Position numbers and translations under genes: made by a program. This document shows positions 1 to 64,000 of a stretch of 64,000 nucleotides of DNA, in pieces. Position 1 is the stretch's first letter, and each line of letters opens with the position of its first letter. The DNA comes from Eucommia ulmoides. Taxonomy: Eukaryota > Streptophyta > Magnoliopsida > Garryales > Eucommiaceae. Below the pieces are notes generated by a model. That model worked only from the letters and a program-made list of their open reading frames with translations. It was not told the DNA's origin and ran no database searches. The stretch lies in the NCBI GenBank assembly GCA_016647705.1, contig JAENRU010000432.1, positions 372,001 to 436,000 of the forward strand. The letters are read 5' to 3'.

Positions 1-11
1 ATGATAAAAAT

Positions 12-221
12 AACTGGTATTCTCTTATACCAGATTCCGAGGTACTGGTTCGTTGAATTACCCAGACAGAAGAAACCCATCTCAAAGCTTCCACCTTCTG
101 AAACTATGGTCTCGCCATAGTTCAAAAACTGAGCCGTAGTGATGGTGTCGCCGGCACGCGACGCCATTAAAACGACAAAGAAGGTAAATAACAAGAGAAG
201 AAGCTCTTTAACAACTTCCAT
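12..221 (-). pseudogene. A': truncated 5' end of an S-domain receptor-like kinase gene
   Basis: The ATG is at 221-219 and reads MEVVKELLLLLFTFF, then a small-residue stretch and GDTITTAQFLNYGETIV, the signal peptide and start of the B-lectin domain of G-type lectin receptor kinases. About 70 codons match exon 1 of gene A (32128 leftwards). The match stops near position 12, inside the codons after LGIWYKRIP, and what follows is unrelated. This is a promoter-plus-N-terminus fragment carried by segmental duplication SD1, not a gene running off the window: the homology ends before the window edge. It lacks the S-locus, PAN, transmembrane and kinase parts and cannot make a receptor. A short secreted peptide is conceivable but nothing supports one. 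Confidence 0.85.
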
Positions 222-1288
222 GATCAGATCAACAGCAAAAACAGAGCACAGCACAGAGAAACAAAGGAAGAAGTTTGAAACTGGAATTACACTCTTTTGC
301 CGTCAGGTTTGAAGGGGTCAACTGCCATTTTTGAAACTGCCATTAATTATGACAACGATAGGGAGCCAGTAGCATAAGAAATTAATCTGGGTATAAAGAA
401 ACAGAAATTTGGGAATAATATGAAGATACTGTTTCTGTTCTGTTCCATGATTTTTTTAGAACAAATTTTGCAAAAATAGACCATACATCTGAGAACAAAC
501 TCTCTCTCTTTCCTCCATATGCTTCTAAATCTCATCTTCTTCTATCGTCCATATCGCATTAATTGTTGGACCCTGCGTATTGGAGCTTTTGGAGTATGCA
601 TGAGCATGAACAGCTATTATATAATTACACTTAGCGCCCTCCAACTATACTCCACTTTTCAATTTAATCTTTAAACTATCAATTTGACAATTTATCAAAT
701 TGTGTCAAATTGATTGTTTAGGTGGCGTTGAATAGGTGGAATTTCTGCTTTTTTATAATTTTAATAAACTGGGATGAAAATTGTTTTGGAGTGTTCCGAG
801 AATAAAAACATGTTTGGTAATGATTATTCTCCTGAAATTCTTTTAAATTATGAGAACAAAAAAAAGAAACACGTTTGGCGACAACTTATGGTGGCTGGCG
901 GAGTGGTGATGGCCGATAGGGTGTGTAAGGTCCAATTTTGCATGTGAATATTTTTAATTGTATTTTTTAAAATTTAAAAAATATTCGGGTTTGTTGTATT
1001 ATTTTAATTTTTTTAAAGATTATTATAATATTTAAAATTTAATTTTAAAAATTTTAGGGATTAATATTTTAATTTTAATCTATTTTTTAAAAATTTAAAG
1101 ATTATTATGTTATTTGAAACATAGTTTTAAGAAATTTAAAATATAATTAATATATTTATTATTTTTTATGACATTTAGTGTAAATATTAAAAATAAAAAA
1201 GAGTTGTGTGAAGACATCACAAATTTGGTGTTGTATCTTCGGTGCATCACACGTGTTACTTAAAATAAATAAAAAATAAAAAAAATAG
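222..1288 (-). promoter_or_regulatory. Duplicated promoter and upstream region of A'
   Basis: Upstream sequence of the receptor-kinase start shared by A' (here), gene A (32129-34280, with insertions) and gene C (43578-44000). It holds a conserved 5'-leader-like block (about 230-590) and a TATA-rich stretch near 615-630 whose counterpart lies just upstream of the gene B start at 59590-59600. Between about 715 and 930 is sequence resembling small TIR elements (AACACGTTTGGCGAC-type end). No coding sequence is visible. The promoter role is inferred from position and conservation among copies. Confidence 0.5.
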
Positions 1289-3703
1289 GATAATCGGCGA
1301 TTAGTCCTATTTTTAGGGTCTAATTCGCGAAAATTTCTTTCTTATTATTAGGTTTAGATTTAGTCTCTTAAGTTGGATTTCGTTTAAGTTTTAATCCCGC
1401 ATTGCATGAATTCTAGAGACATTGCAAGGATTGTAGGGAACCCTTGGTAAGTAAATTTGATTTTATAGTGAGTATTAGTTACATGTAACGAATATTAGTT
1501 ATTATTGGTGTAAAAAAAAAATGATGAGCACCCATAGTATTGTCTGGGCAGATGGCACATGAGAATTTGTTGGTGACGTAAGAGTGATGAATGGTTGGAC
1601 CCAAGATCGATGAACTTTTAACGCTTTGAAAATCCTCACAATTTGACCCGAGCACCTCGCTAAACTTTGAGATCCTGTTCAAGCTCCAAGCTAAACTTCT
1701 CTCCAGACTCCATTCCGATCTCCGAGCTGAGCTCTAAATTGTACTATGAACACCTGCACAATGGCCTTCCAAGGTTGTGCCTGGTGAGACCTCTCCGGCG
1801 TGAGAGTAAGTATCCGGAGAAAAGGGCTAATAGTGCTCTAGAGTGAGTTAGAAGCAAATACCTTTGGGCATCGGATGCCATGGAGTATTTATAAGATATT
1901 AGTTTCAATTAGTGCCGCGAAATCCGAGAGCCGAGCTCTGTTAATTAACTTAATTCGCCGACAGCTAATAAGCTTGCGGATTAAGGTTTTAAGCACATGG
2001 ACTGGGCTTTTGGGCCCATTTGTAGAGGTCCATGGGCCGACCCACTTGAAATGGATAGTAGTGGCCTGTTTTTAGCTTCTCTGGATGACCCGAAGGTGGA
2101 GAGGGCGTCAAAATGGCTCCAGGAGCTTCAAAAAGGCCTTAAGAAAACCCAGATTTGGAGAATCTGAGTTGAGAGTGCTCAGGCTCGTCAACTCGGTACG
2201 TCGGTCTTCTGGGCGGAATGGGAGGCTCTCCTTTTTGCATGAGTCCGAGCTGAGAGTGTTCAGATACCTCAACTCGGTGCATGTCTTCAATGCCTTAAGA
2301 GGCCCCAGATTTAGAGAATCTGAGCTAAGAGTCCTCGGACTCGCCAGCTCGGTACGGCGGTCTTTAAGGCAAACTAAAAGACTGTCCCTTTTGTATGAAT
2401 TCGGGCTAAGAGTTTTCGGACACCTCAGCTCGACAAATGTCTTCAACCTTCTTGAGAGTCCCCAATCTGAGCATATCCGAGCTGAGAGTGCTCGAGCACC
2501 TCAGCTCAGCCACTGTGGCTTCAAATTTCAATTTTGAGGGTCTTAATTGTGCATATGTCCAGCTGAGAGTGCTCAAGCATCTCAACTCGGCTTTGAGTCT
2601 TGGGTCATATTTGAGACTTTCCAATTCGTAGTCAATCTGAGCTGAGGGTGCTTAGATACCCCAGCTCGGCAAGTTGACTTCCTTATTCATTTGAGACCTC
2701 CCCTTGTATGATGTCTGAGCTGAGGGTGTTCGGACACCTTAGCTCGGTAGCTTGATATCTGGACGACCTGGTGGATGGGCTTGAGATCCCCCCCGTTTTT
2801 GGAGATGTCTGAGTTGAGGGTGCTCGGACACCTCCGCTCGGTAATGTGTACTGAACCATTAACTGAAGGGCCCTATTTTCTTCTTGACCGAGCTAAGGGT
2901 GCCCGAACACCTCAGCTCGACAACTCCTTCTTACTTCGAGTTCTGGAGAAGAAAAAGGTTTTGTGGCTTCCCTTTTTGGATATTATCCGAGCTGGGGGTG
3001 TGCGGACACCATAACTTGGATATTTCTTCACACTTGGCCCGTGGATAGTGTCTTGCTGCTCGTGCGATCTTCATGACCAAATTTCCATACATCAGTTACA
3101 CTCTAATAATAAATTTTTTTTTTTACATATATCTATGTATTTTTTTAATTATATGTACTTATATAATATTAGTTACATGTTACAATTATATATATCTGTG
3201 TAATATTTGTGACATTTAACAAATATTGGATACAAAATTAGTTTAATATTAGTTATATGTATTTGTGTATATTTAGTCACATGTTACTAATTACATGTAT
3301 TTTTCATGATTTTTGTTACATGTACTTATATAATATTAGTTACATGTTACAATTACAAATATATGGGTAATATTTGTGATATTTAATAAATATTGGATAC
3401 ATAAATTGGTTTAATATTAATTACATGTATTTGTGTATATTTAGTTACATGTTACTAACTACGTGTTTTTTGTTACATCTAACAAAATTTTACACACAAA
3501 ATTATTACATGTTACAAAATACAGTAATATTTTTAACATATAACAGAATTTTTACACACAAAATTATTACATGTAACTGTGAGTCTGCAGTACCATGTAG
3601 TAGACTTCTGTCTTTTAAAAATAGGCGAGACTAAAACAAAAGTTCATTTCATCTCTGGGACTTTTTAAAAATTAAAGGTAAAACTGGGGACCTCCCACCA
3701 ATT
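1289..3703 (-). mobile_element. Non-autonomous TIR-like repeat element, SD1 left copy
   Basis: The ends are inverted and similar: the left reads GGATAATCGGCGATTAG and the reverse complement of the right reads GGGGCAATTGGTGGGAG; in the SD1 right copy they are GGGATAATCAGCG and GGGACAATCGGTGGG. Flanks are AT-rich, so a target duplication cannot be called. Inside, reading the minus strand, are an AT-rich repeat zone (about 3140-3590), a GAGCT-rich minisatellite (2085-3060), a TATAAATAC box (near 1890) and a block of moderate GC. No transposase is seen. The TIRs and GGTCC-type subterminal sequence suggest a Mutator-like non-autonomous element. The TATA-bearing block would also suit an LTR, so the class is uncertain. 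Confidence 0.45.
2085..3060. repeat. GAGCT-rich minisatellite
   Basis: Degenerate tandem units of about 60-115 bp share a core like GAGCTGAGAGTGCTCGGAC followed by CACCTCAGCTCGG. Each core is partly palindromic, so GAGCT and AGCTC recur on one strand. The open frames across it on both strands are by-products of the repeat. The same family occurs at 35110-37400 and, in opposite orientation, at 28021-29260. Confidence 0.8.
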
Positions 3704-4059
3704 GCCCCAATATATATATACACAAACACATGAAAAATATACATGTATGAGTTTGGGATATACAGTGGATCTATATATTTATATATAAATATATTTAATT
3801 GATGAAAATTTAATTTAAAATAAATTATAAATTTTATTAAAATATATTTTTAGTATTTCGTTGACTAATAAATTTTATTAATAGTTAGTTAAAAAAAAAT
3901 CTGTAAATTAAATTATTAAGCGATAAGTTTTGCCACTTTAACTATAATATTTTAGTTTGCACAATTAATTCTGGTTTAAGAAAATTGGGTGTTTCTTTTT
4001 AATAGATTTCATATAAAAAAAATTTAGGGATGGGAAATAATGCATTTACTTGTCATGCA

Positions 4060-5122
4060 TTGCATTCCATATTAAATGTATTTAGATAAATTTTTAGGTT
4101 TAGATTCTGTCGTTTGTTGGGTCTTCAGATGACGTCTTCTACTTCAGTTTTTCAACGGTGGTATGACAATAGTGTAATTATAGAGATGAGTGTATTATCT
4201 TCTATATAAATTATCAAACTATTTCTATACTAAATTATTTAAAAAAAAAAAAAAAAAAGATTTATCAAAATGAATAGTGTTAAATGGTTCAAGTAAAATT
4301 TTAATGTGAAAATTGATTTTTGTTGTTATTCTACTATGTCATAGTGTGTGTCCCAATAGAAGAACATGTCATGTATGACATTGTTGGTCTTAACAAGAGG
4401 ACATGTTATGCGTGATGTTGCATGATTCAATAGGAGGGCATGTCCTGCAAGTGTGTGTTGGACCTAACAGGATGACAAGCCCTATAGGTTGTCGGTATAT
4501 GTTATTGAGTATCAGTATGATTTAGTGGTTGATACCACGTGTGTGCTCTACTATTGAAGATATTGAATGACTTTGAAACTAGCAACCCTAGACTGAACAG
4601 GTGTACAAGTTACGGTACCTTCATAATTTCTGATCGTGAGGTAAACGATCTTATAGATAATATGAAAATATGTTTGTGGTATTTTACTATATAAACGTAA
4701 GTTCATCATGTGAGTTAAATTCAGTTGTTTTATTTTGATTATATTTGTGGGATTTGTATACGGCTCAATGTGTGGCTATATTCTGTTTTTTAAAAATGAA
4801 TTATAATAAATGTACTTGATACATAAATTATTTTATATTATGAAGATAGTACACCGATAAAATATTTTATCTCAAATAATCCAACTAGAGATTGATCAAC
4901 TACTGGCATTAAATTGAATTAGAGGGTGGTGTGACTTTTGAGACTGTCAGGGTAGTTATCGGTAATAAGAGGTTAGTCTTTTGTGGATTTGTTGTAGAGT
5001 AATTGTATATGTATAAATAACTTATTTTGGTTGGACAGATAGGAAATGTGGTATGACCAGTATGCAACCCTGAAGTGGTGTGAGTATGTAAAATTTTGGA
5101 AATTTATGTTAATTGTTGGTTA

Positions 5123-5185
<63 letters not shown>

Positions 5186-5273
5186 TATTCATGTTATATT
5201 TGTTGGGTTGGGTAATGTTAAGGCGAGATCACGCTTAGCCTCTAGCATAGGGCCCAGAGTACTGTGTAACACA
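4060..5273 (+). mobile_element. LTR remnant, probably Ty3/gypsy, SD1 left copy
   Basis: This AT-rich stretch ends in a block (5205-5273, ending GTGTAACA) that matches in layout the 3' end of the LTR at 53810-56968. The two also share an internal block around GGTACCTT, GATCGTGAGGT and AAACGATC (4610-4655 here, 56346-56385 there). I read it as the 3' part of an old LTR of that family, older than SD1 because both copies carry it. The start is a guess. No coding parts are visible; a fossil. An (AT)n run lies at 5128-5180. Confidence 0.4.
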
Positions 5274-5732
5274 ATATTTTAAAAACCAGACCGGACTAGC
5301 CGGTTCAACTAGTTAAACTGTCGAACGACTCAGATTTCGGTCCGATTATACCCCTAAAAACTGCTCATCCGATTCAATCGCAAACCGATGAACCGTTCTG
5401 GTTTTCGTCGAACCAGCTGGGTTTTCTTCTTTCCTTATTTGTGTAACTATTTCCCCAAAAAAAAACCTAAAAAAACGTTGCCTTCTCCTCGCCGATCAAC
5501 CGCTGCTGACCATCGCTATCGCCGACGGTGACCTCCATGGTACTGTCATCGCCAACCCATATTTGTGTCGTCATCGTCGAGTTGCAGAGAGAGAAAGACG
5601 TGTAGTGTTTACCTGTGACTATGTGAGAGAGTAGCAGAGGAATTGGGAACAGGGAAGGAGCGACGGCTAGATTAATTGAGTAATTAGGTTAGGTTGCATT
5701 ATATATATATATATATATATTGAAAAGGATAT

Positions 5733-7306
5733 TAGGTTATAGAGTTGTTTACATTTATGGGTCTCAAAAGATATAAAATCACCAATATGGGTCTGGTTTT
5801 AACTTTAATACGAAAATGGGTCTAACCGGCTTTGCCATGACCGGATTCAAATTTATTTTTATTTTTATTTTTTTTCATTTTTTTTTAAAATTGACCGTGA
5901 AATAGTCGTTATTGTTTTTCTTATACAAACTGACCGGTTTGTAAAATGCATGGGGACCTAAAAAAAGCAAGCCCCCACACACCAAAACCCACCCCGTCCC
6001 CAACCCTTGTGGCCCCCCAAACACCCCCCACCTCCCCCCCCCCCCCAATATATATATATATATTTCATTATATTTTTTAAAAAAAAATTAATTCTTAAAA
6101 ACTAAATTAAAATTAATTTTTCTAAAAAATACTATTTCTAAAAATTAATATATTTATCTATTTTTTATTTTTTATTAATTTTCATCAATATAATAATTTA
6201 TTTTTATTTATAACATATTTAAAGATGCTAATTTAAAAAAAATAATAATGAAAAACCCCAATTTACCGTCTCCCTCTCCCACTTACTCCCATTTTTTTTT
6301 TCCAATTTCAAATATGTTTCTAATTTAATTTTAAAAATTATAGACACTCAAAAAAAAATTATTAATTTTTAAGTAAATGTTATTTTTAAAAAATAAAATA
6401 TTTTATATTTAATTTCTTAAAAGTTGATATTTTCAAATTAATAATTTTAAAAAATCGAATTTAAACAGAAAATTACTAACTAATTCGATTTCAGTCATGT
6501 AAGATGTGATTCAAAAAATATTTTCACCTAAAAAAAAATAGATATGATAACACTACTTATCAGACTGAAATCGAATTAGTAAGTGATTTGATTTAGAAAA
6601 TTTGTTTCAATTTGACATTTTAAAATTATTAATTTGAAAATGTCAACTTTTAAGAAATTAAATAGAAAAAATTTTATTTTTTAAAAATAAAATTTATTAA
6701 AAATTAATTATTTTTTTTGTGTCTATAACTTTTAAAATTAAAATTAAAAACATATTTGAATATGGAGAAAAATGAAAGTAAGTGAGACAGGGAGATGGTA
6801 AATTGGGTTTTTCGTTATTATTTTTTTGAAAAATCAATATATTTAAATATGTTATAAATAAAAATAGATTATTATATTGATTAAAATTAATAAAAAATTA
6901 AAAATAGATAAATATATTATTTTTTAGAAATGATATTTTTTAGAAAAATTAATTTTAATTTAATTTTAAGAATCTGATTTTCAAAAAAAAATAATGATAT
7001 ATATATATATATATTGGGGGGAGGTGGGGGATGTTTGGGGGGCCCGCAAGGTTGGGGGTGGGTTGGGTTTTGGTGTCAGGGGCTTGCAGTTTACAAACAG
7101 GCGGTTTCACGGCCGGTTGTATAAGAAAAACAATACCGGCCGTTTCACGGCCAGTTTTAAAAAAGACAATGAAAAAAAAATAATAAAATTTGAATCCGGC
7201 CGTAGTAAAATCGGTTAGACCCATTTTCATATTAAAGTTAGAAATGAACTCATATCTCGGTGATTTTATATCTTTTAAGACTGACAAATGTAAGCAACTC
7301 TAGGTT
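5733..7306. mobile_element. 1.57-kb palindromic foldback element
   Basis: Nearly the whole element is one inverted repeat: the sequence from about 5733 to 6490 is matched by the reverse complement of 6545 to 7306, leaving a loop of about 55 bp. The outer ends read TAGGTTATAGAGTTG and, inverted, TAACCTAGAGTTG. Each arm contains a cytosine-rich (left, 5985-6047) or guanine-rich (right, 7015-7065) tract and a GGCCGT-rich motif. There is no open frame of note. This is the structure of a foldback or MITE-like DNA element that would form a long hairpin when single-stranded. I see no clear target duplication. The right copy of SD1 has it truncated (40132-41492), and SD2's second copy keeps only the end of the right arm (16963-17260). 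Confidence 0.75.
7015..7065 (+). other. Guanine-run tract with G-quadruplex potential
   Basis: Successive guanine runs of about 6, 5, 6, 3 (2 here), 5 and 3 lie within 50 bp next to an (AT)n hairpin. The same tract is at 16968-17020 and 41440-41492, and in cytosine orientation at 5985-6047 and 40370-40478. Both the left end of SD2 and the right end of SD1 fall in or beside it. Quadruplex formation is inferred from base composition only. Confidence 0.6.
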
Positions 7307-7574
7307 ACATATACATATATGTAAGCCATCTAGGATTTTTGTGCGCACAAGAATTTTAATTCAATGGATACAAAAGAGAAAAGGGTAATATTGCAAGTGG
7401 TCCTCGAAGTTTGGTAGTCTGCCAAATTCATCCTTAAAAGTTTCAGTATTAGTCAAGGTCTGTCTTTTTTTCCAATTACAGACTTACAGTGCCTTCGGAC
7501 ATTTTTATTTTGAGCATTGTTTGGAATAAAGATTTAAATATTTTAATTTCAAATATTTCAATTTAACTGGTGAA

Positions 7575-7612
<38 letters not shown>

Positions 7613-8381
7613 CGTCACCGATTCAACCACGGTTCGCCTACCAATTGAACCGATGACTTTTCCAGTTCGACGTCCGTTCTGGTTTTAAAAACATTGGATC
7701 ACTGTGACAGGGTGTTGGTGACCGACGGGTGGTGGTGATCGGAGGGGTGGTAGTAGGAATAATTTTACGGGAGTGAATAAGAATCAACATTTTTTTTTGT
7801 TTCTCATATTCTTTAGGAATTCAAGAAATATTCCCAAAATTTTGAAAACAAAATTGTATGTACCAAACGCGTTTCTGTACATTAATACCAAAATTTTAGG
7901 AACGTGAACATAAATTAGGGAACAAAAACACTAACCAAATGGGGCCTTAATGTTTCTGTTTTTCTGGTTCTACTCCCAATAAAATTGTACGAAAATCTGT
8001 TTCCATTCTGTAGTAGTCTAAGAACAAAATCGTCTTTGCTAACGCTAATATTAATTATTATCTTAAAACATCAAATTAATAAGAATGAATTTCAAAATAT
8101 TATATTAATTAATGAAATTTTATTTATTTATTTTATTGACACAAGTCACCCCCTTCTAATTAAGTTTACATGGCGAGAAGTTGCCTCTCACATTTTTCAT
8201 TAATTGTGGTCTAGAAGTTTGGTGTTTCTATTTATGGACGGAAACAACCTTGTTTGTACCTTTACAATTGAATTGCCAATTGACCCTTTCCTACTTCAAT
8301 TATGGCATTCAGAAATTAGTCACAATCTCAAATTAATTTTGAGATGAGAAAGGGATAATGATAAAATTTATGACAAATTTA
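7306..8381. other. AT-rich non-coding stretch in SD2 copy 1
   Basis: No gene is visible. It holds an MITE-like end (GGGTAATATTGCAAGTGGTC near 7384), an (AT)n run at 7573-7609, an element end containing AAAACATTGG-type sequence near 7690-7702, and CCAAACGCG-type TIR sequence near 7865. The same content recurs at 17260-18334. Confidence 0.4.
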
Positions 8382-9184
8382 GTGTCGTTTGATAACCGTT
8401 TCGTGTCCATCTCATGCAGTGGGATGGGAATGAGATGGAAAAAAATGATAATTTTGTTTCTTTCTTGGGAATATAATCGCTTTTTTAAAAGATTCTTTTT
8501 TTTTCATTTTTTTTTTTTTTGGAATAGAATAACGTTTAGTAATGATTTTATCCTAAAAATCAAGAATGAACCCCAAGTCACAATCAGCAATCGAATTCTA
8601 AACCACAATCAAGAAATCATCAAATATTCAAACCCTAAACCACAATCGAAATCGAAATCGAAATCCTAAACCCTAATCGAAATTGAACCCTAAACCCCAA
8701 TCGAAATCGCTGTTTTCATTTTGAAATCGAAACCAAGTAGACGATGAACACGGTTAAAGAAGACGACAACGGTTGAACACGGTTGAAGAAGACGATGAAC
8801 ACAGTTGAAGGTGACGAACATGGTCAAAATCGAAACCCTATAAGCAGACCAAATCGATGACGACGGAAGACGCAAAGAAGACGACAACGACGAATGACGA
8901 TGACAAACGTGACGGATGAAGAAGAAGACGGCAACGATAAACGTGATGAATGATGATCATTGAGGACGACGAAGGTGACAAAGGTGATGGAGGTAATGAA
9001 GGTGATCGTGGTTTTTTTTTGTTGTTGGGAATGACTTTTTTTTTTTGTTCGGAATGGGATGGGAAAAGTTAGAAACAAAAAAAATTTGTTTCTCATTTCT
9101 ATACAAAAAGTGGGATGGATTCTCATTTGGGAGTGGAATGAGAACGGAAACAAAAAAGTGAGATGGATTACCAAACGCTATGCC
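8382..9184. mobile_element. MITE-like TIR element in SD2 copy 1
   Basis: The left end reads GTGTCGTTTGATAACC and the reverse complement of the right reads GGGCATAGCGTTTGGTAATC. Subterminal regions on both sides carry GGGATGGGAATGAGATGG-like sequence in inverted orientation. The interior is purine-skewed with GAC/GAA triplets that open long frames on the opposite strand; I treat these as non-coding. Ends of this form suggest a hAT- or Harbinger-like MITE. The copy in SD2 copy 2 is at 18335-19138. Confidence 0.55.
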
Positions 9185-9258
9185 CAAAAATAAACGTATC
9201 CCAAAAATATGTCAAAAATCTTATTAGTTTTTAACGTATCCCAGATTTTTAGAAAATA

Positions 9259-9290
<32 letters not shown>

Positions 9291-11751
9291 TATTTTTAAA
9301 TATTTAAAGAGGGTTTTTTTATTTTTTAAAACGCTGATTTTCTCGTAAATAACTCAAGTCAATTTTAGAAAAAAGAGTCGTCACCTAATACTGAATTTAA
9401 ATAATAAAGTTCTTTACACAATAATTGTATTTTTTTAAAAAAATTACTAACAATGGGTGCTATTTATCTTATTTACCAAACGCGAGTATGTGTTCTAAAT
9501 CCCGGTGTTTCGAACACCGGGATCAATAATATATATATATTTTTTATTATTTTATTGATGTTGGCGTTGTGAACGCGAAGATCAATAATAATTTTTTTTT
9601 TTTTTTTTTTTTCACGGTCAAACGGCATGGGCCGTTTCACAACCAACACAAGAGAGAGGAGAGAGACCCAAGTCACCCAAGTGAGGGGCAGGGACTAATT
9701 CACTCGTAGGGATTTTTAACACTTTATACCCTAAAGTTAGAATGTTATTAATAAAGAATTTTTTACACTTTTTTTACACTTTATTAATAAATGATTTTTG
9801 ACACTATTTTTATTTTATTATTTATTCAATTCAAAACTATCCTTTTGTATCAGATTCATCATGCATAACTTTTTAAAGTGTTTGTGATTTGAAAAATAGT
9901 TGCTTGAATCAAATTGTGAACCCATGCTATGTAATAGCTATCTTAACATGAAACAAGGAGGTCAAAGTAGAGGAAAGTTCGATGAAAGAAAGGAGAAATA
10001 AAATAAATTTTACTGCATGGGTTTGGAGTATGTTTGGCAAACACTGTATGAGATTTTGGTTTAGGGTATGTTGGGTTTATCCTACATCGGATGTGGAAGG
10101 GACGGGTGGTGAAATTATAAGTGTGAGGGAAAGACTCAGCTCATGACCTAACGTTTGGGGTTATGAGAGGCACAAGCCTATTTTTTCTTTTTCGTTGTTG
10201 TTGCATCTTCTTTTTTGGTGAGAAAAATGTGGCATTCCTTCAGAAAAATATAATCCATGCAATAAAGTTATTTTCGTAAAGTTTATACTTTACTTTTCAC
10301 TGTTCTCTACTTTCCACAACTATCCTGCCAAAAAAATGGAGACAATAAGAATTGGAACAAATGGAAGCCCAATGTCCCACTATTTTGACCCCACCAAAGT
10401 AACAATGAAAACATTACAAATTAAAGTAGTCAAACCAGTTTGTGCATATCTGAAAGCAACAGATAACGTAGAAGAACACAAGTCAAACCAAATCAGTTCA
10501 TTTTTCCAATTTTTATATTCACTTGTTTGTCATCAAACATAAACGGACACAAGAGATTCATCAAAAGTCAATAGGGAGTTTCTCTCGGCACCAGAGGGCA
10601 AATGCTCGTGCCTCTTCAATGACCTCGTTAAAAATCGTATTGAGCAGCTACAACTTATGCTAGAGTTATTATATCTTATATTATTAAGGGTAGAATAGTC
10701 TTTTACTCTCTTTGCTTGTAAGCGGCTAATAAGGAGTGGCAATCAACAAACTTATGCATTTGGTAGATTATGCAAGGATGCAATGCAGATTACATGGAAG
10801 ATGATGCTTTTAGAGGCCTTTAGTCTTCATGATTACTTCTAGTTCTAACCGGCTATCTTAAACCGCTGAATAAATTTATCCAGGAAAAACCAAAAAATAT
10901 TAGCCTTGACCCATAAAGAGTGCCCTCATATTCTCCCAGAGAAACACCTAAGCTCTTCTTAGATTAGTGAATTCATAATCATGAGTTGCATCCCCATTTA
11001 AAATTCAGTTATCTTAATTTGTCGGTCACTAGTTAAAATAGACACCGCCAAAACTTAACTTTCAGTAATAAAGAAATTGCCGAAAGATTAGACTTCTTCA
11101 AACAAAATAATGTTGTCTTCAAAAAAGGCATTTGTATCATTTTTCATTTATCTTTTTTTGTTGTGAACATTGTTTCATTATAACTGGTAGACTTCCACTG
11201 AATCCTGCCATAAAGCACCCATTGTTATGAAGTACAGTAACTTAGAGGAGATATTACTGAACAAGGTTATTGGTTTCAATATAACAACGAATAGCGCAAT
11301 TTCTAATATGATGCATTCGATTAGATTTAAGGTTATGTTGTTCATTCCGAAATCAGACATATTGGTATTTGCTATATACAAAATTCCTTAATCCTAACCG
11401 AATTCTATACCAATTTATATCAATTCGATCAAACTAAACAGCCACTTTCACTTTGGATCTATCAAGAGCTAAATTCATGTAATTTATCAAAATAATAGTC
11501 AGCTTTTAGAATCTATAGAGAACAAGACTAACATCAACACAAAATCAAACCGTATTCAATGTCACAGTAAGCAATGAATCCAAATCTATTAAAAATCCTG
11601 CCATAAGAAGTAAGCTAATGAACATATAAAGCTAGCAGATCTTCAATCTAATTAGCCATCTCATACTCGAAAGTTAACCGCTAGCATAGAAAAACAGACT
11701 TAAAATTACGAACCTCAAATCTCAAATCAAATGAAATCGAAAACGACTTAC

Positions 11752-11874
11752 CTGAACTGAAGCTTGGGGCAAACGATTCTCAGCTGAAGCGATCGCAGTA
11801 GCTGCAGCGCTTACAGTCTCCAAAGCGGTGTTCACGCTTCTCATATCTCCATTCGCTCCTCTCATCATCTCCAT
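11752..11874 (-). CDS. First exon of a hydroxyproline-rich glycoprotein family gene (partial)
   Basis: The ATG at 11874-11872 opens 41 codons that run into a canonical donor (CAG then GTAAGT) at 11751. The peptide contains MRSVNTALETVSAAATAIAS then AENRLPQASVQ. This closely resembles the conserved N-terminus of plant proteins annotated as hydroxyproline-rich glycoprotein family (Arabidopsis At5g52430-like), where the next exon starts with a tryptophan-rich KRRWGSCW-type motif. I could not find that exon on the minus strand down to 9830, so the gene is probably cut by the block boundary or has a longer intron than is left here. An internal ATG at 11844 is an equally good start by family comparison. 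Their molecular function is not established. Recognition is from memory of the family. Confidence 0.6.
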
Positions 11875-13036
11875 ATCAAGAAAACAAACAATTCAACTGA
11901 TTTACAGCCAGAAATCTTCGTTCCATTCACCAATCTCAGCAATTTCTAATCAAATCTCCCGAGAAAAAAAAAAATGCAACGTGCTCGAGCAAATCAAAAT
12001 CTTCAGAAACAAAAATGGAGGACAAAATCACAGTAAACAAACAAGTTTCCAGTAGAAGAAATCGATTCACGGACTTATGCATAAGCAAAACTGCAAAATC
12101 AAATCTCTCTCCAGCACTGCATATGGTCCAACAATGCAACCGTCGTTTATGAGGTCAAACACGGCAGTGATTACCGAAGCGTTTAAAGTTTTCTTTTGGA
12201 GTTTAATATTTATATATTCATATATCGATGAAATGACTAAAATAGCCCTGGTGGCATAAAATTTAGAGTAAGATAGATTTTCCGTATTTAAAGACATTAT
12301 ATCGATTTTTAAATTTATATATTTATATATATATATCGGAAACTAAAATAATACAAAATCTAATTAAATTCAACCGCTTTCTGCGAAATTTTTAAACTAT
12401 AAATTTTCTTTTTAAATATTTCCTCAGATCATCTCAATCATCAATTGTCCTCAAATCGTTAATTAAAAAAATATTTTAGAAAAACATTATGATTTATAAT
12501 AAACTAGGGATACTCCGTAGCTAAAGTCACCTTATAAATTTAGATAGAAAAAAAAGGGACTGTATCAGAACTTTGAGGTCAGTGGAGCGGTAGATTTAAA
12601 TGGAAGAAAAATTGGTGGTTAAGACGTGTAGAGAAGTAGGGATATGCAGCCAACCCGCACTGCAATAAACCCATCCAAGAGTCAGGAACCCGCGCAATGA
12701 GTGGGGTGATTCGCAGGTATCTGTTTCTTGAACTAAGGGAGACTGGCGAAAAGAAGTTTGATGTGAATAGCGAGAAATTGTAGAAATTTTAGGAGATGTA
12801 ATATTTTTTAACCCAATTTCTAGTTTTGTTGGATTATGGATCAGATCGAGTCTACTCATGGATCTACCACGTGAGTCCAAAATTTCATGACCAGTTACCA
12901 TGTGAATACTCTTGATCTTGAAAAACATGTTTATTCGATAAACATCCATCGAAAATGACACAACTTTTCGGGATCTCTTTATAAATATGCATTGAGACAT
13001 TTAAATTATCTAAACCTACTGAATTACAGAAAATTC
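11875..13036. other. Spacer upstream of the glycoprotein-family exon
   Basis: Presumed 5' UTR and promoter of the exon at 11752-11874 followed by AT-rich spacer. A 134-codon frame on the minus strand (12596-13000) has no recognisable family and is treated as chance. Nothing else is visible. Confidence 0.3.
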
Positions 13037-13492
13037 AGGTGGCCTGTTGTGTTTGGATAAGAGATTTTTTTTTTTTGGAGGGGGGGGGGGGGGAGATTTG
13101 ATTTGGGTAAAGGATTTTAAGAGTCTCTTTTTGACAAATATCTTGTTTGGCTATTTATGAGAAATGATTTGTAAAATTCTTTCAATTAAAAAATAGTAGT
13201 GAATGAGAGATATGGAAATCCTTTCAAATTAGGTGTCATTTACAAATTTCTCCAATGAGGAATTTTAGATCCGACAGCCGCCTTCGGCCGCCGCCGACAG
13301 CTGACCACCTCCACCGGCCGACCGTCGACCACCACTGCCACAGGCCGCCAGGCGCCAACTGCCTCCGTTTGCTAACCATTGCCGCCTACTGCTGTTGTTG
13401 TCCACCGTCACTGACCCCCACAGTGGTGATGATGGTCATCCCTTCATTAACAAATCTTTTAAATTTGTCAAATCTCATACCCAAACGCAACT
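13037..13492. mobile_element. MITE-like TIR element
   Basis: The left end reads GTTGTGTTTGGATAAGAGAT and the reverse complement of the right reads GTTGCGTTTGGGTATGAGAT. About 455 bp long; the interior has a 16-guanine run at 13079 and a GC-rich CCG-repeat segment (13265-13440). No coding potential beyond short proline/arginine-type frames from the CCG repeat. Ends of this type suit a hAT- or Harbinger-like MITE. Confidence 0.6.
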
Positions 13493-14019
13493 TCACTTTT
13501 TTCTTTTTTTTTTGGTTATGTTAATAAGGGTAATTTTGTCATTAGAAGAAAACCAATACTATTTAAAAGGCATTTTAAAAGTTTAATGTAATTATATCTC
13601 TATTGTTTTTACCAAGAACCTTTGGTTGTGTCGAAAAAGTCCCCCACGTGCGGTTTATTCCCCTTTTCCCAATGGATTTCGTGCGCACCCGCTGCGTAAG
13701 ATTGGCCCTACCATGAAAGTTCCCCCCTTTTCCCACCACTCGAGGCTAACATGCACGGTTGGTTCATCAAATTTCCCACATAATTAGCATTAAAATTATA
13801 ATTTGTTATTTGTTATTTTATGTTTCATTAAAATAATAATTCAAAATATATTCTTTCATATTCAATAAATTACTTTCCATGAATTAATAATGATGTGGGG
13901 GTAAATTAGCATCGTCGTCTATGTGCTACGAGAAGGCTCACGGCTAAATCTACGTGACAGGTTATCTAAATCTGTTAAAAAATCTAAAATCCGCCTTTCA
14001 TATATTTGAGATAATTACA

Positions 14020-16000
14020 ATGGGAATTCGTCTTTCATATATTTAACATTTGAGATAAGCGGATGTTAAAATTCAAAATTCTACGATTTCGAGTTTTTCA
14101 TAAAAGTAACATAATCAGAATTGTTTCGATCAATTTATAACCTTTCAAAATTTCACAATTTTTAGTTTTTGATCAATCGCTTCGTTATAGCATTGAAAAA
14201 AAAAAGATTTTGAGTATTTCATAAAAGCTGTAAAATCTAATTTTTTCGGTGAGATAATCTTTCAAAATTTCACGATTTTGAGTTTTTGATCAATTGCTTC
14301 ATTTACTCTAAAAAATGAGCTATAACCTTGTATAATTCCATGATTTTGAGTTTTTTTTTTTTTTTTTTTTTAATAAAAGTAGCAAAATCAACTTTTTCGG
14401 TGAATTATAGTCTTTCAAAACTTTACAACATTGAGTTTTTTACCAAATGCTTCTATTACTCTATAAAATTATACTGTGGCATAATATTTGCGAAATCCAA
14501 TTTTTTTAAGCTATAACATTGACAATCTCCACGATTTTTTAGTTATTTTATACATATAGCGAAATCAAGTTTCATATTAGCTTATAGCCTCTCAAAATTT
14601 TACGATTTTAATTTTTTTTATCAATTTCTTTGTTAACTATATGGACTGATATTTTGTCATAAAAGTAGTGAAATCATGTTTGTTTGTTTTTTTCGTGAGC
14701 TTTAGTCTTGCAAAAATTTTACATTTTTTTATTTTCTAGTAAAAGTAGCAAATACGAATATTTTTGGTGAGATAAAATCTTTCAAAATTTCATAGTTTTT
14801 AGTTTTTAATCAATTGTTTTCGTTACTCTATAAAATGATAATGCGGCATAAAAGTAGCAAAATCGAATTTTATTTTTATTGTTTACGATGATGAGAGAAT
14901 CTTTTACGATAATTTAGACATTTGTAAAGAAGATCCATTGAAGCACTAGTGAACAAATGTGCTTTCGTTCAAGTGTGAGGGACTACAAGATGAAGAGATA
15001 AACCTAAGAAGATCTGGGATGAGACTATTAGAATTGATGATATGATATTAAACTTAACCGAAGGAATAACCCTTGATCGATTAAGCGAATTCATGTATCT
15101 GACCCCACTTAAAAGGAAACAAAAGCTCAGTTGTTATTGTAATCTTTCAAAATTTTACGATTTTATAAGGGGGTTTTTTTTTATTATTTTAAAAGTAGGA
15201 ATTTTTTTTTCCCGGTGAGGTATAATTTTTTAAAATTTCACGATTTTAATTTTTTAACCAATTACTTCTATTACTTTATAAAATGATATTATGAAATAAA
15301 ACTAGAGAAACGAATTTTTTTGTGAGCTAAAATCTTACAAAATTCCACTATTTTCAAAAAAAAATTCAAAATAGTGAAATTGAAATTTTTTGCATGAGTT
15401 ATAGCCGCACGATTTTAAATTTTTTATCAATTGCTCTCTCTACTATATAAAATGATGTTGTGACACAAACGTAGTGAAATCGTGTTTTTTGATGAGCTAT
15501 ACCTTTGCAAATTTCTATGGTTTTTAGTTTTGTTTTTTTTTTTTTTAAATGAAAATAGCAATTTTTTTATTATTTATTTATTTTATTTTTTTAAACATAA
15601 CCTTTTAAAATTTCATGATTTTGAATTTTTTTATCAATTAATTCCTTTATAAATGATATCGTGGCTTAAAAATAGTAAAATCAAATGTTTTGTGCGCCAT
15701 ATCCTTGAAAAATTGTAAATTTTTTCATAAAGGTAGCAAAAACTGATTTTTCGATGAATTATAACTTTTTCAAAATCTCTCGATTTTAAATTTGTGATCT
15801 CTATAAAATAATGTGGTGGAATAAAAGTTTGGGAATCGAATTCTTTCGTCAGCTCTAGCCTTATAAAATTTCACAAATTCGATTTTTTGATAAATTATTT
15901 ATGACATAGATTTTTTGATCGATTGCTTATAAAATAATATTATGGCATAAGAGTTTTGAAATCTTCTTCTTCTTCTTCTTCTTTTCTTCTTTTTCTTTCT

Positions 16001-16033
<33 letters not shown>

Positions 16034-16470
16034 ACCTATAACCTTACAAAATTTCAAGATTTAGATTTTTTTTTTTAAATAACAAAATTGATTTTTTTTT
16101 TCCGATGAAACATAATCTTTCGAAATTTCATGATTTTAAATTTCTTTTCAATTGTTTCTTTATTTTTATAAAACAATATTGTGAGAGAAAAATAGCAAAA
16201 TTTATGAACCATAGCCTTAAAAAATCCACGATTTTGAATTTATCATAAAATAGTGAAATCTGGTCATCTGGTTTTTTGTGAGCTCTAATCTTTTACAATT
16301 TTGAATTTTTGATCAATTGCTTCTATTGCTCTATAAAATAATATATATCGTGTAAAATTTCACAATTTCAAGTTTCCATACAAATAGTGAAATCAGATTC
16401 TCGTCTTTAAAAATTTCACGATTTTTATTTTTTTCCAGTTAAATTTTTTCATTTCGAATTGCACAAAAAA
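14020..16470. repeat. Degenerate AT-rich satellite, about 100-150 bp period
   Basis: A phrase like CAAAATTTCACGATTTTGAG, then TTTTTGATCAATTGCTTC, then an AAAATGATATTGTGGCATAA-type block and AAAAGTAGCAAAATC recurs some 20 times with heavy divergence and variable spacing. An insertion of non-repeat sequence sits at about 14890-15135. Long poly-T and (CTT)n tracts occur (15960-16033). There is no coding potential. An old decayed tandem array. Confidence 0.75.
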
Positions 16471-16630
16471 TGTAGCCTCTCATTATTGTAATCAAGACTT
16501 TATTAGCACCTTATAAGTAAGAGTTAATTGACATTATTCCCACACAAAAAAAAAAAAAAACAAGGAAAAAACTCCATTTCAAATTAACACAACCAAAAAC
16601 AAACCTTCCTCAAACCTACCTTACACTCCC

Positions 16631-16755
16631 GGAGCCGTTTAAACCGCCAAGCTCTTCAATTCGATCTCAAACACGAACCTTCCCCTCCCGGAGTCGTTTA
16701 AACCGCCAAGCTCTTCGACGCAATCTCAAACACATTCTCCGAGAGTCCATTGGCG
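16631..16755. repeat. 62-bp tandem duplication over a stop-codon region
   Basis: Two adjacent copies share the blocks GTTTAAACCGCCAAGCTCTT and ATCTCAAACAC. The right copy contains the end of the terminal exon at 16698-16778, so the last ten or so codons and the stop have been duplicated just downstream of the real end. Confidence 0.7.
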
Positions 16756-16778
16756 GACACGATCATCTCCAACTGCGC
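16698..16778 (-). CDS. Terminal exon of an unidentified gene (partial)
   Basis: After a pyrimidine tract and acceptor (TTTTACAG at 16786-16779) the frame reads [20 protein letters not shown] then SKSLAV and a TAA stop at 16700-16698. The other two frames stop early. The amphipathic composition and the clean acceptor look like the C-terminal exon of a real protein, but I do not recognise the family. Upstream exons would lie to the right of 16778 and are replaced by SD2 copy 2 after about 184 bp, so this is a severed gene end. Confidence 0.4.
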
Positions 16779-16962
16779 CTGTAAAAAAATATTTTTCACA
16801 AATACCGAATATTATAAACACACACTAGCATATACCAGGTTAATATCTTACAATTAGTTCAAATACATCGATCATGAAAAACCATTTTGTTGAGAGTATG
16901 TATCATTAGATGGTCAAAAAAATCTCAAATGTAACAAGTCCTGATTTATAAAATATATATAT

Positions 16963-17527
16963 ATATTGGGGGGAGGTGGGGGATGTTTGGGGGGCCCGCA
17001 AGGGTTGGGGGTGGGTTGGGTTTTGGTGTCAGGGGCTTGCAGTTTACAAACAGGCGGTTTCCCGGCCGGTTGTATAAGAAAAACAATACCGGCCGTTTCA
17101 CGGCCAGTTTTAAAAAAGACAATGAAAAAAAAATAATAAAATTTGAATCCGGCCGTAGTAAAATCGGTTAGACCCATTTTCATATTAAAGTTAGAAATGA
17201 ACTCATATCTCGGTGATTTTATATCTTTTAAGACTGACAAATGTAAGCAACTCTAGGTTACATATACATATATGTAAGCCATCTAGGATTTTTGTGCGCA
17301 CAAGAATTTTAATTCAATGGATACAAAAGAGAAAAGGGTAATATTGCAAGTGGTCCTCGAAGTTTGGTAGTCTGCCAAATTCATCCTTAAAAGTTTCAGT
17401 ATTAGTCAAGGTCTGTCTTTTTTTCCAATTACAGACTTACAGTGCCTTCGGACATTTTTATTTTGAGCATTGTTTGGAATAAAGATTTAAATATTTTAAT
17501 TTCAAATATTTCAATTTAACTGGTGAA

Positions 17528-17565
<38 letters not shown>

Positions 17566-19212
17566 CGTCACCGGTTCAACCACGGTTCGCCTACCAGTTG
17601 AACCGATGACTTTTCCAGTTCGACGTCCGTTCTGGTTTTAAAAACATTGGATCACTGTGACAGGGTGTTGGTGACCGACGGGTGGTGGTGATCGGAGGGG
17701 TGGTAGTAGGAATAATTTTACGGGAGTGAATAAGAATCAACATTTTTTTTTGTTTCTCATATTCTTTAGGAATTCAAGAAATATTCCCAAAATTTTGAAA
17801 ACAAAATTGTATGTACCAAACGCGTTTCTGTACATTAATACCAAAATTTTAGGAACGTGAACATAAATTAGGGAACAAAAACACTAACCAAATGGGGCCT
17901 TAATGTTTCTGTTTTTCTGGTTCTACTCCCAATAAAATTGTACGAAAATCTGTTTCCATTCTGTAGTAGTCTAAGAACAAAATCGTCTTTGCTAACGCTA
18001 ATATTAATTATTATCTTAAAACATCAAATTAATAAGAATGAATTTCAAAATATTATATTAATTAATGAAATTTTATTTATTTATTTTATTGACACAAGTC
18101 ACCCCCTTCTAATTAAGTTTACATGGCGAGAAGTTGCCTCTCACATTTTTCATTAATTGTGGTCTAGAAGTTTGGTGTTTCTATTTATGGACGGAAACAA
18201 CCTTGTTTGTACCTTTACAATTGAATTGCCAATTGACCCTTTCCTACTTCAATTATGGCATTCAGAAATTAGTCACAATCTCAAATTAATTTTGAGATGA
18301 GAAAGGGATAATGATAAAATTTATGACAAATTTAGTGTCGTTTGATAACCGTTTCGTGTCCATCTCATGCAGTGGGATGGGAATGAGATGGAAAAAAATG
18401 ATAATTTTGTTTCTTTCTTGGGAATATAATCGCTTTTTTAAAAGATTCTTTTTTTTTCATTTTTTTTTTTTTTGGAATAGAATAACGTTTAGTAATGATT
18501 TTATCCTAAAAATCAAGAATGAACCCCAAGTCACAATCAGCAATCGAATTCTAAACCACAATCAAGAAATCATCAAATATTCAAACCCTAAACCACAATC
18601 GAAATCGAAATCGAAATCCTAAACCCTAATCGAAATTGAACCCTAAACCCCAATCGAAATCGCTGTTTTCATTTTGAAATCGAAACCAAGTAGACGATGA
18701 ACACGGTTAAAGAAGACGACAACGGTTGAACACGGTTGAAGAAGACGATGAACACAGTTGAAGGTGACGAACATGGTCAAAATCGAAACCCTATAAGCAG
18801 ACCAAATCGATGACGACGGAAGACGCAAAGAAGACGACAACGACGAATGACGATGACAAACGTGACGGATGAAGAAGAAGACGGCAACGATAAACGTGAT
18901 GAATGATGATCATTGAGGACGACGAAGGTGACAAAGGTGATGGAGGTAATGAAGGTGATCGTGGTTTTTTTTTTGTTGTTGGGAATGACTTTTTTTTTTT
19001 GTTCGGAATGGGATGGGAAAAGTTAGAAACAAAAAAAATTTGTTTCTCATTTCTATACAAAAAGTGGGATGGATTCTCATTTGGGAGTGGAATGAGAACG
19101 GAAACAAAAAAGTGAGATGGATTACCAAACGCTATGCCCAAAAATAAACGTATCCCAAAAATATGTCAAAAATCTTATTAGTTTTTAACGTATCCCAGAT
19201 TTTTAGAAAATA

Positions 19213-19244
<32 letters not shown>

Positions 19245-19789
19245 TATTTTTAAATATTTAAAGAGGGTTTTTTTATTTTTTAAAACGCTGATTTTCTCGT
19301 AAATAACTCAAGTCAATTTTAGAAAAAAGAGTCGTCACCTAATACTGAATTTAAATAATAAAGTTCTTTACACAATAATTGTATTTTTTTAAAAAAATTA
19401 CTAACAATGGGTGCTATTTATCTTATTTACCAAACGCGAGTATGTGTTCTAAATCCCGGTGTTTCGAACACCGGGATCAATAATATATATATATTTTTTA
19501 TTATTTTATTGATGTTGGCGTTGTGAACGCGAAGATCAATAATAATTTTTTTTTTTTTTTTTTTTTTCACGGTCAAACGGCATGGGCCGTTTCACAACCA
19601 ACACAAGAGAGAGGAGAGAGACCCAAGTCACCCAAGTGAGGGGCAGGGACTAATTCACTCGTAGGGATTTTTAACACTTTATACCCTAAAGTTAGAATGT
19701 TATTAATAAAGAATTTTTTACACTTTTTTTACACTTTATTAATAAATGATTTTTGACACTTTATTTTTATTTTATTATTTATTCAATTC
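16963..19789. repeat. SD2 copy 2: 2.8-kb near-identical direct repeat
   Basis: Matches 7010-9830. It starts abruptly inside the (AT)n and guanine-run part of the palindrome's right arm, without the rest of the palindrome, and runs on naturally into the complete foldback element at 19360-21784. Contents mirror copy 1: end of the palindrome arm (to about 17260), an (AT)n run (17532-17563), an MITE (18335-19138) and the left arm of the foldback (from 19360). Confidence 0.93.
18335..19138. mobile_element. MITE-like TIR element in SD2 copy 2
   Basis: The same element as at 8382-9184, with the same ends (GTGTCGTTTGATAACC and inverted GGGCATAGCGTTTGGTAATC). Its copies differ only by a thymine-run length change near 18966. 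Confidence 0.55.
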
Positions 19790-21784
19790 AAATAATAAAA
19801 AAAAATCAAAAAAATATTTATTTTATTATTTATTATATCATGAAAATTATTTTTATCAAATTGAATTTTTAGTTGACCGAATGGGATATCTTGTCGACTA
19901 AATTGAATTTGGCCGACCAAATTCAATTTTTAGTCGACTGAATTGAATTTTTGGTCGACCAAATTGAATTTTTGGTTGACACATCCAGTCGATCAAATTC
20001 AATTTTTAGTTGACTAAATTGAATTTTTGGTCAACCGAATGGACATCCTTTAGACCAAATTCAGGATGTCCCATTCAGTGGACCAAATTCAATTTGATCG
20101 ACCAAAAATTCAATTCAGTCAACCAAATTCAATTTGGTCGACAGGATGTCTCATTCGGTCAACCAAAAATTCGATTTGGTCGACCAAAAAATTGAATTTG
20201 GTCGACAGGATGTCCTATTCGGTCGTTCAAAAATTGAATTCGGTCGACCAAATTGAATTTAGTTGACAGGATGTCCCATTCGTTTGTTCAAAAAATTAAT
20301 TCGGTCGTCCAAAAATTGAATTTCGTCGACAGGATGTCTCATTCGGTCGACCAAAAAATTGAATTTGATTGATAGGATGTCTTATTCGGTCAACCAAAAA
20401 TTCAATTCGGTCGACCAAATTCAATTTGGTCGATAGGATGTCTCATTCGGTCATCCAAAAATTGAACTCGGTCGACCAAATTGATTTTGGTCGACAGGAT
20501 GTCCCATTCGGTCATTCGAAAAGTTCCATTCGGTCGTCCAAAAATTGAATTTGGTCGACCAAATTGAATTTGATCGACATGATGTCTCATTCAGTCGACT
20601 AAATTCAATTTTTGAACGACCGAATAAGACATCCCGTCGACCAAATTTAATTTGGTCAACCGAATTGAATTTTTGGACTACTAAATTGAATTTTTGGATG
20701 ACCGAATTGAATTTTTGAACAACTGAATAGGACATTCTGTCGGCCAAATTCAATTTTTTGGTCAACCAAATTCAATTTTTGGACAACCGAATTGAATTTT
20801 TGAACAATCGAATGGGACATCCTGTTGACCAAATTCAAATTTTTGGTCGACCGAATTGAATTTTTTGTTGACCGAATGAGACATCCTATTGACCAAATTG
20901 AATTTGGTCGACCGAATTGAATTTTTGGTCGACCAAATGGGAAATTCTGTCAACCAAATTGAATTTAGTCGACTGAATGGGATATCCTGAATTTGATCTA
21001 CAGGATGTCCTATTCGGTGGACCAAAAATTCAATTCAATCGACAAAAAATTGAATTTTGTTGACCGGATATCCCGACCAAAATGATTCGATTGACCAAAA
21101 ATTCAATTCGGTTGACCAAAAATTCAATTCAGTTAACTAAATATTGAATTTGGTCGACCAAATTCAATTTAGTCGACAGGATGCCCTATTCGGTCAATCA
21201 AAAATTCAATTTAGTAAAAATAATTTTCATGATATAATAAATAATAAAGTAAATATTTTCATCAAAATTTTTTATTACTTGAATTGAATAAATAATAAAA
21301 AAAAAATAAAGTGCCAAAAATCTTTTATTAATATAGTATAAAAAAAAGTGTCAAAATTTTTTTATTAATAACATTCAAACGGTTTAAAGTGTTAAAAATT
21401 TCTATTTGTGAATTAGTACCTGCCCCTCTCTCTCTCTCTCTCTCGGTTGGGTGACTTGGGTCTTTCTCCTCTTTCTCTTGTGTTGGTTGTGAAATGGCCC
21501 ACACCGTTTGACCGGAAAAGCAAAAAAAAAAATATTATTAATGATCCTAGCGTTCACAACGCCGAGATCAATAAAATAATAAAAAAATATATTATTAATC
21601 TCAGAATTGACAACGCCGGGATCATTCAAATAAAAATATATATATATATATATTATTGGTCCCGATGTTCGGAACACCGAGATTTAGTGAACACCGGGAC
21701 ACTCGCGTTGCATTTGGTAAATAAGATGAATAGTACCCGTTGCCAGTAATTTTTTTTAAAATACAATTACTATGTAAAGAACTC
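19360..21784. mobile_element. Mutator-like foldback element with a tandem-repeat core
   Basis: Long inverted arms (about 19360-19862 and 21226-21784) begin with AAGTTCTTTACACAATAATT on the left and, inverted, AGTTCTTTACATAGTAATTG on the right. The flanks carry a near-perfect 9-bp direct repeat, TTAAATAAT (19351-19359) and TTAAATGAT (21785-21793), and the paralogous site near 59965-59975 is uninterrupted. Long TIRs with a 9-bp target duplication are the hallmark of Mutator-like elements. Each arm also carries a smaller hairpin (CCGGTGTTTCGAACACCGG at 19457-19475). The centre is a 1.35-kb array of short repeats with no transposase, so the element is non-autonomous. Its left arm alone is repeated at 9407-9830 by SD2. 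Confidence 0.75.
19863..21225. repeat. Array of short GTCGAC-bearing repeats
   Basis: Dozens of units of about 16-24 bp built from TTCAATTTGGTCGACC and its reverse complement, separated at intervals by variants of GACATCCTGTCGAC or ATGGGACATCC. Units occur in both orientations, and each GGTCGACC is itself a palindrome. The asparagine, serine and phenylalanine-rich frames seen on both strands follow from the repeat. The array is the core of the foldback at 19360-21784; I know no family with this unit. Confidence 0.85.
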
Positions 21785-22198
21785 TTAAATGATGTGCTCG
21801 ATCATTGGATTTTTTTTAAAAATAATTTGAAAATGACTTAAGTAAAATTTTCACTCCAAAAGCACAGTCCAATCAAAATTTCGTTTTAAAAAGGTTCCGT
21901 AGAATTCTCATATGAATTTGTCAATAATCTTGTTAGTTTTGTTTTTTTAATTATTATTATTATTATTATTATTATCATCATTATTATTATTTTCTCTACG
22001 AAAACCTTTTTTTTTTTATATAATTATTTTGTATTTGATTTTTTATTTTATTTTATTCCACGAAAAATTATAATTTTGATAGTCATTTATGTGGTTCGCC
22101 AAAACTTAATTTTGATTTTCTATTTTAAATTCTGAAAAATATAGTAATTTGTAAAATATATTAATAAATGTTTTTTTTTTTTTGGGATCAATAGGGAT

Positions 22199-22625
22199 GG
22201 TTGAATCCCACATCGCTTGTGTTAGCTGATCTTGAATTATATATAAAGCCAAGGGCAATCCTCTTCTTACAAAGCGTCTTTTGAGAGTGAGTTAGGCCCA
22301 TTGAATTTCTACAAGGTATCATAGTCAGGCTTTGTCTGATGTTGGGCGTGTTAAATCCCACATCAATGATGGGCCCCCGAATCCATTTGCAGTGGTTTGT
22401 CAAAGTCTACCATGCGCGTAAGGAGGCGTATTGAATCCCACATTGATGTTAGATCTCCCGATATCCGTTCCCAGAGGTTTGTCAAAGTCCACCCTACACG
22501 TGAAGTGGCATGTTGAATCCCACATTGCCTATGTTACCTGATCTTGAGTTATATATAAAGCCAAGGGCAATCCTCCTCTTACAATGCGTCTTTTGAGAGT
22601 GAGTTAGGCCCATTGAATTTCTACA
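22199..22625 (+). mobile_element. TRIM (miniature LTR retroelement) downstream of gene A
   Basis: Two direct terminal repeats of 115 bp (22199-22313 and 22511-22625; ends TGTTGAATCCC and TTTCTACA) flank about 200 bp with a primer-binding-like GGTATCATAGTCAGG directly after the left one and no coding sequence. The 5-bp target duplication GGGAT is at 22194-22198 and 22626-22630. The interior has its own degenerate 90-bp tandem repeat. An equivalent element sits at the same place beside gene D (60377-60802), so it predates SD3. It looks structurally whole for a TRIM, though it encodes nothing. Confidence 0.8.
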
Positions 22626-22866
22626 GGGATTATCCCAAATTGTGAAATTAAAGTTAATTATAGTATCTCATATCAACCAATTACCACTAAAAATTATGTA
22701 TTTTGGTATAAAAAAAATATATATTTAAAAGCAAGAAAAAATTGATCCAAAAATATTTCTAACTCCACCAAAATAAAATTGGCAACCACAAAATAAATCT
22801 CCAAGAAGAATATATCCACTTGTAAGAGGATCAATACCTTCTGATCTAAAAGATCAATACTGAAAT

Positions 22867-22872
22867 TTTATT
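22867..22872 (-). terminator. Poly(A) signal of gene A
   Basis: AATAAA on the minus strand about 40 nt past the gene A stop codon; the same signal and spacing occur downstream of gene D (near 61078-61083). Confidence 0.5.
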
Positions 22873-22910
22873 CTAATTGATTATTTTTTTTTTATATGAA
22901 AAAAAAAAAT

Positions 22911-32128
<9,218 letters not shown>

Positions 32129-32323
32129 GATCAGATAAACAGCAAAAACAGAGCACAGCACAGAGAAACAAAGGAAGAAGTTTGAAACTGGAATTACACT
32201 CTTTTGCCGTCAGGTTTTGAAGGGGTCAATTGCCATTATTGAAACTGTAAAACTTTTGAATACCAAGTTTCGTGTTTATAAGATTAATTATGACAACGAT
32301 AGGGAGCCAGTAGCGCAAGAAAT

Positions 32324-32680
32324 TGTTGAGTAAATCACACCCAATTGCGGGGTGATTTTTTTTTCAACAAAATGATGGCCCATACAGGTTGAAAAAAGCA
32401 CAAGAGAAACCCCATTTGTGAGGAGATATTAGTGAGTGTCAATTTGTGAAGTTTTTACCCACAAATTGAAAATAATATTTTTGTATATTGTTTAAGTGAT
32501 CTATAAAGTGTGTGGTTTGTAATCCTATTATTTGTTATAGTGGAAGATTTGGCCTATAGGTCCCGTGGTTTTTACCTTCAATTGAGGAGGGTTTTCCACG
32601 CTAAAATCCGGCTGTGTTATTTCTGTTCTATTTTGGTTTGGGAAGGGACTGACAAAATTATCTTGTCATCTTTCCCAACA
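32324..32680 (+). mobile_element. Solo LTR, Ty1/copia type, 196 bp upstream of the gene A start codon
   Basis: A 357-bp insertion starting TGTTGAGTAAATC and ending TTTCCCAACA, flanked by a perfect 5-bp duplication GAAAT (32319-32323 and 32681-32685). The equivalent site near 395-400 in A' is empty. A TATAAAG-like box (about 32505) and a GGGTTTTCCACG segment fit copia LTR layout. No internal region remains, so it is a solo LTR, younger than SD1. It lies in the 5' flank of gene A, in opposite orientation to it. Confidence 0.85.
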
Positions 32681-32897
32681 GAAATTAATCTGGGTATAAA
32701 GAAACAGAAATTTGGGAATAATATGAAGATACTGTTTCTGTTCTGTTCCATGATTTTTTTAGAACAAATTTTGCAAAAACAGAGCATACATCTGAGAACA
32801 AACTCTCTCTCTTTCCTCTATATGCTTCTAAATCTCATCTTCTTCTATCGTCCATTTCGCATTAATTGTTGGACCCTGCGTATTGGAGCTTTTGGAG

Positions 32898-33595
32898 TAG
32901 GGATGCCCGCGGTCCGGGTTCAGCTCGGTTTTATACAAAATCAAAATCAAAACCGTAAAACATGTATAAAATCAAAACCAAAACCGTCAGTTTCTTTTAA
33001 ACGGTTTTAAAACCAGACCATTTAATTTTATTCAAAACTAAAACCAAAACCGCAAAACCACGAAACCGTTTAGAAATTTTTAATTTATAAAAAAAAAAAA
33101 ATCAAAACCAAAATCGCGAAACTGCAAACCATTATTTCTTATTTATGAAAAAAAAAAACCATAACTAAAATGTAACAACAATCTCCAAATCATTCTCCTA
33201 CAATTAATTTTTAATTTTGCAAAATCAACTGATTGATTTTGAAGAGAAAATATAAAAAGTGAGATTTGAGAACCCTACCTATAACCATATATTTATACTA
33301 CGGTTAGTGAATAAAAGGGTTAACTTATAAATTAAAAAAAAAAAAAAAAGGATTAAACTGTAAATTTCTTATTTATGTGTGTGTGTATATATATCGATTA
33401 CACGATTATATGGTTTGGTCACGTGATTCGGTTATACAGTTCAGTTACGTGGTTATTATCTCAAAATCAAAACCGTTTCAGTTGCTAAATTTAAAACTAG
33501 AACCAAGACCAAAACCATTTAGTCGATTTCAACCCGGACCATTTGGTTCGGGTTCTCTCGGTTACCCGTCAGTTCGATTTTTTTGGGCATCCCTA
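32898..33595. mobile_element. hAT-like non-autonomous DNA transposon upstream of gene A
   Basis: A 698-bp insertion with 11-bp terminal inverted repeats TAGGGATGCCC / GGGCATCCCTA and a perfect 8-bp target duplication TTTTGGAG (32890-32897 and 33596-33603). The empty site is at 587-594 in A'. The TAGGGATG end and 8-bp duplication are typical of hAT elements. The interior is rich in AAAACCAAAACCG words and encodes no transposase. Confidence 0.9.
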
Positions 33596-34282
33596 TTTTG
33601 GAGTATGCATGAGCATGAACAGCAATTATATAATTACACTTAGCGCCCTCCAACTATACTCCACTTTTCAATTTAATCTTTAAACTATCAATTTGACAAT
33701 TGTGTCAAATTGATTGTTTAGGTGGCGTTGAATAGGTGGCATTTCTGTTTTTTTATTTCTAATTCTAATAAACTGAGATAAAAATTGTTTTGGAGTGTTC
33801 CGAGAATAAAAACATGTTTGGTAACGATTATTCTCCTTAAATTCTTTTAAATTATGAGGAAAAAAAAAACACGTTTGGCGACAACTTATGGTGGTTGGCG
33901 GAGTGGTGATGGCCGGCAAGGTGTGTAAGATCCAATTTTGCATGTGAATATTTTTAATTGTATTTTTTAAAATTTAAAAAATATTTGGCTTCATTGTCTT
34001 ATTTTAAAATTTTTAAAGATTATTATAATATTTAAAATTTAATTTTAAAAATTTTAGGGATTAATATTTTAATTTTAATCTAATTTTCAAAAGTTTAAAG
34101 GTTATTATGTTATTTGAAATATAGTTTTAAAAAAATTAGAATATAATTAATATATTTATTATTTTTTAAGACATTTTGTGTAAATATTAAAAATAAAATA
34201 GAGCTGTGTGAAGACATCACAATTTTGGTGTTGTATCTTTGGTGCATCACACATGTTACTTAAAAAATATATATATATATAG

Positions 34283-37200
34283 GGATAATCAGCGATTAGT
34301 TCTATTTTTAGGGTCTAATTCGTGAAAAGTTCTTTCTTATTATTAGGTTTAGATTTAGTTTTTTAAGTTAAATTTCGCTTAAGTTTTAGTCCTGCATTGC
34401 AGAAATCGTAGAGGTATTGCAGGGATTGTAGAGAAAACTTGGTAAGTAAATTCGATTTTATAGTGAATATCAGTTACATGTAATGAATATTAGTTATTGT
34501 TAGTGTCAAAAAAATGGTGATCACCCACAGTATGGTCTGGGCAGATGGCACGTGAGAATTTGTTGGTGACATAAGAGTGATGAATGGTTGGACCTGAGAT
34601 CGATGAACTTTTAACGCTTTGGAAATCCTCGCAATTCGACCCAAGCACCTCGCTAAACTTCGAGATCCTGTTCAGACTCCGAGTTAAACTTCTCTCCGGA
34701 CTCTTTTCCGATCTTCGAGCTGAGCTCTGAACTGTACTCTGAACACCTAAACAATGGCCTTCTGGGGTTGTGTCTGGTGAGACTTCTCCGGCGTGAGAAT
34801 AAGTATCCGAGGAAAATGGCTAATAGTGCTCTAGAGTGAGTTAGAAGCAAATACCTTTGGGCATTGGATGCCATAGAGTATTTATAAGGCGTTGGGCTCA
34901 ATTAGCGCCACGAAATCCGGGAGCCGAGCTCGGTTAATTAACCTAATTCGCTAGACAGCCAATGAGCTTGCGGATTAAGGCTTTAAGCACATGGATTAGG
35001 CTTTTGGGCCCATTTGTAGAGGTCCATGGGCCGACCCACTTGAAATGGAAAGTAATGGCTCGCTTTTAGCCTCTATGGATGACCAGGAGGTAGAGAAAGC
35101 GTCAAAACGGCTCTAGGAGCTTCAAAAAGGCCTTAAGAAGACCCAAATTTGGAGAATCTGAGCTAAGAGTGCTCAGGCTCGTTAACTTGGTATGACAGTC
35201 TTCTAGGTGGATTGGGAGGCTCTCCCTTTTGCAAGAGTCCGAGCTAAGAGTGTTCAGACACCTCAACTCGATGTATATCTTCAACGCCTTAAGAGGCCCA
35301 GATTTGGAGAATCCGAGCTAAGAGTGTTCGGACTCGCTAGCTCGGTACGACGGTCTTCAAGGCAAACTAGAAGACTGTCCATTTTGTATGAATTCGAGCT
35401 AAGAGTGTTCGGACACCTCAGCTCGACAAGTGTTTTCAACCTTCTTGAGGGTCCCCAATCTGAGCATATCTGAGCTGAGAGTGCTTGTGTAATGACCCGG
35501 TTTCTCAGGGTCGCAACTCGGTTTCTCTTCTTGGAGAATTAACACTAAATCGAATAACCGATAATTTATTTCGTGCAAATCCGATAAACTCTACAAATTA
35601 CGGCAACAGTTATATTACTGACGACGATAATTTTACTAATTTTTCTAAATAATCAAAATTTTAATTAATAAAAGTCTGAATTGATCGATTCAGTTTTTAC
35701 AACTCCAATTCCATTTTGTTTTATTAGCAATTAGTGTGAGATATTAAAGCTTATTGTATTCAGCTTCACAAATATAATAAACTTCTTGTCACAAGTATAA
35801 TAACTTCATCATGATACTTAAATTTAATGCCATGCCAAACCGAACGGCCAATATTTTTATTATTAATAAATTCGATAAGTTTTACAATGCCATGGCGACA
35901 TTTATAATTATTGAAAAAAATTCGACGTATCGAATTATTAAATTAATTTTACAACTGTAAATAAAAATTTCATTTGTTACTAACTCAAATAAAAATATAG
36001 CTAAGCCCAATTCCAATTCAAGTTATATCAATTATAAATTATTATCGTACCCATTTAGAAATTATAAATTCGATCATAACTTATCGATAAATCTCCAATT
36101 CAAATATAAGTTAAAAACAACCGTGGTTTTTAATGGACTTTTAACTCACTAGTGTACTTAAATTCCGCTATATCTCTTTTTGCTATTTTCGCAAGAATAA
36201 AATCTCTCAAATTACAACAATAAATAATAAGTTTAATTATTACAAATTAAATAAAAATTCAAATATATTTCTTAGAATTACAGCAAACGTAGAACTTGAG
36301 GGACCAAATATGTAATTTCCACATTTTTTTTTCTTTCTCCCTTCCCCGGTTTCGTGTGTGTTCATCCACAATTCGCTATCTCTGTTTCGTGTGTGTTCTT
36401 CCACAATTCCCTATCTATCTATATATATATATATATAATAACATATAATATTATAATAAAATAATATCTTCTTCCATGTTTTACGTTTCAATTCCACACA
36501 ACCCACACATGCACAAACCTCATCATTATGTCTTCCTTTTATTTTATTATTTTTTTAAATAATTATACTAACATTCCATAATTTGTAGGATATTATTATT
36601 AGCCCTAATAATTATACTTTTATCTCTAAAAATTATCAAATATTTATTTATACTCTAAATTTTCAGAATATACACAACAACCCAAACATATTACAATAAT
36701 ATTTTTAAAAATATAAATTTAACATTTAACTCAAAAAATTATCAAAAATATAAATTTAACATTTAATCTCCAAAAATTATAAAGTATCTATTTATAACAC
36801 AAATTTACAAAATCATCTCCAAAAATATTAAACTTACACAAAATAATAGTTTTTCAAAAATATAAATTTCTAGGGTATTACATCTCGAGCACCTCAGCTC
36901 AGCCATTGTAGCTTCAACTTTCAATTTTGAGGGTCTTAATTGTGCATATGTCCAGCTGAGAGTGCTCAGGCATCTTAGCTCGGCTTTGAATCTTGGGTCA
37001 TATTTGAAACTTTCCAATTCATAGTCAATCCAAACTGACGATGCTCGGACACCCCAACTCAGCAAGTTGACTTCTCTATTCATTTGAGACCTCCGCTTGT
37101 ATGATGTCCGAGCTGAGGGTGTTCGGACACCTTAGCTCAGTAGCTTGACGTCTAGACAACTTGGTGGATGGGCTTGAGATCCCATTTTTGGAAATGTCTG

Positions 37201-38082
37201 AGCTGAGGGTGCTCGGAGACCTTAGCTCGGTAATGCGTGCTGAACCATTAACTGATGGGCCCTTCTCTTCTTGACTGAGCTAAGGGTGCTGGAACACCTC
37301 AGCTTGGCAACTCCCTCTTACTTGGAGTTCCGGAGAAGAAAAGGTTTTGAGGCTTCCCTTTTTGTATATTATCCAAGCTAGGGGTGTGCGGACACCACAA
37401 CATGGACATTTCTTCACACTTGGCCCATGGATATCTTGCTGCTCGTGCGATCTTCATGACCAAATTTACATACATCAGTTACACTCTAATAATTTTTTTT
37501 ACATATATCTGTGTATTTTTTTATTATATATACTTATATAATATTAGTTACATGTTACAATTATATATATCTGTGTAATATTTGTGACATTTAACAAATA
37601 TTGGATACAGAAATTAGTTTAATATTAGTTATATGTATTTGTGTACATTTAGTTACATGTTACTAATTACATGTATTTTTCGTGATTTTTGTTACATGTA
37701 CTTATATAATATTAGTTACATGTTACAATTACAAATTTCTGTGTAATATTTGTAACATTTAACAAATATTGAATATATAAATTAGTTTCATATTAGTTAC
37801 ATGTGTTTGTGTACATTTAGTTACATGTTACTAACTACGTGTTTTTTATTACATCTAACAAATTTTACACACAAAATTGTTACATGTTACAAAATACAGT
37901 AACATTTGTAACATGTAACAGAATTTTTACACAAAGTTGTTACATGTAACCGCGCGTCTGCAAGTGCATGCAGTAGACTTTCGCCTTTCAAAAATAGGCG
38001 GGACTAAAATAAAAAAAAATTCCGCCTCTGGGACTTTTTTAAAATTAAAAGTGAAATTAGGGACCTCCCACCGATTGTCCCA
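34283..38082 (-). mobile_element. Non-autonomous TIR-like repeat element, SD1 right copy (interrupted)
   Basis: Counterpart of 1289-3703, with ends GGGATAATCAGCG and, inverted, GGGACAATCGGTGGG. It contains the TATA-bearing block (34640-35080), the GAGCT minisatellite (35110-35487 and 36883-37400) and the ATTAGTTACATGTTAC repeat zone (37530-37890), and is split by a gypsy-type solo LTR at 35488-36882. Confidence 0.45.
35488..36882 (+). mobile_element. Solo LTR, probably Ty3/gypsy, inside the TIR-like element
   Basis: A 1395-bp insertion absent from the SD1 left copy. It begins TGTAATGACCCGGTTTC and ends AGGGTATTACA, so it has TG...CA ends, and it is flanked by imperfect 5-bp copies GCTTG and TCTCG of a site that reads GCTCG in the left copy. 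The TGTAATGACCC start is common in plant Ty3/gypsy chromovirus LTRs. No coding part; a fossil solo LTR that arrived after SD1. Confidence 0.65.
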
Positions 38083-38434
38083 ATATAGATAGATAGATAC
38101 ACACACACGAAAAATATACATGTATGAGTTTGAAATATACCGTGGATCTATATATTTAATTGATGAAAATTTAATTTAAAATAAATTATAAATTTTATTA
38201 AAATATATTTTTAGTATTTCGTTGACTAATAAATTTTATTAATAGTTAGTTAAAAAAAATTCTATAAATTAAATTATTAAGCGATAAGTTTTGCCATTTT
38301 CACTATAATATTTGAGTTTGCACAATTAATATTGCTTGAAGAAAATTGGGTGTTTCTTTTTAATAGATTTCATATAAAAAAATTTAGGGATGGGAAATAA
38401 TGCATTTACTTGTCATGCATTGCATTCCATATTA

Positions 38435-39465
38435 AATGTATTTAGATAAATTCTTAGGTTTAGATTCTGTCGTTTGTTAGGTTTTCAGGGTACGTCTTCT
38501 ACATCTGTTTTTTGATGGTAGTATGACAATAGTACAATTATCGAAATGAGTGTATTGTCTTCTATATAAATTGTCAAAAAATTTATATACTAAATTATTT
38601 AAAAAAAATATTTATTAAAATGAATAGTGTTAAATGGTTCAAGAAAAATTTTAAATGTGAAAATTGATTTTTGTTGTTATTCTACTATGTCATAGTATGT
38701 GTCTCGACAGAAGGACATGTCTTATATGATATTGTTGGTTTTAACAGGAGGACACGTTATGCACGATGTTGCATAATTCAACAGGGGGGCATGTCCTGCG
38801 AGTGTGTGTTGGACTTAACAAGATGACAAGCCCTATAGGTTGTTGGTATATGTTATTGAGTATCACTATGATATAGTGGTTGATACCACGTGTGTGCTCT
38901 ACTATTGAAGATATTGAATGACTTTGAAACTAGCAACCCTAGACTGAACAGGTGTTCAAGTTACAGTACCTTCGTAACTCCTGATCGTGAGGTAAACGAT
39001 CCTATTGCTAATATGAAAATATATTTGTGGTATTTTATTATATAAACGTAAGTTGATCATGTGAGTTAAATTCAGTTGTTTTATTTTGATGATATCTATG
39101 GGATTTGTATACTGCTCAATGTGTGGCTATATTTAGTTTTTAAAAAATGAATTATGACAAATGTACTTGATGCATAAATTATTTTATATTATGAAGATAG
39201 TACACTGATAAAATATTTTATCTCAAATAATCCAACTAGAGATTGATCCACTACTGGTATTAGATAAAGTCAGAGGATGGTGTGACTTTTAAGACTGTCA
39301 GGGTAGTTATCGATAATAAGAGGTTAGTCTTTTGTGAATTTGTTGTAGAGTAATTGTATATGTATAAATAACTTATTTTGGTTGGACATAAGGGAAATGT
39401 GCTATGACCAATATGCTACCCTGAAGTGGTGTATGTAAAATTTTGGAAATTTATGTTAATTGTTG

Positions 39466-39538
<73 letters not shown>

Positions 39539-39620
39539 TGTTATATTTGTTGGGTTGGGTAATGTTAAGGCGAGATCACGCTTCGCCTCTAGCATAGGGC
39601 CCAGGGTACTGTGTGACACA
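38435..39620 (+). mobile_element. LTR remnant, probably Ty3/gypsy, SD1 right copy
   Basis: Counterpart of 4060-5273, with the same GATCGTGAGGTAAACGATC block (38983-39001) and terminal GTGTGACA (near 39618). It contains a long (AT)n run at about 39470-39534. Fossil; no coding part. Confidence 0.4.
39470..39534. repeat. (AT)n microsatellite
   Basis: About 32 AT units; the SD1 left copy has a shorter run at 5128-5180. Other AT runs are at 7573-7609, 9269-9290, 17532-17563, 19221-19242 and 59811-59862. A poly-A run of about 36 is at 39824-39859. Confidence 0.9.
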
Positions 39621-39820
39621 ATATTTTAAAAACCAGACTAGACCGGCTGGTTCAACTAGTTGAACCGTCGACCGACTCAGATTCCGGTCCGATTATACCC
39701 ATAAAACCGTTTACCCCTAAAAATCGCTCAACCGGTTCAACCACGAACCAGTGAACTGTTCTGGTTTTCGTCAAACCGGCCGGATTTTCTTCATTCCTTA
39801 TTTGTGTAACTATTTCTCCG

Positions 39821-39860
<40 letters not shown>

Positions 39861-40095
39861 ACCCTAAAAAAACGTTGCCTTCTCCTCGCAGATCAACCGC
39901 TGCCGACCATCGCTATCGCTGATGCCGACCTCCATTGTACCGTCATCGCCGACCCCCATTTGTACCGTCATCGTCGAGTTGCAGAGAGAGAGAGACGTGT
40001 AGCGTTTACTTGTGACTCTATGAGAGAGAGTAGCAGAGGAATTGAAACAAAGAAGGAGCGGCGACTAGGTTAATTGAGTCATTAGGTTAGGTTGC

Positions 40096-40131
<36 letters not shown>

Positions 40132-40136
<5 letters not shown>

Positions 40137-40465
40137 TTGTTTACATTTATGGGTCTCAAAAGATATAAAATCATCAATATGGATCTAGTTTTAACTTTAA
40201 TAAGAAAATGGGTTTAACCGGCTTTGCCACGATCGGATTCAAATTTTATTATTTTTTTCTTTTTTTTTTTAAACCGGCCGTGAGACGGCGGTATTGTTTT
40301 ACTTATACAAACAGGCGGCTGGTTTGTAAAATGCATGAGGACCTACAAAAAGTTGGCCCCCTGACACCAAAACCTACCCCACCCCCCAACCCTTGCGGAC
40401 CCCCCAAACCCTTGCGGGCCCCCAAACACCCCCTCCCAACCTCCCCCCCCCCCCACCCCCCCCCC

Positions 40466-40496
<31 letters not shown>

Positions 40497-41492
40497 TTCG
40501 TTATATTTTTTTAATCTAATTCTTAAAAACTAAATTAAAATTAATTTTTCAAAAAAATATCATTTCTAAAAAATAATATATTTATCTATTTTTAATTTTT
40601 TTTATTAAGTTTAATCAATTTCATAATTTATTTTTATTTATAACATATTTAAAGATACTAATTTTAAAAAAATAATAATGAAAACCCCTAATTTACCGTC
40701 TCTCTCTCCCACTTACTCCCATTTTTTTTTTTCCAAATTCAAATATATTTTTAATTTAATTTTAAAAATTATAGACACACAAAAAAAAATTATTAATTTT
40801 AAGTAAATGTTATTTTTAAAAAATAAAATATTTTATATTTAATTTCTTAAAAGTTGATATTTTCAAATTAATAATTTTAAAAAATCGAATTTAAACAGAT
40901 TTTTCAAATCAAATCATTCACTAATTCGATTTCAATCATATAAACTGTGATTCAAAAAATATTTTCACCTAAAAGAAAGTAGATGTGATAACACTACTTA
41001 TCAGACTGAAATCAAATTAGTGAGTGATTTGATTTAGAAAATCTATTTCAATTTGATTTTTTTAAATTATTAATTTGAAAATGTCAACTTTTAAGAAATT
41101 AAATATAAAATATTTTATTTTTTAAAAATAACATTTATTAAAAATTAATAATTTTTTTGTCTATAACTTTTAAAATTAAATTAAAAACATATTTGAATAT
41201 GGAAAAAAATAAGAGTAAGTGGGAGAGGAAGACAGTAAATTGGGTTTTTTATTATTATTTTTTGAAAAATCAATATATTTAAATATGTTATAAATAAAAA
41301 TAGATTATTATATTGATTAAAATTAAAAAAAATTAAAAATAGATAAATATATTAATTTTTAGAAATGATATTTTTTTGAAAAAATAATTTTAATTTAATT
41401 TTAAGAATTAAATTTTCAATGATATATATATATATATATTGGGTGGAGGTGGGGGGTGTTTGGGGGGCCCGCAAGGGTTGGGGGGTGGGTTT
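40132..41492. mobile_element. Truncated copy of the palindromic foldback element
   Basis: The left arm and centre match 5742-6990, and the right arm follows as far as the guanine-run tract, where homology stops at about 41492. The last 240 bp or so of the right arm are missing, so the element is broken exactly at the SD1 boundary. Confidence 0.75.
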
Positions 41493-43153
41493 GTATCTAT
41501 TGGAGAGATTCTGGTGAATTTAATGTATTAAATATATTAAAATTTTAAAATCTATAAAAAAAAAATAATAATAATAATAATTAATTTAGTGGAGGTCAAC
41601 CAAAGCTAAATTTTAGATTCTTAATACTTAAGAGAGAATTGCATCAATTTATAAAAATTAGTTCTTCTCCTTTATATGGTTTCCTCTCTAAAATACCTAT
41701 ATTTATTCCATTTTTATATATTTAAATCCCCCCCCCCCCCCCAAAGTATTTACTAAGTAAACTAACACAAATCAATCTTCTTCTTTTTTAATGAATTTTT
41801 TAATTATTATTTTTAACATAGAAAATAATTACAATAAAAAATAAAATTATAAAATTACAGAATAAAATATTCTTTGGGTTGGTATATAAACCTGGTACAC
41901 ACTTCGAGTATGGTCTAATCGAATGACAGGTGGATCCTCTTACTGAGGTAGAGTCGTCGGTTGAAAATTCTTCGGGTGAGTTGTACTGGATTTTGGGAGG
42001 ACTGACCTACTGTGTCCCGAGTCCTACTCCTCAGGGAGTGTACCTGCAGAAAGCTCAGACTAGGATTCGTCCCGGTGAAGCCCCTCCGGTGTGGTAATCA
42101 GTGCTCAGAGAGAAAATGTATAATAATACAACAAGTAAACAAATGAACTCACGCATAATGTAAAGCGTACCTCGAGCTTACATAGCCCCTGACATATATA
42201 GGAGTTGGGGATGATTAGTCTGGTCTAAACACGGTTAATTAATTGAAACCCTGTGTTTAGCCGATAATCCGGGCCGTTTAGGAGATAATCGTTGGGTTTG
42301 GGCTTTTGGGCCCATTTAGCGAAGCCCAGCCTTTGTCAAGCCTATGGTGGTGAACCGGTGGAGGAAAGTAAAAATTCGTGGAGTCCTAGAGAAGAAATGA
42401 GCTGGAAGGGGGAGCCAGTCCAGGTGAACGACTGAGCCCCTGAAATAGACTGCCTAGAGCACGGTGCAGAACTCAGAGCAGCTCGTCCTTGCGGGGCTCT
42501 TCGCTCCTCCCTAGGTACAAATGAGATTCTAGGGAAGAGTCATGGTCAGCGTATACTTTAGCATGATGTTGTGGATTTCGAAATGTGTCCCTGTCACTAT
42601 GAGGACGAACACGTCATTGGATCTCAAGTACTGTCTCGGAAGTGCCCAAAAATACCCTCTTCACTTTGCAACGGTGATATTATATAAGTAATATTAAAAA
42701 ATAATTCATAAAAAAACAAGTATATAAATGTATTATTTGAGAATAAATCTGTTCATATTTTAAATATTATTTTTTATAAAAATAAATATTAATTTTTCTA
42801 AAAAGTCCTCACAAATTTACACAATTTTTTCTCCTAATATTTTTTATTTAATTTTTTAATTGGTCTAATAAATAAGATGTCAAAATCTCAACCTTTCACA
42901 TTAATTAATCCAATGCCGTGATTTTTGAAACTTGAATAAAAAATTAAACAATACTATTTTCCATGTAATTTAAACAACTATTATGGTTAAATGACACTTT
43001 GAGCCCCTCAATTATAGCATGTTTGTTTGTATGGCCTAATTGAATCATTTTGTACTAATAGAACAATAATCATAGCAAAAATCATCGTATTAGACACGAT
43101 ACAGATACAAAAATACTGTATGCCATAAAAAATAACTGTAATTTTTTATATTG
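41493..43153. other. Spacer with a diverged TATA-bearing repeat
   Basis: No gene is visible. The part at 41880-42660 resembles in layout the TATA-bearing block of the GAGCT element: on the minus strand a TATATGTCAGG box (near 42200), a GGGGCTTCACCGGGACGAAT motif (42070-42089) and, on the plus strand, GGGCTTTTGGGCCCATTT (42299-42316). I take it as a diverged relative. There is a cytosine run at 41728-41742. The rest is AT-rich. Confidence 0.35.
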
Positions 43154-43169
43154 AAAAATCACAGTAACT

Positions 43170-43354
43170 ACCAACATAATATAACTCAAATGGTAAGGTC
43201 AGCTTGAGTTAAAGCATTTGGAGGACCTCTGCAAGGTCAGAAGTTTGAGCTTGCAGAAAATCATTTGTTGGGAGGGGCAGCTACGCACCCCGAACGAATT
43301 TAGTCTTGCACCCTGTGTTGATGAGGGGACACTTGTGGGTATACTAAAAAAAAT
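43170..43354 (+). mobile_element. tRNA-derived SINE-like insertion
   Basis: About 185 bp flanked by a 16-bp direct repeat (AAAAATCACAGTAACT at 43154-43169, AAAAATCACAATAACT at 43355-43370). The 5' part has an AAATGGTAAGGTCAGC segment and a GGTCAGAAGTTTGAGC segment spaced like the A and B boxes of a polymerase III promoter, and the 3' end is A-rich. Long variable target duplications with an A-rich tail are typical of LINE-mobilised SINEs. It lies directly against the broken end of gene C. Confidence 0.65.
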
Positions 43355-43371
43355 AAAAATCACAATAACTT

Positions 43372-43577
43372 TTATGGTCTCGTTATCGTTCAAAAACCGA
43401 TCTGTAGTGATGGTGTCACCCGAGTTGGACGCCATTAAAACAGCAAAGAAGATAAAGAAGAAGAGAAGAAGCTCTTTAACAACTTCATCATCAGATAAAC
43501 AGCAAAAAACAGAGCAAAACACAGAGAAACAGGGGAAGAAAGGATTAAAAGAAAAACAGAAACTCTTGTTCAAGTGA
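43372..43577 (-). pseudogene. Gene C: truncated 5' end of an S-domain receptor-like kinase
   Basis: The minus-strand frame contains EVVKELLLFFFIFFAVLMAS then NSGDTITTDRFLNDNETI, clearly the signal peptide and B-lectin start of gene A's family, and ends at the SINE. The initiating ATG of gene A is shifted out of frame here by one missing base; an in-frame ATG further up (43573) would add an unrelated 27-residue leader. The region 43578-44000 is the matching promoter. Only about 40 receptor codons remain. Confidence 0.8.
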
Positions 43578-44000
43578 TTTGTTCTGGTTTTTCCAAAAAC
43601 TCAGTAATAGATCTACTGGCCAAACAGACCCTAACATCATATATCATGCAGAATATTCAGTAATTACACTTTTTTTTCCGGCAGGTTTGAGGGGTTGATT
43701 GCCATTGTTGAAACTGGAAAAAGCTTGAGACTTTTGAACACTAATTTGTGTGTTTATAAGACTAATTATGAAAACAATGGTAAGCCATGTTAATCTGGGT
43801 ATAACGAAACAGAAATTTGGGAATAGTAAGAAGAAACTTTTTCTGTTCTGTTCCATGATTCTTTAGAACAAATTTGGGAAAAACAGAGCATATATCTGAG
43901 AACAATATATCTCTTTCTCGGGTTCTAAATCTCATCTTTTTCTATCATCCATCCATTTCTTATTGATTGATAGGTTTTTTTGGTATTGGTGCTTTTGGAG
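43578..44000 (-). promoter_or_regulatory. Promoter-like flank of gene C
   Basis: Aligns with 230-595 (A') and the split 32165-32897 (gene A), including TTAATCTGGGTATAACGAAA and TTCTGTTCTGTTCCATGATT. It ends at GCTTTTGGAG, the site used by the hAT-like element upstream of gene A, and is cut there by the copia LTR at 44001. Confidence 0.5.
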
Positions 44001-47000
44001 TGTTAAAATAATTGAGAAGTGGGTAACATGAATAATATATTGATTTTGTGAAGAAAATACACAAAATACAATAATATACATAACTATTTATAAGAGAAGT
44101 GAGAGACCTTAGAGTTAAAATTTTGCCCAAATGGACCAAGTGGATCAAGCTCATATATTACATTAACATTCCCCTCAAAGTCAAGGTGATAAGTGAGAGG
44201 TGAACTTCCACATGTATAGTTCGATCATGCTGGACTGGATTATAAGAAATTTCAATTGCAGACTTGTTATCACAGAATAGGTCCATCTCGCAATCAGGAG
44301 CAAAGCCAATCTCAGTTAATAGTTTTCGAAGCCAGAGAAGTTCACAAAGGCCCTTAGCCATCTCACAAAACTCGGCTTCATCACTTGATAATGCTATCAC
44401 CTTTTGCTTTTTACTTCTCCGTGTAACTAGGTTCCCTCCAATAAACGTGAAATAGTCTTAGGTGGATTTTCTATCAGAGATATTTCCTGCCCAATCAGTA
44501 TCTGTGTAACCTTCCACCCGTAAGTGATTGTTTCTTGTAAACATAAGCCCTTTTCTGGGGGAAGACTTCAGGTATTGGAGAATTCGAATCACCGCATTCA
44601 TATGATCTTCACTTAAACAATGCATGAATTGGCTTATTACACTCATTGCATAGGTGATGTCAGGCCATGTATGAGAGAGATAAATAAGTTTTCCAACTAT
44701 TCTTTGATACCTTCCTTTGTCGATTGACACTTGATCTGGGTATTCTTCAAACTTGTGATTTTGGATTATTGGTGTATCTGCAGGCTTACAATTCAGTAAT
44801 CCAACTTCTGATAATAAATCTAGGAAATATTTTCGTTGGGAAAGAAATATGCCTTACTTTGACCTAGCAACTTCAATTCCCAGAAAATATTTGAAACCTC
44901 CTAGACTTTTCATCTTAAATTTTGTGGCCAGTTGCTCTTGAAGTTTTGTTATTTCCTCTAGGTCATCTCCTGTAATGATAATATCGTCTACATAGACTAT
45001 CAAAGTTGTTATCTTATCCCGGTGATACTTTAAGAATAGCGTATGGTCTGAGCTGCTTTATTGAAAGCTATATTACCTCATTGTCGAGTTCAAGCGTCCA
45101 AACCACGCTCTAGGAAATTGCTTTAAGCTGTACAAAGTTCGTTGTAGCTTGCACACAATTTTAGTTTTAGAGTTTGCAGTATATCCTAAAGGGACATCCA
45201 TGTAGATTTCTTCTTCAAGATCTCCATGGAGAAAGACATTTTTAACGTCAAATTGGTGCAATAGCCAATCAAGATTCTCTACAAGAGATAGTAGAGCCCT
45301 AACAGTGCTTAACTTGGCCACAAGTGAGAACGTTTTTTGATAGTCTATGCCATAGGTTTGTGTATAACCCTTTGCCACCAGTCTTGCTTTGTACCTTTCA
45401 ACTGATCCATCGGTTTTATACTTGATAGAGAATACCTACTTATACCTCACTGTTCTTTGACCTTCTGGTAGGAGAACAAGAGTCCACGTCTCATTTTTTA
45501 GTAATGCCTTCATTTCTTCCTTCATAGCTTGGAACCACCTAGGGTCTTCTAGAGCCTCTTCAATACTTGTGGGACTATGATATGAGGAGAGTTCATTCAC
45601 AAAGTTCTTGCGGGTTTCGGACAGCTTCTGTGTAGAAACATAATTAGCAATTGGATATCTCAATCTTTGGTTCTCCAACTCCAGAGAATATCTGGAGAGT
45701 GGGGTATTGTTACTTCAGCATCTAGAGATATCGGCTCTAAAGTTTCAGCTTCTAGAGATGTAGGCTCTGGATGAGGTCCCCCCAGATTGACTAAAGAGCA
45801 TTCGGTGTTGGATCTGGATTAGGCCCTCCCCAAAATCGACTGAGGAGTAGTCGGTGTCGTATTAGTGTCTTTGAACCAGTCATATGTCAACCAATTCATC
45901 TATTCTTCTCGTGTCTCCCCTTGAAGAGAATAATTGGATGTAGCAGGAAAGTGGAAAGTGTCAGATTCAAGGAACGTGACAGCCATAGTCAGATAGGTAT
46001 GCCGAGTTGTTGGATCGTAGCATCGGTATCCTTTTTGGTGTACAACAGGTCCCAAAAGAGACAACGAATGGCACAGGGACCAAGCTTCGTGCATTACTTC
46101 TTGTGGAGATGAACAAATGCAACACAACCAAAGACATGGCGTGGAAGCATCAACATTGTAGCTAATGACACAAGTTGACAAGGCCTGTAGCGGAGTCTTG
46201 AATCCAAGAACTTTGAGGGCATGTGGTTAATAAGATAGAAGGTCGTGGCAAGAGAATTAGCCTAGTGGTGGCTAGGTACGTGAGCTCCAAGTAACAAAGC
46301 TCGAGTAGTTTCGAGGATGTGGCGATTTTTGCGCTCTGCAATACTATTTTGTTGCAGAGTCTAGGGGCATGAAGTATCATGAATTAGTCCATGGTGTTAG
46401 AAATAATCATGGAACTCTTGGTTCACATACTCTCCACCATTATCGGATCGAAGAGTTCGAATCTTAACAGAGAACTGAGTCTGAATCATTTTATGAAATG
46501 ATTGAAACACATGAAAAATCTCATTTTTACATTTCAACTAATAAATCCAACTCATTCGAGTATAATCATCAACGAATGTCACAAACTAGCGGACACCAAA
46601 CATAGTAGATTTTGCGGATGGACCCCATATGTCAGAGTGAATCAAAGCGAAAGGAACATCGCTCTTAGTCATACTCAACGGATAAGTGACTCGATGACTT
46701 TTAGCTAAAGTGCAAGTCTCACATGTCGCAGATAGCCAAACGACGGATGGCCTAACCGACGGTGCCAAAGTATCATTTGTTCCACTTTGAGGTCGTTTGG
46801 GCTGTGCGTGTGGTGTGGTTGGCCGATACTGAAATCTTTCATATAATAGAGCCCCCTTCTTAGTACCGCGCTCAATGATCTCCTCAGTGAGAATATCTTG
46901 AATAAGACAAAACTCAAAATATAGGAGCACAACACAATTCAAGTTTTTAGTAACTTGATTCGTGGATAGTTTCTTGTGAGAAAGAAAAGGCACAAGTAAA

Positions 47001-48392
47001 GTATTAGATAATGGTAGGATTGGTGACAACATCACAATCCCAACCCCTGTTACCGAAGATATGCCTCCATTAGCATTAACAATGCTAGATCGTCGAGGAG
47101 GGGAGTACTGTGAAAAATCATTTGCATCAAACGTCATATGGTCCGATGCTCCGGAATCAAGTATCCAAACATTGCAATCAGCTTCCTGATGGGAACAATG
47201 AGGTGCTGTTGTAACCACCGTAGCATTACCAGTGCTATCATTATTAATAATAGCGTTGTCAGTGTGCCATTGTGTTTGCCCGAGATATACATCTTGGCCA
47301 CCTGGGACCAAAGAGCATAGTTGATGCCATCCAACTTGATGCCGATCTGTATCATAGCAATATTAGAGGTCTCAATTCGGGCTGAAACTTTGCCTAAAAC
47401 TTTAGCCATTGTTGTGGTCAACTCGACTAGATAACGATAAAGATACCGAAAGAAACTACATTGTAGAGATAGAATTCTAAAAATCCAACACCATAATTGT
47501 ATTCGAAAGACCGAAATAAGCTAGGAATCGATCTTAAATAGTCAAGAAACAGTCAAAAAATGGCTGAACTGAACCAAAAACGAAGCAGAAGAATCGAACT
47601 ATATAGTTATAACAGAAACTATACTGTATAAAAATAATTTTGCAAAACCAACACCACGGTTGGAATCAGGGCACTGAGAAACCCCAGGAACCTATTTGAA
47701 CCGATCAAGAACCGGCCTAAAAAATGGTGAACCAGTCCGATGAATATGGCTGAAAAACTGGTTTGCACTTCGAAAAGTCTAGCAGCGCTTCAGACGACGT
47801 GTAAGAGCGCGTTTGACGTCGAATATCGACGTGCGATATGTCGTTGGAATCATCTTTGAAAGAGGAATTCAGATATGGTATTGGATTTGTAATCAAAATT
47901 CAAAAAGTTTGTGAAAAGGGTCGATCTGTATGCAAAACGGTAAGTTTTCTGGGCAGAACTTCAGAAAGCGCGTAAGGGCGCGTGGGTAGTCGAAAATAGT
48001 GTTGTAGTATGTCGTTGGAATATTTTTGTAACAACGTTTCGAAATATATGATTAGAAATTAGAATGGAACACTAGACATTGAAGAAATGAAATGAACAGT
48101 GGAAGAAAGAAAAGGAAAAAAAAAATAAAGTTCACAGATTAGAGAAAAAAAATGGGTCTGAATCTTTTGCTCTAATAACATTTTGAAACAAATAAGGTAG
48201 AATGATTTCATTTTAATTGTCCTCATTACAATCACATACTACGTATATATACAATCCAAGACACAACAAGAAATCTAGCAACATTTAATGGGTATCTAGC
48301 AAGCCAAAAGAATATGGATAGCATTTAATAGGTTTACGATGCATGGTAGGGAATAGTGAACTTTGAGCTGAATTTGTTGACTCACACCAACA
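44001..48392 (-). mobile_element. Degenerate Ty1/copia element with unlike ends
   Basis: Minus-strand copia parts in canonical order: start of gag (about 47409-47320), protease-like segment (about 47250-47000), pre-integrase and integrase segments (about 46930-45900), reverse transcriptase (about 45640-44830, with a YTQTYGIDYQKTFSLVAKL segment) and RNase H (about 44730-44180). Most of gag is absent. The 3' LTR is 44001-44168 (TGTTAATG...TTTTAACA, preceded by a purine tract) and the 5' LTR 48181-48392 (TGTTGGTGTGAG, followed by a primer-site-like TGTTATTAGAGC); these two are not alike, and the flanks show no target duplication. It is thoroughly broken, by my reading in about ten places, and looks like a recombinant of two elements. 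Confidence 0.8.
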
Positions 48393-48729
48393 GTAAACAC
48401 ATTTCCTGCGTCGTTCCGGCAATCCAACACCGTCTTCCGAATACACCCATTTGGCCAATCAGATTTTTCCCAATCCCTTGGGTTTCTGGGTTCGAATTTT
48501 ATTAGAGTTTATTATTATTAGTATTTAGTAAGGGTAGAATTGTCTTTTACTTGCTTTCTAGGTTTTCCATTGTACTCTTATATAAGTCTCTCTTTTCATT
48601 TGTATTATCGCATTCTTGATTTTAGAGATAATAAAACCCTAGCCGTCATTTTTTTTCTCTCTAAACTTTTGATGTTATTCATTAATCTTAACATGGTATC
48701 AGAGCCAAGTTTGGGAAGTCTCGTTTGTT

Positions 48730-49065
48730 TGTCCCCGATTGTTTGTATCACGTGCAAAGCGGGGTTGCACGTGAGGGTGGGTGTTAGAATCCCCGATTGT
48801 TTGATTATATCACGTGCAAGCGGGGTTGCACGTGAGGGTGGGCGTTAGAATCCCACATCGGATATGTGAGGCTTCCCAAACTAATATATATATAAGAAAG
48901 GAATTACTTCACTTACTACCATATGATTTTAAGTTGGACCATCCTAACATTGTTAGAATCCCCCATCAGATATGTGAGGCTTCCCAAACTAATATATATA
49001 AGAAAGGAGTTACTCCACTTACTACCATATGGTTTTAAGTTGGAACCTCCTAACATGGTATCAAG
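48730..49065 (+). repeat. Tandem repeats and LTR-like cassettes in the copia leader
   Basis: A 60-bp unit containing CACGTGCAA and GCGGGGTTGCACGTGAGGG occurs twice (about 48732-48850), followed by a 100-110-bp unit occurring twice (about 48844-49050), each from GTTAGAATCC to CCTAACA. The second is followed by TGGTATCAAGAGCC, a second primer-site-like motif. The 100-bp units resemble short LTRs of TRIM type. A further run of GTTCATACAGACC-like words lies at 49140-49250. Confidence 0.6.
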
Positions 49066-50806
49066 AGCCTAATCTCATGGAAAGAAGTTTGATTTCATCC
49101 ACAAGGACCACAGATCAAACTGTACGACTATGATTTTTTGGCATTCGTATAGTTTTGATGTTCGTACAGATCCGGCATTCATATAGATCCGGTGTTCATA
49201 CAGACCTAGCATCCGTACGACTATGATTGTTGATGTCCATACAGATCTGACTTCCGCGCAATTCTGATTTAGTTTTCTCTACAGCGAATCATCGATTTGT
49301 TCCTGGTATTTGATTTTATTTCTCCGTTGTATTAGATTTGTGATTTCGTTTGTTAGTATTTGTAATGACGTCTGAAAGGGATGATTCGCTTCAGTCTATT
49401 GCTGTGAGATTGAATGGGGAAAAAAATTCATATTGGAGTTATGTGATGAAAAATTGTGATGAAAATTTTTGTTAAAGGTAAAAAAAAATGTGGGGCTACG
49501 TTAGTGGTACATTAGTTAAACCAAAAGATGAAAGTGCTGAAAAGTATATAACTTTGTTAGATACTTGGGAGGTAAATAATTCGAAAATCATTACCTGAAT
49601 TAACAACTCTATTGAACATTCAATTAGTATGCAATTGGAGAAATATGAGTACGCCAAAGAGGTTTGGGATCATCTATCAAGGCTGTACACACAGTCTAAT
49701 TTTGCAAAACAATATCAATTGAAATCTGATATTTGAGCACTGAAGCAGAATTATATAAGTATCCAGGAATTCTACTCCGCTATGACAGATCTTTGGGATC
49801 AATTAGCTCTCACGGAATCTGTAGAATTACGACCATGTATTCCGTACATTGCTCGTAGAAAAGAACAGCGTTTGGTTCAATTTTTTATGGCGTTACGTGA
49901 TGATTTTGAGGGACTTCGTGGGACAATTTTTCACCATAATCCACTTCCTTCTGTTGACTCAGTGGTTAGTGAAATATTGACCGATGAGATACGCTTCAAG
50001 TCTCAGTCAGACACAGAGGTTCTCAAATCAACTAGTCCATCTGTTCTAGCAGTCCATTCCAATCATCAAAACAAGCCTTATTCGAGGCCTGCCCTTGATG
50101 AATGTAGCTTCTGTAAGCAAAAAGGTCATTAGAAGGCTCAATGCCCTAAACTGAGTAGAACACAGCAACAGCCGCCTCCCCATTGAAAATCTGACAATCG
50201 TTTTCAAAAACGTCCTTACAGGCCTCTACAGTCTAATATTGCAGCAATTGTACCATCATCATCAAATTCATTTAGTTTTGGAGACCCAACATCCTCTAAT
50301 CCCACAATAGAGGCCCTTACTGAACAATTTCAAAAGTTCCTTGCCGCACAGTCACATGCCATGTCCGCTGCATCTTCAGTAGGTTTGTCACCCTCTAACT
50401 CTTCAAGTATGGCTTCTTCTATATGGGTTCTAGTTTCTGGAGCCTCTCATCATATGTCACCTGATTTTCCATCATTTACTTCTTTAAAGCCTACCTCATC
50501 TGTATCTATTATGACTGTTGATGGTACTTCGATGCCATTAGCAGACATTGGTTCTGTTGTTAAATCTCGATTATCTCTTTCAAGTGTTTATCATATTCCC
50601 AACCTTGCATTGAATCTTGTTTCTGTTGGCCAATTATGTGATTCTGGTTACTTTGTTTCTTTCTCTTCTACTTCTTTTCAGGTACAGGATCCGCAATCCC
50701 AGAAGCTGATTGGGATAGGCCGTAGGCAAGGGGGACTATATATACTGGATGAGCTACGAGTATCAGATGTTGCAGCTTCTGGTGCTGACTTGTCGTTGGT
50801 GGCCGT

Positions 50807-52474
50807 TAAATAAAGCGTTGCCACTTTCATTGCAAGCGTACGGATCAAATTTTAGTATAGTAGACCTTTCGGTCGGGTATCGTATCCACAGGGATTGGTG
50901 TTGTTACTATCGAGTATCGCGATTGTCATAACCTGACTTTATCTAGGCAACAAAAATGGAATTTAATTTAATACTAATAATAAACTAAAATACTAATTAA
51001 GTTAATTATATTATAACTACTAATTTAAGATTGTTTAGAGGAGTAGATTACCTAGGGATTAACCTTATTTATTTAAATGCGTTTAATATCATTTTAGTTA
51101 GCATTAATGGCGTTCAGTGTATCCAAAAATCTAGGTTCGTAAACTCCCTCGCCACCTCTTCTGAGTATAAGACGGGAGAATACGTGACTTCGTGTCAACG
51201 CCGAAGTCTCTCTCAATGTCTTAACGACTCTAGGTCACGTAAGTCTCGCCCCAACGTCATCGATTGCACACTTTCTAACGCCCTCCCGGGTCGTTAGATT
51301 GTCGTGTTGTGTTAACCCTAGTCCGAATCCGGGATTACCTCTCTCGAGTGTCAAACCCCGTATTCTCAATATATCTAAACTAGCATATAATCATAGAAAA
51401 CACGGCAACACAATCGAAATTATAAGGAAGAACCATAAACGAAACAAAAATTCATCCAAAACTACATTTTCATAAATAATACGTTAATCTCTATTAAAAT
51501 CCATGTTTAACTCATGGCCCTAACCGTTTATACAATGTAAAACGAGCTAAACATGCTCAACAACTACCAAAATAAAGAAAACAAATAGAAGAAACGAGTG
51601 ACTTAACCTATATCCGAAGAATTGGCGCTAGAACCATCAAACGATCGCTTTCCTCTTCATCCTCCACCTCGGGTTGAGAGCTCTCCCTAAAAAATCCCTA
51701 ATCCTACTCCTAAAATATGGCCTAAGGCCTTAAGGGCTGAAAAGGAGGAGAGAAGTGATTAAAATAGGCCAAAAGATTTCAAAATATCTAATAAATATCA
51801 AGGCTGTGCTACAGGATTTTTGCCTAGGTAAAGTTAAGTCGGTTAACTTTCTGCTAGAATTTCGCCTAGGTAAAGAAAACTTCGCCTAGGCGAAGTTACT
51901 GCAGGTTTGTAATTTTGTTTTAACTGTAACTTCTTCATTCGAATTCTGATTGAGGTGATTCAAAAACCTATGAAAAGCTAAGAAAAAGATATACAACTTC
52001 CATGTTTTGCGTATTTCTAAAATTGGATTGAATAATAGTACAAAATAACTTTGAAGTTACAACACCTATACCGGCTTTGCAGGTTTGGTGACCGCCTAGG
52101 CGAAGAAGTAGGCGGTGGACTTGGAAATGTTTCTACTGGGGTTTCCACCTAGGTGGAGGAATTTCCTGCCTATGTGGTGGGCTGTCAATAGCCTTTTGTC
52201 ATTCTCAGCATCTCCACTGCCTAGGCGGAGGTCTGGACGCCTAGGCGGTGGGCTTCCTTCATATTTTTGCCTCCTTGTTTGTTTATCCACCGTAACTTTG
52301 ACTCGCCTTCGGTTCGATCTCATCGTTTTTGCTCCAGTTTCCTATATTTTTGCTCCACACACCTGATTTATACAAAAAGTATAAAAACATATTAAAACAT
52401 ATAAAAATAACTATAAACGTACTCGAAAACTAACAAATTCGGATTGAAAATACGTAGGTAATTTACACCTATCA
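50807..52474 (-). mobile_element. 1.67-kb unclassified insertion in the copia element
   Basis: Splits the copia between protease and pre-integrase. The minus strand starts TGATAGGTGTAAATTACC; the flanks carry near-identical 5-mers GCCGT (50802-50806) and GTCGT (52475-52479). The other end carries GGTATCGTATCCACAGGGAT (50877-50896), a phrase I associate with widespread plant repeats but cannot assign. The segment 51820-52250 is studded with the palindrome CGCCTAGGCG and variants. No conserved coding region. It may be a solo LTR or other non-autonomous element. Confidence 0.5.
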
Positions 52475-52612
52475 GTCGTCTATTCATTTGACTTCTTCAT
52501 CTTCTAGTTTTTATTTATGGCATTCTCGTCTTGGTCATGCTTCAGCATTCCGTTTAAAATACTTAGTATCTAAAGGATTCTTAGGGAATTTGTCAGTTTG
52601 TGATATTTCTGA
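52258..52612 (+). repeat. Inverted repeat, arm 1
   Basis: Matches the reverse complement of 54266-54622. This arm spans the right end of the 50807-52474 insertion and the adjoining copia pre-integrase region, so it crosses an insertion junction. Confidence 0.85.
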
Positions 52613-53809
52613 TTGTAGTGGTTGTAAACTTGCAAAATTCTCTATTTTACCTTTTAATCGAAGCACTTCCTCTTCCCTTACACCATTTGATTTGGTTCAC
52701 TCTGATGTATGGGGACCTTCCCCGATTGCTACAAAATGGGGGTCTAGATATAATGTTTCCTTCATTAATGATTACACTCGATATTATTGGGTTTATCTTA
52801 TGAAACGTCATTCTGAATTTTTTGATATTTTTCAAAAGTTTCGAGCTCTTGTTAAGACCCAACATTCTGCTGTTATCAAGTGTTTTAGATGTGATTTGGG
52901 TGGGGAATACACTTATAATCCTTTCACTAACTTTCTTGCTCTAGATGGAATAATTCACCAAACCTTGTGTACTGACACTCCCGAGCAAAATGGTGTCGCT
53001 GAAAGGAAACATAGGTACATTGTTGAAACTGCCCGTTCTTTCTTATTTTCTGCCTCTGTTCATAGTGTATTTTGGGGAAAAGCAATACTTACTGCAGTGA
53101 ACCTAATTAATAAGATCCTATCTTCTCATTCTTTAGGTTTATCTCCTTTTGAAAAATTGTATGGTCATTCTCCAACTATTCCTTCTTAAGAGTATTTGGG
53201 TGCACTTGTTTTGTTCTTCGACCGAGAGTAGAGCGTAGTAAGTTATCTTCTCGTTCTGCTATTTTTGTCTTCCTAGGTTATGGTGAGGGACAAAAGGGAT
53301 ATCATTATTTTGATCCAGTTGTACAAAAACTATATGTGTCCCGTCATGTTTTGTTTTTTGAGCATATATTTTTTTTTTCTATTTCTTCTAGTACGCAACT
53401 TGACAAAATCTGATCTTATTTCCATTGATCCTTTCTTTGATGACACAAATAGTTTATCTTCTCACAACCCATGCATTACAGATATTGACCCATCTCATGT
53501 ATCTCAACCTCATGTTGACACTGGTAGCTCTGCAGGTATTGACACTTTTAGCGTCCCCTCCCCTCCAACGGCCTACCAATAATCTTCTCAGATTGTGGAT
53601 CCTTCTCCTCGCTATCCTCAGCGCATTCGTAAGTCCACGCATATACCAGATTTTGTTTACTCTTGCTATTCACAATCTTTTGCTTCATTTTTAGCCTCTA
53701 TTCACTGTCTCTCAGAGCCTTTATCCTATAAAGAGGCAGCACTTGATCCTCTTTGGCAACAAACTATGACTGAGGAACTCTCTGTTTTATACAAGACGGA
53801 TACATGGGA

Positions 53810-55358
53810 TGTAAGACCTCAATCGTAGCATGTACGTAATTTTAGTTGCATTTTAGAGTAGCTAGGAAAATTCATGGTGAAATTGGGTCAATTAAAATTC
53901 AAATTAAAAATTTAGGGGTCAATTTGCAAATTTAGACAACAATCTATCCAAAAAATTACATTTAACATTTGAATTAAAACTTTTGGGAGTGAGATTGCAA
54001 TTTAGAAAATGTTAAGGGTGAAATTACCATATTAAACTCTTATAAATGGTGAAGTGAACTCAAAATATAATTTTTAGAAATTAGGGGGGAGGGAAGAGTA
54101 ATTTAGGCAAAGAGGTTCTAGAAACATATAGAAATCCAATCTCTCTTACTGACTGTTGCCGTGAGATCAACCGATGGGCAGAGGATTTGGGAAGTGGACG
54201 ACGTGGCTTGAAGGGGGAGCATTCTCGTCCACTAATTACATGCATATATATATATATATCACAAACTGACAAATATCACAAACTGACAAATTCCCTAAGA
54301 ATCCTTTAGATACTAAGTATTTTAAACGGAATGCTGAAGCATGACCAAAACGAGAATGCCATAAATAAAAACTAGAAGATGAAGAAGTCAAATGAATAGA
54401 CGACTGATAGGTGTAAATTACCTACGTATTTTCAATCCGAATTTGTTAGTTTTCGAGTACGTTTATAGTTATTTTTATATGTTTTAATATGTTTTTATAC
54501 TTTTTGTATAAATCAGGTGTGTGGAGCAAAAATATAGGAAACTGGAGCAAAAACGATGAGATCGAACCGAAGGCGAGTCAAAGTTACGGTGGATAAACAA
54601 ACAAGGAGGCAAAAATATGAAGGTTCGGCCGGTGCTCTCACGAGTGAGGGTGTGTATTCCGATCGTCGCCGGAGGGGGTGTTGCCGTTCGGGCCGATGGT
54701 GTGTGTGTTGCTGCTGTTGTGGGTATGTGGGATTTCTTCAGTGTGTATTTGATCGGACGGGTATGTGTGTGTCTCACGTGGGTGTGTTGTTTTGATCGCC
54801 GACGATCGTGTGTGAGGGGGGCTGTCCATTCGTCAGGCGTGCATGTGTTTTGTCTGTCGTTCAGTCCGTCGTTCAGCCGGAGTATGAATGTGCGTTCTGT
54901 TCGCCGGCAGTGTGTCGTTCATCCGTCGTGGGTGCTCTGTTCTGTCTGGCCGGCGATCGCATGCCTGTGTGTATGTCACTGCTCGTCTAGTGGCGTGGGG
55001 GTGTCGCCAGCATATGTGGGTTGGCAATCGTCGGTAGTGTTGGTGGTGTGATGTTTTGTTCATCGTTCAATCTGGGTAGTTGTGTGTGCCGCTGTGTGTG
55101 TGTTCGTGATCGGTGTAGGGTGGCCGGTGGTGAGTAAGAGTTAGAGAGAGCGTCGGCCAATTGTGGCGGGGAAGGTGAGTGTGTGTTCAGCGTGTGTGTG
55201 TGTGTGTGTGTTCTTCCGGTGATATGGGTTGTGTGTGTCCTGTTGCAGTTTGGCTGATAATGGCGTAGGTGTGTGGGTGTGAGGTCGCCGGCAGTCGGCG
55301 ACAGAAGCGGAAGAGAGAGAGAGCGTTGGATGAACTCAGAAGCAAAAGCGGGAAAAAG

Positions 55359-55390
<32 letters not shown>

Positions 55391-56968
55391 AAAAAAATGG
55401 GGAATTTACACAAACCACCCCACTAAAAATTAAAAACCCATCTCGTGGTCGCCAAACGATTCAGAAACAGGTGAAATTTCAATCGATTATTAATTTTCGT
55501 TAAATTAAATTTTATTTAGCGTTACAAATCCTAAAATCGTAATAATTTCGTAACGATTAATTAATTTTAATTACGTGGTACATAAAATAGTAACGATTCA
55601 GAATATAGGGTCTGTATTGCATGATTCGGATGTTTTAGATGAGATATTAATTTAGGCTCTGTCACTATTAGGATTGCAGGCACCGGTGTCCCGATAGAGT
55701 GTGGTCAGTGAAGGTTTTGGAGAACGGTTAACGAGGTGATTGTACTGTCTTCTTACCAAACTATTTTTCTATGTATATATATGATGAAACATGTGTTTAC
55801 TTAAACTGTATGAATTTATAAATGATATGGATCAAGTAGGATTTGGGTGAGTTGGTAAAGTGGATTTTCGGAAGATTTCGATGGTTTTCGAAATGAAGCT
55901 GAAAATGATTTTTTGTTGGATTTGGTGAAATAAGATGGTGTTTTTAAAAGAGAATAGAAAACATCTGATTTTCTAAAAATAAAGGGTGGAAAAGTAGTTT
56001 TGATAAGATCAGACGTTTTCTTTAAAAGAAAGTGTGAAATATGATTTTTGGATTTAAAAGTTGGTTTTGAGGAAAAGAGATAGACGTGGTAATTTGACGA
56101 TGTTGAGTAGACGATATTTATTGAGTTGTGATTCGATGATGCTGTATTTGATTTGATGATGTCATAGTATTTATCTGTTTCGGTAGAGTGAGGTTATCCG
56201 CTTCGGCAGAGTGATGTTATCCGCTTCGGCGAAGTAATATTTATTTGCTTCGGCAGAGTGGTGTTAGACATTTATACTGCGCAGTGATTATCCACTTCGG
56301 TGGAATGATGGGTGTTCGTAGGAAGGCATATCTTACGGATGGTACGGTACCTTTGTAACTCCCGATCGTGAGGTTAAAACGATCACTATGGCTAGCCAGT
56401 GTGTGTTGTGGTGGAGTGGTGGTTTGAGATGTGATGTTTTACTTATATTGGGTGATTTATTATTTATTATGGTGATTGGTATTATTTTGCTAGATGGGTT
56501 GGAATGGAACTTATATTTATTGCTTTATTTTCACTGCTTATATTATGAAAAATTTTACTAATTACGTGTTGTTTCTATACTCACGTTTGATCCATTTAGA
56601 TGTTGTAGAATGAATTATTATTATAAAATATTTTTACTAAGAAGGCAATACACTCGCAGGTAAAATAGCTAGGAGTCGGTCGGTCTCCTACTGGCGCTAG
56701 ATAGAGTTATGCGGGTCATGCAAATGAGTCATTTGAGAAAAATTTTGGAACCGAAATACCAGAAATAAAATTTAAGTGAGGTTGAGGGGATTTGTTTGAT
56801 TGTATTTATATTCAGGACGGTGTATCCTTATCAAATGAGATCATTATATGTGTTGTATAGATTTATACATTTTGTTATTAACGTATTGAGGTTGGTTAGT
56901 TAGTTGGGCGGTGTCATGTCTACGTTACGCCGGCCCCACATAATGGGTGTCCGGGGTAGGGTGTGACA
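53810..56968 (+). mobile_element. 3.16-kb gypsy-type solo LTR-like insertion in the copia reverse transcriptase
   Basis: Begins TGTAAGACC and ends GTGTGACA with a perfect 5-bp target duplication TGGGA (53805-53809 and 56969-56973). Such ends, the lack of coding parts, and shared blocks with the LTR remnants at 4060-5273 and 38435-39620 suggest a Ty3/gypsy solo LTR. Four TTCGGCAGAGTG-like repeats lie at 56180-56270. It is unusual in containing an inverted copy of neighbouring copia sequence (54266-54622) and a GT-skewed segment (54622-55310). Fossil; no open polyprotein. Confidence 0.6.
54266..54622 (-). repeat. Inverted repeat, arm 2
   Basis: Reverse complement of 52258-52612, with few differences. 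At its left edge the phrase TATCACAAACTGACAAAT is duplicated in tandem (about 54257-54295). The arm lies inside the gypsy-type insertion although its sequence belongs to the copia and the other insertion. Confidence 0.85.
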
Positions 56969-58418
56969 TGGGATTTAGTACCTTTACCTCCGGGTAAAAG
57001 TCCAATTGGTTCTCGGTGGGTCTACAAAATTAAAACCAAGTCTGACGGTTCAGTTGAGCGGTATAAAGCTCGTTTGGTTGCCAAGGGATTTTCTCAGCAA
57101 TATAGTATGGATTATGAGGAGACTTTTGCTCCAGTTGCAAAAATGACAACTATTCGCACTGTTATTGCCATTGCATCTATTCGTCAGTGGCATATTTCTC
57201 AGATGGATGTTAAAAATGCCTTCTTGAATGGTGACCTTCAAGAAGAAGTTTACATGACTCCTCCTCCAGGTGTTGCTCATAAGTCCGGAGAAGTTCGCAA
57301 ACTCAAGAAAGCTTTATACGACCTTAAACAGGCTCCTCGAGCCTGATTTGAGAAGTTCTCTACGGTAATTACTTCACTTGGTTTTCACCCAAGTAATCAT
57401 GATTCCGCTCTGTTTATAAAGTGTACCACTGCCGGCCGTATTCTACTATCTTTATATGTAAATGACATGATTATTATTGGTGATGATGTTGATGAGATTG
57501 CAATTTTTAAATCAGAATTATCTTAGCTGTTTGAAATGAAGGACTTGGGGGCTTTACGCTATTTTTTGGGTATTAGTAGCCTTTTCTCCGAAAGGTTATC
57601 TTCTCTCTCAGTCCAAATATGCAGCTGACATTCTCGAGCGTGCTCGTCTTAATGATACTAGGACTGTTGATACTCCTCTAGAGGTAAATGTTCACTACTC
57701 ACCTTCTGATGGTGCCCCCTTATCAGATCCTACCTTATATCGTATTATTGTTGGCAGTTTGGTCTATCTAACTATTACTCGCCCGAACATTGCTCATGTT
57801 GTTCATATTATCAATCAATTTGTCACTTCTCCTACTATAGTTATTGGGGTGCTGTTCTTCGTATCCTTTGGTATCTTCGGAATACCCTCTTTCAGAGTCT
57901 CTTACTTCCATCGATCTCGTCTTTGAAGCTACATTCCTTTTCTGATGCTGATTGGGCTAGTGATCCCACATATCGCAAGTCTGTTATAAGTTTTTGTGTA
58001 TTTTTGGGTGATTCTCTCATTTCATGGAAGAGCAAGAAGCAAGCCGTTGTTTCTAAATCTTCCACGGAAGTTGAGTATCGTGTGATGGCATCCATTACCA
58101 CTGAAATAGTTTAGTTGCGTTAGTTACTTGCAGATATGAGTATTTCTCTTTCTCATCCCACTCTCATGTATTGTGATAACAAGAGTGCTATTCAGATTGT
58201 TCACAATTCAGTCTTTCATGAACGGATCAAGCACATCGAAATCGATTGTCATCTCACTCGTCATCATCTTCAACATGGGTCCATTACTTTGCCTTTTGTG
58301 TCATCCTCCATGCAAGTTGCCGACTTGTTCACCAAATCATATTCTATTTCGAGCTTTCGTTTTTTGGTTGGCAAACTCTCGATGCTACTTGCAGCAACAT
58401 CGTGAGTTTGAGAGGGGA

Positions 58419-58612
58419 TATTAGAGTTTATTATTATTAGTATTTAGTAAGGGTAGAATTGTCTTTTACTTGCTTTCTAGGTTTTCCATTGTACTCTTAT
58501 ATAAATCTCTCTTTTCATCTGTATTATTGCATTCTTGATTTCAGGGATAATAAAACCCTAGCCGTCATTCTTTTTCTCTCTAAACTTTTGATATTATTTA
58601 TTGATCTTAACA
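58419..58612 (+). repeat. Right LTR of the copia element in gene B
   Basis: 194 bp, same length as the left LTR (48500-48693), TATTAGAG to CTTAACA, with a TATATAA box near 58498. It is directly followed by gene B exon sequence. Confidence 0.9.
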
Positions 58613-59589
58613 GTCTAGGCATCTATAGATGGGGAAGTTGCTGGGGTTGCAGATTCCGTTGCCGTCGCAGATCTTGTAATTATCCCAAGAGTCCGCCGGA
58701 GAAGTAAGAAAAATTTTATGGTCTTTTTCCAATTTGACCCAATTCAGGCGATGGATATCGCCGGTCAGCGTCATCGTCAGCTTTGAATAGCCGGAGCTGT
58801 TGAGAAGCTCAAGCCTACTGTACACCTCTTCTCTTCTGATGATCACTTTGAATTTAAAAACTGGGTTTTTTTTTCAGGCTTGGGATTCCACTGAACCCTA
58901 TTCCATTCCACGGACGTAATCTGAAAACCTCGACCGGTCCTTTTTCCAGTACGTTTTGCGGGTACCCGGTCGGATCGCAGTGGAAGGTGAAATCGCCAAG
59001 GTACGGATCGTCGTTGCTCCGCCATGACGTGAGGTGAACTTCCCGGCCGGTGACGAAGTTTTTTCCGAGCTTTATCCCCAACAGAAGCGTGTCGCCGGGA
59101 TAATCGAAGCTCTGGCAGAAGAAATTCTCCGGGTTAGTTTCGCCGACGTCTCTCACCACCAAATTGTCGGAATCCAAAAGCTCCGCGATCGGATTGCGGG
59201 AAGATGTGGCCAACGATATGTTGGAAGACCATATGACTTTGTTGTCCCTGCTGCTATCCACGACGGCAATAATCCCCGGGAGGATGACTTTGGCGACGCC
59301 AGATTTTTTACCGGCGATTGGTATTTCTGTGTTGGCGACCCAGACCACCGTCCGGATCGGTAAATTTTTGTACCAGATTCCGAGGTAACGGTTCATGGAA
59401 TTCGCCGGACTGAAGAAACCCATTTCGAAGTACCCATTGTCGGAAACAATGGTCTCGCCGTCGCCGATGAATCGGGTGGTGGTGATGTTATCTCCGGCAA
59501 CGGAGAAGAAGATCTTAAAGGAGAAGAGAAGAATTCCGGTAACGGCGCAATGATAGTCCATTAGACACTGTGTTCGGACTGTACATGGG

Positions 59590-59602
59590 CAGCTATTTAT
59601 AA
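59590..59602 (-). promoter_or_regulatory. TATA box of gene B
   Basis: TTATAAATAGC on the minus strand lies only about 35 bp above the gene B ATG, implying a very short leader. The related TATA-rich segment in A' (about 615-630) lies some 390 bp above its ATG, and in gene A about 1.5 kb above it because of two insertions. Confidence 0.45.
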
Positions 59603-59801
59603 TTACATTTACGACCCTCTAATTATACTCCACGTTTTATTTGAGTCTCAAAAACTATAAAAAATTAACAAATTTGCTTCAATTGTGCACAACCACCTAA
59701 CTCCTTTTCCCAATTTAGTGGGTGGGATATCAGTAGAATTCTCATATGAATATGTCAATAATCTTATTAGTTTTTGACGTATCCCAGATTTTGGAAAAAA
59801 T

Positions 59802-59865
<64 letters not shown>

Positions 59866-60130
59866 AATATTTAAAGCGGGATTTTTTATTTTTTTTTAAA
59901 AGCGCTGATTTTCTCGTAAATAACTTTAGTCAATTTTAGAAAAATAAGTCGTTATCTAGTATTAAGTTTAAATGATGTGCTAAATCATCGGATTTTTTTG
60001 AAAATAATTTAAAAAATGACTTAAGTAAAATTTTGACTCAAAAAGCATGGCCGAACTAAAGTTTCGTTTTAAAGGTTCTGTAGAATTCTCATATGAATAT
60101 GTCAATAATCATGTTAGTTTTGTTTTTTTA

Positions 60131-60169
<39 letters not shown>

Positions 60170-60376
60170 TTCTCTACCAAAACCCTTTTTTTGATATAAT
60201 TATTTTGTATTTGATTTTTTATTTTATTTTATTACATGAAAAATTATAATTTTGATAGTCGTTGGCCAAAACTTAGTTTTGATTTTCTATTTTAAATTCT
60301 GAAAATTATACCAATTTGTAAAATATATTAATAAATGTTTTTTTTTTCTTTTCTTTTTTTCCGGATCAATAGGGAT

Positions 60377-60802
60377 TGTTGAATCCCAAATCGCTTGTGT
60401 TACCTGATCTTGAGTTATATATAAAAGTTAAGGGTAATCCTCCTCTTAAAAAGCGTCTTTTGAGAGTGAGTTAGGCCCATTGAATTTCTACATGGTATCA
60501 GAGTCAGACCTTTATCTGATGTTGGGCGTGTTAAATCCCACATCAATGATGTGCCCCCGATATCCGTTCGCAGTGGCTTGTTAAAGTCCACCCTGAGCGT
60601 GAGGGGGCATGTTGAATCCCACATTGATATTGGGTTTCCCGATATCCGTTCGCAGAGATTTGTCAAAGTCCACCCTGCGCAGGAGGCGTGTTGAATCCCA
60701 CATTGCTTGTGTTACCTGATCCTGAGCTATATATAAAGTCAAGGGCAATCCTCCTCTTATAAAGCGTCTTTTGAGAGTGAGTTAGGCCATTGAATTTCTA
60801 TA
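60377..60802 (+). mobile_element. TRIM downstream of gene D
   Basis: Terminal repeats 60377-60492 and 60689-60802 (TGTTGAATCCC ends), primer-site-like TGGTATCAGAGTCAG after the left repeat, target duplication GGGAT at 60372-60376 and 60803-60807. Orthologous to 22199-22625. Structurally whole, with no coding sequence as usual for TRIMs. Confidence 0.8.
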
Positions 60803-61133
60803 GGGATTATCCCAAATTGTGAAATTAACGTTAATTATAGAATCTCACATCAACCAATTAGCACTAAAATTATGGTTTTTTGTAAAAAAAAAAAAAAAAA
60901 AAAAGTATGTTATTTAAAAGAAAGAAAAAATTGATGCAAAAATATTTAAAAAATTGATGCAAAAATATTTCTAACTCCACCAAAATAAAATTGGTATACA
61001 CAAAATAAATCTCCAAAAATAATGTATCCACTTGTAAGAGGATAACACAATTTCTGATCTAAAAGATCAGTATTGAAATTTTATTCCAATTGATTACTTT
61101 TTTTCTATATGAAAAAATAAAATAAAATAAAAT

Positions 61134-62397
61134 CTACCGAGGATCCATTTCAGTAATGGTAATTTCATTAATTGAAGAACTTGTTGGTTTGGTGCTCCAA
61201 GAATACTCTCCTTCAACAAAACTCCTTTCAGTGAAGAAACCAGACTGCTTTGGCAATGGTCACGAGCCCTTGCTACCCAACATTAGTACCACCGATGCCA
61301 TGCTTAGCCTGTCTTCTGGGCTTTGTTGAATGCATAGCAGAGCCACATGAATCGATCTTACCGCTTCTTCTGATACAAGAGATGAGTTCTCCACCGTTGG
61401 ATCAATCAATTCTGAGGCCCTATCCTCGTTGAAAAGTCTCCATGCCTATGAATTTGAACACCGTAATCTTTTAGGATTAGTTTTTTTGGAATTTTTTTTA
61501 TTAAAATGATGTGATTGGTTGAAAAAATATGATATTAAAAATGTTTGCTCGGTTTATGTAGCAGAAAAATAAAAAAAATACGGATATAGAGAAAAAAAAA
61601 TTATTATTAAATTTATAAAATAACAAAAGTATGGCATTATAAAGTAGGTGATGTCATAATCTAAATATTGTGAAAATTGTTCTGTGAAATTATTTTTGAA
61701 ATCTGCTATCAAAAGAGTAACATTTGAATTTTTCGTTTTTTCTGCTTCCAAAACCGAAACCAAACAAGCTCTTACATTCTGAATTTCAAAATTTCATTAT
61801 TTTTGCGAATTCTATGAATTTATCAAATCATACGTCCAAACGCAACCTTATCTTCCATCCTTTTGTATTTTTAGAAATATCATTACCTTTGTGTAGATTT
61901 CAAGTATAAAATTACTTACATGTCCAACAAGGTTGTGTTGGTGTTCTTGATGGAAGAATCCTCTGTTTCTCTTCCCACTCACAATCTCGAGCACTAATAC
62001 ACCAAAGCTGAAAACATCTGATTTTGTTGAGAAAATTCCACCGATTGTTTTGTTTTTTTGTTTTTTTTAAATCACTCAATTTTAAAAGTAGCGTTTGTTT
62101 TGCAATTATGCTTTTGTTTCCATATTTCTTTCTCTATTCCCACAAAAAACATGGAACATAAACAACAATGCAGGAACAAAAATGAATATGGAACAGAAAC
62201 AACAATGCGGGAACAAAAACATTAAACAAACACTTTTTTGCACTCCATCAACTTACTATTTCGGGCATTTGAATGGGATTTTTTCTTTTTCCGAAAATAC
62301 AAAATTAAGGTCAGGCACATGAGAAGTAAACTGATGAGCAGCACCAAGGCTACTGTGATGGCTATTCTTTTCTTCCGATTGGATCGACCTTCAGAAA
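61134..62397 (-). pseudogene. Gene D: S-domain receptor-like kinase pseudogene lacking the kinase core
   Basis: Recognisable pieces are the transmembrane exon 62397-62257 (EGRSNRKKRIAITVALVLLI onward), the last 128 bp of exon 6 (62047-61920) and exon 7 (61445-61134, ending at the same stop as gene A). A deletion equivalent to gene A 23822-26018 removed exons 3-5 and the start of exon 6, so the glycine loop, catalytic lysine, HRD and DFG motifs are gone. Exon 7 also has an in-frame TGA at 61262-61260 where gene A has a tryptophan codon. The extracellular exon would lie beyond the right edge. Splicing to any remaining exon could not restore a kinase. Confidence 0.88.
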
Positions 62398-62469
62398 CTG
62401 CAGTATGTTTAATGAATATTTGAAGGTTAAATTCAACATCCATATATCCATTTTGTGTTCTTATTTAAA

Positions 62470-62501
<32 letters not shown>

Positions 62502-62708
62502 CAAAACTCTACTTGTTAAGTCATTTTTTTTTCTCATAGATTTAATCATCTTCTTCTATAATTCAACTATAAATTGTTAACTGAATTCATCCAGGCAAAA
62601 TAATTGGTTCAATTCAACTGATACTAGCCACTGTAATTGTCACCAAATCTCATTTCAAAGAGCTTCAACTACTAAAATTAAAATTGAAAAAAAAAAAAAA
62701 AAAAAATT

Positions 62709-63296
62709 GGGCACCATATGATAACTCCTTTTAGTAGAAAAAAATAACCAATTTTAATAATAGCATTTTTTTTTTTTTTGGATTTTGATGAATGCTCCAC
62801 GAAATTAAAATTTTAACTCATGCAATCGACACACATTACAATAATTTTTCTCAAAGTTCAGAGTTAGCATAAAATTTACCTAATTTCTCCATGTAAAAAA
62901 TTGCAATAGCTTTAACGTTCAGAAATGCTTTTGATAAACACGTTTTTGTTTTCAAAATTTTGGGCATAATTCCAGATTTCCTTAAGAATATGAGAAACAT
63001 AAAAATGATGATCCATATTCATTCGCATAAAACTATTCCTCCTATCATCACACCGGCCACCACTATCACACCACACCGGCCACCATACATTTAAAAAAAT
63101 AAGAAGAACAAATATTGCAATTGTTTTTTTAATTGTACTCATAAATAAAAAAAAAAAATCCAGAACAATGGTCATTACTAAACATGTTTTTGTTCCCAAA
63201 ATATTCCAAAACAAAAATAAATTTTTCATCCCAATTTATTAGAAGTAGAAATAGAAAAGCAGAAACACTAACCAAAACGTTATCAAACGGTCCTTT
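62709..63296. mobile_element. MITE-like element in intron 1 of gene D
   Basis: Same element and position as 26582-27174, with TIR sequence GGGCACCATATGATAACTCC on the left and inverted AAAGGACCGTTTGATAACG on the right. Confidence 0.6.
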
Positions 63297-64000
63297 AGAA
63301 TTTATCACTTTTTGAATGAGTTAAACACAGTGTTTGGCCACAGAGAGAACAATGCTAATATGTAAACATAAAATTCATATGGGTTTTTTAATGTTTAGCC
63401 CATATTTCACACACTCTCTTCTCAATAACCCCTTTAAGCAAAAAGATTATTTTATAAACATCTATAAAAACATTCTTAGCATTTGATCCCTAGAGGTTGA
63501 AAAGTATGGTTACATGGACGACAATGCCCCTATATACAACATAAACAAACCCTAATCTAAACCCATTTTATTTCGGCCGATCCAAACCCATCCATTTCAT
63601 TTCTCTCTCGTCAATCACTCTCTCTATTCATTTTCATATATAGAGAATTTCCAAATATGATACAAATGGTGATGGGTGGAGATGCTCTTTCTCTATCTCG
63701 TTCTCTCCTCTGGCCTGTTCGCCATTATCGTCGTCGTGTGTGGTCGCCATCGCAACAAAGCGTTCATCGTCCACCTGTTCACCTCGCCACGAAGGTTGTC
63801 GCTGCCGTGGTTTTTCGTTGTCGCCTCGCTGCTGTGGCCACCGTTCGTCTTCGTCGGTTTAGTCCTCTAATTTGATGGGTTGTGGTCTTTAATTGATAGG
63901 TTTCAAGGTGAAAAGGTTAATAATTACATTTTTCACCCTTTAATTTTTTTGTTTTTTTTTTTTTAACATTTTCTCCCCTAAATATTCACAACTCTTAAAA

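Follow-up and report, generated by a model that had tools for sequence, protein, structure and literature searches.

An apparently recent templated insertion flanked by a 2.8-kb direct duplication in a receptor-kinase gene cluster of Eucommia ulmoides

Cycles of templated insertions, in which a copied distant segment is inserted and the host segment is re-replicated on return, have been described in cancer genomes (Li et al. 2020, PMC7025897), and in the passages cited, insertions with re-replicated flanks of the geometry considered here are already recorded for tumours. In plants, the part of a wheat paper that deals with double-strand-break repair describes gene-bearing filler DNA (PMC3445842), including gap patching with gene movement (Wicker et al. 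2010, cited therein), by which such filler leaves a displaced gene fragment; there, gap patching is linked to transposons inserting and to their target site duplications being filled in. Insertions of 10–1000 bp in rice are summarized in a review as duplications from asymmetrical nicks (PMC7407515), and the patch-mediated tandem duplications cited in it (Vaughn and Bennetzen 2014) combine a flanking duplication with ectopic inserts. Vertebrate repair-mediated duplications, in the excerpted account of PMC2671141, copy a donor into a break at short microhomology (2–9 nt) and leave target site duplications of 4–21 nt. Alternative transposition in maize gives duplications and composite insertions, with kilobase-scale re-replicated segments and some short-homology joins, at junctions that involve transposon termini in the cases cited (PMC4270019).

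The locus described here, within a 64,000-nucleotide stretch of the E. ulmoides assembly (the window), resembles the tumour cycles in carrying an inserted copy of a distant segment beside a host segment that was apparently re-replicated, but it belongs to an assembled plant genome rather than to somatic tumour events, its donor lies on the same contig at a distance of ~364 kb, and the re-replication would amount to 2.8 kb. A displaced gene fragment is shared with the gap patching described in wheat, except that the duplication is 2.8 kb long and the breaks fall inside transposons; a flanking duplication with an ectopic insert is shared with the rice events, at the larger dimensions of 2.8 kb and 7.1 kb; a donor copied at short microhomology is shared with the vertebrate events, but with a target duplication of 2.8 kb; and a kilobase-scale repeated segment with short-homology joins is shared with the maize events, whose transposon-terminal junctions are absent here. 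The case is a clear and apparently recent example of a known copying accident in DNA repair or replication. It can be followed nucleotide by nucleotide at the donor and the target, in the two microhomologies and along the ancestral flanks, and it illustrates one way in which the start of a gene with its upstream region may be copied into a receptor-kinase cluster.

The duplicated segment, A, occupies positions 7001–9835 (copy 1) and 16953–19792 (copy 2) of the window, both on the forward strand, and the copies are 99.72% identical over 2,840 columns of a self-BLAST alignment (three mismatches; five gap columns in four gaps), whereas every other repeat pair of at least 1 kb in the self-BLAST listing for the window is at most 90% identical. 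At this level of identity the pair is not a chance resemblance. The 2.8-kb direct repeat claimed by a first-pass annotation of this DNA is real by self-BLAST, with limits right to within 10 bp, and base-by-base alignment resolves the differences into three substitutions (A/C at 7109, A/G at 7621, and A/G at 7644) and four small indels (1 bp at 7049, 1 bp in poly-T near 9011 and again near 9591, and 2 bp near 9805). Dinucleotide runs of 32 and 24 bp inside A have equal lengths in both copies. Where the derived state could be assigned, it sits in copy 1: the changes at 7049 and 7621 are clear, the three outgroups all agreeing with copy 2 at 7621, and that at 7644 is placed by two of three, whereas 7109 is ambiguous; such changes are too few to bear an argument. 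The left limit of A falls within an (AT)n run, and its terminal sequences are ATAT... and ...TTCAAA. No allelic copy of A is seen among the best 40 of 8,111 matches, in which the next-best sequence covering most of A has 83% identity.

Each end of A lies in a palindrome. Element 1, complete at the left side of copy 1, was delimited by its ends and 9-bp direct repeats at 5742–7300 (5733–7309 including the repeats, TAGGTTATA at 5733–5741 and TAGGTTACA at 7301–7309; TAGGTTAyA with one mismatch) and is self-complementary over 5740–7302 at 81% in self-BLAST. Element 2, into which the right side of copy 2 runs on and which is complete there, was delimited in the same way at 19360–21784 (19351–21793 including TTAAATAAT at 19351–19359 and TTAAATGAT at 21785–21793; TTAAATrAT with one mismatch), with a foldback spanning 19481–21597 at 78% self-complementarity in self-BLAST. 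Long inverted repeats and a target duplication of ~9 bp, as for Mutator-like foldbacks, are present in both, and both look like ordinary foldback transposons of the Mutator-like family, a label that is taken here as an assumption. At the right end of copy 1 only the first 430 bp of element 2 are found (9406–9835, forward strand, matching 19360–19792, its direct repeat starting at 9397) before the inserted block cuts it, and copy 2 begins within the palindrome of element 1, ~300 bp short of its right end. The two cuts thus lie inside a foldback arm and a palindrome arm, as had been annotated, and no junction coincides with a transposon end.

Related sequences elsewhere reveal which flanks are old. 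A paralogue on C139 is continuous across both sides of 7001 apart from ~40 bp (7003–7044), a gap that coincides with the start of copy 2. The window's second unit (near 41.4 kb) also runs through 7001 for 63 bp to the end of its match at 7064. The C139 match to A stops at 9194, so the right-hand join is not shown by that paralogue. On that side, the arm at 9527–9834 pairs with 21279–21597 of element 2 in self-BLAST, and the two sides of element 2 are joined at empty sites in two paralogues: one in the window's second unit, where a single TTAAATGAT at 59968–59976 (forward strand) indicates that the flanks of element 2 adjoined before the element came in, and another near C64:347.8 kb. The empty sites seen are those of element 2. 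Judged from these paralogues, the left flank of copy 1 and the right flank of copy 2 are shown to be ancestral, which means that the insert is flanked by two copies of what was a single 2.8-kb segment. The return junction is placed behind the departure point, with A repeated in direct orientation between ancestral outer flanks.

Between the copies lies a block of 7,117 bp (9836–16952, reverse strand). The first-pass annotation had called it foreign and proposed a genome search for its source, and that search located it on the contig of the window itself, C64: the block matches C64:752954–760786 end to end, in inverted orientation and in three stretches. No other match to the block over such a length occurs among the best 40 of 6,294 candidates in the genome. 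An origin as organelle DNA was dropped once the donor had been found on the same contig. The surroundings of the insertion site are a receptor-kinase gene cluster.

The direction of copying was judged from a donor gene model inferred from open reading frames (ORFs). The block contains an ORF taken as exon 1, together with the upstream region (MEMMRGANGDMRSV..., 11725–11892, reverse strand; identical ORF at C64:758730–758897), whereas the ORF taken as exon 2 (C64:760891–761787, ~100 bp beyond the copied stretch) is present at the donor and absent from the block, which identifies the donor as source and the block as copy. On this ORF-based model the comparison shows the block to be a copy of C64:752954–760786. 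The two donor ORFs are assigned to one gene on a presumed likeness to Arabidopsis At1g76660. Pfam returned no family for the exon-2 ORF, and four of the block's 28 ORFs that reach 55 aa gave nothing above the cut-off when searched, with one weak match (13.7 bits versus a cut-off of 34.3).

Short homology is present at both block junctions. Comparison with the donor gives a 3-bp AAA at the A/block junction (9833–9835, forward strand), and a 14-bp (AT)7 was computed at the block/copy 2 junction (16953–16966, forward strand), where the BLAST ends also overlap. When the window (minus block and copy 2) was joined at random to C64:730–790 kb in 400,000 trials, an overlap of 3 bp was attained in 7.1% of them and one of 14 bp in 0.003%, so the homology at the left junction is weak when taken by itself. 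The limits of A both fall in sequence prone to secondary structure, the left one in an (AT)n run inside a palindrome arm and the right one in the arm of a foldback, and sequence of this kind hinders replication forks.

The kilobase-scale target duplication around an inserted block that had been proposed for this locus is supported by the source locus, the ancestral outer flanks and the microhomology at both junctions. Of the two routes named in that proposal, repair of a staggered break with filler DNA and replication-based template switching, the latter is the best explanation. An ancestral A of ~2.8 kb would have lain between two older foldback transposons in the receptor-kinase gene cluster. 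Having already copied A, a fork engaged in replication or repair would then have halted inside the foldback arm (9835), jumped at the 3-bp microhomology to the inverted locus ~364 kb away, and copied 7.1 kb there, before a return switch at the (AT)7 run, 2.8 kb behind the departure point, allowed A to be copied again; copying in the opposite direction fits equally well. The product would be X-A-B-A-Y (B being the block, X and Y the outer flanks), a two-junction cycle of templated insertion, and the inserted segment is indeed a copy whose donor is still in place, as such a cycle requires. That A was replicated twice within one event in this manner is given somewhat better than an even chance.

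The divergence of the block is uneven, in apparent contradiction to the simplest form of this account. The left part of the block has no substitution relative to the sampled donor in 2,444 sites, whereas its right 3 kb differs by 2–4%, and most of the differences lie in an AT-rich region of short degenerate repeats (13901–16341). Over the whole block there are 125 substitutions in 7,002 sites against the sampled donor, compared with three in 2,835 (~0.1%) between the copies of A, and for the block outside its left 2.4 kb the contrast with the A copies has a Fisher p of about 7e-23. A single date suits the A copies and the block's left part but not the remainder of the block when it is set against the sampled donor. 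The claim of a very recent event holds for the two A copies and for the block's left 2.4 kb; it does not hold for the block as a whole against the sampled donor. Had one event copied exactly this donor sequence, equal divergence would be expected, and either another template haplotype or later conversion must be added; because the right part of the block is more diverged than the A copies, the template was probably a donor haplotype other than the assembled one. A derivation of the right end from a related copy near C64:740 kb was considered, and a three-way comparison over 16010–16966 went against it: of 57 sites that separate the two candidates, 46 agree in the block with the 753-kb donor and 11 with the other copy, and at 10 further sites only the block differs.

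The main rival to template switching is patched repair of a widely staggered break, in which nicks on opposite strands 2.8 kb apart would leave two ends that each carry A; by strand invasion each would copy donor DNA, and the joined copies would form filler between the two copies of A. Such repair would give the same geometry with microhomology at both joins, and it is described for plants in the passages cited above (PMC7407515, PMC3445842). Against it, the duplicated segment exceeds the 10–1000 bp quoted for rice (PMC7407515), long single-stranded gaps would have to survive, and one limit falls on 14 bp of donor homology, which template choice explains better than nick position. Patched repair is accordingly possible but doubtful. 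Both routes yield the same product sequence, and we infer a fork rather than end-repair as the maker, acting in a single event rather than several.

A chimeric or haplotype-merged contig might also present a false A-B-A arrangement, since 2.8-kb repeats and palindromes are hard to assemble and some of the indels are homopolymer lengths. Nevertheless, the A copies differ by three substitutions, with the outgroup agreement at 7621 and 7644 already noted, and the 125 differences from the assembled donor indicate that the block is not a stray piece of donor sequence. No near-identical second place was found for A (best 40 of 8,111 matches) or for the donor gene (best 40 of 3,788), and microhomology at the junctions likewise speaks against an artefact, which is distinctly unlikely.

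The same X-A-B-A-Y order would arise exactly if a circle of A and B, made elsewhere by a like template switch, had entered ancestral A by homologous recombination, and a crossover within A would presumably be seamless. The circle demands an extra step, however, and no separate A-B junction appears among the best 40 of 8,111 matches to A or the best 40 of 6,294 to the block, which makes this route highly improbable.

Two separate events, either a tandem A-A followed by insertion at its joint or an older insertion whose A copies were homogenized by gene conversion, would account for a block more diverged from its donor than the A copies are from each other. The first would require the block to hit the A/A joint exactly, and the second is at odds with a left 2.4 kb free of substitutions; such a history is very improbable indeed. 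Unequal recombination between cluster units was rejected, as the best 40 of 6,294 candidate matches to the block include none in those units, and homology at the two joints amounts to no more than 3 and 14 bp.

Transposition, with A as a long terminal repeat, with a gene-carrying Mutator-like element or Helitron, or by re-replication through alternative transposition of the foldbacks, is hardly credible: a gene fragment was captured and two related foldbacks at the ends of A resemble the maize setting in the passages cited (PMC4270019), but the cuts lie 430 and ~300 bp inside the elements with no junction at an element end, the block ends show neither inverted repeats nor Helitron ends by eye, and A, whose flanks are ancestral and past whose left limit paralogue homology continues, is not a terminal repeat.

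Within the template-switching account, the paired related foldbacks of the gene cluster might themselves have acted as fork barriers, their long arms halting forks at either end of the intervening DNA and the stretch between them being re-replicated while the fork visited a distant template, although this further reading is rather unlikely. If it were true, foldbacks would promote templated copying of gene fragments without transposing, and the same A-B-A signature would be expected at other paired foldbacks in the genome. Element 2 is a member of a dispersed family, with genome matches to positions 2399–2821 of A at 72–83% identity.

Base-by-base alignment of the duplicated segment, A, at positions 7001–9835 (copy 1) and 16953–19792 (copy 2), together with self-BLAST, bears out the near-identical 2.8-kb direct repeat described in the first-pass annotation; the 2,840 aligned columns contain 3 mismatches and 5 gap columns, which make up 4 gaps. 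The remaining repeat pairs of at least 1 kb among the self-BLAST matches listed for the window are at most 90% identical, and no near-identical further copy of A is present among the best 40 of 8,111 genome matches. Outgroups place a 1-bp deletion at 7049 and a G to A change at 7621 in copy 1, as do two of three outgroups for the change at 7644; the difference at 7109 is not placed by them. Three differences in ∼2,835 sites correspond to an age of the order of 10⁴ to 10⁵ generations at an assumed rate of 7 × 10⁻⁹ per site and generation, and the equal lengths in both copies of the dinucleotide runs of 32 and 24 bp within A would suit a lower age.

The 7,117-bp block between the copies (9836–16952) had been called foreign, but the genome search for its source locus leads to the same contig, JAENRU010000432.1 (C64), where three stretches of C64:752954–760786, inverted, jointly cover the whole block. 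Some 364 kb separates the block from the donor at their closest edges. Apart from the donor, the best 40 of 6,294 block matches comprise short dispersed repeats and, near C64:740 kb, one related partial copy. An AT-rich part is ∼720 bp longer in the donor than in the block. Block and donor both contain an ORF taken as a gene start (MEMMRGANGDMRSV...), at 11725–11892 (minus strand) in the block and at C64:758730–758897 in the donor. An ORF read as the following exon (KRRWGSF...) occupies C64:760891–761787, beginning ∼100 bp after the shared sequence stops at 760789, and beyond it at the donor locus comes an ORF in which domain search finds a citrate-transporter domain. From the ORFs and a presumed likeness to At1g76660 we infer that the two are exons of one gene; on this ORF-based model the block is a truncated copy taken from the donor. 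A near-identical further place is found neither for the donor gene among the best 40 of 3,788 genome matches nor for A, beyond its two copies, among the best 40 of 8,111, so the arrangement does not appear to be a haplotype pair left uncollapsed. A tandem duplication with units at least 10.5 kb long (C64:730001–740544 and 743368–753918, 95–96% identical, 13.3-kb step) stands beside the donor, and its right limit lies within the sequence that the block reproduces.

The outer flanks indicate which joins are old. At the left limit of A, 7001, a paralogue on another contig, C139, matches both sides, with ∼40 bp (7003–7044) absent there, and a second unit near 41.4 kb of the window crosses the same limit, its match stopping at 7064. 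On the right, where the C139 match to A stops at 9194 and is thus uninformative, copy 2 adjoins a complete foldback element (element 2, 19360–21784), whose first arm, 9527–9834 beside copy 1, pairs with 21279–21597 in self-BLAST. Empty sites of this element in two paralogous places (window 59968 and ∼C64:347.8 kb) both join sequence left of 9405 to sequence right of 21785. The joins of A to its left and right flanks are thus ancestral and the A–block and block–A joins new; neither new join occurs elsewhere among the best 40 of 8,111 and the best 40 of 6,294 matches.

Element 2 and the palindrome at the left end of A (element 1, 5742–7300) are each flanked by 9-bp direct repeats that differ at one position, and end alike (GAGTTGTTTACA and GAGTTCTTTACA, one end of each); both look like Mutator-like foldback elements. 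In the genome search element 2 has dispersed family members at 72–83%. As it is complete next to copy 2 but truncated next to copy 1, it predates the cut. The cuts lie within the elements, ∼300 bp (element 1) and 430 bp (element 2) from an end. At the left junction A ends in ...TTCAAA and the donor reads ...GGAAAACTATCC, an overlap of 3 bp (AAA), whereas at the right junction block and copy 2 have in common a 14-bp (AT)7 at 16953–16966. In 400,000 random joins drawn between the window (minus block and copy 2) and C64:730–790 kb, overlaps of at least 3 bp arise in 7.1% and of at least 14 bp in 0.003%, which argues that the right join was led by homology and that the left could be due to chance.

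Divergence between block and donor is uneven, with 125 substitutions in 7,002 sites and 20 gaps overall. From left to right it amounts to 0/2,444 (9836–12280), 12/190 (12281–12480), 4/1,401 (12481–13900), 87/2,036 (13901–15970), 10/331 (15971–16341) and 12/600 (16342–16952). The left part is consistent with the divergence of the A copies (p = 0.25), whereas the rest departs from it (p ∼ 7 × 10⁻²³). Across 16010–16966 the block sides with the 753-kb donor at 46 sites and with the 740-kb relative at 11, with 10 more differing in the block alone, and there it goes with the donor and not with the relative. The pattern is most simply read as copying from a different haplotype of the donor locus, one that has the left 2.4 kb in common with the haplotype in the assembly. 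Insertion at an earlier date followed by conversion is a possible source of the unevenness, but requires conversion at two places. The patch at 12281–12480, between two nearly unchanged stretches, may mark a haplotype or conversion boundary.

As to mechanism, we favour template switching by a replication fork that would have stalled in a foldback arm or (AT)n run. The reasons are that the return lies 2.8 kb back, that it was led by homology, and that both limits lie in structure-prone DNA. The main rival, patched repair of a staggered break, yields the same product, but rice insertions are summarised in a review as 10–1000 bp (PMC7407515), against a 2.8-kb duplication here; target duplications in the table legend of a vertebrate survey are 4–21 nt (PMC2671141). 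Re-replication by alternative transposition, as outlined for maize, has transposon ends at its joins (PMC4270019), and was rejected, the present joins being without them. The components of the event are each already known, and a plant example with this geometry may already be in print; the worth of the case lies in its completeness and apparent recency.

The assembly comprises 947 Mb in 391 contigs; C64 has 1,187,500 bases, of which the window takes in 372001–436000 on the + strand. B_lectin, S_locus_glycop and PAN_2 domains, a set that marks plants, were found by domain search in the ORF at 30818–32209, which points to a plant receptor-kinase cluster. Self-BLAST gives two large diverged units, 85–90% identical, in which parts of 587–7064 match parts of 33596–41491, and parts of 21785–27921 match parts of 59968–64000; the units stand in tandem, with more relatives on C64, C139 and a further contig, C101. 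A repeat array with ∼100-bp spacing and two open frames lies at 28018–28712 and again at C64:436.1–436.8 kb. An inverted pair of 353 bp with one mismatch (52256–52608 and 54271–54623) is surrounded by ORF pieces at 44–58 kb labelled copia-like by eye. The skew of G over C is strong at 54001–57000 (0.33 in one 2-kb step and 0.39 in another) and ranges from −0.19 to 0.17 in all other steps of the window.
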